In this document: positions 1-64,000 of the stretch, piece after piece
Numbering within the stretch: position 1 is the stretch's first letter
How the letters are laid out: every line of letters begins with the position of its first letter
Source of the DNA: Candidatus Heimdallarchaeota archaeon
GTDB taxonomy: Archaea > Asgardarchaeota > Heimdallarchaeia > JABLTI01
Reading direction: 5' to 3'
Assembly (NCBI GenBank): GCA_019056785.1
Contig: DXJV01000068.1
Span: forward strand, 1-64,000
DNA: 64,000 nt
Notes under the pieces: model-generated
Told to the model about the DNA's origin: nothing
The model's database searches: none
What the model saw: the letters and a program-made list of their open reading frames with translations, nothing else
Made by a program: the position numbers and the translations under genes

Positions 1-42
1 TAAGGACGGGTGTTATGCTGTTGCACCTGAAACTTGATTGTT

Positions 43-1640
43 TTAGCAATATAATAAATGCTTTCGGAATATTTTCTTAGGAGTGATTTTTCTCTTTTCG
101 CAAAAGAAACGGCTAATACCAGATATTATGAGTATGGCAGCTTCTCCAGCGCCAATTGCAATTGCTGTTGCAAGGTTTAGTTTTGGCTCTTTATTGATAT
201 CACTTTCAATGATTAATTCTGTCCAGTTGTCTCCCCCAGTATCGATTTCACAGCTGAGGGTTGTCCGACTTTGATTGTTTTTATCTGGTTTCCCTTCCAG
301 ACTATTTCATCATTGACAACATGCTTTGCGGTCAGATTCACCGGCAAGCTTGCACTTGCTGCTGTAGTGGCATTAATGACTACCTTGATTTTCGGCGCAC
401 CGTTCTTATTTACAGGTATACTCATTGTAGGGATTTAATAGTGCACGTTCCTAGGATGAGTGTATCGATGAATTCTGCTCCAGGGACGCCCATCTCTATA
501 CCCATGGTAAAAGGTTCGCTCGATAAAATAACCTAGATCGATCATTCATCGATTGTGCCGAGAAGGAATAACAAGTGGATTCATTTCGAATGCGACCAAA
601 CAGCTCGCGACCCTTCGTAAGATTCAATGCTAATTCTGTGGCAAGTATCGAGGTGTAATCGTCGAATATCGCTTTAAAATGTATTATCTCTCCAGTTGGG
701 GAGGTGCTCGAGATCATTTTTCTTAAATCGAATAATGCCACTGAAGGCCATTGCGCATTACTCCCATACTTTCTCTGGCGGATAACGTACGGGGTCCATT
801 GCCGCATCAAAGCCTACTTGTGCTAACTCCAGAGGTGTCATGGAAGTGTCTCGGCTCAAAGCATAAAGGATGCCCCTTGAATGGTAGGACGCCAAGCCAC
901 TTTGCATTGTTTCCCCGGCAACAGCAAAATCCACTAGGTCTGCTAGTTCCCACATAACTTCGAAGGACCCCCTGAACAGGTGTCCAGAAAGAGCACATCC
1001 ACCCCACCAGTTACCGAGAGTGCTGTTCTTATTTCTCCAACAGTTAGGCAATCGCCTAAAGCGTAGTCATAGTAGGATGTGGGGCATGATAGTCATAACA
1101 AAAGCCTGCATAACCCATTCCATGGTCAGCCAACACCAGAGCATAGTTGTTTGCCGGGAAATGATTTTTTGTATAATCAATATAGTTTGTGAGCGTAACA
1201 TAACTGTCCATATTCGTCTGCCCCCAATCTGCCAACAAATAATAGCCATTTGCCTGTATACTGAAGAGACTTGCATGACCATAGGGGTTGCTTACAGTAT
1301 AGGGATAGTTATAAAGGACAATAACATTCAAATCATTTTTAGGACCGGGCAAAAGATCATATGCCTGGAGGGAGGTTAAGGTGTTTGCCAAAGCAGTGTG
1401 AATAAAGTTGCGCTATTATCTAAACTCGAGGTGACATTATGTTCCCTTGTATCCGCACAGAAGTACAACACAACGGTCCAGTTTTTTCACAGCTCGCACT
1501 CGAGTGTCGGTTTGCTGTGAAAAGATCATAGCAGTATTTTCTGCAATTAAATTCATCAAGTTAAAACTCGAGATTAAAAGAATAAGCCCAAGAGTAACAT
1601 TCCTTCTGTATTTTTCTTTCAATGATGATCGCATCCACAA
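43..1640 (-). pseudogene. Clostripain-like (peptidase C11) secreted protease, multiply frameshifted
   Basis: No single frame is open, but consecutive pieces read as one C11 peptidase. The N-terminal piece (1640 to 1437) has a signal-like hydrophobic stretch and ends in CVVLLCGYKGT. The piece from 1391 to 1056 carries the catalytic-His region ALVLADHGMGYAGF. Around 1000, another frame gives DVLFLDTC, the catalytic-Cys motif, and the frame from about 980 to 758 continues with FEVMWELADLVDF and DTSMTPLELAQ, typical of clostripain. Further pieces cover 810-496 and 425-213. The last frame, about 260 to 43, holds a C-terminal membrane anchor followed by a basic tail. At least five frame changes are needed, so this is a pseudogene rather than one indel error. 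Family assignment rests on motifs seen; the order of events is inferred. Confidence 0.75.
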
Positions 1641-1784
1641 AAAGCATTCCTAGTAATTAGTGCTGTTTTTTTCCCACTTAAACTTAGCTAAAAAAATTTA
1701 GCCATATTAACTTAACGGCATTCAAAAGCGGCTTGTTGCCTATGTAATTGTTGTCTTGTCTTGGCCGCTTCAAAACGATGGTTC

Positions 1785-1871
1785 TTACAAGGTTCGAGGA
1801 AAGACAGTGGCTCTCACAACCTCTACTAGGTCTTTAACCAAGGTAATTCTTGTTTTAATGTCGTCACTCAT
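1785..1871 (-). CDS. 28-residue ORF overlapping the end of the ABC-2 permease gene
   Basis: An ATG lies across the permease stop codon in an ATGAGTGA overlap, the arrangement of translationally coupled genes, and opens 28 codons beginning MSDDIKTRITLVKDLVEVV and ending at TAA. The peptide looks like the amphipathic start of a larger protein. Beyond the stop I find no continuation in another frame. It may be a truncated third or fourth gene of the exporter operon, a genuine miniprotein, or chance. Function unknown. Confidence 0.25.
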   Translation of the reverse strand: MSDDIKTRITLVKDLVEVVRATVFPRTL

Positions 1872-3114
1872 TTTTAATGTTCGTTAAAATTACGCCAATA
1901 ATAAAGAAGCCAATGCCAAAAGCAAAACTAATGCCAATATTGTACCATGCTAGAGAGACATTCTTGGTTATCATTGTTGCCCGTAACGCATCGATTATAT
2001 AAGTGAGGGGGAGCAACTTGGAGATGACATTCACCCCAGCTATTCCTGAGACATCAAAAAAGGCTCCGCAAAGGAACATCATTGGAAACGCGAGGAAGTT
2101 TGCTGCAGCAGTAGCAGCGTCTGGGTTCTTAACAAACCTGGAACCTATCATTCCAAGGCCAGTGAACCCAAGGACTCCTGCGATCAAAATGGGTATCATT
2201 TTCCAATCAAGAACTTCAATAATCCACGCCGCCTTGCCAAAAGGGACTTTAAAGAACAACCAGCCAAAAATCATTATTGCTGCGGTTGATATTATCGCCA
2301 AAAACCCTTGCCAAACTGTTTCACCGGTCACGAGTTCAGTTCTTGTCATGGGTGTAGAAGCTAATTTCCTAAAAAGGCCTGCATTCCGGAAAGAGCTATA
2401 GCGGTTAATAGTCCCCATGACTGCATTATTCATCAATGCAACACCAATGATTCCTGGCACCAAGAAGTCGAGATATTCAATTTTTTCCTCGAGATAGATG
2501 TCTATAGTCTCCATGTCGATGTGTGTCTCGCTTTCCCCTGCGAGGAACAAGTTAAAGCCGTAGATAACCTCTTTGATGATATTGTAAACTATTTTTGCTG
2601 ACTGGGAGTTTTCGTCCATGATTACTGTAAGGTTTGCACTTGTAGCGTTATTATAGACTAACATTGTAAAATTCGCAGGTATGACCAAGCAAAAATAGCC
2701 ATCCACTTCTTCTAGATACTTCCCTGGGTCAATGGGGATGGTATGTTCATCTAATAATGGGATATAGTGAAGGATAAAAAGTGGCTCACTGTCATTCGTT
2801 TCCATTGTTGCTAAAGTTGTTAGAAGCGTTTCTGTGAGATTTATTTCCATTCCTGGGGCAATTTCAAAGCCAGCATCAGGTTCAGCCTGAATATATATGG
2901 TGAAGCTATTCAGCGTCTGTGTATGCTCTGAGAAAATTGCTCCGAAGAGGAGAATCAATATCACAGGATAAGCGATCGCGAAAAAGATCGTTAAAGGTGA
3001 ACGACGAAAATCAATGAAGCTTGCGCTTACAAAACCGAACACTCGCTTGAAAAACATCGTAATGCTTGTCTTTAGTCCATCTTTGTTAGGTTTGTCCTTC
3101 TTTTGTGGAGCCAT
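1864..3114 (-). CDS. ABC-2 type transporter permease (second of pair)
   Basis: A 416-residue membrane subunit of an ABC-2 (DrrB/NatB-like) exporter. A cytoplasmic basic N-terminus is followed by one membrane helix (about residues 38-60), then a large extracytoplasmic domain of about 160 residues with several N-x-S/T sites. A C-terminal block of five hydrophobic helices contains FLVPGIIGVALMNNAVMG and the ABC-2 pattern RKLASTPMTRTELVTGE. It lies 13 bp downstream of a related permease and shares an operon with the ATPase at 4363-5313, so the exporter is probably an ATPase with a permease heterodimer. The substrate (drug, lipid or polysaccharide) cannot be told from sequence. Confidence 0.85.
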   Translation of the reverse strand: MAPQKKDKPNKDGLKTSITMFFKRVFGFVSASFIDFRRSPLTIFFAIAYPVILILLFGAIFSEHTQTLNSFTIYIQAEPDAGFEIAPGMEINLTETLLTTLATMETNDSEPLFILHYIPLLDEHTIPIDPGKYLEEVDGYFCLVIPANFTMLVYNNATSANLTVIMDENSQSAKIVYNIIKEVIYGFNLFLAGESETHIDMETIDIYLEEKIEYLDFLVPGIIGVALMNNAVMGTINRYSSFRNAGLFRKLASTPMTRTELVTGETVWQGFLAIISTAAIMIFGWLFFKVPFGKAAWIIEVLDWKMIPILIAGVLGFTGLGMIGSRFVKNPDAATAAANFLAFPMMFLCGAFFDVSGIAGVNVISKLLPLTYIIDALRATMITKNVSLAWYNIGISFAFGIGFFIIGVILTNIKNE

Positions 3115-3127
3115 CTTTTTTTCACCT

Positions 3128-4336
3128 TTAATCTTTTTTCCAGATTGTTAGCGCAGAGCCAAGTATAAAGAAAATCACTCCCATAGCAATTGTTATTCCT
3201 AATGGCAGCCAAACTTTTGGGAGTGTTGCTTCCAACATTGCGGCTCGCATTGCTTTCGCAATATAATAGAGCGGGAAAATTCTCGCGATTTGTTGTAAAA
3301 ATTCCGGCATGACCTCTGGGGGGATAATGGATCCTGAGAGAAACATCTGTGGGAAAACAAAAGCCAATGTTGCTGCAACAGCTCCTTCTGGGCTTTTAAC
3401 GAACCTGGCGATTATCAGCGCCAAACCTGCAAAAGTCATGGAACCGAAAATGAGGATCACAACATGCAACGGATGAATGGCAGACAGTTGAAACCCAAAA
3501 GCAATCACCCCCGTTAAGGCTGTTAACAAAGCAATGACAAGGCTGATAATAATCTGCCAAATCTCTTGAGCTAAAGCCCATTCCCATTTTTTCATCGGTG
3601 TAGCAGACATCTTGAAGATTATCCCATTTCTCCTTCCTTCTGCTACAGTGCTAACAAGGCCCATCATTCCTGAAGTGGAAAGAGTAACCATAATAATGCC
3701 GGGGATATAAAAGTCAATGTAACTTAACTCCTCTCGCTCGGGGGTGGTTGTTGTTATTATTCCAATTGAGGTTTCTATGTTAAAGAGTTGCGCATTCAGC
3801 TCTTTTAGGGCATTGTCAATTATCTTCATAACTTCCGTTGAGCTCGTGTATCCGGGGTCGTAATAGTACTGAACCAATGCTTTTGGTGCTGAAGCATTCA
3901 GCAAAGAGGCATTAACCATTGCTGACCAGCCTTTGGGGATGCGCAATAGATAGGCGGCGTTCTGTTCTTTCATCCAATTTTGTGGCAATATTTCTGAGGT
4001 GTTAAAATTAACTGGAATAAGCTTTATGCCGAGTGCTTCCCCCAAAGAATCATTGTTTAATCCCAGCTCTGTTAAAAGCTCTTGAGCAGGGTAGTAGGGG
4101 AGTGTTGCATTGCCAACTTGATAAGTGTCTTCATTTAAATAGGGAAGAGAATAGAGTGTGGTGGTTCCCTCGCCGGCAAAGAGGTAACCAAAGAGCAAAA
4201 TCATGATGATGGGATAAATGAAGGTGAAAAAAACAGCTGCAGGCGAACGCACCCAACCAAGACCGATCCTCGAGGTCTCCGCCCAAATACGCCGCAGACT
4301 AAGATAGATGTTCTTGAAGAATCGTCTCTTACTCAT
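3128..4336 (-). CDS. ABC-2 type transporter permease (first of pair)
   Basis: A 402-residue ABC-2 permease with the same layout as its downstream neighbour: a basic N-terminus, one helix (VFFTFIYPIIMILLFGYLF), an extracytoplasmic domain of about 170 residues and five or six C-terminal helices. The cytoplasmic loop has the family pattern NGIIFKMSATPMKKWEW. It starts at ATG, 26 bp after the ATPase stop, with a GGTG-containing site upstream. The two permeases are paralogous but clearly diverged, suggesting an obligate heterodimer. Transport role is well supported by family; substrate unknown. Confidence 0.85.
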   Translation of the reverse strand: MSKRRFFKNIYLSLRRIWAETSRIGLGWVRSPAAVFFTFIYPIIMILLFGYLFAGEGTTTLYSLPYLNEDTYQVGNATLPYYPAQELLTELGLNNDSLGEALGIKLIPVNFNTSEILPQNWMKEQNAAYLLRIPKGWSAMVNASLLNASAPKALVQYYYDPGYTSSTEVMKIIDNALKELNAQLFNIETSIGIITTTTPEREELSYIDFYIPGIIMVTLSTSGMMGLVSTVAEGRRNGIIFKMSATPMKKWEWALAQEIWQIIISLVIALLTALTGVIAFGFQLSAIHPLHVVILIFGSMTFAGLALIIARFVKSPEGAVAATLAFVFPQMFLSGSIIPPEVMPEFLQQIARIFPLYYIAKAMRAAMLEATLPKVWLPLGITIAMGVIFFILGSALTIWKKD

Positions 4337-4362
4337 CTCAACACCATCTCTTTGTCTCTCTC

Positions 4363-5313
4363 TTAGTCTTCATCACCACGCTCGCCAAGCAAGCGTTCTC
4401 CCGTCAAATTGAGGAATACATCCTCGAGGGATGGTCTTTGGGTGATGATGTCTCTATAGGGAACCTTCTCTTTCTCTAGAAGCTCTATAACCTCCGCTAT
4501 TTTGGCTTTTTTAGTAGAGATCATAACTTCTCCCTCAGCCGTTTCCATAGGACCGAGTTGAAACAATGTTCTGTGAATCAAGTCGCGCGTTTTGCTCGAG
4601 CTTCCTCGAACGATGATTTTATTCTCGCTTCCGTATTTATCGATCAGCTCTGCTGGGGAGCCAAGAGCAACAATTTTTCCCTTATGGATGATCGCCACAG
4701 TATCTGCCAAAACTTCTGCTTCTTCCATATAATGGGTGGTCAAAAAGACAGTCTTTCCTTTCTGTTTTAACCCCTCTATCACCGCCCAGGTTTCTCGTCG
4801 CGCTCGTGGGTCAAGGCCGGTGGTGGGTTCGTCTAGAAAAACAAGTTCAGGGTCATTCACAAGAGCAATGGCTATTCCCAAGCGACGCTGCAACCCTCCC
4901 GAGAGGTTTTTATACCGTTCCTTTGCTTTCTCCTCGAGGTTTACAAGAGCAATTAAGTCGTCAATCGGGAGATTTTTAGCATACATTCGACTCCAGAATT
5001 TCAGATTTTCTCTCACGGTAAGGTTTTGGTGTGTATTGAATTCTTGTGGTAAAGTACCAATCTTCTTTTTCAGTTGTTCTAAATCCTGTCTTTTATCAAT
5101 GTCATAACCGAGGACATATGCCTTCCCACTTGTCTTTGTCCGGACACCTTCGAGGATTTCCACGGTGGTTGTTTTGCCAGCGCCATTAGGTCCAAGGAAA
5201 GCAAAGACTTCTCCTTTCTTAACCTTCAGTGAAATACCATCAACCGCCACAACATTCTTGTACTTTTTAACTAAATCCTCTGTTATTATTGCGTGCTCGT
5301 TCTCCAGTTTCAA
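4363..5313 (-). CDS. ABC-2 exporter ATP-binding protein (DrrA/NatA-like)
   Basis: A 316-residue nucleotide-binding subunit powering the two ABC-2 permeases encoded just downstream. Walker A is GPNGAGKTT, the signature LSGGLQRRLGIA, Walker B LVFLDEPTTGLDPRARR and the switch histidine lies in FLTTHYMEEAE. The C-terminal 90 residues form the regulatory domain of the DrrA type, with the late PSLEDVFLNLTGE motif. The start is TTG: no in-frame ATG or GTG exists between it and the upstream stop, and GAGGGG precedes it at good distance. Operon order is ATPase-permease-permease. Confidence 0.92.
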   Translation of the reverse strand: MKLENEHAIITEDLVKKYKNVVAVDGISLKVKKGEVFAFLGPNGAGKTTTVEILEGVRTKTSGKAYVLGYDIDKRQDLEQLKKKIGTLPQEFNTHQNLTVRENLKFWSRMYAKNLPIDDLIALVNLEEKAKERYKNLSGGLQRRLGIAIALVNDPELVFLDEPTTGLDPRARRETWAVIEGLKQKGKTVFLTTHYMEEAEVLADTVAIIHKGKIVALGSPAELIDKYGSENKIIVRGSSSKTRDLIHRTLFQLGPMETAEGEVMISTKKAKIAEVIELLEKEKVPYRDIITQRPSLEDVFLNLTGERLLGERGDED

Positions 5314-5551
5314 TGGACGCCCCTCGATCAGTGGTTCTATTTCTGTTCTCTTATTTTTATTTTAAACATCAATAGTTTTTTTTACTGATTACCTTAATAA
5401 ACTGTTTCTTTTACGAATAGTTCTCTCTCCAAGCCCCCCTTTTTATGATATATTGGTTATTTTACCTTAGAAGAATTAAAAATGTTCAGTGAACAATCCT
5501 TTCCACTAATTACAACTCTGCTATTACGAAATTCCCTCGAGAGAACTTGTG

Positions 5552-5570
5552 AAAAAAAAGAAAGAAAAAG
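5552..5570 (-). terminator. T-rich terminator after the repeat surface protein gene
   Basis: Read on the minus strand, two T runs follow the stop of the repeat-protein gene by about 35 bp, as expected of archaeal oligo-T termination. No strong hairpin is evident. Confidence 0.4.
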
Positions 5571-5606
5571 CTGGGAAAGTGTCTTTCCCAAACTATTAGA
5601 GAGTGT

Positions 5607-8600
5607 TTAGGCTCGTTTTTTCTGCCGTTTTATTAATGCCCAGCCGGCAAGGCTCACTGTAATAAGGGGTATGATTATTGTTAGAAGTGTTGGCCCTGAG
5701 GAAGAGGTTGATGGTTGAGCAATGTCAATTTTATAGAACACGCCGCCGTTATTGTCTGTGGCTTTGTTATGTGCCACAGAATTGTCGTAGGCAACGATAT
5801 AGTACTCGATTGTATCTCCGGCATTGAACCGTCCCAGAGTGGCTTCATAGACATTTCCTCCTGTATTGGTCATGTTTACTAACATCCAGGAGGTGGTGCC
5901 AACCAGCCGGTAGAACAGCTGCACAAGTTGAATGCCGTTTGTATCGATAGCAACACAAGTGACAGTGATTAGATCATTTGCAATGGGGTTCTCAGGAGTG
6001 TGACCGAGAACATCAAGGGTGGGTGGTGTTGTGTCATCAGTTACAACTACAAAGGAATAATAATTCCCGGAGTTGTCTTCTATTGCAATATTTGCCGAGT
6101 CGGCGTTATCTTCGGCAAGTAGATAGTATTCAATTTCATCGCCATAACTAAATGGCCCTATTGTTGCCTGATAGTTTGTTCCTGCTACAAGGGTCATTTC
6201 CACGAGAATCCATTGTCCTTGATTCTTTCGATAGTAGAGTTTCACGGCGCTAATACCATTTTCATCTGTGGCATTACAAGAGATAACAACTGTTTGACCA
6301 TCCAAAGGTTCGGACGGTATATGGCTTATATTTTCAATTACAGGCGAGCCAGTATCAACAATAAAGAAGGAGGTGGTGGACCAATTACCCCAATTACCAG
6401 CGATGTCTCTTGCTCTCACATGCCAGAAATACGTGCCATCTGCAAGGGAGACCGCCGTGTAATAGGCAGTTGTTACATTGAGATTTATTACCAGACTCGA
6501 GTAGTCTTCAAACAAGCTTACCTGTATTTGGTATTCAACGGCATCCACAATTTCAGTCCAATCAAAGCTGACAGTTGAAGAGCTTGTAATCGACTCATTT
6601 ACCGGGTTTTCATTAACAGGCGTGGTTGGGACTGCGGTATCAACATGGAAGTGCCATACTGCACTCCATTCTCCCCAATTGCCTGCAGCATCTTGCCCAC
6701 GAACTCGCCAATAGTATGTACCATCGCTAAGCGTTGCCAGAAGATAACTGGTCTCAGTCGTTTGGATATTAACGATCAAACTCGAGAAATCAACGTCATT
6801 ATCCAATTGTAATTGGTAATTCACGGCTTCACTTAGAGTGTCCCAGTAAAGAGTGGGGGTAGAACCTAAGATAACATCATTGGCTGGCTCGTCCAGTGTG
6901 ACTTGTCCGGGCGCTACGGTATCAATTTCCAAATCCCAGACGGAACTCCAGCTGCCCCAGTTGCCTGCTGCATCACGAGCACGTACCCGCCAGAAGTAGG
7001 TGCCATCTGCCAATGTGCCTACAATATAATAAGCATTTGAGGTTGTAGAGGAAACAATGGGGCTTGAAAAGTCAGCATCATTATCCAGCTGGACTTCGTA
7101 AAGAGTTGCTCCTGTGACGGTGTTCCATTCTAACTGTGGTGTATTATCCATTATCAATGCATGGTTTGCGGGGGAAGACAAAACAGGTGCTGCTGGTGCA
7201 ACAGTATCAACTTCAAACGTACGTATTTCACTCCAACCGCCCCAGTTGCCGGCAGTGTCCCTGGCACGCACCCGCCAGAAGTAGGTGCCATCGCTAAGTG
7301 AACTTGTGGTATAGAAGAGATCGACAGTAGTGTCATCAATTATTGGACTTGAGAAATCAATGTTGTTATCAACCATAATCTGATAACTAACGGCAGTCGT
7401 TACAGCAAACCAACTTAAGGCAACAGTTGCATCATTTGTAACGGTGCCATTCACTGGCGCATCCAAAGTGACTGTTCCTGGTGGTGTGGCGTCAAGCTGG
7501 AAGGTCCAAACAACGCTCCAGCTGCCCCAATTGCCCGCAGCATCACGAGCACGTACACGCCAATAGTATGTGTCATCACTTAATGGCGAGGTGACTTGAT
7601 AATAAGTGTTACCCGTTGTCGTATCAATAATCGTACTTGAAAAGTCATTGTTATCATCGAGCTGGATTTGATAGATTGACGCACCTGTTACAAAACTCCA
7701 ATCAAGATAGGGAGTATCATCATTTATTAGTGCACTGTCACTCGGAGACACAAGGGTTGGTTGCCCCGGTGGGACAGTATCTACTACAAAATCCCAGATT
7801 ATACTCCAGCTGCCCCAGTTGCCCGCAGCATCGCGAGCACGAACGCGCCAATAGTATGGGCCATCACTTAGTGTTGAAGTGATTTGATAAGATGTCGCAC
7901 TGGTAGTTATATCAATAATGGTGCTTGAAAAATCGATATTATTATCAAGTTGGAGACGATAGAGATTTGCACCACCAACATTAGTCCAATCAAGCAATGG
8001 TGTGTTATCATTTATCCTTGCCCCGTCACTTGGAGAGACCACGCCAGCTTGACCAGGGGGAACAGTATCGATCTGGAAACTCCAAACACTGCTCCAGCTA
8101 CCCCAATTACCTGCAGCGTCCTGAGATCTCACCCGCCAGAAATAAATCTCATCAGAAAGGCTTGAAGTAGTGACATAGGTATTTGTTGTATAACTACTAA
8201 AGTCTGGGCTTGGAAAGGTATTTTCAGTATCCACTTGGATTTGGTATTGATATCCTCCTGAAGCAGCAGACCAAGTAAGGGTAGGAGTATTATCATTAGT
8301 AATTGCCCCATTAGATGGTGAAATCAATGAGGGTGTCCCCGGTGGTGTTGTATCCACTGTGAAATGCCAGGCAGCACACCAGCCACCCCAGTTTCCGGCA
8401 GCATCTCGGGCACGTACGCGCCAATAAAGGGTTGTATCGCCAAGAGTGGGGGTTGTATAAAAACTATTGCTTGTAGTAGTATCGATTATTGGACTTGAGA
8501 AATCGTTTGTATTATCAACCTGCACTTGATAAAGGTTCGCACCGGAAACGCTGTTCCAATCAAGTGTGGGGGTATTGTCGTTAATCAAGGCTCCATTTCC

Positions 8601-9182
8601 CGGTGAGACAAGAGTTGGTACCCCAGGAGGAACGGTATCAATAGTAAAACTCCAAACGTCACTCCAATCATACCAGATATCAAATTGATCCTTATAACGG
8701 ACACGCCAATAATAGGTTCCATCAGAAAGACTGCTACAAGTATATTGAGATGCGGCCGTTTGAGAATTAACGATTGGACTTGAAAAGTCGTTATCATTAT
8801 CTAGTTGAACATTATAGGTAATAAAGTCTCCTGTGACATCTTTCCAATCTAAAGTCGGAGTGGCATCATTAATTATTGCACCATTAGAAGGCGACAATAG
8901 AATAATTCCGGGAGCATCTTTTGGGGTGATCTCATAGAACCCAACGGGGGCAGGATTTGTTGTCAGCACCTTTGCTAAGAACTCGTTAATTTGCCCCTCT
9001 GTAAAACCCGCTGCGAGTAAAATTTGCCACAGCTCCAAAACAGAGAAGTTGTTTGTCATGTTACTTTCCATTTCAGTGCCTTGTTGCTTCCCAAGAGAGT
9101 TTACATAACTCAAAGAAGACAAGAAAAGAAAGCCGAGAGTAACAACAACAAAACATCTACTTTTGATTTTTCTTTTATTCAT
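5607..9182 (-). CDS. Giant cell-surface protein with nine fibronectin-III-like repeats and a C-terminal anchor
   Basis: About 1191 residues from the ATG at 9182; a TTG three codons upstream is also possible. A signal peptide (FVVVTLGFLFLSSLSYVNS) and a short helical segment precede nine tandem beta-sandwich modules of about 97 residues. Each carries TPTLDW, YQVQVDN, DFSSPI, WRVRARDAAGNWGxW and ends in a VDTxPP linker. Two Ig-like modules of a different type follow (VKLYYR...W near their starts, DEIEYYLLAEDN later). The C-terminus is a membrane helix (LLTIIIPLITVSLAGWAL) and a basic tail. No enzymatic motif is visible. Such proteins act as adhesins, stalks or envelope components. It stands alone, with a T-rich terminator downstream. 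Confidence 0.85.
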   Translation of the reverse strand: MNKRKIKSRCFVVVTLGFLFLSSLSYVNSLGKQQGTEMESNMTNNFSVLELWQILLAAGFTEGQINEFLAKVLTTNPAPVGFYEITPKDAPGIILLSPSNGAIINDATPTLDWKDVTGDFITYNVQLDNDNDFSSPIVNSQTAASQYTCSSLSDGTYYWRVRYKDQFDIWYDWSDVWSFTIDTVPPGVPTLVSPGNGALINDNTPTLDWNSVSGANLYQVQVDNTNDFSSPIIDTTTSNSFYTTPTLGDTTLYWRVRARDAAGNWGGWCAAWHFTVDTTPPGTPSLISPSNGAITNDNTPTLTWSAASGGYQYQIQVDTENTFPSPDFSSYTTNTYVTTSSLSDEIYFWRVRSQDAAGNWGSWSSVWSFQIDTVPPGQAGVVSPSDGARINDNTPLLDWTNVGGANLYRLQLDNNIDFSSTIIDITTSATSYQITSTLSDGPYYWRVRARDAAGNWGSWSIIWDFVVDTVPPGQPTLVSPSDSALINDDTPYLDWSFVTGASIYQIQLDDNNDFSSTIIDTTTGNTYYQVTSPLSDDTYYWRVRARDAAGNWGSWSVVWTFQLDATPPGTVTLDAPVNGTVTNDATVALSWFAVTTAVSYQIMVDNNIDFSSPIIDDTTVDLFYTTSSLSDGTYFWRVRARDTAGNWGGWSEIRTFEVDTVAPAAPVLSSPANHALIMDNTPQLEWNTVTGATLYEVQLDNDADFSSPIVSSTTSNAYYIVGTLADGTYFWRVRARDAAGNWGSWSSVWDLEIDTVAPGQVTLDEPANDVILGSTPTLYWDTLSEAVNYQLQLDNDVDFSSLIVNIQTTETSYLLATLSDGTYYWRVRGQDAAGNWGEWSAVWHFHVDTAVPTTPVNENPVNESITSSSTVSFDWTEIVDAVEYQIQVSLFEDYSSLVINLNVTTAYYTAVSLADGTYFWHVRARDIAGNWGNWSTTSFFIVDTGSPVIENISHIPSEPLDGQTVVISCNATDENGISAVKLYYRKNQGQWILVEMTLVAGTNYQATIGPFSYGDEIEYYLLAEDNADSANIAIEDNSGNYYSFVVVTDDTTPPTLDVLGHTPENPIANDLITVTCVAIDTNGIQLVQLFYRLVGTTSWMLVNMTNTGGNVYEATLGRFNAGDTIEYYIVAYDNSVAHNKATDNNGGVFYKIDIAQPSTSSSGPTLLTIIIPLITVSLAGWALIKRQKKRA
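6350..8940 (-). repeat. Nine tandem repeats of about 290 bp coding for FnIII-like modules
   Basis: At DNA level the segments encoding ARDAAGNWG and DTVPPG recur about every 290 bp. The plus-strand text CCCCAGTTGCC or a close variant appears in almost every unit, for example near 6957, 7241, 7813 and 8389. Units 2 to 7 are most alike. The outermost ones (first near 8900, eighth and ninth near 6850 and 6560) have diverged, the usual result of recombination in the middle of an array. Copy number could vary between strains or be mis-assembled. Confidence 0.8.
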
Positions 9183-9366
9183 AACTCTCAACTCTATCTA
9201 ATTAAAACCTGAGTCCATAAATAATAACTCGATAAAAATGATGGGTTCACCACCTTTAAAAAATTATTCAAATTAATTATGAATTGTATATCATTATTAT
9301 CCCTTTTTCTGGTCTGGAACTTGCTTTTTCGACAAAATGACGGGCTATTTCTTAAAGGTGATTTTG

Positions 9367-10314
9367 TTATACTTCAATAAAATCCATTATTTTCGAATTG
9401 AACTCCAAGACTTTTATCGGGTCATATGTAATATTTGAAAATCGATAGGTGAAATTCCAGAATGCACTGTCAGTGGATATGAGGGCATTAAAATTACTTT
9501 TTGTGTAGAGGATCCGAACGAGTGTTCGTAGTGCAATCTTATCCTCGACCATCCGGTAGAATTCACGCAAAGCATCTAATCCCTCTGTATTTGAAAATGC
9601 AATGAGGTTTGTGCCTCCTCGCTCAACAAAGTCAAGAAACGCAAGGTTCATCGGACTGATTTTTGGGTCGAGATTCTTAAACTGAAAATTCAATAAATCA
9701 ATGGAGTTTGTGACGTATTTTCCAAGGGGGCTGAGATAGTAGGGGCCAGTATTCTTTTCGTATGTCACCAGCCCTAAATATTCACCGATATTTGCTAACA
9801 CTTTAGCAATAACCATCTCATTGAAGGGGATATACGCTCCTCGTCGAATAATGTCAGAGATGCGCAAAGCTTTGATATCAGAGGTATGTCTCAAGATTTG
9901 TGCTCCAAGCTTCGTTCGTATTTCGTTCAAATTAGCTCCGGGATTGTTCTGCAAGTACTTTAAAAAAATCTTAAAGGGCAACCAGGAGAGAAAGAAGGGA
10001 GTGAGTGGTTGAACAATAGATTGCCCTGGTTTCTTCTTATCAAGCACAAATTTCGTGAAGTTAGTCAAGATAAATGTGTCGAGTTCTCCTTCAGGCTTTT
10101 TCTCGATGGCAAGCACGCCGATATGTTGTAGTAAATTAAAAATCGTTTTGGCGATATCTGACTTGAAGCCCAAAATTTCTCGCCCGTCTTCAATGGTCAT
10201 ATTCTTTCGTTCTAACATTGCTGTGATAAGTGGTTCAAGATACTTAAGATCTGCAAAAGCAGTTCCTGTTGCCTCGAGGTAAGCCTGAACCGCAACATAC
10301 TTTGGTAAAATCAT
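9367..10314 (-). CDS. Hypothetical cytoplasmic protein, winged-helix-like
   Basis: A 315-residue soluble protein I do not recognise. There is no signal peptide or membrane helix. The first 75 residues (KYLEPLITAMLERKNMT... IFNLLQHIGVLAIEKKPEG) and residues about 125-205 (NEIRTKLGAQI... LANIGEYLGLVTYEKNTGPYYLSPLGKYV) both have the helix-turn-helix then YYLSPLGK wing pattern of archaeal winged-helix modules. A plausible role is DNA binding or scaffolding. The C-terminal 100 residues are unassigned. It is transcribed divergently from the membrane protein at 10722 across a 407-bp gap. Confidence 0.7.
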   Translation of the reverse strand: MILPKYVAVQAYLEATGTAFADLKYLEPLITAMLERKNMTIEDGREILGFKSDIAKTIFNLLQHIGVLAIEKKPEGELDTFILTNFTKFVLDKKKPGQSIVQPLTPFFLSWLPFKIFLKYLQNNPGANLNEIRTKLGAQILRHTSDIKALRISDIIRRGAYIPFNEMVIAKVLANIGEYLGLVTYEKNTGPYYLSPLGKYVTNSIDLLNFQFKNLDPKISPMNLAFLDFVERGGTNLIAFSNTEGLDALREFYRMVEDKIALRTLVRILYTKSNFNALISTDSAFWNFTYRFSNITYDPIKVLEFNSKIMDFIEV

Positions 10315-10721
10315 CGTTCTTCTTCTCTGCTAATTTTATACGCGCTAATTCTCATATACTGCTTATCAATTATAATTTTTATGACTCACAAGGAACAATC
10401 TGGCTTTATTGTTCTATAATTGCCCTCAAGCTATTCCATCTTTATATATTAGCCACAAGGCCCGCCAAAGCACCAAATAATCATCCTTTTAATTGCGAGA
10501 TTTGAACGTTCCTGACTTACAACGCTTGCAACAACTCTAGCGAGATTGTTATTCCAGGTATTTGAAAAAAGATATGAATTCTAGAGCAGTTAGTGGCTCC
10601 GGCAGTTTTATGTTAACAAGAAAAGAAAAATGATCATGGCGCCCAAAACTGTTTCTAAACTTTTGTTCGAGATGTTTTAAGTAAAATGGAGGAGGTAAGT
10701 TAATACATAGGTGATTATCGA
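10315..10721. other. Divergent intergenic region, no gene seen
   Basis: 407 bp separate two divergent genes. I see no open frame, tRNA or repeat that convinces. The right end holds GGAGGAGG near 10689 and a GGTGAT ribosome site 6 bp before the ATG at 10722. The promoters for both genes must lie here. Confidence 0.5.
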
Positions 10722-12917
10722 ATGAAGTATTTCAACTCGAAAAAAATCACTCGTTTACCATTTCTTGGTGCGATAATTTTTATCGCTTTGTTTCTTATGC
10801 TTACAATTTTTTACCCACAACAAACCCAATTGAACAATGTTACCGCCGCAAATAAGAATCCGTCAGTTATCTCCGAAAGTGAAGTTAGTGCTAGAGAGGA
10901 TCTTTTTGGGGGAGAAACCTCTTTAGCACAAAACTTCACGAAAGCAAAAGAATTTCTGTTCTTGGATGAGAGTTATTTATATGCCCTTAAAAGTGATGTT
11001 ATTGAAATCTATGACATTAGTGATTATACTTCACCCACTCTTATAGGTACGTTTACTCTTTCAGGAAGTACATTACAAAAAATTCTTGTCATTGAGGACC
11101 TCTTATTTATTACTTCTAGTGAACCGGATAACGAGACTGCTCAAACACACTATTATCTTTATATTCTCAATTGCTCTAACCCTGAAAATCTTTCAGTAGC
11201 TGCTCGCTATGAGCAACCTAATAAGATCCTCACATTTGGGTTCTATAGGGGGCATCTTTTATTGATCTCTGATAGCTTGCATATTTACAACTTGACCTCC
11301 CCTACAACACTATCTTGGTTCTGGTCCGCCTATGCAAATAATACCTGGCGACCGGTTGATTTTGCCATTGTGAATTCCACCCTCTTTGTTGTCAGTAATT
11401 ATTATCTCTCCTCTTATGCCCTTGGTAATTTCTCAGTAACTCCCGAAGCACTTTACAATTATACCGCAGATCAGTCTCTTGATTGGTTTATATATTCGTA
11501 TGATTATTCTCTGATGGTGATAAATGAAACCCTTGCCTTCGTCTTTGCGCACTCTGAGAATAATGCTTTTTATGTTTTTAATATCTCTAACCCTCTTAAC
11601 GTCTCTCGTTTAAGCAGCGGTTCGCTCGGGATTTCTACTGTCTTCGGGCTCTTGCAGTATACCTCCGGCTATCTTTATCTTTCCAATTCTGAAACCCTTT
11701 ATATCTTCAAGTTTGAATCTTTTCATTCTTTGACTCTCATTTCCAGCTATCAGGATATTTTAAATGAAAGATTTACTAAAAAATACAGTTTTAAGATTAA
11801 TACTCTTTACAACTTTGTCGATATTGCCTTCAAGGATTCCACGCTCTTTCTCTGGCGATTTGTCTATACGCCGGAGACCTATCTCTTATATGTCTTAGAT
11901 GTTAGTAATGTTGTTGAACCTGTTCTTCTCTATCGCGCTCCATTTACTCCAATTTCAAGTTGGATTTCATGGCTAAATCTTGCCGTTTTACTAATAATCC
12001 CCTCATTTGGATTGGCTCTATTGATAATTGAAACACGAAAAACCGTCAAACGGGAAAGGTCGAAACCAATTTCTTCGTCAATTGAGAGAGAGGTTTCTCA
12101 AGATAAACCTGCCGCTCGGGAAAACGCTCCACTTAGCTCACGAATTCCCACAAAGATCCTCGCCAGTGGCTATCTACTTTTCGTCGTGCAAAACAGCTTA
12201 CTCTTGCTGTTCTTTATAATCACTTCGCTCCTTTCATCCCTTAATTCGAATGATAAATTCACTACTACTTACTCGGCTTACTTCCTTATTTTCCTGAGTG
12301 TGCCACTTTATCTTGACTTAGTAGCTGGAGGGTTGCTCGCAGCAGGGTTTGCTTGGGATGCCATTAGTAACAAATCAAAATCCGCCACCTTTTCAGCTGT
12401 TTTGTGGCTCTGCTGGGTAATAGCAACCCTCCTGTATCGCCTCTATTGGGGGTTGCCCGACTACTCAGAACTAACAACACTATTTTACGGCACGCATATC
12501 TTCCAAAAAATTGCGCCATGGTTAAGGCACTGGGAGCTTAATGCATTACTTTATGGCATCAACTTAGTGCTCTTTTCTTTATCGCTTTTCTTCACGGAAA
12601 GAGCCTTCTTGAAACAAGCGGAAAATTCTACGAAAAACCTTCATTTACTTTATGTCTTTGGTAATTGGGCTGCCGGCGTGGGCGTGCTCTTTGCTTTAAA
12701 AAACCTTGTTTATACTGTTCTCATCCAACACGGTTTGATTTTTAGTGATGGCGATTTAATTTATAGCATAATCTTATACTTTGCATTAATCGCAAAAATC
12801 ATTCTGCTAACCATTATTGCTATTGGTTTCTTCTTAAAATTGTATCGTGCGAAGATGGTCGATTTAAAACAAGGGAAAACCAAAGGTGAACCAATAAATG
12901 CCCAGACGAACATCTGA
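10722..12917 (+). CDS. Large membrane protein with extracytoplasmic propeller-like domain
   Basis: 731 residues. A signal-anchor helix (about 14-33) is followed by about 370 extracytoplasmic residues. These hold recurring strands of the type LYALKSDVIEIYDISDYTSP, YILNCSNPENLS and LYVLDVSNVVEPV, which resemble LVIVD/beta-propeller repeats. A helix (WLNLAVLLIIPSFGLALLII) leads to a short charged cytoplasmic linker, then six more hydrophobic helices from about 480 to 710. There are many N-x-S/T sites outside. The fold suggests a surface sensor or assembly factor; no catalytic motif is visible. Start chosen at the ATG with GGTGAT upstream. Function unknown. Confidence 0.8.
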   Translation: MKYFNSKKITRLPFLGAIIFIALFLMLTIFYPQQTQLNNVTAANKNPSVISESEVSAREDLFGGETSLAQNFTKAKEFLFLDESYLYALKSDVIEIYDISDYTSPTLIGTFTLSGSTLQKILVIEDLLFITSSEPDNETAQTHYYLYILNCSNPENLSVAARYEQPNKILTFGFYRGHLLLISDSLHIYNLTSPTTLSWFWSAYANNTWRPVDFAIVNSTLFVVSNYYLSSYALGNFSVTPEALYNYTADQSLDWFIYSYDYSLMVINETLAFVFAHSENNAFYVFNISNPLNVSRLSSGSLGISTVFGLLQYTSGYLYLSNSETLYIFKFESFHSLTLISSYQDILNERFTKKYSFKINTLYNFVDIAFKDSTLFLWRFVYTPETYLLYVLDVSNVVEPVLLYRAPFTPISSWISWLNLAVLLIIPSFGLALLIIETRKTVKRERSKPISSSIEREVSQDKPAARENAPLSSRIPTKILASGYLLFVVQNSLLLLFFIITSLLSSLNSNDKFTTTYSAYFLIFLSVPLYLDLVAGGLLAAGFAWDAISNKSKSATFSAVLWLCWVIATLLYRLYWGLPDYSELTTLFYGTHIFQKIAPWLRHWELNALLYGINLVLFSLSLFFTERAFLKQAENSTKNLHLLYVFGNWAAGVGVLFALKNLVYTVLIQHGLIFSDGDLIYSIILYFALIAKIILLTIIAIGFFLKLYRAKMVDLKQGKTKGEPINAQTNI

Positions 12918-13057
12918 ATCCAATTGATTTAAAATGAGTGAAAAGCGACCCGCATTGTTTTTCCCCTTCTTTTTTTCTTTGATGGAAAAGAATTTATGGA
13001 AGAAAAGCCCTCTTTTTGCCATTATCTTAAATTTCAGTTAAAAGCTTCAGGAAGTGT

Positions 13058-13627
13058 TTGTGTAAATTGACGCAACAACTACCAATATTAAATCAGCGGA
13101 GTTTCTGGCTTTGGTTATTGCTTTCTATTATAACCTTCGGCATTGGAGGACTCATTTATCTCTATCTTAATTTAGATGACCTTAACCGGTTAGATAAATA
13201 CCCCCGGCCAGCAAATGTCCCCTCAACTAAGAATGAGACTGTTATCCTCATTCTTTTAGCTCTTTGTCTACCACCCATTGGCTTGTTCGTTGCCATGTAT
13301 GTTAAATTCCATAAACTACAGCGCTACCTGGCAGCGCATCCTGTTCGTGGCTCTCAGCAAGTGGCAAGCGGTGGAAAAGTACTTACAATCATGTTATTTA
13401 GTGCTTTTATGAGTGTTGCTTCATCGCTTGTTTATCGCATTAAGATGTACTTTTTCCCGGGGCCAATTGGCCCTGTTGTGTACGTGACAACCGCACTAAT
13501 TGGCATTGTAGGATTGATCCTTGCAATTGTCTTATTGGTATACAATTATCACTGGCAAGAAGCGTATAATGAACGCGTACGACTACTAACAGAGAACAAC
13601 ACCCCCAACGACCTCCCCCTTCGTTGA
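13058..13627 (+). CDS. DUF4234-like four-helix membrane protein
   Basis: 189 residues with a TTG start, the only good initiation codon. The first helix segment, FWLWLLLSIITFGIGGLIYLYL, matches the pattern of DUF4234 membrane proteins (W..LS.iTFGiggliYlY). Three further helices lie at about 65-85, 105-125 and 135-165, the last followed by a cytoplasmic YHWQEAYNERVRLL. It lies 140 bp behind the propeller-like membrane protein on the same strand. No function is established for the family. Confidence 0.65.
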   Translation: MCKLTQQLPILNQRSFWLWLLLSIITFGIGGLIYLYLNLDDLNRLDKYPRPANVPSTKNETVILILLALCLPPIGLFVAMYVKFHKLQRYLAAHPVRGSQQVASGGKVLTIMLFSAFMSVASSLVYRIKMYFFPGPIGPVVYVTTALIGIVGLILAIVLLVYNYHWQEAYNERVRLLTENNTPNDLPLR

Positions 13628-13652
13628 TTTTTCTCTCTTTTCTTTCTTTTTT
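13628..13652 (+). terminator. Pyrimidine/T-rich terminator
   Basis: Directly after the stop of the DUF4234-like gene, three T runs separated by C occur within 25 bp. This composition is repeated after other plus-strand genes here and fits archaeal oligo-T termination. Confidence 0.4.
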
Positions 13653-13839
13653 AACCTTGAACTCTTCTTCTATTCAAACAACCAATTTCAATTTAAGAAT
13701 AAAATTAAAAAGCCAAGAGCTTTTTCTTAACACTCAAAGACATCCGATATTTTTCACCGACGGCGCTCTCAGCTTCTTGAATCATATCAGTTGCTGAGGC
13801 TTTGACGGTTGAAAAATAGTTTATGAGTTTAAACTCGAA

Positions 13840-14439
13840 TTGAAGAAGAAAAAACACTTAGAGTGTGAAAAACCATTGGCAGAAATTACTGACATTCGAT
13901 TTCATGGACGTGGTGGGCAGGGTGTTGTCACCGCTTCTCGTATTGCTGCAGAAGCGGCATTAATGGAAGACAAATATGTCCACGCATTTCCAGCTTTTGG
14001 TCCAGAACGAGCCGGTGCCCCCATTGAAGGGTTCACACGAATTTCCTCAGAAGCTTTTACCATTAAAACGGAGATTCATTATCCCGATATTATCGTTATT
14101 CTTGACCCCACATTGATTGGCACTGTCGACCTTGGCAAAGGCTTGAAAGATGGCGGAATTGTTATTGCAAACTTCGCCGGTTCTATGGACGAGTTAAAGA
14201 GCAAGATTGGTATCGCGAAAAAAGTTTCTTTTTACAAAGTTGATGCGACCAAGATTGCTACCGAAGAGTTAGGCCGACCAATTACGAACACTGTCATGCT
14301 TGGCGCTCTGGTCAAAGTCACAGCTATTGTTGAGCTGGACAATATTTGCAAAGCGACTGCAGAACGGTTTCCGGGAGTGGTTGGTGAGAAAAATGTGAAA
14401 GCCATCAAACGCGCGTACGAGGAGGTTATGAGTGAATAA
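13840..14439 (+). CDS. porG: Pyruvate:ferredoxin oxidoreductase, gamma subunit
   Basis: Gamma (PorC/PorG) subunit of the four-subunit 2-oxoacid:ferredoxin oxidoreductase that interconverts pyruvate with acetyl-CoA and CO2 using ferredoxin. The N-terminal motif DIRFHGRGGQGVVTAS and the central FPAFGPERAGAP are diagnostic. Two TTG starts are possible: this one, adding a Lys-rich 11-residue tail, or 13873, which would give MAEITDIRF as in relatives. Neither has a strong ribosome site. It overlaps the delta-subunit gene by one base. Pyruvate is the likeliest substrate; other 2-oxoacids cannot be excluded. Confidence 0.92.
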   Translation: MKKKKHLECEKPLAEITDIRFHGRGGQGVVTASRIAAEAALMEDKYVHAFPAFGPERAGAPIEGFTRISSEAFTIKTEIHYPDIIVILDPTLIGTVDLGKGLKDGGIVIANFAGSMDELKSKIGIAKKVSFYKVDATKIATEELGRPITNTVMLGALVKVTAIVELDNICKATAERFPGVVGEKNVKAIKRAYEEVMSE

Positions 14440-14765
14440 TGGCGAAAAATACCCTCTCTGATAAAGAAATGAAAGAATGGATAGAGAAGAAATGGGGCTA
14501 TGAAAAGCTCCCCATGGGTGGCTCTGTTCCTTTTGCCGGCTCATCTAAATATTTTAAGACCGGCGATTGGAGTGCGTTCAAAGCGGTTGTCGACCGTGAA
14601 AAATGCACTCGCTGCACCACCTGCTTTTTCCTCTGTCCGGACTCGGCAATAACCATGGATAAGGATGACTATCCCGTCATGAATTTTGATTATTGCAAGG
14701 GTTGTGGCATCTGTGCTGAGGAATGCCCGGCTGATGCCATTGAAATGAAGGATATGACCAAGTAG
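14439..14765 (+). CDS. porD: Pyruvate:ferredoxin oxidoreductase, delta (ferredoxin) subunit
   Basis: A 108-residue polyferredoxin subunit that relays electrons from the catalytic heterodimer to ferredoxin. Two complete [4Fe-4S] motifs are visible in the C-terminal half, CTRCTTCFFLCP and CKGCGICAEECP, each followed by the usual A-I pair. The N-terminus has the delta-subunit segment PMGGSVPFAGSS. It starts on an ATG overlapping the gamma stop, so the two are translationally coupled. Confidence 0.93.
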   Translation: MAKNTLSDKEMKEWIEKKWGYEKLPMGGSVPFAGSSKYFKTGDWSAFKAVVDREKCTRCTTCFFLCPDSAITMDKDDYPVMNFDYCKGCGICAEECPADAIEMKDMTK

Positions 14766-14775
14766 GTGATGATGA

Positions 14776-15972
14776 ATGACAAAAGCTGTTACTTCTAAAG
14801 CAAAAAGAATTGGTATGACCGGCGACGAAGCTGTTGCAAATGCTGCTGCTGTGATTAATCCCGATGTTGTTGCTGCTTATCCCATTACCCCTCAAACCAT
14901 TATTGTCGAACATTTCAGTGAGTTTGTGAATAATGGTGAGGTAGACACGGAGTTTGTTTGTGTGGAATCTGAACACAGCGCAATGAGTGCGTGTGTTGGT
15001 GCCAGTGTCACCGGCGCAAGAGTGTTCACCGCTTCTGCAAGTCAAGGAGTGGCGCTCATGTATGAGATCCTCTTCATTGCTGCTGCTTCTCGCTTACCTA
15101 TCGTCATGGCGGTTGCTAACCGCGCCCTCAGTGGCCCGATTAATATTCACGGCGAATTGACTGACCAGACCGTCTGTCGCGACACAGGCTGGATTTCCAT
15201 GTTTTCCGAGTCGGCTCAAGAAGCCTATGACAATACCTTCTTGGCCTTCAAGATCGGTGAGCATCCTGATGTTTCCCTTCCTGTGATGTTTGGCCTTGAT
15301 GGGTTTATCCTCACCCATGCCTTAGAGGGTGTTAGCCCTCTTGATAGAAAATTCGTCAAGGACTTCTTGCCGGAACGACAGATGAAATACCCCACTATAC
15401 CAGGAAACCCTGTCTCTAGTGGTTTATTGGCTCTTCCTGATTATTACATGGAAGTCAAATATCAACAAGAACTTGCTATGGAAGCAGCCCGGAAGGTCAT
15501 TCCCAAAGCCTTTGAAGAATTTGGCGAAAAGACCGGCCGCTATTATGGGATGATCGAAGAATATCAGATGGAAGATGCAAAGACCGCACTCGTTACGATG
15601 GGCGCTCTTTCCGGAACGACAAAGTTTGTTGTAGACAAGCTTCGCAAGAACGGCGAAAAAGTTGGTATGATTAAAGTGAAGACCTATCGTCCCTTCCCGG
15701 GGACCGAACTTGCAAAAGCACTCAAAGATGTGGAAGCTGTTGGAGTCATTGACCGTGACTTGACATTCGGTGCTCCAGGACCAGCTCTTTATTCAGACCT
15801 TAAAACCACACTCTATAACTACAAGAACCGTCCCCAGATTTTTGGTTTCATTGCCGGCATTGGTGGTAGAGATGTTCTCGTCGAAGACTTCGAGCACATC
15901 TACAAGCAAGTTCTCAACCTTAAAGGCACAGAAAAGCCTGTCCCCATTGAGTGGGTTGGTTTGAGAAAGTAA
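14776..15972 (+). CDS. porA: Pyruvate:ferredoxin oxidoreductase, alpha subunit
   Basis: A 398-residue alpha subunit contributing to the active site with the beta subunit. The N-terminal domain shows GDEAVANAAAVINPDVVAAYPITPQT and the conserved VESEHSAMSA. SGPINIHGELTDQ follows, and the C-terminal domain has VGMIKVKTYRPFPGTELAKAL and GVIDRD, all typical of PorA. A GGTGATG site lies 5 bp before the ATG. It is 10 bp downstream of porD in the order gamma-delta-alpha-beta. Confidence 0.93.
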   Translation: MTKAVTSKAKRIGMTGDEAVANAAAVINPDVVAAYPITPQTIIVEHFSEFVNNGEVDTEFVCVESEHSAMSACVGASVTGARVFTASASQGVALMYEILFIAAASRLPIVMAVANRALSGPINIHGELTDQTVCRDTGWISMFSESAQEAYDNTFLAFKIGEHPDVSLPVMFGLDGFILTHALEGVSPLDRKFVKDFLPERQMKYPTIPGNPVSSGLLALPDYYMEVKYQQELAMEAARKVIPKAFEEFGEKTGRYYGMIEEYQMEDAKTALVTMGALSGTTKFVVDKLRKNGEKVGMIKVKTYRPFPGTELAKALKDVEAVGVIDRDLTFGAPGPALYSDLKTTLYNYKNRPQIFGFIAGIGGRDVLVEDFEHIYKQVLNLKGTEKPVPIEWVGLRK

Positions 15973-15988
15973 TAGGAGGAATAAACAA

Positions 15989-16972
15989 ATGGTTACTAAA
16001 GAAGAATTAAAGAAAGTAAAGATCCCCAAGGCAAAAGAGCTCATTCACACCGAGAATCGTCTTGCTCCTGGCCACCGGCTTTGTGCAGGCTGTACTGCCG
16101 GAACCATCGCTAGACTTGCCACCCTCGTAACTGACCCAAATGACGTGGTTATCTTTCATGCCACAGGCTGTTTGGAAGTTGCTACAACTATTTATCCCTA
16201 CACTGCTTGGAAGCTTCCCTGGTATCATAATGCCTTCGAGAATGCAGCAGCAACTGCAAGTGGAGCAGAAGCAGCATTTCGGGCCATGGTGCGAAAAGGC
16301 AAGCTGAAGAAAATACCTGATATTATCGCTTTTGGTGGCGATGGCGGAACCTATGACATCGGGCTTCAATCTTTAAGCGGCGCTATGGAACGAGGGCATG
16401 ATTTTGTCTATATTTGCTATACAAATGGCGCGTACATGAACACCGGCATTCAACGCTCCGGTGGAACACCTATGTATGCTGCGACCACCACCTCACCGGC
16501 CGGAAGTGTTATCCCCGGCAAAATCCAATGGCGAAAAGACCTTGTAGCCATTGCAGCAGCACATAAGATACCGTATATTGCAACCGCCTCTCCTGCAGCG
16601 CATCGTGACCTTATGACAAAAGTTCGCCGAGCCCTTGATGCTGATGGCCCTGCTTTCATCTTAGTGGATATGCCCTGCCCCCGAGGCTGGCGCTTCCCGG
16701 AGAAGGACTCTGTGAAAGTGGCGCAATTAGCAATAGATACATGTTACTTCCCGCTTTATGAGATCTATGACGGAAAGGAATATGTACTCAGTCCGAAAAG
16801 CAAAGCCATTGCAAACAAACCTGAGCGCAAGAAACCCATCGAAGAATATCTCGCAGCACAAGGACGTTTTAAACATCTGTTCAAGCCTGAAAAACGGACA
16901 GATTTAATCGCAAAATTCCAAGAAGCTCTTAATAAAGAATGGGAATACTTGCTCAAGTTAGTGAACCTTTAA
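15989..16972 (+). CDS. porB: Pyruvate:ferredoxin oxidoreductase, beta (TPP-binding) subunit
   Basis: The 327-residue thiamine-diphosphate subunit. The TPP motif runs from GDGGTYDIG to YTNGAYMNTG (about residues 112-153). Cysteines in RLCAGC near the N-terminus, HATGC and the later MPCPRGW match the [4Fe-4S] ligands of PorB. GGAGGAAT precedes the ATG. It is the last large gene of the por operon and is followed by a hairpin plus T tract at 16995-17032. Confidence 0.93.
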   Translation: MVTKEELKKVKIPKAKELIHTENRLAPGHRLCAGCTAGTIARLATLVTDPNDVVIFHATGCLEVATTIYPYTAWKLPWYHNAFENAAATASGAEAAFRAMVRKGKLKKIPDIIAFGGDGGTYDIGLQSLSGAMERGHDFVYICYTNGAYMNTGIQRSGGTPMYAATTTSPAGSVIPGKIQWRKDLVAIAAAHKIPYIATASPAAHRDLMTKVRRALDADGPAFILVDMPCPRGWRFPEKDSVKVAQLAIDTCYFPLYEIYDGKEYVLSPKSKAIANKPERKKPIEEYLAAQGRFKHLFKPEKRTDLIAKFQEALNKEWEYLLKLVNL

Positions 16973-16994
16973 AGTAATTGATAACAGAACCAAC

Positions 16995-17032
16995 CATTCT
17001 CTTGAAGAGAATGCGTTGCTGTTCCTTTTTTT
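16995..17032 (+). terminator. Hairpin/T-tract terminator of the por operon
   Basis: A 19-bp inverted repeat (CATTCTCTT, centre base, AAGAGAATG) begins 22 bp after the porB stop, and a T-rich run lies about 10 bp beyond it. This is the clearest intrinsic-terminator-like structure in the window. With no spacer the hairpin would form a small loop from the inner pairs, and the repeat could instead be a protein-binding site. Confidence 0.5.
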
Positions 17033-17126
17033 CCTCTCTTTCTGATCATTTAGTCCTTTTTAAAGAAAAATTGCCGCTAATCACTGTGAGAAACATCATT
17101 TCTCCACACGGAGGTTAAAAACAAAA

Positions 17127-17261
17127 ATGAAAAAATTAATGATGAACAGTCGAATGAAACTCTTCCTCCTCTTCGGGGTAGTAGTTTTGCTTTGGGTTGC
17201 TATAACATTAACAATAGGCCCTCCAGACGAAGCGCCGCCATTTATCACTCCAGGACCTTAA
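17127..17261 (+). CDS. 44-residue single-pass membrane miniprotein
   Basis: This small ORF has an ATG preceded by GGAGGT 11 bases upstream. A basic start (MKKLMMNSRMK) leads into one hydrophobic helix (FLLFGVVVLLWVAITLTI) and a short proline-rich tail ending TPGP. It sits beyond the por terminator and before the convergent GTPase gene. The ribosome site and coherent topology argue that it is real. Function unknown. Confidence 0.5.
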   Translation: MKKLMMNSRMKLFLLFGVVVLLWVAITLTIGPPDEAPPFITPGP

Positions 17262-17306
17262 ATCACACACAAGAAACTTTTGTTAAACCTAAACTACAAA
17301 TGAACT

Positions 17307-17975
17307 TTAAGGTGCTTCCTTTTCCTCTTTTTTCTTTTGTTTCTCTAATTCTCTTCGTCGAATGGTTTCATCCGCTTCTTGAACCATCATTGTAATTAAT
17401 TCTCGAAAAACCTTCTTGATAGTTTCACCTGTTTTTGCCGAAGTTTCCAAGTAAGGGATTTTCACTCCGAGTTCTTTTGTTTTCTTTTTCGCGTAGGCCT
17501 TTCCTTCTTCGGTTTTAATAGCCCGTTGTTCCTCGAGGTCAATTTTATTTCCAACGATAATTAGTGGGATCTTTTTACAATTAGCGACGATCTCAGTGAA
17601 CCATTTATCTAAATGTTCGAACGATTCTCGATTGGTAACATCGAAAACGACCAATCCACCCAGCGCTCCCCGATAATATAATGGCCGGATGCGTGAGAAT
17701 TTCTCTTGCCCCCCTGTATCCCAAATCTGACATTTAATTCGCTTGTCCTTTACCACCTCATGTTTAATGGTAAAGTCAACACCGATGGTCATCTTGTAGT
17801 TTTCTTGGAATTTGTCCTCTGCATAGCGATATGTTATGGCTGTTTTCCCTACCGCACCGTCACCAATGACTATAGTTTTGAACATATAATCAAATGAGGT
17901 TTTTACATCGGTCATTTTGTTTCCCCACGGAAATTTCAAATGACACTTGGTGGCTTCTTTCTGTGCGTGTTTCAT
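17307..17975 (-). CDS. Rab/Ras-superfamily small GTPase (eukaryote-like)
   Basis: 222 residues from the ATG at 17975, chosen because GAGGTGA lies 7 bp upstream; an ORF extension of 14 codons and an internal ATG (residue 21) are alternatives. All G motifs are present: P-loop GDGAVGKT (38-45), switch-I Thr in MTIGVDF (62-68), WDTGGQEKF (85-93, with Gly where Ras/Rab have Ala), NKID (143-146) and ETSAKT (177-182). The RIRPLYYRGA segment after switch II is Rab-like. The C-terminus is a Lys/Glu-rich helix without the prenylation cysteines of eukaryotic Rabs, so membrane targeting, if any, must differ. Such GTPases are abundant in Asgard archaea. Confidence 0.9.
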   Translation of the reverse strand: MKHAQKEATKCHLKFPWGNKMTDVKTSFDYMFKTIVIGDGAVGKTAITYRYAEDKFQENYKMTIGVDFTIKHEVVKDKRIKCQIWDTGGQEKFSRIRPLYYRGALGGLVVFDVTNRESFEHLDKWFTEIVANCKKIPLIIVGNKIDLEEQRAIKTEEGKAYAKKKTKELGVKIPYLETSAKTGETIKKVFRELITMMVQEADETIRRRELEKQKKKEEKEAP

Positions 17976-18127
17976 TGATTGCTCACCTCTATAAAAAAAC
18001 CTTTGCTTTGAGGACATTTTGGAAAAAGTTTTCTAAGAGCTAAACTTATTTTGTAGTAATGGTATTAACTCATACCAAATAGATTCCCTCTTTCACAATT
18101 AAGAACCAGGAGCCGTTTCATAACAAA

Positions 18128-19042
18128 ATGAGTGGCAAGTATCCTTCTATAGACTCAGGATTATTCAGTTCTCCAGGAGATATCATTCTCCTTCCTTTAA
18201 TGGGCTATCCTGCTGAACGTGATGCTATTTTTCTTGCATTAGTTACTGCTGACTGTTTTGGAGCAAACCTAAAAGTGTTACATTTTGTAAACAAATCATC
18301 TAGAACCGAGAATTACTTTTTCAAGAAACAGCTTGTATGGTTAAACGAGGAAGCAAAGAAACTGCAGGTTCCAGTAGAAACGATCATTAAAGAACTCCCA
18401 CGTAATGTCCCCTTGAAACATGCCATTGTTGATGAAATAAAAGCCCTTGCACCAAAATTGACTGTGATGATGAGTCGGCGGAAAGGTCTTCTTCAGCGCT
18501 TTACCGGGAGTATTGCGGAGCATGTTGCTCGTGCGAGCCCCTATTCTGTAATGATTATTCGTTCGCCTGTGAGAGATTGGGTGACCTATAGTTCTCGCTT
18601 TTCACCTCGCAAGATTGTAGTCCCAATGGGTAGACCCGACCCTTATGAATTGTCAGCAGTACAAATTGCTATTGCTCTTGCAAAAGTGACAGAAGCACCG
18701 CATGCAGAAATCACACTCCTGCACGTTATTGTTGTTCCTGAAACTGTTCCAATTCTCTCCGATGACAATCAGTTAATTATATCAGAGGAAAAGGAATTTA
18801 TCAAACTCGCCGGCCAATATAGTATTCATCTGCTTTATCCCATGAATACTAAAGTCATTGTTGGGCGCGATGTTGGGCGTTCTGTAAGCCAATATATTAA
18901 TAAAGAACATGCTGATATTGTAATTATGGGTGTTTCCTATGTCCCAAGACGCTTTTTCGGATTGTTTGGAACGGATACAAATACAATATATAATAAAAGT
19001 AAATCTCCCGTCGCAGTTATTTTTCATAAAGACATTTGTTAG
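18128..19042 (+). CDS. Tandem UspA-domain universal stress protein
   Basis: 304 residues forming two Usp folds. The first (about 15-140) has DIILLPLMGYPAERDAIFLAL and ends SPYSVMIIRSP. The second (about 155-303) begins KIVVPMGRPDPYELSA and ends with the nucleotide-loop region VIMGVSYVPRRFFGLFGTDTNTIYNKSKSPVAVI, close to the G-2x-G-9x-G(S/T) ATP-binding pattern. It lies 118 bp upstream of an APC amino-acid permease on the same strand. Usp domains are often paired with or fused to such transporters, so a regulatory link is plausible but inferred. Confidence 0.82.
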   Translation: MSGKYPSIDSGLFSSPGDIILLPLMGYPAERDAIFLALVTADCFGANLKVLHFVNKSSRTENYFFKKQLVWLNEEAKKLQVPVETIIKELPRNVPLKHAIVDEIKALAPKLTVMMSRRKGLLQRFTGSIAEHVARASPYSVMIIRSPVRDWVTYSSRFSPRKIVVPMGRPDPYELSAVQIAIALAKVTEAPHAEITLLHVIVVPETVPILSDDNQLIISEEKEFIKLAGQYSIHLLYPMNTKVIVGRDVGRSVSQYINKEHADIVIMGVSYVPRRFFGLFGTDTNTIYNKSKSPVAVIFHKDIC

Positions 19043-19160
19043 ACCGTAGGTGGTGTAATTCTCTTTCTAAAATTAAAGGTATCTTTTTAAAAGTAGGTAT
19101 TTTTCTTTGATGAAATTATCGCCCCTACAAAAAAAAGCATGTTTTGGAGTTTGACAATAA

Positions 19161-20675
19161 ATGGATGATGCTACTCTAAAGAACGACAAGAAGGACGGCA
19201 CCTTAGCCCTCAAGGAAAAAAAGAGTCGTTCCAAGAATTCTTCTCAAAATGACGCAGGCATTAGCATCATCTCCGAAAGAGAATTGTCGCGAGAGTTGGG
19301 TTTTAAAGAAGCAGTAAGTATTGGATTAGGGGGGACCATTGGTGGCGGAGTTTTCAGTGTTCTGGGTATTGCCGCAAAACTTGCCGGTCCAGCGGCAATT
19401 CTCTCGTTTGTTTTTGGTGGGATAGTGGGGGTTCTTATTGGTTATTCGTTCTCTAAACTCTCTCTTAAATATCAGTCTGCTGGGGGTAGTTATACCTTTG
19501 CTCGTGAGGCTTTTGGTAGGACATTCAGCGGGGTTTTTGGTTGGTTCCTTTGGGTAGGCTATCTTGCATCATGTTCACTCTATGCCTATACTTTTGGCAT
19601 TTACTTTGCTCAAATGATCAACCTCCTCACTCCTGCCCATGATTTGAGTGATATTGGCCTTCTCCGTTTAGTCTTCTCTCTCTTCGCAACCTTGCTCATC
19701 ACCCTCTCAACTGTTATTAACCTTGTGGGTGTGAAAGAAACCGGCAAGTCACAAAATATCATCGTCTTGATTAAGGTCATTATTCTCGTTGCGTTTATTG
19801 CGATTACCTTTCCTGCTGCCGTAAAAAACGCCAAAACTAATCTCACGCCCTTTTTCATTGACTTAGAGGGGAACCCTTCCAGCAACATTCTTCTTGGTAT
19901 TATGTTGGCAGTTGTAGGAACGTCCATTCTTTTTGTTGCTTATGAAGGCATGGAGCTAATCCCAAATGCTACCGAGGAAATTCAGGAGCCGGAAAAGAAT
20001 GTCCCTCGCTCTATTTACACAACAATTATCACAGCATCGATAATCTACATCTTGGTCGCTTTTACTGCCCTTGGAGGAACGTCCTATACTGAATTTGCTG
20101 GTGACCCAGAAAAAGCCGAATATGCTTTAGCTTACGCTGCTCAGCCAGTCTTAGGAGCTGCGGGATTTATTATTATCACTATAGGCGCTCTGTTTTCAAC
20201 GGCAAGCGCATATAACGCATCACTGTATGGCTCCTCCCGGCTGACCTATGTTATGGCTCGAGAAAGCATCTTCCCCCACTTTTTCAAGAAAGTCTCAAAG
20301 AAGAGCCGTGTGCCTTTTGTTAGCATTCTCTTCATAAGTATAATTACTTTGGTTATGACCTTAAGTTTGGATTTGCAACAAATCGCCGAATTAGCAAGTT
20401 CTATCTTTTTATTACTGTTTGCAATTATTGCTCTGGCAAGTTTGGTTCTTAGGAAAAAGATAAATGCGCGATTTATTTGGCCGTTTCTGGGTTTTATCAC
20501 CTCGACCATTCTTTTTGGCATTTTCTTCAGCCGAATTATTACGGATCTCATTGCCGGTGATCCAAGTGCAAAAATAACAATTATTCTCTTTCCAATTTTG
20601 CTCATCTTAGTAACTATCGGGAGTTTAATAACTATGAAGGTACAAAAAAAGAGTGAATTAACTAGCAAAGAATAA
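19161..20675 (+). CDS. APC-family amino-acid permease
   Basis: A 504-residue secondary transporter with about twelve hydrophobic helices after a charged 45-residue N-terminus. The first helix contains the substrate-binding unwound motif SIGLGGTIGGGVFSVLG, and AGPAAILSFVFGG and SAGGSYTFAREAFG follow, all hallmarks of the amino acid-polyamine-organocation family. YEGMELIPNATEEIQEPEKNVPRSI is the conserved loop after TM6. Likely cytoplasmic-membrane uptake of an amino acid; specificity not deducible. The preceding gene encodes a universal stress protein. Confidence 0.9.
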   Translation: MDDATLKNDKKDGTLALKEKKSRSKNSSQNDAGISIISERELSRELGFKEAVSIGLGGTIGGGVFSVLGIAAKLAGPAAILSFVFGGIVGVLIGYSFSKLSLKYQSAGGSYTFAREAFGRTFSGVFGWFLWVGYLASCSLYAYTFGIYFAQMINLLTPAHDLSDIGLLRLVFSLFATLLITLSTVINLVGVKETGKSQNIIVLIKVIILVAFIAITFPAAVKNAKTNLTPFFIDLEGNPSSNILLGIMLAVVGTSILFVAYEGMELIPNATEEIQEPEKNVPRSIYTTIITASIIYILVAFTALGGTSYTEFAGDPEKAEYALAYAAQPVLGAAGFIIITIGALFSTASAYNASLYGSSRLTYVMARESIFPHFFKKVSKKSRVPFVSILFISIITLVMTLSLDLQQIAELASSIFLLLFAIIALASLVLRKKINARFIWPFLGFITSTILFGIFFSRIITDLIAGDPSAKITIILFPILLILVTIGSLITMKVQKKSELTSKE

Positions 20676-20697
20676 GATCCCCTCTAGGTGCTTCTTT

Positions 20698-21771
20698 TTG
20701 TTTAAAAAAAACTCCCAACGAAGAAAGCCCTGGCAGAAAAAAGCCACAACCCTTTCCATCGATATTACTCAAAAGTTATTACAGCTTTTACATTTACCAG
20801 CTCCACCGCCCCCTTCATCTCCTATGACACTCTCAGCCGAGCAAACAGGCGCTTTAATCCAATATTTGAAAAAAGCAACAACTAATGCAGAATCAAAACT
20901 CCAACTCTTCAAAGCGCTTGAAACATTACAGAAAAGAACATTACAATTAAAAGAAACAAAAAAAGTAGTGGCAAATTTACGGGAATCAGAAGAAACATCT
21001 ACGAAGGCACTCTCTTTTTTAAAAGAAAAGTTAGACATTTTAACAGAGGAAAGAGATGAGTTAATCTTTAAAATAGCAGCATTACAAGAAGAGTTGATTA
21101 CACTCCCGGTCGCAGCCTACCTTGAGAAAATTTTAACCTTCATTAAATCAATAGAATTTGCTGAGACACAAAACTGGGAAGGAGAATTAGATTATTACCG
21201 AACGCGTTTTCTGATGCAAAAAGATGAGTCCATTCCAGAAACCCCCGCGTCACAAAAAATAAGTGTCGAAGAAGCATTAGAACGGCCGCGGGACCCGCTT
21301 TCCATTTCAAAAACCGTTCGACCGACAAAACAAGCCAAACCTTCATTATCTTTGTTGCTCCCGAAATCCGCTAGTGAACTTCCTTCTTTAGTGGCAACCT
21401 ATAATCAAATAGTAAATGCTTTACCTGAAGCATCTTCTGAAAGATTATTGGAATTAGAGGGTGAAGATTTAGAAGCAATACTGACAGAAACGGAAGAGAA
21501 AAGTATGGTCACCGGAAAAGAGCTTTATAGTTTGAAACGTGAACAGGGGATTCTGAGCCTTAAAACTTATGAATTAATTCAGACTTTAAAAGTTCGCTTG
21601 TTTAATATTAGTGGTGGTATTGCCTCTCGTGCGTTCTTAAAGAGCAGTTTAAACGAGTTGTTGCAAATTGCTCGTGACGATTCCATTACTGAGGAGGACA
21701 AAAAACAAGCAATAAAACGGGCATTGCAACGGCTGTTGCGGATTTTGGGAGAAATACCATCTAAGACTTAG
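20698..21771 (+). CDS. Coiled-coil hypothetical protein
   Basis: 357 residues with a TTG start; no ATG is available nearby. A basic N-terminus with a Pro run (APPPPSSP) leads to a long heptad-like coiled coil (about 50-140, LKETKKVVANLRESEE...LKEKLDILTEERDELIFKI). A proline-rich linker (about 180-225) follows, then a C-terminal helical domain. No known family recognised. It begins 22 bp after the amino-acid permease and is followed at 190 bp by the Sec23/24-like gene, so it could be a structural partner of either. This is inference from position only. Confidence 0.7.
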   Translation: MFKKNSQRRKPWQKKATTLSIDITQKLLQLLHLPAPPPPSSPMTLSAEQTGALIQYLKKATTNAESKLQLFKALETLQKRTLQLKETKKVVANLRESEETSTKALSFLKEKLDILTEERDELIFKIAALQEELITLPVAAYLEKILTFIKSIEFAETQNWEGELDYYRTRFLMQKDESIPETPASQKISVEEALERPRDPLSISKTVRPTKQAKPSLSLLLPKSASELPSLVATYNQIVNALPEASSERLLELEGEDLEAILTETEEKSMVTGKELYSLKREQGILSLKTYELIQTLKVRLFNISGGIASRAFLKSSLNELLQIARDDSITEEDKKQAIKRALQRLLRILGEIPSKT

Positions 21772-21977
21772 CTGCTCTCTTTCTCCAACAGACGGCTTCC
21801 TCCTCGAAAATATCGGAAAACATAGCTTTAAATAGCTAAAAAGGGCTGCTAGAAAATATTCAGATATCTTTCTTCACTAACTACAATTAATGGCAAACTA
21901 GGTGGAGTAGACACTTCGTTGAAGCTAGAGCTATTTAATTGTAGAGAAGAATTTTTAACAAATTGTTTGGTGATAAA

Positions 21978-23546
21978 ATGAAACTTATGCGATTCTCTAC
22001 TGGGGATAAAATCCCTGCTTCTGAAAAGCTTCTTGAAGATATCCCTCTTGTTGGGGAGCTTTCTTTCAGTGAATTTGAGGAAGTCAAAGGAGAGATTAAA
22101 GGAAAACCCATTGTATGCTCCAATTGTGGAGCAATATTAACTTCTTTAGAATCTGTGCAAACGGACCCAAAAGTGGGCATGTTTTTCAAGTGCAATTATT
22201 GTAGCACAATAAATGTTATTGACCCCAAGGATTTACCAACAAAGATAGATCCTTATGCTGGCTGGTTTATCCCACCTGAGAAACCAACGCAGGATTTTGG
22301 CGATGGGGTGCAAAAAGGGAACTCTCTTATCGCCGTTTTAGATGTCTCAGGTTCGATGAGTGGCGCAAAACTTGCCGGAGTTAAAAAGAGCCTTATTTCC
22401 ACCCTCAAATCTTATTCGAAAAGCAATGCAAATGCTATTTTCGGTTTGATTACTTTTGAAAGTCAAGTTCGCATCTACTCACCTGATGGCGAAGTAGTGG
22501 AGAAGATTAGTGGCGACGATCTTTATGATCTCAAAGCCATAGAACAACAAATAGCAAAAAATGCTTGGATCAAGAATCAACTGCCAAAAATTCAGATTGG
22601 TAAAACTATGGGTCTCTGGGAAAAAACAGTTAGACAAATGGAATCTTTGAACTCGACAGCTCTCGGTCCCGCTGTTGTCGCTGCACGGGTAATGTCTTTG
22701 CATGTTGGTACAGGGCGCATCTTGCTTTTAACTGATGGTATGGCAAATGAAGGCATTGGCAGCTTGTCTAGCGCTTCCCCCGAAGGAAAACAATTCTACC
22801 GGAAAATTGCTGAAGAACTGAGTAAAAATGGCATTATTTTGGATATTGTTGGTATTGCAGGCGAAGGCTCTCTCGAGTTAAAAACGCTAGCGCAATTACC
22901 TGAAATCACTGGCGGGGACTTGTTCTATGTTGACCTTTCTGAGCTTGAGGATAGTTTTTCCTTACTTGCAGGCGACCAACTTATTGGAAGACGGGCCAGA
23001 ATAAAAGTGATCGTTCCTCAAGAACTCGAATTAATGCATGTCTCTGGAATGGGGACACGAACGAAAAAAGTCAATCCTGGTGAAGACATTGCTATTGGTG
23101 GTCTTTCCCGGTCACGCTCCATTTCTTTTGAATTAAAACCGAAAAAAGACATTAAAAAGCGAAAGAAAGTTCCGGTGCAAATCCAGATTCAATATCAGGA
23201 TGAGAATGATAATGAGCGCATTCGTGTCATCGAAAAAGAACTCGAGGTAACAGAACTCAAGGAGGAACTTGAGAAAAGTTTGGATGCTGATCTTATTGCC
23301 GGCTATACAGTGCAAAGAGCCGCCCAAGTGATGCAAAGTGACCGGAAGAGAGGGAAAGAATTGATGAAAACGATGCAAGCAAAACTCAAGAAAGCCGCTC
23401 CCAAGGCTGTTGCAGCCCAACAGTATTTGGAGGAGGAAATCGAAGAGCTTGATGAAATCATGTTGGCTGAAAAGCGAGGAATGACACAAGCAGCTGACAA
23501 AATACAAGCAAATGCTTATCGAATGGTGAAGAAGCGAAAGAAATAG
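21978..23546 (+). CDS. Zinc-ribbon/vWA protein with Sec23/Sec24-like domain order
   Basis: 522 residues from the ATG with GGTGAT 5 bp upstream; a TTG five codons earlier is the alternative. A zinc ribbon uses C47-x2-C50 and C72-x2-C75 (KCNYCSTINVIDP). A von Willebrand A domain follows (about 114-330) with a complete MIDAS DVSGSMSG (D122, S124, S126) and LLTDGMANEG. Next come a beta-sandwich (about 335-420, RIKVIVPQELEL...ISFELKPKK) and a helical tail (about 425-522). Zinc ribbon, vWA trunk, beta-sandwich and helical domain in this order is the layout of COPII Sec23/Sec24, though those lack the gelsolin-free, MIDAS-intact form seen here. A generic vWA chaperone or complex partner is the alternative. 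Confidence 0.75.
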   Translation: MKLMRFSTGDKIPASEKLLEDIPLVGELSFSEFEEVKGEIKGKPIVCSNCGAILTSLESVQTDPKVGMFFKCNYCSTINVIDPKDLPTKIDPYAGWFIPPEKPTQDFGDGVQKGNSLIAVLDVSGSMSGAKLAGVKKSLISTLKSYSKSNANAIFGLITFESQVRIYSPDGEVVEKISGDDLYDLKAIEQQIAKNAWIKNQLPKIQIGKTMGLWEKTVRQMESLNSTALGPAVVAARVMSLHVGTGRILLLTDGMANEGIGSLSSASPEGKQFYRKIAEELSKNGIILDIVGIAGEGSLELKTLAQLPEITGGDLFYVDLSELEDSFSLLAGDQLIGRRARIKVIVPQELELMHVSGMGTRTKKVNPGEDIAIGGLSRSRSISFELKPKKDIKKRKKVPVQIQIQYQDENDNERIRVIEKELEVTELKEELEKSLDADLIAGYTVQRAAQVMQSDRKRGKELMKTMQAKLKKAAPKAVAAQQYLEEEIEELDEIMLAEKRGMTQAADKIQANAYRMVKKRKK

Positions 23547-23560
23547 CTACTGCTTCTTTC

Positions 23561-23577
23561 TCTTTTTTTCTTTTTTT
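23561..23577 (+). terminator. T-tract terminator between convergent genes
   Basis: Two runs of seven T lie 15-30 bp after the stop of the vWA protein gene and just before the end of the convergent Nre gene. Confidence 0.45.
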
Positions 23578-23584
23578 ACGTGGT

Positions 23585-24835
23585 TTATCCCTGAACATCT
23601 TTTGGAAAGAATTGTTCAAGGGTCTCTTGCTTCCGCAGAATTTTATAGGTGTTACTTCTCTCGAGGTATTTCTCCAAAGGATAACGGATAATTTTCCTTA
23701 ACTCAAGGAATCCATCTTCTAATGTATCTGCCAGTATTGGTTGTTGTTTTAAGGCCTCTTTTGCTATTTCACGAAATCGCCAGACACCACAGGGTATCCA
23801 TTCTTTGTCTACTTCCATGAACAGAAAGCACCCTGCTTGTCGCTGAATCATATCCAAATACTCGAGGACTTCAAGACGGGTACAATAATAAGCACCAGCA
23901 ACATCTTTTGCATAGGTTTTTCGTCCCCGCCAGGTCTCCCAATCAACTGCCATAGCATCGCTAGAACCGAAGAACCAATATTCGAACGCTTCAAACATCC
24001 AAGCAGAGGGGTACAAGAAAATAACTACAAGATTTCCTAAGGCTTTATAATGAAAGATTTTGACTTTGTTAATCCACGGGTTATGAATAATTCGTTTCCA
24101 ATAACGTTTTCCAAGAATATCATCAACCGCAGTTATGGACCATGTCGTAGGAACGAGTTTTCGATTTTTCTTCACTCCAAATAATCCTGCGGAAAGTAGC
24201 CGGGTAATGTGTCGCTGATTTATTTTATCATCATAAAGTTTTATGATGCCGTTGATGGCTTTCAGATCAATATCACTCACCACTTTATCGACAACCTGAG
24301 GAACTTTTGGATTCTCTGTTAGGCGCGCTTGCTTTATTACCCCTGACGGGCCGGCAGGGGGGACGCGAGGCGAGAAGACCAACTCGAGTTTGGGACGTTT
24401 AATAAAAGACATTTCTGTATCCACTGGCTTACTTGACATTACAAGCTCTTGGGTTGTCTCGAGTAATCGATGCCCAGGTTCCTTGGCTTTTTTTACGCTA
24501 ATTGTTTTCTTTCCCCGAACTAAAGCGCTACGATAGCCAATAATCTCCTCCATAGTCTTAAAGATCCACTGCTCCTCAGCATCGTAAATAGAGGTGTCTT
24601 CTGAAGCGACAGGGGGAACGAGTGGGCCAATGGAAACGCGAGGATAGCCATATTCCCCCACAAAAAAACCTGGTGGTGAGGCACCAAAAAAGTCTGTCTT
24701 AGTAAAGGTTTTCTGAATTTCAGCAATGGACTGAGCCTTTGCTAAAATAGGACAGATACCATGCCCACAAAGCTTCCGCCAACCCTGGCATTTCTGGCAG
24801 AGATTGCGCTTCACTTCGGCTGAAGTGCTGCTCAT
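23585..24835 (-). CDS. nreA: Nre-family DNA repair protein with PCNA-interaction motif
   Basis: 416 residues from the ATG at 24835; a TTG six codons upstream is possible. The N-terminus has the Cys-rich element CQKCQGWRKLCGHGICP, then FFGASPPGFFVGEYGYPRVSIGPLVPP, characteristic of archaeal Nre proteins (DUF650/DUF651). Later motifs include FSPRVPPAGPSG and ITRLLSAGLFGVKKNRKLVPTTWSITAVDD. The C-terminus ends with QETLEQFF, a textbook PIP box for binding PCNA. Nre proteins act in repair of DNA damage in archaea. Gene convergent with the vWA gene. Confidence 0.9.
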   Translation of the reverse strand: MSSTSAEVKRNLCQKCQGWRKLCGHGICPILAKAQSIAEIQKTFTKTDFFGASPPGFFVGEYGYPRVSIGPLVPPVASEDTSIYDAEEQWIFKTMEEIIGYRSALVRGKKTISVKKAKEPGHRLLETTQELVMSSKPVDTEMSFIKRPKLELVFSPRVPPAGPSGVIKQARLTENPKVPQVVDKVVSDIDLKAINGIIKLYDDKINQRHITRLLSAGLFGVKKNRKLVPTTWSITAVDDILGKRYWKRIIHNPWINKVKIFHYKALGNLVVIFLYPSAWMFEAFEYWFFGSSDAMAVDWETWRGRKTYAKDVAGAYYCTRLEVLEYLDMIQRQAGCFLFMEVDKEWIPCGVWRFREIAKEALKQQPILADTLEDGFLELRKIIRYPLEKYLERSNTYKILRKQETLEQFFPKDVQG

Positions 24836-24920
24836 TTTTAAGTTGTCAGTCAAGAATAACTCACTTGAAAGGATTAATGATTCTTGGTATCAATATATTC
24901 TTTGTTTGGTTTTATTAACA

Positions 24921-26794
24921 CTATTTTCTTTTCTTCTGTTTTCCTCTTACTAGTATCATCATTGCAAAAAAGCTAACACAACTAAGACTTATCACAGTGA
25001 GCTTTCTAGAGAGGTTGATTGTATAATCAACATCATATCCTGCGTAAAACATGTATTCTTTGGCTTTTTCCAAGTTATGTCTATAGCGTATGATATCAGG
25101 GTTACACCAAATTCCTAATTTTGGAGAGATAGGCCAATCAGTAATGAAATAGTCACCGCCATGAATAATATTATTCATTTCTTCCCTGTCAATCGCATAA
25201 GCAATGGCTTTTCGGAGCGCAAGTCCTTTTGTTAGGTGAGGATTATTAGGGCAGATGGTGCGATTTCCCAGGATTTTGCTCCCTCTAAAAAGATAGGCGA
25301 ACGAACCAAAAGTATCACCAATGTCAGAATAAATTTCGAACATCGGTTCCCTGAGATATTCTTCTCGCTTTTCAGATGGGTTAATGAGTTCTGTATAATC
25401 AATTTTACCCTCTTCAAATTCTAAAAGAGCCATTTGTGGGTAAGGTAGGTATCGAATGCGCAATTGATGCATCATGCTAGTTTGTTGTGTGGCGGTGAAA
25501 CCAAATCTTTCCTTCCAATGTAAAGCCGGGTCATTTGTGATTGATTCATTTAACCACCAGCAATCGTCTCTGACCGTTAGAATTGTCTCAACACCTGGTG
25601 TAAAGCTGGTAAGCTCGAACAGTCCTGTGCCAAAGCAGTTAGTTGAGAAGGTAGCCCATGAAGGATGAAGTATATCCGGTGTAATGCCATCTTCTAACTG
25701 TGTTTGGTTTAAGTAGTGCTCGGCAAAATATTGGTGTTTAAGCTCAGCAAGGATCGTGCATATGGCTCCTTTTCTGGTGTGGCTGGTTTGGCATCAACAT
25801 AGATTCGAATGGTCTTATCATCAATGATTTTCATATCTTTAATCCAATTATAGCGATACCTTTCATTTGAAAGATGCTTCCAAGCATACAGACTGAAATA
25901 GAGGTCTTTGCTATCTAGATATTCATTAGGAAAAAGCCCTTCTGGGTCTGGGGCCCATTTGATACCTTCACGAAGGCTAATTTGAATAGTTGTATCGTTA
26001 AGATAGGTGTAATTTTCTGCCAGGTGAGGCCAAGCACTTTTGTCACTATCATACCAAATTAAAGGATCTAGAATGGTGCTGCTCCCAAATTCTGAGTTCC
26101 AATCATCTCGAGTAATAGGGTTCAAGTCAGACCAAGGTTGTCCAGCAATGACGAATTCATCAGTACTCACTTGTCCAGGGTGTGTGCCATTCCAGTACAT
26201 TTTTCCCCAGGACTGGACTAGACCCTCACACATACTATAACCTTTAAGATTCGTCCAAGCAGCAGCATACTTCTTAGGAGAAAATCCCGGCAAGCCGGGC
26301 AAGATTTCATCCATCAGATAATTTTCCCATTCCCAGTAATGTTGAATACGCTCCGCCGAGTCAGGGGGCATAATTAAATTACCTTGTCTTATATACCATT
26401 CGTTTTTACCAGTTCCTAAATCATCGTCCCAGTCCATGCTGGTATCATAACCGAGGTTCGAAGAACCGTTTTCGTTATAAAGGCCTGTTGCATCCAGGTC
26501 CCACGAGTTGGTGAAAAATGTGATATATACAATATCAATCCTCATGAGCAACTCCAGCCACTGATAGATAACTTCAAACCAATCACGAATTTCCACCTCT
26601 ACTTTTATGCCGATCTGTTCTAGTTGTTGTGCAAGAAAATTGCCATAGTCAGCATTAGCCCCTCCTTGAATTGCCAAAAAGTACAGCGTGAAAAAAGGAT
26701 CACGTGCTTTCACAGTTTTTGTTTCAACAATGCCAATAAAAACCGAAGATAAAATTATTATTAAAGTAACCATACCAACTAGTCTTTTTTTCAT
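24921..26794 (-). pseudogene. Family 5 peptide-type solute-binding protein, single frameshift
   Basis: A membrane-anchored extracellular binding protein (SBP_bac_5, oligopeptide/dipeptide type) of about 620 codons, interrupted once. The first frame (26794 to 25709) has a signal peptide and ligand-domain motifs such as LNDTTIQISLREGIKWAPDPEG. It ends shortly after EKEPYARSLL. The reading then moves to the frame that is open from about 25790 to 24921 and carries GTGLFELTSFTPGVETILTVRDD, ALRKAIAYAIDREEM and a C-terminal membrane helix with a KKRK tail. The frame change lies between about 25709 and 25790. With only one lesion, a sequencing indel is as likely as decay. No permease gene is adjacent. 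Confidence 0.82.
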
Positions 26795-26996
26795 TTTTTT
26801 CTCTCTCTCCGTAAGAAGATAAGAAACTCCTATGTTATGTCAACCTTTTTTGTTTATATACTTTTTCCAAAGGAAAATTTATCATTCAAATGGTCCAAAA
26901 ACTTCTGTTTGAAAGGCCAATTTATCAGAGGGGGGAGAGGCAAATGCTGCTTTTAAAGTGACAACGCCAAAAAATTTGGCTCGAGTAAATAACAGC

Positions 26997-27671
26997 CTAG
27001 GGTTCTTGATAATCTTCGTCTTCAGTCAACTCTAATAAACTAATGGACTTGTTATTTTCCTCTTGTTTGATTCTTTCGAACTCTTCTTCAAAAGACTTCT
27101 TCTGCTCTTTTCGCTGATAAATCACAAACGTAGCAACAATTGCCACCAAGATGATGGCACCCAGACCCCACATAACAGCATTAACAACTGCACCTTCGAA
27201 TACATCCAGATGCCAATGGAATCTAAGAGGGAAGGCGGTTGCGCCGGCATAAAAGACCAGATGCCAGGTGTTATCGGCCGGCACTTTTACTTGGATGATA
27301 TCACTCCGGTAATTATCAAAGGGGATGTCATCGGTTCTAAAAAAGGGGTCGTAAAGATAGAGGAGCTCTTTAGAAGGGATACGGCTAATTGCTTGCGTTA
27401 GATTATTAGTGGCGCTCCAGAGAACAAAATGTTCCGTGCTAACAATAAAAACGAGAAATGGTGGGGTAATGACATCTGCTGGCGAGACATCCCAGTCGCC
27501 ACTTAACACTTGCCCTTTGTGGGCTGTAACATTCACGCTATAGTATTCGAAAGCATTTAAAGTGATTGTATTAGTATCTTCCGCTCCAATGACTGAAGTT
27601 GGCGTTTGGAGAAGGAAACAAAATGCTGTGAGCAAGAGAAGACCGGAGATGAATCTGTAAGAAAAACGCAT
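26997..27671 (-). CDS. Single-pass membrane protein with p24/GOLD-like ectodomain
   Basis: 224 residues from the ATG at 27671, chosen because GGAGG lies 10 bp upstream and it places a clean signal peptide (FISGLLLLTAFCFLL) at the N-terminus; an ORF extension of 30 codons lacks support. A beta-rich ectodomain (about 35-160) contains YYSVNVTAHKGQVLSGDWDV and later DIIQVKVPADNTWHLVFYAG, the GOLD-like pattern of a paired-sheet domain. A membrane helix (AVMWGLGAIILVAIVATFVIY) leads to a charged cytoplasmic tail of about 40 residues. Topology matches p24/emp24 cargo receptors, but the paired cysteines are absent and similarity is only structural guesswork. Confidence 0.65.
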   Translation of the reverse strand: MRFSYRFISGLLLLTAFCFLLQTPTSVIGAEDTNTITLNAFEYYSVNVTAHKGQVLSGDWDVSPADVITPPFLVFIVSTEHFVLWSATNNLTQAISRIPSKELLYLYDPFFRTDDIPFDNYRSDIIQVKVPADNTWHLVFYAGATAFPLRFHWHLDVFEGAVVNAVMWGLGAIILVAIVATFVIYQRKEQKKSFEEEFERIKQEENNKSISLLELTEDEDYQEP

Positions 27672-27909
27672 ACATCTTTTTCCTCCAACAATTCGTTTAT
27701 GTATCACGTTCATATATAATCTTTTTTTTACTTGTTTTTTCTTCTGACCTGTTCCTAACATTTAAAATTGGAATAATCAAAGTGATTGTTAGTCTTTAAA
27801 AGACAAGATGACCATAATCAACCATACACTGATAAATCCTCTGAAAGCGTGTCCTAGATACTATATGAAGATTTGAGTGATTTTACTGCTATTGCTGAGA
27901 GAATTAAAA

Positions 27910-29889
27910 ATGACTAATACGACTAGTAAAAGTCCGAGTAAGAAAAAGCCAGAGGTTCAAAAAACCGAGCCGCTTATTGATGTGGACATTAAATCAACAG
28001 CAGAAATCCCCGTCCCTACCAGATTAATCGACCAAGTGTTGGGGCAGAAAAAAGCAGTGGAACTAATTAAGAAAGCCGCGATCCAACGACGGAATGTTTT
28101 ACTCATCGGCGAGCCTGGTACTGGGAAGAGTATGTTGGGGGCGGCAATGGCAGAATTACTTCCAAGAGAGGATTTAGAGGACATTCTTTGTGTTCCCAAC
28201 AAGAAGGACCCTAACAATCCGAAAATCGTCACTGTGCCTTCAGGAGAAGGACGGCGTATAGTTGATCGTTATATGGAAAAATCTGCTCGCAGCCAAAATA
28301 TTCGAATGATCATTAGTTTACTCATTCCCCTTAGCATTATGCTCTATGTTATTTTTGTTCCGCTTCAAAGCAACCCCGATTTCCGGCCTTTGCTGGTGCT
28401 TCTTGGCACTTTTGTCTCCTTCTTCTCCTTTTTAGTTATGGGGCAACTAAGGAGTAGGTCGGAAAATCTTGTCCCGAAAATCCTGGTAGATACCAGCCAG
28501 CAAACACATGCACCTTTTAACGATGCGACTGGTGCGCATGCAGGTGCTCTTCTTGGTGATGTTCGTCATGACCCCTTCCAGTCTGGCGGACTTGGAACGC
28601 CCCCACATGAGCGTGTTGAATCTGGGCTCATTCATAAGTCACACAAGGGTGTTCTCTTTTGCGATGAAATTAGCACCTTGGCAATGCGGACTCAACAACA
28701 GCTTCTTACTGCTATGCAAGAAAAAGAGTTTCAAATCACAGGTCAAAGCGAACTGAGCAGCGGAGCGATGGTTAGAACCGACCCTGTCCCCTGTGACTTT
28801 ATTCTCATTGCAGCAGGCAACCTTCCAACATTAAAGGACATGCATCCTGCATTGCGTTCTCGTATTCGTGGTTATGGCTATGAAATCTATATGGATGAAG
28901 TTATGCCTGATACACTCGAGAATCGAAACAAACTCGTTCGCTTTGTAGCACAAGAAGTCGTAAAGGATGGTCGCATCCCTCACTTCTCAAAAAAGGCTGT
29001 TGAAGAGATTATACGCGAGTTCCGAAGACGCGCCAATAAAAAGAATAGTCTTACACTTATGTTTCGCGAAATGGGCGGACTTATTCGTGCAGCTGGTGAT
29101 ATTGCACGTGAAACAAACTCATCTATTACGACTATGGAACATGTACTTAAAGCAAAATCTCTTGCAGGCTCCTTAGAGCAACAAATCGCTGAAAAATTCA
29201 TCGAAAACAAACGTGCCTATCAAATTATCTTGAATGAGGGCGCCGTTGTTGGAAGAGTGAATGCGCTTGCCGTCTTGGGCTCACGAAGTGGCATTGTTAT
29301 GAACGTGGAAGCAGAAGTCACCCCCACCCTAAGCAAACAAGAAGGGCGAATTATTGCTACCGGAAAGCTCGGTGAGATCGCTAAAGAGTCTGTCTTGAAC
29401 GTTAGTGCTATCATTAAGAAATACACCGGTATTGACACGACAAAACATGACATTCACGTCCAATTCCTGCAGTCATATGAAGGTGTGGAAGGTGACAGTG
29501 CGAGTGTCTCTATTGCAACGGCCGTTGTTTCAGCCCTAACCTCTATTCCCGTAAAACAAGATGTTGCTATGACTGGCTCTTTATCTGTTCGTGGTGAAGT
29601 CCTCCCAATAGGTGGTGTTACGTTCAAAGCTGAAGCAGCCATAGAAGCCGGTATAAAACGAGTGATTATCCCACTGGGTAACTTAGCAGATGTCGTTCTG
29701 AGTGAAAAGCAACTTGAGCAAATCAAGATTATCCCCGTCACACGCTTCTGGGAAGTATTGAAATATGCCCTTGTTGATGAGGGACAAGAGATTGCTAAGA
29801 AATTTAAAGCCGGCATCACGAAATACGAAATGGAACTTGAGGAGAAACTAAAGAAAGAAGCACTGAAATCTCTTAACATGAAAAAATAA
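27910..29889 (+). CDS. lonB: Archaeal membrane-anchored Lon protease (LonB)
   Basis: 659 residues from the ATG at 27910; an in-frame GTG 11 codons upstream would add an unlikely Leu run. AAA+ Walker A GEPGTGKS (67-74) is followed by two adjacent membrane helices inserted in the AAA domain (about 135-182), the hallmark of archaeal Lon. Walker B is GVLFCDEIS, with a sensor region FILIAAGN. The C-terminal Lon protease domain holds the Ser-Lys dyad: Ser in EGDSASVSIA and Lys in GGVTFKAEAA. It degrades unfolded and regulatory proteins at the cytoplasmic membrane, ATP-dependently. It stands alone. Confidence 0.95.
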   Translation: MTNTTSKSPSKKKPEVQKTEPLIDVDIKSTAEIPVPTRLIDQVLGQKKAVELIKKAAIQRRNVLLIGEPGTGKSMLGAAMAELLPREDLEDILCVPNKKDPNNPKIVTVPSGEGRRIVDRYMEKSARSQNIRMIISLLIPLSIMLYVIFVPLQSNPDFRPLLVLLGTFVSFFSFLVMGQLRSRSENLVPKILVDTSQQTHAPFNDATGAHAGALLGDVRHDPFQSGGLGTPPHERVESGLIHKSHKGVLFCDEISTLAMRTQQQLLTAMQEKEFQITGQSELSSGAMVRTDPVPCDFILIAAGNLPTLKDMHPALRSRIRGYGYEIYMDEVMPDTLENRNKLVRFVAQEVVKDGRIPHFSKKAVEEIIREFRRRANKKNSLTLMFREMGGLIRAAGDIARETNSSITTMEHVLKAKSLAGSLEQQIAEKFIENKRAYQIILNEGAVVGRVNALAVLGSRSGIVMNVEAEVTPTLSKQEGRIIATGKLGEIAKESVLNVSAIIKKYTGIDTTKHDIHVQFLQSYEGVEGDSASVSIATAVVSALTSIPVKQDVAMTGSLSVRGEVLPIGGVTFKAEAAIEAGIKRVIIPLGNLADVVLSEKQLEQIKIIPVTRFWEVLKYALVDEGQEIAKKFKAGITKYEMELEEKLKKEALKSLNMKK

Positions 29890-29979
29890 CACCCCTCTTT
29901 TCTTTTACTTCCCCTTCTTCTTTCTTAACCGTTGAACTAATTAACTATAAAGTACCTTTTATAATATGGGTGCCTTTCC

Positions 29980-30999
29980 ATGTGTCCTCTCCACGAAGCA
30001 CGGTATTATACAGTTGGCTCTAATCAAGTAGTGACTTGTAACTTATGCCCAAATCTTTGCAAAATAAGAAAGGGTGATAAAGGGCGTTGTAATGTCCGTC
30101 TCAATCGCGACGGCAAGTTATATGCCACTAATTACGGGCTAGTAAGTTCGGTTACTCATGACCCCATTGAAAAAAAGCCGCTCTATCATTTTCTTCCGGG
30201 AACGTGTACTTACAGCATTGGTACCATAGGGTGTAACTTGTTTTGTCTTTTCTGTCAAAACTGGCATATTTCCAGAGCAGACCCAGATAATTATCATTAT
30301 GGACTCAAAGAATTGTCCCCTACAGAAGCAGCTCAAGATGCAAAATATTCTGGCTGCTCATCAGTTGCTTATACTTATAACGAACCTTTCATCTGGTACG
30401 AATGGGTTCTTGATACCACCAAAGAAGTTAGAAAAAATGGGCAAAAAAATGTGCTCGTAACAAACGGCTATATCGAAGAAGAACCGCTGCGAGAACTCCT
30501 TCCCGTAATTGATGCTGCGAATGTCGACTTGAAAGGCGACCAACAGTTTTACAAAGAGCTCTGCAAAGTTGCTCACCAAGAAGCTGTGCTTCAAACCTGC
30601 AAAATTATGTATGAACAAAAAGTGCACCTCGAGATCACTACCCTACTTATCCCAACAAAAAACGATTCTGAAAAGCAGCTCCTCGAGATTATTAACTTCA
30701 TCTTGGATGAATTGGGTCCGGAAGTACCGTTGCACTTTTCCCGTTATTTTCCCAATTATAAATTAAACCTGCCTCCAACACCCGTAGAAACTCTATTTAA
30801 AGCCAGAAGTCTTGCTTTAGAAGCAGGCCTCAAGTATGTGTATTTGGGGAATATCTTTGGAGATGCAGGCAGCGAAACACATTGTAAAAAGTGTGGCGCC
30901 TTGCTCATTCGACGACAAGGTTATTCCACCAGAATTGTTGGACTAACGAAAGACATGCGTTGTAAAAAATGCAATACTTTTGCTGACATTGTTTATTAA
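29980..30999 (+). CDS. amrS: AmmeMemoRadiSam-system radical SAM enzyme
   Basis: 339 residues, related to pyruvate formate-lyase activating enzymes. The N-terminal Cys-rich module CNLCPNLCKIRKGDKGRCNVR is followed by SSVTHDPIEKKPLYHFLPG and the radical SAM motif CNLFCLFC (C85, C89, C92), then YTYNEPFIWYEWV. The C-terminus adds a zinc-ribbon-like pair (HCKKCGALL and RCKKCNTF). This family (AmrS) usually accompanies AMMECR1 and MEMO homologues, neither of which is in the window. The modified substrate is not known. Ends 13 bp before the convergent GH57 gene. Confidence 0.88.
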   Translation: MCPLHEARYYTVGSNQVVTCNLCPNLCKIRKGDKGRCNVRLNRDGKLYATNYGLVSSVTHDPIEKKPLYHFLPGTCTYSIGTIGCNLFCLFCQNWHISRADPDNYHYGLKELSPTEAAQDAKYSGCSSVAYTYNEPFIWYEWVLDTTKEVRKNGQKNVLVTNGYIEEEPLRELLPVIDAANVDLKGDQQFYKELCKVAHQEAVLQTCKIMYEQKVHLEITTLLIPTKNDSEKQLLEIINFILDELGPEVPLHFSRYFPNYKLNLPPTPVETLFKARSLALEAGLKYVYLGNIFGDAGSETHCKKCGALLIRRQGYSTRIVGLTKDMRCKKCNTFADIVY

Positions 31000-31012
31000 C
31001 TGCCCGCGTCTT

Positions 31013-32230
31013 TCATCTCTTTTGTTCTTTTTCTAACAAGTCGAAAATAGTGTTAAGTGCCGAGTAAGCCTCTTGTTTCCGTTCCGGAAGTGGGGCCCAG
31101 CCGCGAGCATCACTATTCTCTACAATGCGCAAATAGGGCTCGATTTTTGCAATGATCCTTTTCTTCCAGCCGAATTTTTGCAAGAAGGTGTAAATTTCCT
31201 GTAAGCGGCGTATGAGTTCTCTATTGTCTGCACTCTCGGTCCAAATTTCCAGTGATTTATTCGGTGCCCACGAGCCCGTGCAAATGTTCTTGGGTTGTTC
31301 TGCCCAAAAGTCGTCTTTTATTTGGGTAGGTGAAGAAGTGTAGATATTATTTTCCTTTAATTTCTCCAAAAAGTTCACAAGAGACTGCGGTTTAGCCGGT
31401 GTTGGTCCCATCGTTCTATAGCCAAAGAACTCAATATCGCTTGCATATAAAGGAAGGATTCTCGTTTTCAACTGCAAAATACTCTTTAAATGCATTTTTG
31501 CTGTATAGATAGGAACAAACCCTCCAACAGCAAATTGTGTGGAATAAGTCCAGCTCACAGATGAAAGATAAGCCTTCAGAGTTTCTGTTCCTGAAATAAT
31601 CACACGCTCTAGTGGCTGACTCTGCTCTGCATTTGCTTTTTGCATCATCCGTTTCGCAGAGAGATAGGCTTTTACTCGTCGCAGTCCTTTTAGCCAATAA
31701 GCTTTCACCAGGAACTCCGTTAATGTTTCTCTTCTTCGTTCAAAGGGGTTATATTCATTTCCAAACCATTGTGCAAGTTGAAAATGCTCATAGTCAATTG
31801 TGACCCAATCCAAACCGAGTGCTTTTATCTGTTTTAAAATAGCCGGGCTTACAGCGAGTTCTGGTGGCCAGAAACCCTGGGGATGTTTCCCAAATGTTTT
31901 CTTAAGAAGGTTAATATGGTCTTTTATTTGCTTTTTCACTCGTTCTTTAGGAAGCAAAGGTAAGATGGGGTGGCTGTAGCCACAAGCAAGCATTTCAATT
32001 GTATTCTCCCTTACAAGTTCTTTCATTCGCTCAATAAGTTCGGGGAAGTTCTGCTGCAAGAATTCAATTGTATGCCCGGTGAGATTGAAACAAACAGTTC
32101 CGTCACGCCATTCCTCTAAGGCGGCGATCATTGGTTCGTATGATTTTTCCACGACGACCGGCAGCTTCTTTCGTGGAATTTCTGCATAATCAGCATTCCA
32201 ATGTAGAATAACACTTACATTTTCGGTCAA
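31013..32230 (-). CDS. Glycoside hydrolase family 57-like protein
   Basis: A 405-residue cytoplasmic (alpha/beta)7-type glycosidase or glucanotransferase candidate. VILHWNADYAEIP near the start, then CFNLTGHTIEFL, ACGYSHPILPLLPKE and GFWPPELAVSP are the GH57 motifs; the Glu in WPPELA matches the nucleophile region. Substrate (alpha-glucan is usual) cannot be fixed. Its ATG overlaps the MFS gene stop by 4 bases, suggesting a sugar-uptake and processing operon. Confidence 0.85.
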   Translation of the reverse strand: MTENVSVILHWNADYAEIPRKKLPVVVEKSYEPMIAALEEWRDGTVCFNLTGHTIEFLQQNFPELIERMKELVRENTIEMLACGYSHPILPLLPKERVKKQIKDHINLLKKTFGKHPQGFWPPELAVSPAILKQIKALGLDWVTIDYEHFQLAQWFGNEYNPFERRRETLTEFLVKAYWLKGLRRVKAYLSAKRMMQKANAEQSQPLERVIISGTETLKAYLSSVSWTYSTQFAVGGFVPIYTAKMHLKSILQLKTRILPLYASDIEFFGYRTMGPTPAKPQSLVNFLEKLKENNIYTSSPTQIKDDFWAEQPKNICTGSWAPNKSLEIWTESADNRELIRRLQEIYTFLQKFGWKKRIIAKIEPYLRIVENSDARGWAPLPERKQEAYSALNTIFDLLEKEQKR

Positions 32231-33744
32231 GTATTTCCCTCCTTTTCTTTCAATTCACTTTCTGTTGTCATTACTGTGGTATTCTCACTTTCTTGCAATT
32301 CTATTCTCCTTCGCATCAATTTATCTTTCGCAGCATCTCTATCTTTTGGATAGGTAAAGTAAATAAAGGAATAAAATAAAAGGCAGATAACCCACGGAAC
32401 AACAGTAGCAATAAGCATTGCATAACTTAACGCATAGACATTATTGACTGTTCCTGAAATTGTTGCATTTGCATTTTTATCATAGCCAAATAAATGATCT
32501 GCGATAAGTCCAACAATTAATGTCCCAGTTGCAGCAACGCTTCCTTCGAATAATCGGTCGACAGAGAATGCCGTTCCCCGAATTTCAGGTTCAAATAATT
32601 CACTGAATATCGGATTATTAGTTGCTGGTGCACTCCAACTTATCAAAAAGCCGGTGAGGATACCAAGAATAATGAAGATAAAGAGTGTTGTTGTTGGTGG
32701 AATGATTCCTTGTGAAACGTATTTTGGAACGATCAGGAATTTTGGAATTATCAAGAAAAGAATAAACATCATTGGTATCCCGGAAAAGACCGAAAATTGT
32801 GCAATAAGAATACGCCCTTTGTTTGGCCATTTCTTCTCTGCCTTGTCGCCGATCACACCTCCAAAGAGGTTGCCAAAAGCAGCCCCGATGGCAACAACCG
32901 CAAAAGCAATTCCCGCCATAAAGCTATCTATTCCCATTGTTTCTAACCACAGAATCATAAATAAGATAGAATTCCAGGGAATTGACCCGGCAACGCCTTG
33001 AGCAACGATTAACATGAAGGTTTTATTTGATAAAATGGTGCCAAAGTCTTTGAACCTGAATTTCCTTCGCTTTTCTTCTGTGATGATTCCCAACTCATCT
33101 GAGAGACCTCTTTGAGGATTCTTCCCGAAAATTAATACAAAAACCCCCAGAAGAAGGCTTAGAATGCCCAACGAAACAAGCACGACCCGCCACCCTTCAA
33201 AGCCAAGAACGGTTTTATCTCCCAAGAGTGTCGCATAAAGTGTTCCTACAATAGCTCCAAGCACCGTTGTGAGTCCGAGCATTCCAAAAGCTCTCCCCCT
33301 TTTTGATTGGGGGAAATAATCAGCTATTAATGATTGGGAGGTGGGAACAATAACTGCAAGGCCTATACCTGTCAGAGCGCGAACACTCATTATCCCGGCA
33401 AAAGAATTCAACGTGCCTAAAATGATGGTAAGGCTACCCCAAATGAAGCAACCGATAGCTAAAATCAATTTTCGCGAGAATCGGTCAGAGAGCCATCCCC
33501 AAAAGGGGCTGCTTATGGCTTGTAGCAATGCTCGGGCGGTTGTGATACTTCCCATACTTGTAGCGTCACTTAATCCCAGAGAGGTAGCTATGGGGTTATA
33601 CATTGATGACAATACTTGTCCATCAGCTTGATCGATTATGTTTGCAGTATTAATCAAAGCTTGAGTGGCCGTTCTCTCCCGTTTCAATCTTTTTTCTTGT
33701 TCGGATAAAGTTTGTTTTATTTTACTATCATCATCGCTTGTCAT
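32227..33744 (-). CDS. Major facilitator superfamily transporter
   Basis: 505 residues, twelve hydrophobic helices. The loop between helices 2 and 3 has the MFS signature GWLSDRFSRKLILAIG and the repeat motif GDKAEKKWPNKGRIL occurs in the second half. Both termini are charged and cytoplasmic. It is co-transcribed with the GH57 gene, overlapping by 4 bases, so a saccharide or related substrate is plausible but unproven. Confidence 0.9.
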   Translation of the reverse strand: MTSDDDSKIKQTLSEQEKRLKRERTATQALINTANIIDQADGQVLSSMYNPIATSLGLSDATSMGSITTARALLQAISSPFWGWLSDRFSRKLILAIGCFIWGSLTIILGTLNSFAGIMSVRALTGIGLAVIVPTSQSLIADYFPQSKRGRAFGMLGLTTVLGAIVGTLYATLLGDKTVLGFEGWRVVLVSLGILSLLLGVFVLIFGKNPQRGLSDELGIITEEKRRKFRFKDFGTILSNKTFMLIVAQGVAGSIPWNSILFMILWLETMGIDSFMAGIAFAVVAIGAAFGNLFGGVIGDKAEKKWPNKGRILIAQFSVFSGIPMMFILFLIIPKFLIVPKYVSQGIIPPTTTLFIFIILGILTGFLISWSAPATNNPIFSELFEPEIRGTAFSVDRLFEGSVAATGTLIVGLIADHLFGYDKNANATISGTVNNVYALSYAMLIATVVPWVICLLFYSFIYFTYPKDRDAAKDKLMRRRIELQESENTTVMTTESELKEKEGNT

Positions 33745-33903
33745 TCTTGTTGTCCGGCTTTTTTTCCTTTGAATTTTTTTGATATATTATCTTTCTAATC
33801 TATTTAAGCAATTTCCTCTTCTTGGCGACAATTTCAATTGTTTTCGAAATGAATATATGTAATGATAGGGCTGAATCTTTTATAGGCAATAAGGGGACAA
33901 GCT

Positions 33904-34791
33904 ATGAAAAAAATCACTGAAAAATGCTTCATCATTTTTCTTCTGGGTAGCCTTCTTTGTTTTACTTTCATTTCCCTCCCCACAATGACAACAGAAGATG
34001 GTTTGGTCCCCAGAAACAAATCAACCATGGCAACAGCAACAGACCATTCACTCCAACTGCTCGAATTTTCCCATTATAACCATGTGATTTATGCTAATTA
34101 TTCTGTCATTTCCTTTAGCGTCCTTTTTGAAGGACCAGAAGTGAATATCTCAACTGTTTATGCTCACTATTCTCTGGAGCAACAAAACTGGGCCTCAATT
34201 TCTCTCACTCGCTCTAGGACAGTCTCTGAATATCAGGCAATTTTCTCAGGACAAATCGGTCCCTTTGCTCAGGCAGGTGAGTATTATCTTAAAATTAATG
34301 CCACAAGATTTAGTGTGGAACATGCAAGCCTTTATTTACAATTTGAAGTTGTAAAAGCTATTGGAATCGTTTTCGTTGATTTCTCTTTTGATATACACCT
34401 CGACACCGAGAATAATCAATATGCCGACCTCCAAATAACTGTCTTTGGCGAAGATGTTCTTTCTGAAAGTGTCTATGTTGTACCAACCTTGCCAAATAAA
34501 GTTGTAAATAAAACCAAACTCTATCTTTTAGAAGGAACAAATTACACTTATGTCGGTAAAATAAGCCCAATTAATACTTGGTTGGACAAGACACCACTGA
34601 CTTTTCTGGCAAATACTTCATCAGGAATACAATACAAGAGCTCGACATTCTTTCTACTAAAAGGGCTGGTCTCTGTTCCCGAAAGCTTTTGGCGCAGCAA
34701 ATTTCCGGCGATTTTAATTAGTTCAATATTAATACTTTCCATGTCAACAATCTTTATCATGGCTCGCCGCAAACCGCCAAAAACATTCTGA
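33904..34791 (+). CDS. Membrane-anchored extracytoplasmic protein with Ig-like modules
   Basis: 295 residues: signal peptide (FIIFLLGSLLCFTFISL), two beta-sandwich modules, and a C-terminal helix (ILISSILILSMSTIFIM) with RRK tail. The first module (VYAHYSLEQQNWASISL...GEYYLKINATRF) resembles the two C-terminal modules of the giant surface protein at 5607-9182 (VKLYYR...W...EIEYYL), hinting at a shared envelope fold. Divergent from the MFS gene. Function unknown. Confidence 0.75.
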   Translation: MKKITEKCFIIFLLGSLLCFTFISLPTMTTEDGLVPRNKSTMATATDHSLQLLEFSHYNHVIYANYSVISFSVLFEGPEVNISTVYAHYSLEQQNWASISLTRSRTVSEYQAIFSGQIGPFAQAGEYYLKINATRFSVEHASLYLQFEVVKAIGIVFVDFSFDIHLDTENNQYADLQITVFGEDVLSESVYVVPTLPNKVVNKTKLYLLEGTNYTYVGKISPINTWLDKTPLTFLANTSSGIQYKSSTFFLLKGLVSVPESFWRSKFPAILISSILILSMSTIFIMARRKPPKTF

Positions 34792-34792
34792 T

Positions 34793-34807
34793 AAAAAAAA
34801 AGAAAAA
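34793..34807 (-). terminator. T-tract terminator of purA
   Basis: On the minus strand a run of T broken by one C follows the purA stop by about 20 bp; the same A-rich block directly follows the convergent gene's stop on the plus strand. Confidence 0.45.
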
Positions 34808-34826
34808 TGGTTGTAACTGGTGATTC

Positions 34827-35840
34827 TTACAACTTATCTTCTCGTAAATCAATAATCGCTTCTGCATCAGGTCCTGTGCCGATCAAGGTTACTGGTATAT
34901 TTGTTTCTCGTTCAATATTTGCAATGAACTCTAGTGCTGCGGGGGAAAGCTCTTCCTTCTTTGTTGCATTTGCTACCTCTGGAAAAACGATGTCCAATTT
35001 TGTAAGAGCGATTTGTGTTGCACCATTTAATCTTACAGCCTTCCTCGCAATTTCAAAGTCAATCGGCGCAGCTCGTCGAGCACGCCCAGTCACAGTACCA
35101 AATTCCATCCAACCCTTCTTTTTCATTTCCTCTTCGGAGAGTGTTCCTGGCATTGGTCCTTCTCCAACTCGAGTCATGAAGGCTTTAAAGACGGCAATTA
35201 CCTCATCAACTTTTGTTGGACCAATACCGACATCTGCACAAATTTGCGAAGCAGAGACATCTTTACTTGTCACATAGGGATAAGTCCCATGAAAAAGAGA
35301 GAGCATTGTCCCCTGGGTTCCTTCCAGTAAAACATTTTTTCCGGCAGCAATTGCTTCATTTATTTCTTTAGAGACATCTGTAAGATAGGGGGTTAATTCA
35401 GGGATTTCTTTTGCAAGGCGTAAGGTTCTTCGTGCTCTTGCTTCATTCGCCGGTCCGCAGCCGGTCCCTGTGCTACCGATTTTTTTACTGAGATGCTTAT
35501 CATGTTGATCCTTTTCTTTATGCTCTTTCTCAATAATACCTGCTTGAAAGTCCACTCCAATACGGTCCTTACAACCTGTGAGTTCTACTTCACGCAGAAA
35601 AATCTCCGGGTCAACTAAAACGCCCGCACCGATGAGTAATCGTGACTTTTCACTTGTAAACCCACTGGGGATCATTCGCAAACCGTATTTTTTCCCTTGA
35701 TAGACCACAGTATGGCCGGCATTTGTGCCGACACCACCGCGAGCAATGATTGCGGGATGTTCGTGATACGCAATATAGCTGATAATCTTTCCTTTACCTT
35801 CATCGCCCCAAAAAGCGCCAATAATAATTGTTGTTGTCAT
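34827..35840 (-). CDS. purA: Adenylosuccinate synthetase (archaeal short form)
   Basis: 337 residues. Catalyses IMP + aspartate + GTP to adenylosuccinate, first step of AMP synthesis from IMP. The N-terminal GAFWGDEGKGKI is the GTP/IMP-binding loop with the catalytic Asp, followed by GGVGTNAGHTVV, GSTGTGCGPA, LLEGTQGTMLSL and VTGRARRA. The length matches archaeal short enzymes (about 340 residues) lacking insertions of the bacterial form. The gene is monocistronic. Confidence 0.95.
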   Translation of the reverse strand: MTTTIIIGAFWGDEGKGKIISYIAYHEHPAIIARGGVGTNAGHTVVYQGKKYGLRMIPSGFTSEKSRLLIGAGVLVDPEIFLREVELTGCKDRIGVDFQAGIIEKEHKEKDQHDKHLSKKIGSTGTGCGPANEARARRTLRLAKEIPELTPYLTDVSKEINEAIAAGKNVLLEGTQGTMLSLFHGTYPYVTSKDVSASQICADVGIGPTKVDEVIAVFKAFMTRVGEGPMPGTLSEEEMKKKGWMEFGTVTGRARRAAPIDFEIARKAVRLNGATQIALTKLDIVFPEVANATKKEELSPAALEFIANIERETNIPVTLIGTGPDAEAIIDLREDKL

Positions 35841-36110
35841 AGTTCTCGTGAGAAAAGCTCTCCTTTTTTAATAAAGTCCTATTGTTAACATCAATGTGAT
35901 AATCCTTTGCAATTGTGCTTCTCGAAGTCTCCAGTAGAAATCCTTACGAAAAAATTGATTTATAGCGAAAGATTAATAATCAGTTGATGGTGGTAAAGAT
36001 TATTTAAAGAGTAAGCGAGTTTGATACCGGTCTTCCCGAACTGCAATTCTCCATGCTTTTCTCGCGAACCTCGATAAAAGAATTGTTAAACAAATATGTG
36101 TGTGAACAAA

Positions 36111-37559
36111 ATGGTTGAAATTATCCCTAAAAAAGTTGCAAAATATATCTATGAAATACCGGCCTCTACTCGGAATTACATGAAAGTTCCTGTGAAAATT
36201 TTTGCAAATGAAAGTATAATTAAAGCTATGGAGCAAAAAATGTTTCTCCAAGCAACCCATGTCGCTTGGTTGCCAGGCATTTACAAACATTCCCTCGTGT
36301 TGCCTGATGGGCACATGGGCTATGGATTTCCCATAGGTGGAGTCGCTGCCACGGATTACAACGAAGGAGTAGTAAGTCCTGGGGGCGTTGGTTATGATAT
36401 TAATTGTGGTGTAAGGTTACTGCGAACGAACATGAAAAAAGAAGACATTATCCCCCACGCAAAAGAGCTTACTGAACGGCTCTTTAAGAATATCCCCGCA
36501 GGTCTGGGATCAAAAGCAAAAATCCATCTTAACCGCTCAGAACTAGATGAACTGTTAACAGAAGGTGCAAAGTATTGTGTAAAACGAGGACTCGGCTGGG
36601 AAGAAGATCTTGAACACTGCGAAGAAAATGGTGCCTTGGCAAATGCTGACCCTGAAAAAGTCTCTGCAAAAGCCATCTCAAGGGGGATGCCTCAAGCGGG
36701 TAGCTTAGGAAGTGGTAACCATTTCCTTGAAATACAATTCGTTGACAAAATTTATGACCCCACGCTTGCAAAGGCGATGGGCATTTATGAAGAGAATCAA
36801 GTTATGATTATGATTCATACTGGGAGTCGAGGTTTAGGTCATCAAATCTGTGGCGACTATTTGCGAAAACTCGAACAACAAATGCCAAAATACAATCTTA
36901 CGCCTCCTGATCGTCAACTAGCTTGCGTACCAACACAAAGTGAAGAGGGGCAGGATTATTTGAAAGCCATGGCTTGTGGTGCAAACTTTGCTTGGGGGAA
37001 CAGACAAATGATCTTACATTGGGTACGAGAAACATTTGAACAAAAATTCAAACAATCAGCAGAAGACCTTGATATGCATTTAATTTATGATGTAGCACAT
37101 AACATCGCTAAAATAGAAGAACACGATATCGATGGGAAAAGACGAAAAGTAGTTACTCACCGAAAAGGAGCAACTCGAGCTTTCCCCGCAAATCACCCTG
37201 CAGTGCCAAAAGCATATCAAACTATTGGTCAACCTGTCATCCTCCCAGGTAGTATGGGTACAGCATCCTATGTACTTATTGGTCAACCAAAAGGAATGGA
37301 AGCAAGCTTTGGTAGCACTGCACATGGTGCTGGCCGAGTGTTAAGCCGTTCTGCCGCGCTCAAACGCTTCTGGGGCGATAAGGTCAGGTCCGAACTTAAA
37401 GGGCAAGGCATAGAAGTTAAATCTGCACATCCAAAAATCTTGGCTGAAGAGGCTCCGGGCGTCTACAAGGACATCGATGCTGTTGCAGAAGTCAGCGATA
37501 GTGTTGGTATCGGAAAAAGAGTGGCCCGATTAAAACCCATTGCTGTTGTTAAAGGTTAA
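36111..37559 (+). CDS. rtcB: RNA-splicing ligase RtcB
   Basis: 482 residues from the ATG at 36111, which aligns with the known archaeal N-terminus; an ATG 15 bp upstream (36096) is in frame. RtcB joins 2',3'-cyclic phosphate and 5'-OH ends using GTP and Mn2+, sealing tRNA exons after intron excision. Visible motifs: PDGHMGYGFPIGG, DINCGVRLLRT (metal Cys), GSLGSGNHFLE, HTGSRGLGHQ, HRKGATRAFP, PGSMGTASYVL and the guanylylated His in STAHGAGRVLSR. No intein. A tRNA with an intron lies at 49605 in this window, a natural substrate. Confidence 0.96.
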   Translation: MVEIIPKKVAKYIYEIPASTRNYMKVPVKIFANESIIKAMEQKMFLQATHVAWLPGIYKHSLVLPDGHMGYGFPIGGVAATDYNEGVVSPGGVGYDINCGVRLLRTNMKKEDIIPHAKELTERLFKNIPAGLGSKAKIHLNRSELDELLTEGAKYCVKRGLGWEEDLEHCEENGALANADPEKVSAKAISRGMPQAGSLGSGNHFLEIQFVDKIYDPTLAKAMGIYEENQVMIMIHTGSRGLGHQICGDYLRKLEQQMPKYNLTPPDRQLACVPTQSEEGQDYLKAMACGANFAWGNRQMILHWVRETFEQKFKQSAEDLDMHLIYDVAHNIAKIEEHDIDGKRRKVVTHRKGATRAFPANHPAVPKAYQTIGQPVILPGSMGTASYVLIGQPKGMEASFGSTAHGAGRVLSRSAALKRFWGDKVRSELKGQGIEVKSAHPKILAEEAPGVYKDIDAVAEVSDSVGIGKRVARLKPIAVVKG

Positions 37560-37570
37560 GTTCTTCCCCT

Positions 37571-37588
37571 CTTTTTTTCTCTTTTTTC
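37571..37588 (+). terminator. T-tract terminator of rtcB
   Basis: Two runs of T separated by TC, about 12-30 bp after the rtcB stop. Confidence 0.45.
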
Positions 37589-37670
37589 CGGCGATTTGTA
37601 CAACATTCAACATAATTTTATTAGTAAAAAAATTTTTAATAGTGGACTATTTTTGAAAATACGACTGCAA

Positions 37671-39065
37671 ATGTTACAACGGAATCAATTAAAACTGCTA
37701 ATGCCTATAAATATTTATCATACGATGGCGCATATTTTCCCGTATTTTTTGCCCATTTTGTGTCAAGTAATTCGTGATGAGGTAGACTTTCTCAATTATA
37801 CTCGTGCCGGCATAATTGCTATGGTGAGTATTGTTGTAATGATTCCTTCCACCATTGTTTTAGGGGTTGTAGGGGACAAAATCCGCAAATGGCGTTTAGA
37901 GCTGATCGCTGTGGGGTTTTTGATCATTGTCTCTCATACTTTCATTATTTATGTTGCCAATTCATTTGCAGTTTTAATAGTCGCAGCTGTGGTTGCAGGT
38001 TTAGGTGCGTCCATTTTTCATCCAATTGCTTTGCCATTGCTTTCACAAGAGTTTGGTGCAGATCGGAATGTTGCTCATAGTATCAACCTCATTTTTGGGA
38101 CATTCGGCTCGATCACCACACCAATAATGACCATTGGATTGTCAAGTTGGTTGGGATGGAGGACCACAACATTAATCCTGGGTATTTTTGGTTTGCTTGT
38201 TGCTCCGATTCTAATAACAACCTCACTGCTAACAAAAAAATACCTGGTTTACACCCCACAAAAAGAGATTATTACAAATGAAGATGTGATCCCAATAGAT
38301 ACAAAGGAGAAAAAACGTACAAGAAAACCCCTTCTAAGCTTCATTTCCGGACCATTTATTGCGCTTGTTTTTGTGCTGGTATTGCGAAGTGGGATTTTTA
38401 GGATTATGAATACTTTCACCTCATTCATCTTTGAGGATCGCTTTGGTGCATCTGAGTTTCACTCTGCAATGATCATGTCTCTTGTTCTTGGCTCCGGAGG
38501 CGTTGCAGCACTTATAAGCGGATTTGTGTCCAAGAAAAAAGGAAGTCTTAAAACATTTCTCTTTTCGATGGGAGCGACGGTTTTGGCATCCATTGCCGTC
38601 GTAATTTTTGTAGGGACAATGGACTTGGCAAACCTTCAAATAAATACTGGCTTACTGGTGGTTGCAATTCTCCTCTTTGTTTTCCTCTCTACATCATTCT
38701 ATTTTTCCAATCCCTCAGCAAATTCCTTACAGGCAGAGATAATTCCCCTCGAAATCCTCGGGACCGTTTATGGTATTATTGTCGCCATAATGACTGGCTT
38801 CTCGGCTGTTATTCCGGTTATTTTTGGTGCAATTGTCGACCAGGGGTATTCGCTTCCTTATGAATACTTGTTACCAATCATTCTCTCTCTCATACCATTT
38901 TTATTGTTAATTTATATGAAATCTAAGATCGGATTAAAGACGCCCGATCAAGTGGAGAAGGAACGACTCGAAAAAACGAATGCTCTCTTAGAAGCCATTG
39001 AGAAGAGAAAAAAAGGAGAAACACTCAACCAAAAAATTCAAACAGAATCAAACTCGCAGCCATAA
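37671..39065 (+). CDS. Major facilitator superfamily transporter (FSR-like)
   Basis: About 464 residues from the ATG at 37671; TTG codons upstream (37596) keep the frame open but lack ribosome sites. Twelve hydrophobic helices, with VVGDKIRKWRLELIAVGFL between helices 2 and 3 and IFHPIALPLLSQEF in helix 4, a pattern like the fosmidomycin-resistance branch of MFS. A charged cytoplasmic loop (about 205-240) separates the halves. The substrate is unknown. The last 41 bp overlap the convergent ZIP transporter gene. Confidence 0.85.
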   Translation: MLQRNQLKLLMPINIYHTMAHIFPYFLPILCQVIRDEVDFLNYTRAGIIAMVSIVVMIPSTIVLGVVGDKIRKWRLELIAVGFLIIVSHTFIIYVANSFAVLIVAAVVAGLGASIFHPIALPLLSQEFGADRNVAHSINLIFGTFGSITTPIMTIGLSSWLGWRTTTLILGIFGLLVAPILITTSLLTKKYLVYTPQKEIITNEDVIPIDTKEKKRTRKPLLSFISGPFIALVFVLVLRSGIFRIMNTFTSFIFEDRFGASEFHSAMIMSLVLGSGGVAALISGFVSKKKGSLKTFLFSMGATVLASIAVVIFVGTMDLANLQINTGLLVVAILLFVFLSTSFYFSNPSANSLQAEIIPLEILGTVYGIIVAIMTGFSAVIPVIFGAIVDQGYSLPYEYLLPIILSLIPFLLLIYMKSKIGLKTPDQVEKERLEKTNALLEAIEKRKKGETLNQKIQTESNSQP

Positions 39066-39909
39066 TTACCATACCAATAACCACTCCCGCCATCACAACA
39101 TCGCCTTTCCCATACTCTCTGGCTACCGGTAGAAGTTCGTCTAATGAAATATAGACCATAATTCCTGCAACAAATGCCAAACTTCCGCCGAGGAGTTGAT
39201 CGAAATGGCTAGCAATAAACTGGTTTTGCTCTAAAAGTTTCATAAGGCCGAAGGCAAGGGCTGCGCCAATTGGTTCAGCAATACCTGATGCCATAGAGAG
39301 CCAGAAGCTTTTCCATTTATTTTTTGTAGCATAAAAAATTGGTATGGAAACACTGATCCCTTCTGGGATGTTATGAATGGCAATGGCAATAGCAATGGTA
39401 ACTCCAAGGTTAATGTCTCCCAAAGCAGTTGCAAAAGTAGCCATGCCTTCTGGGAAATTGTGGATAGCTATTGCAAGAGCAGTAATAATTCCTGTTCGCT
39501 TTAATTTTAAGTCCTTAGTTGCTTCCACTTCTGATTGCTCCACTCGCGCTTTGACAATTCCGTCTCCACATTCTTCACCACAGCATTCTGCTTGTATCTC
39601 TGTGATAGCAGCTTCACCTCGAGGCATGTGATGTGGATTTTCCTTATGAGGAATGATTAAATCTATAGCGAAAACAACACCAATTCCAAGAAAGAAGGCA
39701 AGATAAAGCCAATAGCTTTGAAGCGACTCTGCAGCTGAGGGAAGCAACTCTGCAAAAGAGACGAGCACCATCACACCCACTGATAGGCCCAGGAAAAATG
39801 CCAGAAAAGATTTCCGGAAACGTTTAAAGAAGAAAGGGACGGCACTTCCAATCCCTGTAGATAACCCTGCAAATGTTGTTAAAAGGAATGCAGCTAAAAC
39901 AATTTTCAT
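39025..39909 (-). CDS. ZIP-family metal transporter
   Basis: 294 residues, eight predicted helices. The two metal-binding helices are clear: AIHNFPEGMATF and AIHNIPEGISVS, the H-N-x-P-E-G motifs of ZupT-type ZIPs. The loop between helices 3 and 4 is long and contains His and Cys residues (HKENPHHM, ECCGEECGDG) likely to bind Zn or Fe. Imports divalent metal across the cytoplasmic membrane; specificity not deducible. Start ATG; the 3' end overlaps the convergent MFS gene by 41 bp. Confidence 0.92.
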   Translation of the reverse strand: MKIVLAAFLLTTFAGLSTGIGSAVPFFFKRFRKSFLAFFLGLSVGVMVLVSFAELLPSAAESLQSYWLYLAFFLGIGVVFAIDLIIPHKENPHHMPRGEAAITEIQAECCGEECGDGIVKARVEQSEVEATKDLKLKRTGIITALAIAIHNFPEGMATFATALGDINLGVTIAIAIAIHNIPEGISVSIPIFYATKNKWKSFWLSMASGIAEPIGAALAFGLMKLLEQNQFIASHFDQLLGGSLAFVAGIMVYISLDELLPVAREYGKGDVVMAGVVIGMVIMAASLILFEFFG

Positions 39910-40023
39910 TTAGAGCCACCAGAGATATTTAACTATTAAAGTAATTTATCCCGGGAATTTAAGGATTTGTGGTGTTAATTTCTGAAGAATTACTTTTTTG
40001 AAGTATGGATGGTTAAATAACAC

Positions 40024-40629
40024 ATGAACATAATTGACCTGGTCGAAGGGAGCTACGATAAAATTGCTGCGAAATATGCCAGTGCGAGGATTGCCCAAAT
40101 CATTCCAAAGGAAGTAGTGCGCTTTTCATCTGCCCTTCCGACTGCAGGAAAAGTTCTTGATGTGGGCTGTGGAGTGGGTTTGCCGGCAGCAAAATTCCTT
40201 GTTGGGCAAGGGTTCCGAGTTATAGGTATTGATATTTCTCAAAGAATGATTGATCTTGCGCAAGCAAATGTTCCACAAGCAACGTTTGTTAAAAAGAACA
40301 TTCTTACGCTAGACTTTGCTGATGATTCGTTTGACGGATTGATATGCATTGATACGTTATGGCATGTCCCGAAAAACAATCACCTCTTCATTTTCCAGAA
40401 TTTCGCTCGCATCCTTAAAAATAATGGGCTGTTGTTAATTAATACCAAAGCACAAGCAATGGAAGGCATGGAGGATTTTTATGGCGAACCGATGTTTTGG
40501 AGCAATTACCCCCCAACGAAAACACTTGAGTTGTTGGAAAAGGCGAAATATAAAGTTGCTTTTAAAACATCCTTAAAACGAGAGAAAAGTGACACTTTTT
40601 GGGTTTTAGCAACAATTCAAAAAAAATAA
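40024..40629 (+). CDS. Class I SAM-dependent methyltransferase
   Basis: 201 residues. The Rossmann SAM-binding motif VLDVGCGVGLPAAKFL (about 40-55) is followed by the acidic loop end VIGIDIS, then FDGLICIDTLWHV (motif IV region) and RILKNNGLLLINT. The substrate is unknown. Starts at ATG in a single-gene unit divergent from the ZIP transporter. Confidence 0.88.
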   Translation: MNIIDLVEGSYDKIAAKYASARIAQIIPKEVVRFSSALPTAGKVLDVGCGVGLPAAKFLVGQGFRVIGIDISQRMIDLAQANVPQATFVKKNILTLDFADDSFDGLICIDTLWHVPKNNHLFIFQNFARILKNNGLLLINTKAQAMEGMEDFYGEPMFWSNYPPTKTLELLEKAKYKVAFKTSLKREKSDTFWVLATIQKK

Positions 40630-40707
40630 AGATTAAGACTCGAGTTTTAATGTGCAAAGGTTCTTAAGAATAGATCAGTACTTGTTACTTATGTCTGAAC
40701 CAAAAAA

Positions 40708-41190
40708 GTGGATCCAATCCCACTTGTCTTTAGTGTTACCTCGATGATCTTTAGTTTCATAGGAGCAATTTTAGCGTTCTTTACGGATTTTGGTTGGTGG
40801 AATGTTGGTTATTCTTGGAGTTATTATTTTTTCATTGGTTCTGAAATGGCACCAGCATGGGCACAATTTTTCCTGTTTCTCTTCGGTTTTCTATTCCTTC
40901 TCTTACTCTTGCTTTCCATTCTAAAACTCATCTGTTCGCTAGGTAAGCTCAGCGACAAAATTGACAAAATCGTTATTTTTGGTGGCATTGGCTTATCAGC
41001 AGTAACTTTCATCTACAATCTATTGTTGGTAGGAATTTTTGCCAGCTTTGCCGCAGGAGACTGGTGGGGTATGTCAACAAGTTTCTACGATGGTCTTGTC
41101 GGGCCGATCATTATTGGAATTTTCTTTGTCGTTCAATTGGTCTATAAAAACAAAGGATCTAAAGGAAAGGTAAGTTACAATTTACACTAA
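40708..41190 (+). CDS. Small four-helix membrane protein
   Basis: 160 residues with a GTG start; an ATG at 40691 is out of frame. Four hydrophobic helices at about 2-24, 33-70, 82-108 and 125-150, the second rich in Phe/Leu. No family recognised, no charged catalytic residues in the membrane. It lies 78 bp after the methyltransferase. Function unknown. Confidence 0.6.
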   Translation: MDPIPLVFSVTSMIFSFIGAILAFFTDFGWWNVGYSWSYYFFIGSEMAPAWAQFFLFLFGFLFLLLLLLSILKLICSLGKLSDKIDKIVIFGGIGLSAVTFIYNLLLVGIFASFAAGDWWGMSTSFYDGLVGPIIIGIFFVVQLVYKNKGSKGKVSYNLH

Positions 41191-41351
41191 ACCACTTTCT
41201 GGAAATAACTATAGAAAGCATGCCAAAAAACTTGAAGAAAAGAATACACAGGAAGGAATACGGTCCTATTTGAAATTTAAAAAAGCTAACTCTGGCAATT
41301 GTTGGATATTGAGCAACGAATTTTCAAGAATTCTCGTGTATAAAGAGTGAT

Positions 41352-41564
41352 TTATTGAAGTTTTCTTTTTATTAACATAATCTCTTTATCAGAGTCCGCA
41401 AGACCGGTAACAGTCATTTTGGTTAGTTGTTGGCAAATGACACATGGAGATGGTTCGCGCTTTCGGCTTCTTCGCAACAGGAAAATTTCCAATTTCGTTT
41501 TTCGTTCAGCTGCACAATGCTCACAGAGGGGAAATTCAAATCGAAGTTTGTTTTGTTCCTTCAT
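41352..41564 (-). CDS. Small Cys-rich protein, possible zinc ribbon
   Basis: 70 residues beginning at ATG. CEHC and CVIC pairs separated by 27 residues could form a four-Cys zinc site, with a basic stretch (FLLRRSRKREPS) between them. No strong ribosome site is visible and an ORF in the opposite direction overlaps it, so its reality rests on the paired cysteines. Possibly nucleic-acid binding; unproven. Confidence 0.45.
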   Translation of the reverse strand: MKEQNKLRFEFPLCEHCAAERKTKLEIFLLRRSRKREPSPCVICQQLTKMTVTGLADSDKEIMLIKRKLQ

Positions 41565-41714
41565 AATATCAATAATACAAGCTTTATGGCAAAAAAGGTT
41601 TTCTTTTCGAAAAATGAATTTATCTTCCTTTGTCTTGGCTCAAAAAATAAAGAGAACACTCTCTATACAATAAATTAATTGTATATATTCTTGATGAGAA
41701 TGTGGTAAGTAAAA

Positions 41715-42509
41715 ATGGAAGAAGAACGCCTTTCAGAACATGAATCAGTAAGAATAGTCTATAAAAAACTACGAAAAGAATCTGTTGAACAATCAGAATC
41801 CCACAGCCGCTTGTTTATTCGGTTGGAACAAGAAGGAATAACCAACATTTGGGGCAGGTATGCGGATCAAGGTTTAGCCTTTGGCCAACCAGACCGAAGG
41901 TGCTATTTCTGTCAATCTGGGGGCGATGTGATTTATGTTCCAATGCCCCTTGCCGTGCCAATGTAGAAAAAGATCGTCGGGGTGTCTGCGGGATGACAGG
42001 AGACGGCATAGCAATGCGAATGATGCGCTTAAGAAACGTTATGGGAACAGCAACATATCAATACCACACAGAACAAACAATTAAAACAATGAGAGCAATT
42101 GCGCAAGGAAAAACACCCTTTCAAATTGCAGAGCCGGAAAATTAAAGGCATTTGTAAAAAGACTAGGGATAACAATTGGTGAAGATTGGAAGAAAGGCGT
42201 GAAGAAGCTATGTGATTTTGTGGAAAAGAATTCAATAAAAAATACGACGAACCAAGCACTCTCGTTGAAATTTTAGCACCAGAGGAACGAAAAGCAACGA
42301 TAGATGCAATTTTCGCTTTAGCATATGGTCTTTATACCTACGTAAATCCCATTCCCACGGTCACCGGCGGACTAAACCTCGTGAAACTACTCACAGAGGA
42401 CTTGAAGGACATCACCGGTGGACTCCTAAGCGTAGAACCAGATACTGTGAAAGCAGTTGATGGCATCGAAAAACATATCCTCACCAAGCGAAAGAAATTG
42501 GGGCTATGA
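41715..42509 (+). pseudogene. cooS: Relic of Ni-carbon monoxide dehydrogenase catalytic subunit, internally deleted
   Basis: Frame pieces add up to the two ends of CooS. The first starts at 41715 (MEEERLSEHESVR) and reaches RCYFCQSGG. A second frame gives CDLCSNAPCRANVEKDRRGVCGMTGDGIAMRMM, the Cys pattern of the N-terminal iron-sulfur clusters, then HTEQTIKTMRAIAQG. A third adds KLKAFVKRLGITIGEDWKKG. After further frame loss the text resumes near 42265 as EILAPEERKATIDAIFALAYGL, VTGGLNLVKLLTEDL, GGLLSVEPDTVKAVDG and a KRKKLGL terminus, the CooS C-terminus. The middle of about 400 residues, including the nickel-cluster ligands, is gone. Multiple lesions make this true decay, not an error. Confidence 0.85.
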
Positions 42510-42516
42510 TTTTTTA

Positions 42517-44223
42517 TTAAAAGCCTATTCGCTTTTTACTCAAAAATTGATCTTTAATTTTAGTGCAAAACTCTTTAGTTGCTATTCTTTCTCTTGCTAT
42601 TTTCCCATTCTCGAGCATAATAACTCTACTGTTTGGGATGAGTGATAGCAAATCATGAGTTACAACTATGGCTGAGGCGCCTGTACCCATAATATAATCT
42701 ACAAGGAGGCTCATTACTTTGTGTTTGTTCATTTCGTCTAGATTGGCAGTGGGCTCATCTAGAAGTAAAATCTCCGGTGCTTGCAATAATCCTAAGAGAA
42801 ATGAAGCTCTTTTTCTTTCTCCTAATGAAAATTTTGCGACATCTTGATCTGTGATTTCGTCTAATGTGAGAAAGTGAAGAAGAAAATCCTTTTCATAGAA
42901 TGCCCTTTCCTTTTGAGTCTTGTGAACATTAAGGAAATAATTGAGATTTTCATCAAGGGTCATAGAAGGATACAAATTAACATATTGAGATAAATAATAC
43001 ATTTTTTGAGCGCGAACTTTTTCAACAAGAGATTGATTTGAAGAAGAGATAGCCTTGCCAAAGAGCTCTAAAGAACCATTAAAATCCAAGTCCATCCCAG
43101 AAAGAATGTTCAAAAAAGTGGTCTTCCCAGAGCCTGAAGGCCCAATTAAAAACACCAATTCACTTGGAAGAAGTTGGAGATTTATCCCATCAAGGATAAG
43201 CTGATCATTCGGAGAATGATACCACTTTTGTAAATTCTTACATGCTAGGATGGGTGTTACCCCCTTCTTGTGCTTTTTTGGATGAAATCCTGAGATTTTT
43301 ACAAATTGAGGATGTTCTACTTCTTTAAACGCTTCTGAGCCTTGTGGATTCTCGAGGAAGACTTTCTTTATTTCGTAATCAATAACGAATTTTACTTTCT
43401 TATCAAGAGCTAAAAGTTCCTTTATACGATTTGGTAAGAAAAGATAAGAAAAGCTATCAATATGCGAGACAAATATTTCTTTTGTCTGATTTTCCTTTTC
43501 TTGCTCTCCTTCTAAAAGATGTTCATTCAAGTCTTCTTGGGTATACACAGCACCCAACCTACCATTGAAGATTAGAAATGATTCGGAGACAACAGAAAAG
43601 TAAACAGGATCATGGCTTACCACTAAAATAGTTGTGCCTTCTTGTTGGTTTATTGCTTTCAATAACTCAAGGATAACTTGTGTGTTTTTTTTATCAAGTT
43701 GCCCCGTAGGCTCGTCTGCCAGCAAAATAGGCGGATTCGTTATAAGAGCAACAGCAAGACTCACTCGCATGCTTTCTCCCATGGAGAGCTGTTTGGCACG
43801 ATGCTGAGAGAGATGTTTGATTTCCATTCTTTCTAATGCATCTTCTACTACCTTTTTACCTTTTTCCCTGCTTTCCCCTAACAAGCGAAGGGGGATCAAG
43901 AGGTTTTGTTCAACAGATAATTCCGGAAACAAATTATAGTGTGGCATTTGATTAAGAAAGCCAATATTTTGAAGCCGAAATTGGTACAATTTTTTTGGTG
44001 TTAGTAAATCAATATCTTGAGACAACACATTTACTTTGCCACTCGTTGGTTGTTCTAAACCACTTAGAATTCTTAAGAGTGTGGACTTTCCAGCTCCACT
44101 TGGACCGATGATGGAAACAAAACTACTTTCTTCAACTGCCAAATCACATCCACTTAATGCGACAATGGATCGACCCAACTTAGGATTTGGATAAATTTTA
44201 GTTATTGCCTCTAATTTAATCAT
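42517..44223 (-). CDS. Fused tandem ABC ATPase (LolD/MacB-like, two nucleotide-binding domains)
   Basis: 568 residues with two ABC domains. Domain 1 (about 1-225) has Walker A IGPSGAGKST and Walker B ILLADEPTGQLD; domain 2 (about 330-560) has [10 protein letters not shown] and ILLLDEPTANLD. Both signatures are altered: LSMGESMR and FSLGERKR replace LSGGQ. A linker of about 100 residues (about 225-330) with charged and hydrophobic patches joins them. Its ATG overlaps the stop of the FtsX-type permease by one base, so it powers that permease. In the second cassette at 60-64 kb the two ATPases are separate genes. Confidence 0.88.
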   Translation of the reverse strand: MIKLEAITKIYPNPKLGRSIVALSGCDLAVEESSFVSIIGPSGAGKSTLLRILSGLEQPTSGKVNVLSQDIDLLTPKKLYQFRLQNIGFLNQMPHYNLFPELSVEQNLLIPLRLLGESREKGKKVVEDALERMEIKHLSQHRAKQLSMGESMRVSLAVALITNPPILLADEPTGQLDKKNTQVILELLKAINQQEGTTILVVSHDPVYFSVVSESFLIFNGRLGAVYTQEDLNEHLLEGEQEKENQTKEIFVSHIDSFSYLFLPNRIKELLALDKKVKFVIDYEIKKVFLENPQGSEAFKEVEHPQFVKISGFHPKKHKKGVTPILACKNLQKWYHSPNDQLILDGINLQLLPSELVFLIGPSGSGKTTFLNILSGMDLDFNGSLELFGKAISSSNQSLVEKVRAQKMYYLSQYVNLYPSMTLDENLNYFLNVHKTQKERAFYEKDFLLHFLTLDEITDQDVAKFSLGERKRASFLLGLLQAPEILLLDEPTANLDEMNKHKVMSLLVDYIMGTGASAIVVTHDLLSLIPNSRVIMLENGKIARERIATKEFCTKIKDQFLSKKRIGF

Positions 44224-47150
44224 CAGGTTTCCTCCCTTATTGATGGCTGGAAGTTTAAGAACTTCTTTAGATAGAAATACCGAATACTAACATCAATTCC
44301 AATTATAACTACTATTAGAACAGAAAGATAAACAGAAATCTTGGAAAAATAGGGGACTTCAAGAACCCAATTATCCGCCTTAACAAGGATCTTTAGGAGA
44401 AAAGTAAGAGTACCAATACCAGCGGCACAGCCAATTGGGAACATTAATACTAGGAGAAGGAGATACTCGAGTAAGAATCCTTTTGAGATGTTTCTAATTG
44501 GAGTACCCCGATAACGCAATACAAGTATCTTTTCGCGGCGGTTGTTAAGTTCCTCTCTAGTTAATACAATATTTGTAGTGAAAAAGCTTATCGTTGCAAA
44601 GACACCCGAGGTAATTGATAAAGCAAAAATGCTGGTAGAAAAGGTGGGCAAGTACTTTGGATACCAATCAATCCATGTTGTTGGCAAAAAAGAATAGCCA
44701 AGAGCATCAACTTCTTGTAAAAATTGCTTAACTTCTACATGCTTTTCAAGTTTTACAAGAACAGCTTCTTCAATTATAATAATCAAGATGTCTTTTTGGT
44801 GGAGAAGGATGGTTTTAAAACCCCCTTCTGTCATCACAAGAAATGGAACCGTTCTTCCCTCTTCGTACTGTGCGTCCATTAACTCTTGATCATTCAGAAG
44901 AATCGGAAAGCGGTTAAAAGTTCCCCAAACAGTAAAATTAACTTTCACGAATTCATTTTCTGAAGCTGAGAGATTGTTTATTCCTATGGTGAGCAGACTC
45001 TCTCCTTGTTCAACTTCAATTCTATTGTTAAGAAAATCATCTTTTGATTGCGTTAGAATGGCATTAGTTCTATTGCAAAATTTCTCTAAACTATTTTTTG
45101 TGATCCCCATATGGTATTCTTTAGCATACGCTACAGTGGATCCAAAAGTGGGAGAAACAACAAGGACCTGGTAAACAACATTATAAATTGTCAATTGAAT
45201 AAAAGAATAATTGGCTGTAGAAGAGACCGAAGGAAGAGAAGAAACATCTGAAATAAAGCTCTCAGTAATAGAAGGTTGTTCTAAACGAAATGAAACATCA
45301 GAGCCGAGCATAAATCTTGCTGAATTAGCAGCGTGTTGAGTGAGGTAGGCCGGAAGAATGAACGATTGTAAGAGGATAAGGAAAAAGAGTCCAATAAAAA
45401 AAGATTGTTTTCTTTGATGCTGAAAGGCAAAAGACAGATTGTGTAATAAAATAGAGAATTTTTTAGAGACTTTTTCCCAGAGAGTTTGGGCGGTTGATAC
45501 CACTTTCAAGAGTAATATATTTATCAAAATAAAAAGAACGCAAACAACTACCATCGCAATAAAAAGATATGAAAAAGTGTTTAGAATGAAGCTTAAACTT
45601 GAAGTTAAATCTTCTTGAGCAAATAAAAATCTCTTTACTAGTAAAAAGGATGTTAACCCAATTAATCCAAACGTCGCCATTAAGCTGAAAATTAATAGCT
45701 GCATTTTCGATGTGTTTTTAGGATGAGTGGAGATAGAACTAAGGCGATTCGGGAAAGAAGCTTCAACTTGCTTGAGAAGAATTACCAAACTAATTAATGA
45801 AAAGCCAAAGATTATGATAAAAAACAGCAATGAGGGAAGAAAAACAGTAGCGAATGAAATGAGTTGTAATGGAAGAAAGTGTGATTTTAATAATAAGGTG
45901 ATTATCGCCAAATTACCATATGTTATAGGAAAGGCAAACAGAAGAGCGCAAAAAGCAGAAAGGGCCAACTCCAGAAATCGTGCCACTGAAAAAATTTTGA
46001 GAATGGTTTTTCTAGAAAAACCGCGAGTCAAAAAATTTGTGTAAATATCTGATGTTTTTAGAATGTTTGTCGAGACACTAAACCAAAGAATTGCTATTGA
46101 AAAAACTGTGACAAGGAGTCCAATTGCGATTAGACGGAACCACTGTTGCCGTATTTCACTTTTGAACGCCGCCATAAATTCAGCCAATTCTGGGCTCACG
46201 TTTGCGAAAAGCCCATGATAATAGGAGGGGCCTGAAAGTTTGGGCAAATTTTCTGCTGTCTTATAGAGTTCTTTTAAGTGAGAAATTTTGAAAGAAGAAA
46301 AATCATAAAGGAATTGGACATTAATGCTAATCTCAGAATATAATAATGCAGGGAAATAATGAAAGAAATCGGTTAGATAATCGATTGGGACTAAGAGTAA
46401 AGGGTGTTGAGAAATAAACCCCAAATTGCTACTTAAAGCGTGATGGAGAAAAGGATTTTCTGTGCTGAGTCTCCCTTCAAGGAGGAAATCATTCACTGAA
46501 AAATAGTTTGAGATACTAGCGTTTAAAGGGTTTATTAGAAAGGTGTTATTAATGAATACATCATCAATTTCTAAAGAAAATGGTAGAATAGAAATATTAT
46601 CCCCAATAGCGTAAGAATATTCGTACTCATCAGTTGGCAAATCGGTATTTCTCACCAAGATAACCTCATTATAGGCAACCGGCATCGTTTCGAAGGCAAA
46701 ATACTTGGAGGCTTGCATTAGAGTTTCATTTTCTAGGAACAGAACAGTTAGTGGTGCGAATGTTCCTTGTGCGAAAAATTGCATTTCTGCTTCGCATAAC
46801 ATTAATCGATCAGTTATATATCCTTCTAAGTTTGAATAAGAAATGATTTCTGTCACATCTTCGTCAATATTCTTTAGAAGGTCTGAGGGGATGTTGCTCG
46901 TGTTCGAAAGATAAGACTCACTCATCATGTAATACAGAGAATAATAGTCATCTTGTTCCAATGGGTGTAACGTTTGATATTCAGGTAAAAAAGAGGATTG
47001 CACACTTAGTCCGGTAAAAAGGGTAGGGAAGAATAAAAGGAAAGGAAGCATGAAACTTAAAAGATTAAAAGTTAATTGTCTCTTGTCACTAAAAGAAAAG
47101 GAAAATGCACTATAGAATAGTGCTTTGAAAGAGAGCTTTTCTTTGGACAT
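44223..47150 (-). CDS. Large FtsX/MacB-type ABC permease
   Basis: 975 residues. An N-terminal helix (about 28-48), an extracytoplasmic domain of about 290 residues, then helices at about 340-365, 390-420, 430-465, 485-510 and 525-560. A further helix, FFIGLFFLILLQSFILP, precedes a second ectodomain of about 220 residues, and three C-terminal helices form the FtsX-like core (GVFATISFFTTNIVL, LEYLLLLVLMFPIG, ISVYLSVLIVVIIG). This is the duplicated FtsX/LolE layout, which does mechanotransmission or lipoprotein/lipid extraction rather than classical transport. It overlaps both operon neighbours by a single base, implying tight co-translation. Confidence 0.85.
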   Translation of the reverse strand: MSKEKLSFKALFYSAFSFSFSDKRQLTFNLLSFMLPFLLFFPTLFTGLSVQSSFLPEYQTLHPLEQDDYYSLYYMMSESYLSNTSNIPSDLLKNIDEDVTEIISYSNLEGYITDRLMLCEAEMQFFAQGTFAPLTVLFLENETLMQASKYFAFETMPVAYNEVILVRNTDLPTDEYEYSYAIGDNISILPFSLEIDDVFINNTFLINPLNASISNYFSVNDFLLEGRLSTENPFLHHALSSNLGFISQHPLLLVPIDYLTDFFHYFPALLYSEISINVQFLYDFSSFKISHLKELYKTAENLPKLSGPSYYHGLFANVSPELAEFMAAFKSEIRQQWFRLIAIGLLVTVFSIAILWFSVSTNILKTSDIYTNFLTRGFSRKTILKIFSVARFLELALSAFCALLFAFPITYGNLAIITLLLKSHFLPLQLISFATVFLPSLLFFIIIFGFSLISLVILLKQVEASFPNRLSSISTHPKNTSKMQLLIFSLMATFGLIGLTSFLLVKRFLFAQEDLTSSLSFILNTFSYLFIAMVVVCVLFILINILLLKVVSTAQTLWEKVSKKFSILLHNLSFAFQHQRKQSFFIGLFFLILLQSFILPAYLTQHAANSARFMLGSDVSFRLEQPSITESFISDVSSLPSVSSTANYSFIQLTIYNVVYQVLVVSPTFGSTVAYAKEYHMGITKNSLEKFCNRTNAILTQSKDDFLNNRIEVEQGESLLTIGINNLSASENEFVKVNFTVWGTFNRFPILLNDQELMDAQYEEGRTVPFLVMTEGGFKTILLHQKDILIIIIEEAVLVKLEKHVEVKQFLQEVDALGYSFLPTTWIDWYPKYLPTFSTSIFALSITSGVFATISFFTTNIVLTREELNNRREKILVLRYRGTPIRNISKGFLLEYLLLLVLMFPIGCAAGIGTLTFLLKILVKADNWVLEVPYFSKISVYLSVLIVVIIGIDVSIRYFYLKKFLNFQPSIREET

Positions 47151-48595
47151 TAATTGCTTTCCCTCGGCCTTTTCTTTTTAAGGAAATAGAAGGTTAAACT
47201 TCCAATTAAGATTGATGGGGTTATAATCGAAGCAGTGATTATCAGCCGGAAATAAACGATCCTTATTGCTTTAATAAGGAATGGTTTTTTAATTTGGCTT
47301 GCAGCTGGTCCAAGGACACTAATAGCTGATATAATTTTAGACCCACCTCCAATAGAATGGTAGGGGGATGCATTTCCATAAATAAAACCTAGGAAGTACG
47401 AGTCAATAACCTCTTGGGTGTTAATATTCCACGAAAAACTACTATAAAATGGCTCATAATTTTCATCTAACCCTAAATCAACAAAATTCCAACTAGGGTT
47501 GTCCTCGGTTAGGTTATAACACCCCCTGTATAATCTAGGACCAATATGAGGCACATTCCTTAAATATAACAAGTTCACTTCGGAGCCATTCATCGCAACA
47601 TCAAAAAATTTTGGAGCAGTCTCGTAGTAAATCTCATTTGTAATATATTGGCCAAAAATTCCATAAGCATTTGTTGTAGTGCCCTGTAAAACAAATGTAT
47701 GTATTGTTTTATTATACTCAAAAAGGGCAAACTCTGATGAATAACCGATACTTGTAGGCAAAAAGTAGAAAAACTTGCCAGTGGTTTGATCGAAAAGCAA
47801 TCTCCCACTATTAATTTCATAATTTAGATAAGAGAATGAAATATTTATAGGGCTCATGAATGTTTGGGTAGTGAAATTAAAAGGTAAGAAGAGGTAATCG
47901 TCCTCTGCTGTAAGGTTTTTGAAGAGAAAATATGCGCAGTTAAGGGTTGTAGCATAGCAAGAGGAGACCGGCGTTATCTTTCCATTAAGTGTGAAAGTTT
48001 GTTTGTTTACCGTTGTACCTTTTATCTTCAGAGAAATTACTTCTGTTGCTTTACTCTCACTACTGATACTAGTAAGGAGAAAAACATTCTCGTTGTTCAA
48101 GAAGCGTATGCCAAGTAACTCTGGGTTGTAATAGTAATTCGAATATACATATTCATTGACATTTAAAAGAAAGATTTTTCTACTGAAATTTGTGGTGGCA
48201 TTGTAATAATAGTAATAATAATTGTGGTCGTATCTTTGATTGCTTTTGTTTTCTTCTGTTGCAAGATAAGCAACAGAAAAGGATTGATCTGCAAAAGCTG
48301 AGAAACATATTTCATTATTCAGATAAAACTCTTCTTGTATGATGTTTTTCTTAACTTTCCCCTCTTCAACTGAAAAGTGTATCAAGTCTTTTTTGTATTG
48401 TTGAATAGATGCATAAATCAAGTGAATGTTATTAGTACCAACCATTCCACCATAGATGCCAAATTCTCTATTCGATGTTACTACAATATTATTTAATGAC
48501 ATTGAAGTTGAAACAGCTAAAATTTCACAATTTGTCATTAAACAGATAGACATAAAAGCAATTCCCAGTAAGATTTTCTTTTCCATGCTTTTCAT
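47150..48595 (-). CDS. Membrane-anchored extracytoplasmic protein, propeller-like, partner of FtsX permease
   Basis: 481 residues: signal peptide (LLGIAFMSICLMTNCEILA), a large beta-rich ectodomain of about 390 residues and a C-terminal helix (IVYFRLIITASIITPSILIGSL) with KKKRPRE tail. The ectodomain shows repeated strand patterns (IHLIYASIQQYKKDLIHFSV, FSVAYLATEE) and a Tyr-rich run (DHNYYYYYYN). Its stop overlaps the permease start by one base, so it is probably a dedicated partner of that transporter. Family not recognised. Confidence 0.72.
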   Translation of the reverse strand: MKSMEKKILLGIAFMSICLMTNCEILAVSTSMSLNNIVVTSNREFGIYGGMVGTNNIHLIYASIQQYKKDLIHFSVEEGKVKKNIIQEEFYLNNEICFSAFADQSFSVAYLATEENKSNQRYDHNYYYYYYNATTNFSRKIFLLNVNEYVYSNYYYNPELLGIRFLNNENVFLLTSISSESKATEVISLKIKGTTVNKQTFTLNGKITPVSSCYATTLNCAYFLFKNLTAEDDYLFLPFNFTTQTFMSPINISFSYLNYEINSGRLLFDQTTGKFFYFLPTSIGYSSEFALFEYNKTIHTFVLQGTTTNAYGIFGQYITNEIYYETAPKFFDVAMNGSEVNLLYLRNVPHIGPRLYRGCYNLTEDNPSWNFVDLGLDENYEPFYSSFSWNINTQEVIDSYFLGFIYGNASPYHSIGGGSKIISAISVLGPAASQIKKPFLIKAIRIVYFRLIITASIITPSILIGSLTFYFLKKKRPRESN

Positions 48596-48659
48596 CTCTC
48601 ATTTAATTTTTACTTTTTTTCTATAAAGACCTTTTTAAAAAGAAATAAAACCTCCATTT

Positions 48660-48791
48660 TTACGGGGGCCAAGGATCAGGAAAAGTGACGTATGCTAAAA
48701 CATCCTCAATTTCATTGTCTGCTCCAGAGGAGAAATAGTCATCTATATGGCTCCAAAAAGAAGCCCAATCATCATGCGAAATATCCGCCAT
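48660..48791 (-). CDS. 43-residue acidic ORF overlapping the end of the secreted protein gene
   Basis: An ATG inside the last codons of the secreted-protein gene opens 43 codons in a shifted frame (MADISHDDWASFWSHIDDYF, then an acidic stretch and a TFPDPWPP end). The sequence looks protein-like. It is either a coupled small gene, with a 20-bp overlap, or the true C-terminus of the upstream gene displaced by a frameshift. I cannot choose. Confidence 0.35.
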   Translation of the reverse strand: MADISHDDWASFWSHIDDYFSSGADNEIEDVLAYVTFPDPWPP

Positions 48792-49317
48792 CGGTCCAGT
48801 AGGCATATTGATTGTCCCACCGCCAAGAGGCAATGGTATAACCGTTATTATAGAATTCCATTGTTGCGTATTGTGTGAATTGCCAGATACCGACTTTTAA
48901 ATCATCTCCTGCGCTTTCTCCGAAATTATATTTGTATGATTTGTCGCTATGAGAGCCATCATATACTGTTATTCGCATACTGAAATCGTTCCAGCTATCA
49001 CCATTAGAATTCGAAGCTACAATAATTAAAAAGTCCATGTAGTTTAAATATGGCATGAATGCTGAATCAGGTCCGCTTAAAGTCTCATAGATATCAAAAT
49101 CATCTTTTCCTGTAGTTTCATACGCGAAATACCTAGTTGCTTTTCCTCCTGTAGAAGGAACATCAACAAGTAAAATTAATACGCTGTCGCCATATAATCC
49201 AGACCCATTAAAATGAATCCGTATATTATCGACATAAGCTGAATTAACAAAAAAAGAATTCAAGCTAAGTATAGTCAATAATACGGCAAAGAGAACAAGA
49301 AATCTTTTCGTTTTCAT
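48772..49317 (-). CDS. Small secreted protein upstream of first FtsX-type cassette
   Basis: 181 residues with a signal peptide (FLVLFAVLLTILSLNSFFVNSA) and a beta-rich, aromatic mature domain, without a membrane anchor. GGAGG lies 7 bp before the ATG. A conserved element shared with the gene at 59805 lies immediately upstream, about 11-95 bp before the start codon. The mature proteins are not visibly homologous, so the shared signal is regulatory. No known family recognised. The C-terminus may be affected by a frameshift. Confidence 0.68.
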   Translation of the reverse strand: MKTKRFLVLFAVLLTILSLNSFFVNSAYVDNIRIHFNGSGLYGDSVLILLVDVPSTGGKATRYFAYETTGKDDFDIYETLSGPDSAFMPYLNYMDFLIIVASNSNGDSWNDFSMRITVYDGSHSDKSYKYNFGESAGDDLKVGIWQFTQYATMEFYNNGYTIASWRWDNQYAYWTDGGYFA

Positions 49318-49328
49318 TTTTTTCCTCC

Positions 49329-49412
49329 CATAATTTTTCCTATTCCAAAACCAAGAATAGTTGTAAACACTAGGATTAATAAAAAAAAGGTTGTTTTCTT
49401 TTACGTAAAAAA
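49329..49412 (-). promoter_or_regulatory. Conserved element, copy 1, with TTTTACGTAAAA palindrome
   Basis: The palindrome TTTTACGTAAAA (49399-49410) is 82 bp before the ATG of the secreted-protein gene. Downstream, on the coding strand, AGAAAACAACC plus a T tract could be BRE/TATA. ATTAATCC and GTTTTGGAATAGGAAAAATT are shared nearly unchanged with copy 2 at 59709. Differences are a 2-base length change in the T tract and a few transitions. Probable promoter and leader; the palindrome suits a dimeric repressor or activator. Confidence 0.65.
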
Positions 49413-49604
49413 AGCAAAACTTTTTTTAATTTTTGATAGCTATATCAAACAATTCTAAGAAATCATTGGTTCAAAATTAACTTAAGTATAAATTTTTTTG
49501 CGATTTTTATTTTGCATGATTTGAAGGACTTTTTTCTTCTCATCGCAACTATTTTAAAGAGAAAACGAGAGGGAAAAATAGAGCACAATTCATTTGTCTC
49601 TTAT

Positions 49605-49713
49605 GAGTCTGTAGCGCAGCTAGGATAGCGCGGCAGCCTTCTAAACGGCTCATGACGCAATCATGTTCGGGAGTCGTTGCAGGTCGAGGGTTCAAATCCC
49701 TCCAGACTCGCCA
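49605..49713 (+). tRNA. tRNA-Arg (anticodon TCT) with 31-nt intron
   Basis: Acceptor GAGTCTG pairs with CAGACTC (49703-49709), followed by discriminator G and an encoded CCA. D stem GCGC/GCGC, anticodon stem GCAGC/GTTGC, T arm GAGGG-TTCAAAT-CCCTC. The anticodon TCT is at 49640-49642 after T33. The intron, 49644-49674, lies at the canonical 37/38 position and is removed by the splicing endonuclease, after which RtcB (encoded at 36111) would join the exons. Confidence 0.93.
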
Positions 49714-49727
49714 TTTTTCACTATAAG

Positions 49728-50456
49728 TCAAGCGTTCTTCTTAGGTTCTTTTCCGACTTTCTTCTTTGCTTTCTTTTCTTTCTGCTTTTTTTCGCTCTTC
49801 TTTTCCCCGGGGCGTTTTGTATTATATTTATAGCTAAAAGTTGTCACAATGTGAACAACTTTCTCTGCGACATAACTCATTTCTTGCAAGCTATCACGCA
49901 ATGAATTACCAATTAGTACTTCTGGGTCCTCAAATGAATATTCACACTTTCCTTCTACATCACAGAATTTGAATTCATAGAGCTCGCCGAGAAGTTTTTC
50001 GCACCCTTCTTTCAGCACTGCTGCTTTTTCCATTGCTAACTCGTAATCATCATAGAGTGCGTCAACATCTTCGTGCATTATTTTTGCTGTTTCAGAGATT
50101 TTTTTAAGGAGCTTCAAGAGACGTTTATAGTTCTCTTCTACGATTTGTTCTGCATATTCGGATAACAGCAATCGAACTTCTTTGCATTTCGACAACACTT
50201 CATTAATTCTTTGAAAGAGCTGGAATTTCTCGATCTCAATTTTTGTGTCCACTTGTCCATCTTGCATCAGTTTCAATAAAAGGTTTCGAACATTCTTCTC
50301 TTCCATCTCGAGGATTTCTAGCGTGTGGCAGGGTATTTTTGTGGAGTATTCAATATATAGTGCCTCAAAATATTTTGATGGGAGATAGGAGAATTGCAAT
50401 AATTTCTTCTCAATTTGTTTTTGAATTCCTCTGTAACCAAATAATCTACTAGCCAT
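49728..50456 (-). CDS. DUF47/PhoU-like helical protein, partner of PiT
   Basis: 242 residues from the ATG at 50456, 2 bp after the PiT stop; an in-frame upstream start would overlap that gene. Long amphipathic helices with heptads (LLLSEYAEQIVEENYKRLLKLLKKI, EDVDALYDDYELAMEKAAVLK) resemble the three-helix PhoU/DUF47 fold, followed by a Lys-rich tail of about 25 residues. It sits downstream of PiT while a clear DUF47 protein sits upstream. A role in regulating phosphate uptake is inferred from position. Confidence 0.7.
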   Translation of the reverse strand: MASRLFGYRGIQKQIEKKLLQFSYLPSKYFEALYIEYSTKIPCHTLEILEMEEKNVRNLLLKLMQDGQVDTKIEIEKFQLFQRINEVLSKCKEVRLLLSEYAEQIVEENYKRLLKLLKKISETAKIMHEDVDALYDDYELAMEKAAVLKEGCEKLLGELYEFKFCDVEGKCEYSFEDPEVLIGNSLRDSLQEMSYVAEKVVHIVTTFSYKYNTKRPGEKKSEKKQKEKKAKKKVGKEPKKNA

Positions 50457-50458
50457 GA

Positions 50459-51463
50459 TTAAAACAACCACCTTATTCCGTGATAGCATGCTACTGCAAT
50501 AATACCACTAATTAATGGCGTTAAAAGTACAAACAGCACAACCATCCGGATTGTTTTGAAATTTATCGGTTTATTCATCCCCATTCCCGCCCCCAGAAAA
50601 CTTGATACGAGGACCATTGTTCCTGAGACAGGAATACCCAATATAACTGCTGTAAAGACCACTAATGCTGCTGAGCCCTCTGTTACAAAAGCCGATTCCG
50701 GTGTTAGTTCCACAACCTCATTTCCTAAAGTTTTCAATACTTTCCAGCCAATAATGATCAACCCAAGCCCCAAACCTGCTCCTCCAATAAGTAAAGGAAT
50801 GCGCGAATACCAATAATCTGCGGCACCAACACGCCCTGTGGCAGTAAATAACGGGACAATGGGAGCAATTGCGTTGTTAATGTCATTACCTGCCCGTGAG
50901 AGCCCTGTCCAGACAACCATTAGAAGGAGAAACACACCAAAAACGGAGTTTGCTGTTTCATGTTGCCTTAAACTTCGCACGGTATTTTTTAGAATATATC
51001 TCACGAGTTTCATCAGTAAGAACGAGATGGTGAAGCCCAAAATCGGTGAAATAACCCAAGTGGTTAAAACCCTCCCCATTCCGGACCACCCCCACTCAAC
51101 TTTGTATCCCTGTGCAAAAGAAATGCCTAAGATAGCTCCTACGAGGGCTTCGGTAGAAGAAATAGGCAAACCAAAAACAGATGCAAGTATCAAACTGATG
51201 GACATAGCAACATAGATAGAAATGAGCACAGGGTCATCTTGCATGGGCAAATCAGGGGAAATGTTATTTCGCAATGTTTCGCCGACATTTTTAGAGAGAA
51301 AGAATCCGCCGATTATTGCGATTCCCGCGCCTAGGAATACCGCAGTACGAACTGTTAATCGTTTTACCCCCACTACTGAGGAAAACGTTTCATCATTAGC
51401 TCCAATAGCGAAGGCTAACATCAAGGAAACAATTACTATAACAATTAATATAACATCCACCAT
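50459..51463 (-). CDS. pit: PiT-family inorganic phosphate transporter
   Basis: 334 residues, about ten helices in two inverted repeats. The paired PiT signatures are GANDETFSSVVGVKRLTVRTAV near the N-terminus and AGNDINNAIAPIVPLF in the second half; the ISSTEALVGAILG segment is also typical. Low-affinity phosphate symport with H+ or Na+ is known for the family. It is flanked in the same direction by DUF47-like genes and opposite the pst operon, giving the cell both low- and high-affinity phosphate systems side by side. Confidence 0.93.
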   Translation of the reverse strand: MVDVILIVIVIVSLMLAFAIGANDETFSSVVGVKRLTVRTAVFLGAGIAIIGGFFLSKNVGETLRNNISPDLPMQDDPVLISIYVAMSISLILASVFGLPISSTEALVGAILGISFAQGYKVEWGWSGMGRVLTTWVISPILGFTISFLLMKLVRYILKNTVRSLRQHETANSVFGVFLLLMVVWTGLSRAGNDINNAIAPIVPLFTATGRVGAADYWYSRIPLLIGGAGLGLGLIIIGWKVLKTLGNEVVELTPESAFVTEGSAALVVFTAVILGIPVSGTMVLVSSFLGAGMGMNKPINFKTIRMVVLFVLLTPLISGIIAVACYHGIRWLF

Positions 51464-51514
51464 TTTAAATCACTGGCTTGTTATTTCACTTTGTGTTCAA
51501 CTTCAATCTTCTTT

Positions 51515-52213
51515 TTAGACTTCGCTAATGACAATCGAACGCAAAACATCAGAGGCGTCTTCTGCCGCATTTGCAGCTAATTCAATATCTTTCATTGCAT
51601 GATCGAAAATATTCAATCCAGCAAAATTCTCTGCATAGTCTTTGTATTCAAAATAATGGTTTTTTAGTCGCGTATACAAGCCATCCATTTGATGCTCTAG
51701 AAAGCTGATTTCTGTAGTCAGGTCAATTGTTCGTTGAATGTCTTTGCGATATATGGATAGGGCTTCCGCCAGTTTATCTACTGCCATATTTAACAATTCA
51801 CAGCTTTTCATAATCTCCTCGAAAATATGTTTTGGCAATTTTACCTTATGCATGATTTGCACATTTATACCTGCCCTTTTTGCATTATTGGCGACCTCAT
51901 CAACCCGTTTAATAAATGTCAGAATATCAGCCCGGAGTTTTGGTTTTAGCGTTCCTTTAGTAAGTTCTAGCCACATGTCTGCCAGCAACTTATCTGCAGC
52001 GTTTTCTTCTGCTGACATTATCCCAATTTCTCTGTCAAGGTCGGTAAATTTTCCATCATACCATGCCTTAAATGCACGTGTTAAAGCTCTTGTGACAAGC
52101 TGGACGCGGGACAGATGTTCTGTCATTTTGTTCTGAATCTCTTGCTCGGCGCTTTTTCTGAAAAAACTACTGCGAAACTTCATAGCGTTCACCATAACTC
52201 GTTTGTCTTTCAT
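51515..52213 (-). CDS. DUF47 (PhoU-related) PiT accessory protein
   Basis: 232 residues starting ATG, possibly at an internal ATG near residue 8 or 11. All-helical, with EENAADKLLADMWLELTKGTLKPKLRADILTFIKRVDEVANNAKRAG as the conserved PhoU/DUF47 core, and MDGLYTRLKNHYFE later. DUF47 proteins are almost always encoded beside PiT transporters and are thought to modulate them. This one is 51 bp upstream of pit. Confidence 0.88.
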   Translation of the reverse strand: MKDKRVMVNAMKFRSSFFRKSAEQEIQNKMTEHLSRVQLVTRALTRAFKAWYDGKFTDLDREIGIMSAEENAADKLLADMWLELTKGTLKPKLRADILTFIKRVDEVANNAKRAGINVQIMHKVKLPKHIFEEIMKSCELLNMAVDKLAEALSIYRKDIQRTIDLTTEISFLEHQMDGLYTRLKNHYFEYKDYAENFAGLNIFDHAMKDIELAANAAEDASDVLRSIVISEV

Positions 52214-52317
52214 TTATTCATTTTGCCTAAAGGTGTTAAGAATAAAAAGATTGTTGTGGTAATTTCAAAAAAAATGGTCTTCTATCTAAAACGCGTAAAT
52301 GAAAAAAAGCAAGTGAA

Positions 52318-52686
52318 CTATCTCTTCTTAAGGCTTAGTGCTACAATGACTCCCAGGAATGTTAAGCCACTAAATGCTATTGGCAAGTATGTCGCTAGAA
52401 AGTTTATTTGCCCAACATAAGGATAAAATTCAATCTCAAGGTAGAGAGGATCTTGTTGGACGGCGGTAAAACCTTGGCCATTATCAATTTCAAAATAAAT
52501 CCCTGTGGCGATTTGAGCTACTTTCGTGTCAATACTCATATTATAGTGCCCATTATTATTGCTATATTTAGTTAACCAGATGTAGCCAAGATTACCATAA
52601 CTTTCTTGTTCTTCCGATGCCAATTGCTCATGATCCCAAAAATTCAATAATAAAGCATTGCAGGAATGGCCTATAGTATACAACAC
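52318..52686 (-). CDS. Short membrane-anchored protein, possibly a gene fragment
   Basis: 122 residues from a GTG, directly below an in-frame stop. There is no signal peptide, yet the C-terminus has a membrane helix (LPIAFSGLTFLGVIVALSL) and KKR, as in the anchored surface proteins here. The body (YIWLTKYSNNNGHYNMSIDT, GQGFTAVQQDPLYLEIEFYP) looks extracellular. It may be the 3' remnant of a larger surface gene whose 5' end is lost. Confidence 0.45.
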   Translation of the reverse strand: MLYTIGHSCNALLLNFWDHEQLASEEQESYGNLGYIWLTKYSNNNGHYNMSIDTKVAQIATGIYFEIDNGQGFTAVQQDPLYLEIEFYPYVGQINFLATYLPIAFSGLTFLGVIVALSLKKR

Positions 52687-52899
52687 TTCGGCGATGTTTT
52701 AAGTTTCTTCTTTAAAAGCTTAAGCAAAAACACCTTTTTCCCTCAAAAAGAAAGACAAGATCCGGCTCTTTCCTGGTTTACCTTTTTTTTTCAAGAAGTA
52801 CAAAACCCCTTACTTATCTATTTGCTTAACTTCCCAAAAGATAATAAAGGACAACTATTTATTTTGCATATTGATTAATTCCTTTCTTGGTGCTAAACC

Positions 52900-53781
52900 A
52901 TGGTCTCGCCGGATAATAGCATTAAGCGTGATGAGAATGATGGGGCTGACCAAAGAGCCCTGGCAATTGCTCTTGCTTCTGATCTATCTGACCGGCTGGA
53001 AATTGTGAGCGAGGAGTTTTTAAAGACCGAAAAAACTAAGATGGAAACAATCAACCTCTCCCATTGGTACAACGAAAAACGCGTCTTAGCTGGCATTAGT
53101 TTGCCTATTTTTAAGAATAAAGTTACCGCTATTATCGGCCCCTCAGGGTGTGGCAAGTCAACTTTTCTTCGCGACTTGAACCGTATGAATGACATTATCC
53201 CCACTGCCCGTATTTCGGGGGAAGTTTTATTGGATGGGCAAAATATCTATGACAATAAAATAGATGTTGTTTCCCTCCGAAAAAGAGTTGGCATGGTTTT
53301 TCAAAGACCAAACCCTTTTCCTATGTCTATTGAGAATAATGTCGCCTATGGTCCATATATCCATGGTGCACAACCTGAGGAGTTAGCAGCTATCGTTGAA
53401 AGCACCCTACGAAAAGCTGCTCTTTGGGAGGAGGTTCGCGACCGTTTACAGGACAATGCTTTATCCCTTTCGGGAGGACAGCAACAAAGGCTCTGTATTG
53501 CCCGTGCTTTGTCTGTTGAACCAGAAGTTATTTTATTTGATGAACCCTGTAGTGCTCTTGACCCGCATGCAACGGCGAAAATAGAAGACCTTATTACTAA
53601 TTTGAAAAAAGATTACACTGTGGTCATCGTTACCCATAATATGCAGCAGGCCGCCCGAGTGTCTGATTACACAACTTTCTTTAATTTTGGTGAGCTGATT
53701 GAATTTAATACAACGAGGAAGATCTTCAAGTCACCAGAACGAAAGATGACGGAAGAATATATTTCCGGGCGTTTTGGCTAA
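52900..53781 (+). CDS. pstB: Phosphate ABC transporter ATP-binding protein PstB (first copy)
   Basis: 293 residues with an N-terminal extension of about 45 residues beyond the usual PstB start. Core motifs: [18 protein letters not shown], Walker [20 protein letters not shown], signature [15 protein letters not shown], Walker [21 protein letters not shown] and the switch [17 protein letters not shown]. The Walker A-adjacent DLNRMND is specific to PstB. It heads a row pstB-pstB-phoU-pstS-pstC-pstA. A second, closely related pstB follows 17 bp downstream. Confidence 0.92.
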
Positions 53782-53798
53782 TAAAGTGGTGGAACCTC

Positions 53799-54674
53799 TT
53801 GAATATTGTGAATAAAAAACTCTTAGCGAAGGAAACCAAGGAGGAGGACATTGTACCAGTTGATATGCGCGCTTTATTCAAAGATGAAACTGAAATTATT
53901 CCTGAAAAGCTTGTGAAAAAATATGAAATCCGAATGGCTGTCAAGAAACTGAGCCATTGGTATGGAAATAATCATGTTCTCTCCGGCATTTCGCTCCCCA
54001 TTTTCAAAAATAAAGTCACTGCTATTATTGGCCCCTCAGGCTGCGGAAAATCAACATTCCTTCGCGACTTGAACCGAATGAATGACCTTATCAAGATTTC
54101 GAGAGTTCGTGGAAAGGTCTATCTCGATGGCATTAACATTTATAGTGAAGGTATTGATCTAATCCAATTACGAAAGAAAATTGGCATGGTCTTCCAAAAA
54201 CCCAACCCCTTTCCCATGTCCATTCGTGATAATATTACCTATGGCCCCATTATTCATGGAATAAATAAGGCTTATCTTCCAGGGCTTATTAAAAGCTATT
54301 TAGTAAAAGCTGCTCTTTGGGATGAAGTTCATGACCGCTTATCTGAGAGTGCTTTCTCACTTTCGGGAGGGCAACAACAAAGATTATGCATTGCACGAGC
54401 TTTGTCAATCGAGCCGGAAGTTATCTTATTTGATGAACCCTGTAGCGCTCTCGACCCACATGCAACGGCAAAAATAGAGGATTTAATTACGAAATTGAAA
54501 GCCGAGTACACCGTGGTAATTGTCACTCATAACATGCAACAAGCGGCCCGGGTATCTGATTTCACGGCTTTCTTCAATTTGGGTGAGCTAATAGAATTTA
54601 ACTCTACCAGAGATCTCTTTCGAAGCCCCATAAGAAAAATAACAGAGGAATATATTTCCGGGCGTTTTGGCTAG
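53799..54674 (+). CDS. pstB: Phosphate ABC transporter ATP-binding protein PstB (second copy)
   Basis: 291 residues with a TTG start supported by GTGGTGG 6 bp upstream. Motifs are as in the first copy: [56 protein letters not shown], and an identical ISGRFG end. Divergence is concentrated in the N-terminal 50 residues and in the helical subdomain ([17 protein letters not shown] versus [14 protein letters not shown]). Both keep all catalytic residues, so a heterodimeric ATPase or condition-specific exchange is possible. Arose by tandem duplication. Confidence 0.92.
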
Positions 54675-54728
54675 ATAGTTTTAAAATAATTGCTGACTAA
54701 AAATAATGATAATAAATTGGTGAAAATA

Positions 54729-55406
54729 TTGAATGAAACACGAAAAAGCTTTGGTGGTACTATTCGTTTCAAAGAACTGATGGATGAACTCAATAGTTAC
54801 CTTGGAAAGCTGACCGATTTAGTTATTGAAATGATAGAAAAAGGACATAAAGCACTCATTGAAGATGATGAGGGCTTATTTAAGAAAATTGAGGAAAACC
54901 TTTGCAAGGTTCATGAGCTTTCTTATCAAGTAGAAGACAGCGTCCAAAGCAGTTTGGCACTTCACCAACCGTTTGCAAGTGACCTTCGGTATATCTTATC
55001 AACTTTGAAAATCACCAACGAAATTCACCGCTCAGCACACGATGCAGTTCACATTGCCAATAGTACCACCTATGTTGATATTGCATTAAATAAGGAACTT
55101 ATCAAACGTGTGGTTGAATTAGCTAAGCGCGCGTCTCTAATGTTTGAGAAGAGCATTGATGCTTTTCGCCACCGGAAAGAACTTGATATTACGGAATGGA
55201 AAAAATTGGATGATCGCGTGGATTCACTCCACGCCAAACTTATCGATGACATCATCGCAAAAATCCAAAAAGAACCTTCTTGGGCACGAGCAGGTATGAG
55301 TCTTGTTTTGGCAACCAGATATATCGAACGGATAGCCGACCACGCCTGTAATATTGTCGAAGAAAGTATTTTTGTGGTGACAAGTAAACGCGTTAAAATC
55401 GAATGA
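54729..55406 (+). CDS. phoU: PhoU phosphate-signalling protein
   Basis: About 225 residues from TTG at 54729, chosen for GGTGA 5 bp upstream; TTG at 54690 would add 13 residues. Two PhoU repeats: ENLCKVHELSYQVEDSVQSSLALHQPFASDLRYILSTLKITNEIHRSAHDAVHIA and, in the second, LDDRVDSLHAKLIDDII and ATRYIERIADHACNIVEE, each with the E/D-rich metal-binding pattern. It links the Pst transporter to the phosphate response. Lies between pstB and pstS. Confidence 0.9.
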   Translation: MNETRKSFGGTIRFKELMDELNSYLGKLTDLVIEMIEKGHKALIEDDEGLFKKIEENLCKVHELSYQVEDSVQSSLALHQPFASDLRYILSTLKITNEIHRSAHDAVHIANSTTYVDIALNKELIKRVVELAKRASLMFEKSIDAFRHRKELDITEWKKLDDRVDSLHAKLIDDIIAKIQKEPSWARAGMSLVLATRYIERIADHACNIVEESIFVVTSKRVKIE

Positions 55407-55508
55407 ATCACTCTTGGAGTCTATCCAGGAAACCATACACAAAATTATTATGTAAAAAACCAATCAACAGAACACAAAAAAATCGTGACAAAAATTGGTG
55501 AGAAAAAA

Positions 55509-56423
55509 ATGTCCTTTGGTCGTCCTTCCAAACAAACCGTCTGGATTTTAATTGCATTAATACCGATAGCTGCTAGCTCGGGCTTCTTTCTGGGCTGGGC
55601 ACTCTATGGGGGTCATGGTGGTTTTGCAACCGTCACGCTTGAAATAAAAGGTTCAACAACGGTGGAACCAATTTGTCTTGCGACAGCGCCCATATTTGAA
55701 GCGACGCACCCAGGAATTCAGATTGGCATTTCTGCCGCAGGTTCAGGCACAGGCATTTCAGCTGTAATAGATGGAACCGCAGACATTGGAATGTCTTCTC
55801 GGCAAGTCAAAACCGAAGAAAATATCACGGCACACGAAGAAACTAATTTGTGGTTACGCTCCTTTCCGATCGCAAAAGATGCACTGGTAGTTATAACAAA
55901 TGCTGCAACAACAATCACACCTTTCGATATGAATCTCACGCTACTTCGAATGATCTTCAATGGCACCATCAGCAGTTGGGATCATCCTTCATTAGCCGGC
56001 CACGGTTTAACAGGAGCCATCCAAGTTATCGCCAGAGAATCAACCTCAGGAACACGCACAGCCTTCGATGAAATGGTCATGGGAGATGATGATTATGCAT
56101 CTGACTTCCAAGAAAAGGTTTCAAATCAAGAAGTACATGATGAAATTGCCAGCAATCCTCAAGCAATAGGCTATATTGGACTTGCATACATGAGCCCTAG
56201 TGTAAAAGATGTCCTCATTGATGGCATTAATGCTTCTAAAGAACATGTTCGGGATGGTAGTTATGAGCTTTCCCGGAGCCTTTTTCTGGTGACTCTTGGC
56301 ATCCCTAATGTTGATTCGCTCATCTGGGAATATGTACAATGGCATTTGAGTCCAACAGCTCAAAATTATGTTGAAGAACTTGGCTATATTGCTGTTCAAG
56401 CTAAGAGAGATGATTTTATTTAG
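55509..56423 (+). CDS. pstS: Phosphate ABC transporter substrate-binding protein PstS
   Basis: 304 residues from the ATG at 55509, supported by GGTGAG 6 bp upstream; a GTG at 55485 is an alternative. A single N-terminal helix (VWILIALIPIAASSGFFLGWAL) anchors it outside. Phosphate-binding motifs: IKGSTTVEPI, SAAGSGTGISAVIDGTADIGMSSR, and ARESTSGTRTAFDEMVM. No lipobox Cys. It delivers phosphate to PstC/PstA. Confidence 0.92.
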   Translation: MSFGRPSKQTVWILIALIPIAASSGFFLGWALYGGHGGFATVTLEIKGSTTVEPICLATAPIFEATHPGIQIGISAAGSGTGISAVIDGTADIGMSSRQVKTEENITAHEETNLWLRSFPIAKDALVVITNAATTITPFDMNLTLLRMIFNGTISSWDHPSLAGHGLTGAIQVIARESTSGTRTAFDEMVMGDDDYASDFQEKVSNQEVHDEIASNPQAIGYIGLAYMSPSVKDVLIDGINASKEHVRDGSYELSRSLFLVTLGIPNVDSLIWEYVQWHLSPTAQNYVEELGYIAVQAKRDDFI

Positions 56424-56425
56424 AC

Positions 56426-56443
56426 GAGGAGGCGATAAACATA
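56426..56443 (+). promoter_or_regulatory. Strong ribosome site aligned with an in-frame ATA before pstC
   Basis: GAGGAGG (56426-56432) is 8 bases before an ATA at 56441 that is in the pstC frame (ATA TCT GAA CCT). The nearest conventional start, TTG at 56462, is 29 bases from the site. This suggests an AUA start, or an ATG lost by mutation or base error. Confidence 0.5.
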
Positions 56444-56461
56444 TCTGAACCTCAAGACAAG

Positions 56462-57439
56462 TTGTCGGCTACCAAAAAAGAACTGGACGAAGCAAAAATG
56501 TCAGAACAACAACAAACCAGTGACGACTTAGCAAGCGATGAAGAAACCATTATCGCTATTGGAAAACAAAAAATCAGTTTTCAACATGTTGTTCTACTTC
56601 TTGCGGCAAGTTTGTCGGTGATTATTGTTGTTTTGGTGTTTATTTTCACTGTTCTCGAGGGATATAGGATCATCCCGGAATATGGTTTTATTGATTTTTT
56701 GTTTGGGCATGAATGGGACAGTCCACATGAGCAATATGGCATTCTTCCCATGATTGTTGGCACCATTCTTGTCGTTCTTATCGCTGCAGTAATAGCAATT
56801 CCTGTTGGTACAATGGCAGCAATGTATCTTTCAGAGATCGCCCCTGAAATCGTCCGGAAAATTATGAAGCCAATTATTGAGATATTAGCAAGCATCCCTT
56901 CGATAATCTATGGATTTATAGGTTGGCGAACGTTGGTATTATTTTTACAAAACCAATTGGGGTTCAAGTCTGGAAGGACGGCATTCACAGCTGGGGTCGT
57001 GCTTTCAATAATGATACTTCCAACAATAATTACTATCGCCGATGATTCCCTTAAGGCAGTTCCTCGAGCGTATCGTGAAGGCTCGTTTGCTCTAGGCGCT
57101 ACCAATTGGCAGACCATCCGTAAAGTCGTCTTGCCAGCCTCGAGTTCAGGCTTGACTGCAGCGTACATTCTTGGCTTTGGGAGAGCCATTGGAGAAACAA
57201 TGGCAGTATATTTTCTGGCAGGTGGAGGCAAGAATCTACAATGGAACATTTTCAGAGGTGTTGATACTTTGACTTCTTTGATTTTGAAACAACTGCCAGA
57301 AGCATCTATTGGAAGCGTAGAATACCATGCCATCTTTGGTGCCGCATGTGTCCTTTTTCTCATAACATTTTGTGTTAATCTCATAGGCGACTTGCTTATC
57401 AGACGTTTCTCTAAAAAATTCAGAGGTGCAAGTAAATGA
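56462..57439 (+). CDS. pstC: Phosphate ABC transporter permease PstC
   Basis: 325 residues from TTG at 56462; a 7-codon longer form from ATA at 56441 better fits the GAGGAGG ribosome site. A hydrophilic N-terminus of about 40 residues precedes six helices. The EAA-loop region is AVPRAYREGSFALGATNWQTIRKVVLPASSSG, which contacts PstB, and the earlier SIPSIIYGFIG is typical. Its stop overlaps the pstA ATG by four bases. Confidence 0.92.
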   Translation: MSATKKELDEAKMSEQQQTSDDLASDEETIIAIGKQKISFQHVVLLLAASLSVIIVVLVFIFTVLEGYRIIPEYGFIDFLFGHEWDSPHEQYGILPMIVGTILVVLIAAVIAIPVGTMAAMYLSEIAPEIVRKIMKPIIEILASIPSIIYGFIGWRTLVLFLQNQLGFKSGRTAFTAGVVLSIMILPTIITIADDSLKAVPRAYREGSFALGATNWQTIRKVVLPASSSGLTAAYILGFGRAIGETMAVYFLAGGGKNLQWNIFRGVDTLTSLILKQLPEASIGSVEYHAIFGAACVLFLITFCVNLIGDLLIRRFSKKFRGASK

Positions 57440-58368
57440 CTAAGGAAAAATCTGACAACTCCCTAACTGAAAAGGATGTTTCTTTCGATGACTTGCCGAA
57501 GAGGAAGCGTTTGCTTAATCCTAAACAGTCACAAAAAATCGGCTATAGCATGCTGCTTTCTTCAATCATTTTTATCGTCATTGTGTTGGGAGTTTTTCTT
57601 GGCTATATTATTATCAACGGTTTGAAAAGCATTAATTTCAAATTCATTTTCTCGAGTTATAATCCAACAGTAGGGCGTTATGGTTTATTCCCATCCATTA
57701 TGGGTACCTTTTTACTCATTATTGGCTCAATTGCTATCGCAGCGCCCCTTGGTTTGCTTGCTGCGATTTATCTTACAGAATATACTAAGGGAGGCATAAT
57801 TGTTTCTATAATTGACCAAGGCATTAATAATCTCGCAGGCGTACCTTCTGTGGTCATTGGTGTTTTTGGTTATGCATTATTTAGTGTTTATCTTAAGATG
57901 GGTTCATCTATGATTGCTGCTTGGCTGACGCTTGCTTGTATGCTCTTACCAACAATTATTAGAACATCCCAGGAAGCACTTCGAAGTGTGCCTCGTACAT
58001 ATCGGGAAGGTAGCTTTGCTCTTGGTGCAACCAAATGGCGAACAATTCGGTATGTTGTTCTTCCCCCTGCTTTGCCAGGGATAACAACTGGTATAATCCT
58101 TTCCCTAGGGCGTGCAGCTGGCGAGACTGCAGCGGTACTCTTCGTTGGTTCTGGCGTTTTTTTCAACAGATTTTTTAATGGTTTTAGTGGAACGTTCATG
58201 AACTTGCCCAATTTCCTATTAACACTTTACCGCTCAGCTGGGGGGTGGGAACAAGTGGGGGATGTAATGTGGCTAACAGCATTTGTTTTGATTTTAATTG
58301 TCTTCTCCTTCAATGCAGTGGCAATTGTTATAAGAAATCGTTCGGAAAAGCAACGCGGCAGCTATTAA
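57436..58368 (+). CDS. pstA: Phosphate ABC transporter permease PstA
   Basis: 310 residues, six helices after a charged 45-residue N-terminus. Coupling loop SVPRTYREGSFALGATKWRTIRYVVLPPALPG matches that of PstC and docks on PstB; AGVPSVVIGVFG and LSLGRAAGETAAVLF are family motifs. ATG overlaps the pstC stop (ATGA), so the two permeases are translationally coupled. It closes the pst operon. Confidence 0.93.
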   Translation: MTKEKSDNSLTEKDVSFDDLPKRKRLLNPKQSQKIGYSMLLSSIIFIVIVLGVFLGYIIINGLKSINFKFIFSSYNPTVGRYGLFPSIMGTFLLIIGSIAIAAPLGLLAAIYLTEYTKGGIIVSIIDQGINNLAGVPSVVIGVFGYALFSVYLKMGSSMIAAWLTLACMLLPTIIRTSQEALRSVPRTYREGSFALGATKWRTIRYVVLPPALPGITTGIILSLGRAAGETAAVLFVGSGVFFNRFFNGFSGTFMNLPNFLLTLYRSAGGWEQVGDVMWLTAFVLILIVFSFNAVAIVIRNRSEKQRGSY

Positions 58369-58389
58369 ACCTTCGCGGCAATCTCGAGA

Positions 58390-58406
58390 GAAAAAAAAAG
58401 AGAAAA
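58390..58406 (-). terminator. T-tract terminator between pstA and the amidase gene
   Basis: An A-rich run on the plus strand, T on the minus strand, lies just beyond the stop of the minus-strand amidase gene. Confidence 0.4.
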
Positions 58407-58412
58407 GTGGAA

Positions 58413-59648
58413 TTAAATCCCGTTAGGGCTAACTCCAATGGGATTACTCGAGACACAAAATTCTATGCAATAGCGACAGTTTCCAGCATCCCAGTAATTC
58501 CACCACCACCAACCATTATTAGCAAAGTCGAGCATGGAATTTGCCCACCAGTTAAATGGTGAAAGTTGGTCATCAGAATCCGGCCACGAATCATCCTCCC
58601 AAGCTTGCGTGTTAATCTTTAAGGGGTGCGTTTTGGGGATGAGAACATATGCCATTGTCTTTTTCCAGTAGATATATCCTGCGCCATCACGTTTCACTAT
58701 ACCATAGAAATCTTCAGTCACATAGCCGGACCCACCGTAACCGTCACCGACATACCATTTCATGTACATTTCGCCTGCCCCTTTTGGCCAGGGGTCAGAA
58801 TCGATTTCATAATAAACGCCAACAAGGTTAATTTTCACATAATAACAATCGTTTGGATCCCAATCGCTTGTCTCAACAACATAAGTGTCACTATCTTCAT
58901 AGAGGTCTGAGGGGGAGACACCATAGGCTGTTTCCCAGGACCAGTTATCACCATCAGGATCTAGGTCAATGCCAAACAAGTCTTTGTATGCAGCCCAAGC
59001 AAGTTCAGAACAATACCAACCATCAACACCAGAAAGACTATTTGTGCCATCAATTTGCTTTGAGGTCCAACCCCAATCATAGACTGGTCCAACAGGATAA
59101 CCATCAAGACCGCCATCGAGTTTAGATTTGCACCAGTCAACTGCTTGTTGTCTTTGAGCGTTAGTTAGCCCCGCAACACGGATTGCAACTGCTATCTCAG
59201 CATGCTCATTCACGCCTTCAAGCCACGTCGAATAGCCCAAACCATTTCCGGCATTGTCACTTTTAGTCGAATGGATAACATATGGTGTTCCGACAGGCAT
59301 CCAACAATGCTGATCTCTATCCCAAATTTGCTCGCCCGGCTGAACGAAGCCAGCAAAAATTTCCGTGTGTGAAAACTCACCAGGGATCAAATAATCGAAA
59401 AATGATCCTGCTGTTCCAAGCAAGATAATATCTCCCGGTACCAACCCATTATATAATAAGCTGTTTTTCCCATCATCAGCAAATTTAAGGTCAGCTTGGG
59501 CCCCCTCTGTACTTTGAGTTGATAGCCTAACTAAATTGCCCGGCATGGGAATTTGATTGATATTAATGGAAAGCGGGATTATCAAAAGGATCATTCCACT
59601 CAAAAATAGGAATAAGAATATTGATCGTTTTTTATCTCCTATCATCAA
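58413..59648 (-). CDS. Secreted permuted papain-like amidase (YiiX/C92-like)
   Basis: 411 residues: signal anchor (IFLFLFLSGMILLIIPLSI) then a YiiX-type domain. LVPGDIILLGTAG...GEFSHTEIFAG gives the catalytic His in SHTE, VIHSTKSDNAG follows, and DGWYCSELAWAAYKDLFGIDLDPDG provides the catalytic Cys, with His before Cys as in circularly permuted NlpC/P60 enzymes. The last 150 residues are beta-rich and Trp-rich (WWWWNYW near the end), unassigned. The substrate could be a lipid, peptide or glycopeptide amide on the cell surface. Archaea lack murein, so a cell-wall role is not implied. Confidence 0.72.
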   Translation of the reverse strand: MMIGDKKRSIFLFLFLSGMILLIIPLSININQIPMPGNLVRLSTQSTEGAQADLKFADDGKNSLLYNGLVPGDIILLGTAGSFFDYLIPGEFSHTEIFAGFVQPGEQIWDRDQHCWMPVGTPYVIHSTKSDNAGNGLGYSTWLEGVNEHAEIAVAIRVAGLTNAQRQQAVDWCKSKLDGGLDGYPVGPVYDWGWTSKQIDGTNSLSGVDGWYCSELAWAAYKDLFGIDLDPDGDNWSWETAYGVSPSDLYEDSDTYVVETSDWDPNDCYYVKINLVGVYYEIDSDPWPKGAGEMYMKWYVGDGYGGSGYVTEDFYGIVKRDGAGYIYWKKTMAYVLIPKTHPLKINTQAWEDDSWPDSDDQLSPFNWWANSMLDFANNGWWWWNYWDAGNCRYCIEFCVSSNPIGVSPNGI

Positions 59649-59708
59649 AAACCTTCCTTAGAGTTAATTGCAAAGCTATATCTGTAAAAGAACCTTAAAG
59701 GGTTCCAC

Positions 59709-59793
59709 TTTTTTACGTAAAAGAAAACAACCTTTTTATTTTATTAATCCCAGCGTTTACAACCATTCTTAGTTTTGGAATAGGAAAAATTGT
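59709..59793 (+). promoter_or_regulatory. Conserved element, copy 2, with TTTTACGTAAAA palindrome
   Basis: The palindrome at 59711-59722 lies 82 bp before the ATG at 59805, the same distance as in copy 1. TTTTTTACGTAAAAGAAAAC and the following CAACC are identical in both, then a T tract, ATTAATCC, GTTTACAAC and GTTTTGGAATAGGAAAAATT. It is far more conserved than the proteins it precedes, arguing for a common regulator. Confidence 0.65.
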
Positions 59794-59804
59794 GAGTTGG
59801 AAAA

Positions 59805-60335
59805 ATGAATCGTAGAAAGAAAGTTGTTTTAACGGCATTAGTTTTAAGCATTATGACATTGGCAGGTCTGGGGGCACTGAGGACTATTTCAGACACCATC
59901 ACTTTAAAGAAAATCAGAGTTTACGTTTATTCCATAGATATTTATGACGACTTCCGGACAGGAAGCTATGAACTATTGCTTAGCTTCAAGTTTATGCGTC
60001 ATTTTGGCGATTTTGGCGGGCATCTTATTAATAACGATGACCAATATCCTAAAACAAACACCTACTTTGAAAGTTGTGAAACCTTCGATGGCGGAGTTGA
60101 AGAGATAAAATATTGTTATGAATACTTTGATTACAGCTATTGTAAACCATTAGGCAAGGCAAATGGCATCGTTCTGGTAACTTTTCGTGTAAAGAAAAAT
60201 GTCTTTAGCCATGAAGATCTCGTTTGGGGCTTAGGTGGGCTAGATGATACTTATGGCGTATACTACGAGAAAACCCTCTATTTTAAAAAATATAATGGAG
60301 GATTAATAATAAAGTATATGTTTTTAGAGGTATAA
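59805..60335 (+). CDS. Small secreted protein upstream of second FtsX-type cassette
   Basis: 176 residues; signal peptide (VVLTALVLSIMTLAGLGAL) and a beta-rich mature domain with three cysteines (FESCETFDG, IKYCYEYF, YSYCKPLG) that could form a disulfide. There is no C-terminal anchor. It is not visibly related to the small secreted protein at 48772 although the two share an upstream element. It is followed by a permease and two ATPase genes on the same strand. A secreted substrate or accessory of that system is inferred. Confidence 0.68.
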   Translation: MNRRKKVVLTALVLSIMTLAGLGALRTISDTITLKKIRVYVYSIDIYDDFRTGSYELLLSFKFMRHFGDFGGHLINNDDQYPKTNTYFESCETFDGGVEEIKYCYEYFDYSYCKPLGKANGIVLVTFRVKKNVFSHEDLVWGLGGLDDTYGVYYEKTLYFKKYNGGLIIKYMFLEV

Positions 60336-60413
60336 AGTGAAAAATAACCCCCCCTCTTTTCCTTTTTTATAAAAAGAGAAGGATGGTAGAAAAGAAATTG
60401 TGAGGTGTAATAA

Positions 60414-63122
60414 ATGGAGTTTATTTATAGATTATTTGCACGTAGAAAATATCTACTGAGGAGTTTCTTTATTATAAGTTTGCTTGTGTTTGCCTCATTA
60501 ACTGTTACATTCTTACCCCAAATAGTTAACCCACATATCCTTAGAAAATACTTAAATGATTTTGTTGTTGGGCATTCAACTGTAGCTCAAAACACCACGA
60601 CAGCAGACTATGACTTTAGATTTTTGATCCATTCAAACACACCTTCTTTTCTCAATAATATGAACAGCATCGCTGAAAAGGTTTCACAAAAGGTTTATGG
60701 CATGTATCAGGTTGATGAAATAATTTTCTTCACATATTTTTCATTAGCAATTCTTAATATTTCGAATTCTGATTCTTTCTTAATTGGTGTTTCAACAGAA
60801 TTTTATCAAGCACTCACCAACTCTTGTTTATATCCTCATACTCCCGGCGCCATTTTGCTTTCACAATTTCAGAATGATTCACTTGGTACTTATCAGGTAT
60901 CACTTCTTGGGATAGATGCCACACTCAATGTTACAAATAAGATTCTAGCAAGTAACTTTACTACTGCGTTCCCTAATTTTGAGCACTTTCTTCGTGATTA
61001 TTTGCTGTCCATGCGATTACCAGATCGACTTTTTTTTATGCCAATTAACGAATTGATAATACAATATGATATACTTATACAAAGTATTTGCAGCACTTGT
61101 TATTCTCTGCAAGGATATATCCTTTTCACCCAGAATCAGAAAGACATTATTTGCTGGTCAAGGGATTCTTTAAAGATGGTTAAGCAATTTGAAACCTTAT
61201 TTATGAATGAACTCAAAGTAGTTAGTACTATTACTTTTTTTTCCATGAGCCATAACGTTTACATCGAAGAGAATATCATCTCAAAAACTGCTTATGCTTT
61301 TATCAGCACAATTCAGTTGATAGTTTGGACTATCTCAATTATTTTATGTTTGCTAACGATAAAGAAACTTCAGAGTTGTAATTTCAAACATGAACTTCGA
61401 ATATTGTTCGCCGGCAAACGTTGGCATCAACGCCTTTCATATCACCTCCTAGAAAGCTTGATGCTAAGCTTCGCTAGTGTTCTTGTTGCTTCTGCTTTTC
61501 TTTTCCCTTTTCTAAAAGCTCTAATGCTTTTTCAAATGTCTTTTTCTTTTTCGACTACGTTCCTGCTTCATCTCTGTCTGATTCATACTTTTGTTTTCTT
61601 TAGTATATTCAGTGTTTTCATAGATTTTGAGTTCTTTTTACATAGGAATATAGAACATTATTCTGAAAAAATCGAATATCGACTCTTTGCTAAAATTCCT
61701 AGGCCAATTAAGTGGTTGATCCCTTTCATAGCTGTGCTAATTTTTTGGTCCATCCGAACAGACTGCCTTGCTTTGCTTATGTATGTGTCCTTTGTAGTTA
61801 TTTCCTTCTTTGTAGGTTTACTGACTGCCTTGTTTGCGCGGATAATGCTATCTCTTGGGATGCGACATTATTATAAAAAGAAGGAACGTTTGGATAATCC
61901 ACTTAGCTCAAAATTTATCTTATTAAAGCTTTGGCACAAACGTTTGAAAACTAAGCTATTTACTCATACTTTTGTTTTGGTATTAGTTTGTTCGGCTTTT
62001 CTCTTCATGAATTATTCCGCAGATGCAAAACGAAGTGAATATTTATGGTGGATGGGGGCGGAAATAGGGGTTAATGTTCCCGCAGAAAATACTTCTGCCA
62101 TAACTAATGCTTTGGATGGCATCCCCAAAATAATCGATTTTACCCCGAAAATTATTTTCAACCGATACTCTAAAGGAGATGAAGTTTTTAGTTATAGATT
62201 TAATGGGTCGACAATAATAGAAGTTAGCAGCAGCTACATGGGGGAACGCATTGATGGAATAGTTGGGCTTAATTTTTCGGATTATTTTCAATTTTATAAT
62301 GATTGGAATAAAAAAGGGTGGTTGAAGGATGGTGAGCTAAAAGGATTTGATGAACAGACAATTTTTGTTTCTCAAGCAATTCATGCTATGGGGATTAAGG
62401 TTGGTGACACTGTTTCCTTTTATAACAGCTCCTATAATTTTACCGTCAAGGGGATAATAGGCGCCTGGCCTTCAATAACAGATCAATATGGAACAATAAG
62501 CTCGTCTAAGCAACTCTTTATTATTGACTTGGGTTTTCTTCAAGGATTTCTAAAGGCGAGTAACATATCCTACAACATTCATTATAAGGTCCATACTGCT
62601 GAGAGAGACATTCAGACTGTGGTGGATATTTTATCTGGAATTACCACTATATCAATTAATGAGTTGGAATATTTAAATTTGGAAGTGTTTGTAGGGATAC
62701 GAAAGATCTTCTTAAATCCGATGATTATTTTAGCTCAATTATTGCTCTTTTTATGGGGTGGTTTATTCCTATATGAGAATTTTGAACGGGATACTTTAAA
62801 CTCAAAAATTAAACAATTAGGCATTATTGCCCTCATAAAAGACAATAAACGCCCTCTTTCTTGGTATCTGTTTTTCGAAGGAAGTTTACTTTACCTTGCC
62901 TTCTTTTTTGTTTTTGTAGTGATGTTTGCGATTACCTTTAGCTTCTTGCAAGGCTTTGGTGTGCTTTATAATATGAAAACGATTGTAATTTCCCGCTATA
63001 CTATCTACAATTCGATTTTCTTGCTCATCTATTATCTTGGGTTGTTAATTTTTCAACCTTTGATTGAATATCGCAAATTAAAAGAGCTAAATCTAAGCTT
63101 GCTATATCGACATTCGGAATAG
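60414..63122 (+). CDS. Large FtsX/MacB-type ABC permease (second cassette)
   Basis: 902 residues. An N-terminal helix (LRSFFIISLLVFASLTVTFLP) is followed by an ectodomain of about 240 residues, six central helices (about 295-530), a second ectodomain of about 220 residues, and three C-terminal helices. The layout matches the 975-residue permease at 44223, though sequences are far apart. GAGGTGTAA precedes the ATG. The two downstream ATPases replace the fused one of the first cassette. A lipid or lipoprotein extraction, or signalling, role is suggested by family only. Confidence 0.85.
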   Translation: MEFIYRLFARRKYLLRSFFIISLLVFASLTVTFLPQIVNPHILRKYLNDFVVGHSTVAQNTTTADYDFRFLIHSNTPSFLNNMNSIAEKVSQKVYGMYQVDEIIFFTYFSLAILNISNSDSFLIGVSTEFYQALTNSCLYPHTPGAILLSQFQNDSLGTYQVSLLGIDATLNVTNKILASNFTTAFPNFEHFLRDYLLSMRLPDRLFFMPINELIIQYDILIQSICSTCYSLQGYILFTQNQKDIICWSRDSLKMVKQFETLFMNELKVVSTITFFSMSHNVYIEENIISKTAYAFISTIQLIVWTISIILCLLTIKKLQSCNFKHELRILFAGKRWHQRLSYHLLESLMLSFASVLVASAFLFPFLKALMLFQMSFSFSTTFLLHLCLIHTFVFFSIFSVFIDFEFFLHRNIEHYSEKIEYRLFAKIPRPIKWLIPFIAVLIFWSIRTDCLALLMYVSFVVISFFVGLLTALFARIMLSLGMRHYYKKKERLDNPLSSKFILLKLWHKRLKTKLFTHTFVLVLVCSAFLFMNYSADAKRSEYLWWMGAEIGVNVPAENTSAITNALDGIPKIIDFTPKIIFNRYSKGDEVFSYRFNGSTIIEVSSSYMGERIDGIVGLNFSDYFQFYNDWNKKGWLKDGELKGFDEQTIFVSQAIHAMGIKVGDTVSFYNSSYNFTVKGIIGAWPSITDQYGTISSSKQLFIIDLGFLQGFLKASNISYNIHYKVHTAERDIQTVVDILSGITTISINELEYLNLEVFVGIRKIFLNPMIILAQLLLFLWGGLFLYENFERDTLNSKIKQLGIIALIKDNKRPLSWYLFFEGSLLYLAFFFVFVVMFAITFSFLQGFGVLYNMKTIVISRYTIYNSIFLLIYYLGLLIFQPLIEYRKLKELNLSLLYRHSE

Positions 63123-63123
63123 G

Positions 63124-63834
63124 ATGGTGGAAAAAATTACAGAAGAAAAAACACTTGTCGTACATGATTTGACTAAAATCTTTGCCCATCCATCAAAAAA
63201 AGACACCAATTTTTCTCTTTTTGCAGGTGCTTCTTTTAGAATGACCAATAATGCCCCCAATTTCTTATTGGGGGTTTCAGGTTCAGGGAAAACTACATTA
63301 CTTCGAATTCTCTCGTCGCTTGAGCCCATTAATGCGGGGGAGTTATTCTTGAATGAGATTGCCATTCATCTTCTCAGGGGAAAGGAAAAAACTGCCTTTT
63401 TACGGAACCTTGGAACTATGGATCAATTTCCGGCAAATAATCTTGCGTTGTCTCTTTCTGTCAGGCAAAATTTAGATTATACACTGACCCTTTATACCTC
63501 TTTAACACGAGAAGAACGGCAAAAACGAATTAAAGAATTCATTTCTCTCGTAGGGTTAGAACGACATCTCGAACGGCGCACTTTAGTTCTTTCAGGGGGA
63601 GAGCTCCGCCGTTTGGCTTTACTTTGTAGTTTAATCTATGAGCCTGAGTTGCTCTTATGCGATGAGCCGACCTCGCAACTAGATCATAACAATAAGCAGC
63701 TGGTTATTCGGTGCATTGAAGAACTTCAGTCTATTTCTAACGCGTTAATAGTGATTGCTACTCACGACCGGACAATTAGTAATAAAAATCCAACCTATGA
63801 GATAATTGATAGGAGGATACAAAAATGTCAGTAG
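63124..63834 (+). CDS. ABC transporter ATP-binding protein (LolD/MacB-like)
   Basis: 236 residues. Walker [15 protein letters not shown], signature [12 protein letters not shown], Walker [13 protein letters not shown], His switch IATHDR. It begins 1 bp after the permease stop and its stop overlaps the next ATPase start by 10 bp. It corresponds to one half of the fused ATPase of the first cassette but keeps a canonical LSGGE signature. Pairs with the next gene as a heterodimer. Confidence 0.9.
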
Positions 63835-64000
63835 TTTCATTAAAGAATATTACTTATAGTGTAGAAGACAAGCATTCAAAAGAATTGATATCTATCTTGG
63901 AAGACGTTAATTTACAAGTAGCGGTTGGAGAATTCCATTTGATAACAGGCCCTTCAGGTTCAGGAAAAACCACTCTGTTACAAATCATTGCCACTATTCT
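63825..64000 (+). CDS. ABC transporter ATP-binding protein, partial (window end)
   Basis: Opens with ATG preceded by AGGAGG 8 bases upstream, overlapping the previous ATPase gene by 10 bp. The first 58 codons reach Walker [10 protein letters not shown]. It is the second ATPase of the cassette and is cut by the window end. Confidence 0.85.

Follow-up and report, generated by a model that had tools for sequence, protein, structure and literature searches.

A shared promoter-like element ahead of two unrelated secreted-protein cassettes in a Heimdallarchaeota genome, and signs of cargo replacement in close relatives

Why would two gene cassettes with unrelated cargo begin with nearly the same upstream sequence? 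The question arises on contig C98 of a 2.87-Mb Heimdallarchaeota metagenome-assembled genome (MAG), here called G000, within the window that we analyzed (the whole stretch of 64,000 nucleotides). A 95-bp element, 89% identical between its two copies, stands ahead of two outward-facing cassettes and spans the distance from the palindrome TTTTACGTAAAA to the start codon. We propose that it is probably one shared promoter-leader unit expressing both cassettes together, and that it belongs to a system in which secreted proteins are exchangeable and the promoter is the anchor. Comparison with relatives suggests that the more interesting result is promoter-anchored cargo exchange: an earlier note that drew attention to the element had missed that, in these relatives, the promoter borders an exchangeable block of cargo.

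Copy 1 lies upstream of SEC1 on the minus strand (49318..49410) and copy 2 upstream of SEC2 on the plus strand (59711..59804). Their palindromes occupy 49399..49410 and 59711..59722, exactly where the earlier note had placed them, and the distance from palindrome to ATG, reported there as 82 bp, measures 82-83 bp (ATGs at 49317 on the minus strand and 59805 on the plus strand). The same note held that differences outside the T tract were transitions only; this is accurate along most of the element, where the copies differ by transitions and a 2-bp T-tract indel, and fails in the last ~12 nt. Since the indel shifts the frame, the element is not a coding remnant or a common coding segment, and no Rfam family matched within it. 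Both copies terminate at a start codon, and at the other end their similarity breaks off abruptly at the palindrome: the next 90 bp outward align with a score of 11 (shuffled mean 9.0), which 83 of 500 shuffles reach. Among 56 upstream regions of G000, the element pair scores 74 and the runner-up pair 20. A search of the entire genome with the 97-bp copy 2 returned the query itself and copy 1 (49319-49410, 89%, E 1e-28), with no third copy in 2.87 Mb; the remaining matches, with E values of at least 0.13, are noise.

Several features fit a promoter, namely the position of the element, its abrupt right-hand end at the start codon, a TATA-like tract and an analogous leader pair in the related genome G008. 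The tract, TTTTATTAAT, is the putative core promoter and lies 56-58 bp ahead of the ATG in the two copies (49375..49384 on the minus strand, 58 bp before the ATG, and 59739..59748 on the plus strand); TATA positions across 114 upstream regions of the genome show no clear peak. Further downstream, an invariant leader tract, GTTTTGGAATAGGAAAAATT, occupies 49332..49351 (minus) and 59772..59791 (plus). The palindrome may at most be an operator. The earlier note had recommended a genome-wide search for it, and this recovered two further occurrences in G000 (C11 and C31), both without the element, the one inside a coding sequence and the other close to a tRNA gene; the palindrome is therefore not a regulon marker by itself.

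Cassette 1, on the minus strand, is ordered SEC1, LP481, PERM1 and ATP1, and cassette 2, on the plus strand, SEC2, PERM2, ATP2A and ATP2B. SEC1 (48772..49317) encodes a putative secreted or anchored protein of 181 aa with an N-terminal helix and a predicted beta-sandwich, the low-confidence model of which (pLDDT 59) has no clear structural match. SEC2 (59805..60335) encodes a putative secreted or anchored protein of 176 aa, and its low-confidence model (pLDDT 67) is a beta-sandwich resembling C2 domains (Foldseek E 3e-4, TM 0.39-0.49). No homology was found between the two (hhalign probability 1%), in agreement with the earlier description of them as unrelated. That description also gave each cassette a permease, two ATPase domains and a secreted protein, all of which are present, and overlooked LP481 in cassette 1 (47150..48595, minus strand), a predicted 481-aa secreted ectodomain with a C-terminal transmembrane segment.

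The permeases depart further from the initial account, which called both FtsX-type and distantly alike. PERM1 (44223..47150, minus strand; 975 aa) is FtsX-like, with a Pfam FtsX match (E 3.5e-5) of 24.3 bits that falls just under the cut-off of 25.5; PERM2 (60414..63122, plus strand; 902 aa) has no Pfam FtsX match. No relation between the two is detectable (BLASTP E 0.76; hhalign probability 5.7%), and no PDB relatives were found for either. The paired ATPase domains are fused in ATP1 (42517..44223, minus strand; 568 aa, LolD/FtsE type by profile matches) and encoded by two genes in cassette 2, ATP2A (63124..63834, plus strand) and ATP2B (from 63825 on the plus strand past the window edge at 64000 to C98 position 64496; L003 5826-6497). 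Top NCBIfam matches of the ATPases are LolD, FtsE and the lactococcin-972 export ATPase, and those of both cassettes are of the LolD/FtsE/MacB type. Such machinery might export the cargo or display it at the surface; nothing in the analysis points to the role in envelope stress that had been suggested.

The element copies form inverted repeats around 10.3 kb, and the synteny around them is peculiar to G000. They enclose a phosphate transport cluster (50459-58368) comprising a PiT-like permease, PhoU-like proteins, PstS/PstC/PstA and two tandem, diverged pstB genes. Between copy 1 and these genes is a tRNA gene with an intron (49605-49710; Rfam tRNA, 53 bits) that ARAGORN missed in bacterial mode. 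Directly upstream of copy 2, and divergent from it, is a gene for a secreted YiiX/C92-type permuted papain-like amidase (58413-59648, minus strand).

Which relatives carry the cassettes, and which the element, was assessed in genomes that are themselves MAGs and incomplete. Type-1 orthologues, PERM1 among them, occur in G004, G007 and G008; SEC1 homologues are found in these three and G006, and LP481 homologues in G007 and G008 only. Type-2 relatives are present in seven genomes, with three copies in G000. The PERM2 family is confined to this genus (7/9 genomes, compared with 0/48 other genomes searched in the class), and its carriers among named genomes are Candidatus Heimdallarchaeota MAGs; homologues of SEC2 occur in G001, G003, G008 and on contig C91 of G000. 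Outside G000, none of these orthologous or related cassettes has the element upstream, those in G003, G004, G007 and G008 included, the palindrome is absent from every orthologous promoter in the genus, and the two other type-2 cassettes of G000 (C74 and C91) lack the element. The set of co-regulated systems envisaged in the earlier note would thus comprise only two cassettes in G000. Across 56 related genomes, there was no full-length or near-full-length match to the element, only short matches of 19-36 bp (best E 1e-4). Two local arrangements deserve mention. A TrmB-family regulator gene (L041, G000 C91, 8026-9048, minus strand) immediately precedes the SEC2-PERM2-ATPase cassette of C91 and is a candidate regulator of that cassette. 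In G004 (L050, C48, 6387-11262), PERM1 is reduced to its C-terminal half, the tblastn match being interrupted by a stop codon, and SEC1 lies downstream of ATP1 rather than upstream; this cassette is rearranged and possibly decaying.

A second leader pair occurs in G008. The leaders of SEC2a and SEC2b are 97% identical over 62 bp, differ in sequence from the G000 element, and are direct copies 23 kb apart. The cassettes behind them are paralogous, with SEC2 and PERM2 about 29-30% identical and the 4-fold sites of ATP2A saturated at 35% identity. This is the top upstream pair in G008, scoring 70 versus 21 for the runner-up. In addition, the SEC1 (type-1) and SEC2a (type-2) promoters of G008 both carry CGACAANAATTCAA, each 26 bp from a TATA-like box, and they hold its only two exact matches in 4.1 Mb; because the motif was picked after the sequences were seen, it is supporting rather than decisive. 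As the mark of a large regulon, CGACAANAATTCAA was rejected, its one-mismatch matches being only modestly above a reversed-pattern control.

The type-1 cassettes of G007 and G008 show how the cargo varies. These genomes are close (ATP1 is 92%, PERM1 85% and the neighboring genes 83-89% identical), while SEC1 is 40% and LP481 51% identical. In a 60-bp scan, the promoter is 85-93% identical, and identity drops abruptly when the start codon of SEC1 is reached. From there through the noncoding spacer and most of the length of LP481, it is about 55-60% (mostly 45-73% in the scan). It recovers to about 83-90% over the final ~190 bp of LP481 and stays at that level into PERM1. Identical 4-fold sites number 42/87 inside the block versus 459/590 outside it (Fisher p 3e-8). 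Because these sites and the noncoding spacer are equally diverged, selection at the protein level is not a sufficient explanation on its own. The gene trees also conflict: ATP1 groups G007 with G008 (support 100/99), whereas the SEC1 tree, of five rows with long branches, groups G000 with G008 and rejects G007 with G008 (p-AU 0.016). Furthermore, in the stretch between a PfkB-like gene and the SEC1 promoter of G007, immediately upstream of the latter, lies a 187-bp fragment that matches the SEC1 of this genome at 95% identity (L048, C99, 6640-6883). We read this fragment as a visible by-product of recombination. Taken together, the block edges, the tree conflict and the fragment suggest that the cargo has been replaced while the promoter/leader on one side and the permease on the other stayed fixed. 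The evidence for this exchange comes from type 1 in a single pair of close genomes, outside the window's own genome; for type-2 cassettes there is no tree conflict, and the trees of SEC2 and PERM2 would fit joint inheritance. G008 contains a degenerate version of the region that holds the G007 fragment.

For G000, we infer that the element acts as a promoter, that the two cassettes are co-expressed and that recombination duplicated the element; in the genus, exchange may be ongoing. Under the proposed arrangement, the element would consist of a promoter, with TTTTATTAAT as its TATA-like box, and a leader of ~30 nt. Each cassette would encode a large, ATP-driven permease of MacB/FtsX-like kind along with a small beta-sandwich protein that is secreted or anchored in the membrane. 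The two copies would have been made by recombination (duplication or gene conversion) rather than by independent evolution, and two non-homologous cargo genes would thereby have come under one expression control. Genus-wide, the promoter/leader and the permease/ATPase would form a fixed frame between which secreted-protein genes are swapped, with the cargo-swapping recombination breaking at the leader.

The same similarity could instead reflect a long-term shared operator, in which one factor binds the palindrome and purifying selection alone has kept 95 bp alike. The element does sit at the promoter, and leaders are constrained, since those orthologous between G007 and G008 (85-93%) exceed the 4-fold sites of most neighboring genes (mostly 0.63-0.76; ATP1 0.88). 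Strong constraint on the leader is not cleanly separable from recent copying. A binding site, however, would not require an unbroken 95 bp that takes in the entire leader, and orthologous cassettes in four genomes do without element and palindrome alike. Nor was a cassette-specific regulator found: the search for a conserved DNA-binding protein, advised in the earlier note, produced no dedicated one beside all cassettes. A neighboring 1196-aa protein with a TrmB domain was rejected as such a regulator because it is present in 8/9 genomes (G000 counted) and, in G000, is encoded on another contig than the cassettes. We regard the operator as a rather unlikely explanation of the whole element. 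Of the shared promoter and regulator site first put forward, the promoter/leader is retained as the best reading, and the palindrome is at best a putative regulator site, absent as it is from the orthologous promoters of the genus.

Purely structural origins appear less probable still. If the 10.3-kb tRNA/phosphate-uptake segment had been inverted through staggered breaks, an inverted promoter duplicate of no lasting regulatory meaning could have been left behind, as the inverted orientation of the copies and a synteny found in G000 alone would allow; we consider this improbable because each right edge coincides exactly with a start codon, the leader has stayed intact (89%) despite several substitutions, and the same phenomenon recurs in G008 as direct copies. 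Likewise, sharp edges and a 12-bp palindrome at one end might recall a small mobile or MITE-like repeat that landed by chance upstream of two genes. Multiple dispersed copies with terminal repeats would be expected of such an element, and G000 holds just two, lacking terminal inverted repeats on both ends; near-full-length matches are missing from the 56 related genomes, and both copies stop at start codons. The scattered mobile repeat that the earlier note had asked to be checked for is thus not in evidence, and a chance landing is highly improbable.

The shared promoter-leader unit favored here has its closest known arrangement in the erp family (ospE/ospF/elp) of Borrelia, the Lyme spirochete, which seems similar in its working and is a separate family. 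In erp loci, one conserved promoter/leader (the upstream homology box, UHB) precedes divergent surface-protein genes; the family is described as many diverse external-domain sequences attached to a single promoter/leader/localization sequence, and there is evidence of recombination (PMC10016077, PMC7002432). Near-identical promoter/leaders before divergent secreted proteins are found here in the G000 and G008 pairs, and replacement of the coding part with the promoter kept is found in one pair, G007 versus G008. The erp genes, however, reside on cp32 prophage plasmids, encode lipoproteins and have known regulators (BpaB, BpuR and EbfC), whereas the present loci are on an archaeal chromosome, number two copies per genome and have cargo tied to a large ABC permease. 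A shared signal-peptide sequence, as in erp, is not seen in G000, since the resemblance of the copies extends no further than the start codon. In emm switching in Streptococcus pyogenes, too, a surface-protein gene with conserved flanks is replaced by recombination (PMC10700362); there, strain-level events are proven by population genomics, whereas here replacement is deduced from two species-level genomes.

The exporters recall Type VII (MacB/FtsX/Lol-type) ABC systems, such as YbbAP-TesA (PMC12646458), FtsEX-EnvC and LolCDE, in their LolD/FtsE-like ATPases, large permease and adjoining gene for an extracytoplasmic partner, the last judged from gene neighborhood alone. By profile comparison, the ATPases belong to the MacB/FtsE/LolD group; among the permeases, PERM1 is a borderline member and PERM2 is not detected as one. 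Differences from those systems include permeases of 900-975 aa, one of them genus-confined, partner proteins that match no family, and two ATPase genes or a fused double ATPase.

Little is known of how Asgard archaea vary the proteins that they present to neighbors, partners or viruses, and a literature search of incomplete coverage found no account of such loci in this group. A fixed promoter and exporter with exchanged secreted proteins would be a concrete, testable case in a lineage close to eukaryotes. By analogy, we tentatively suggest an archaeal form of cargo switching, in which secreted or surface proteins within fixed promoter/leader and ABC-exporter frames are diversified by leader-anchored recombination. 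A similarly speculative extension would count partial silent copies, such as the G007 SEC1 fragment, as part of this system, comparable to bacterial antigenic-variation or erp/UHB loci. The leaders also provide a sequence-based means of locating additional members of orphan secreted-protein families, and from them one can predict the cassettes that would be jointly expressed.

Finally, some observations concern the leaders and the wider window. Leader hairpins are seen in G003, G008, C91 and G007, with a slight excess of inverted repeats (p 0.03) and of folding energy (p 0.01) over rows that are not independent. As the stem is disrupted in copy 2 of G000 and missing from G008c, yet present in its orthologue in G001, a conserved RNA element was not adopted and the hairpins are left as suggestive. 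In G008 (L097, C4, ~1500-1630), a one-mismatch CGACAAAAAATCAA followed by TTCTCGAAAAGGA, which are also leader words of the G007 and G008 type-1 cassettes, lies upstream of a gene for a 354-aa membrane protein. Elsewhere in the window, positions 6381-8438 encode a repetitive protein with seven tandem repeats of ~285 bp (~95 aa each).
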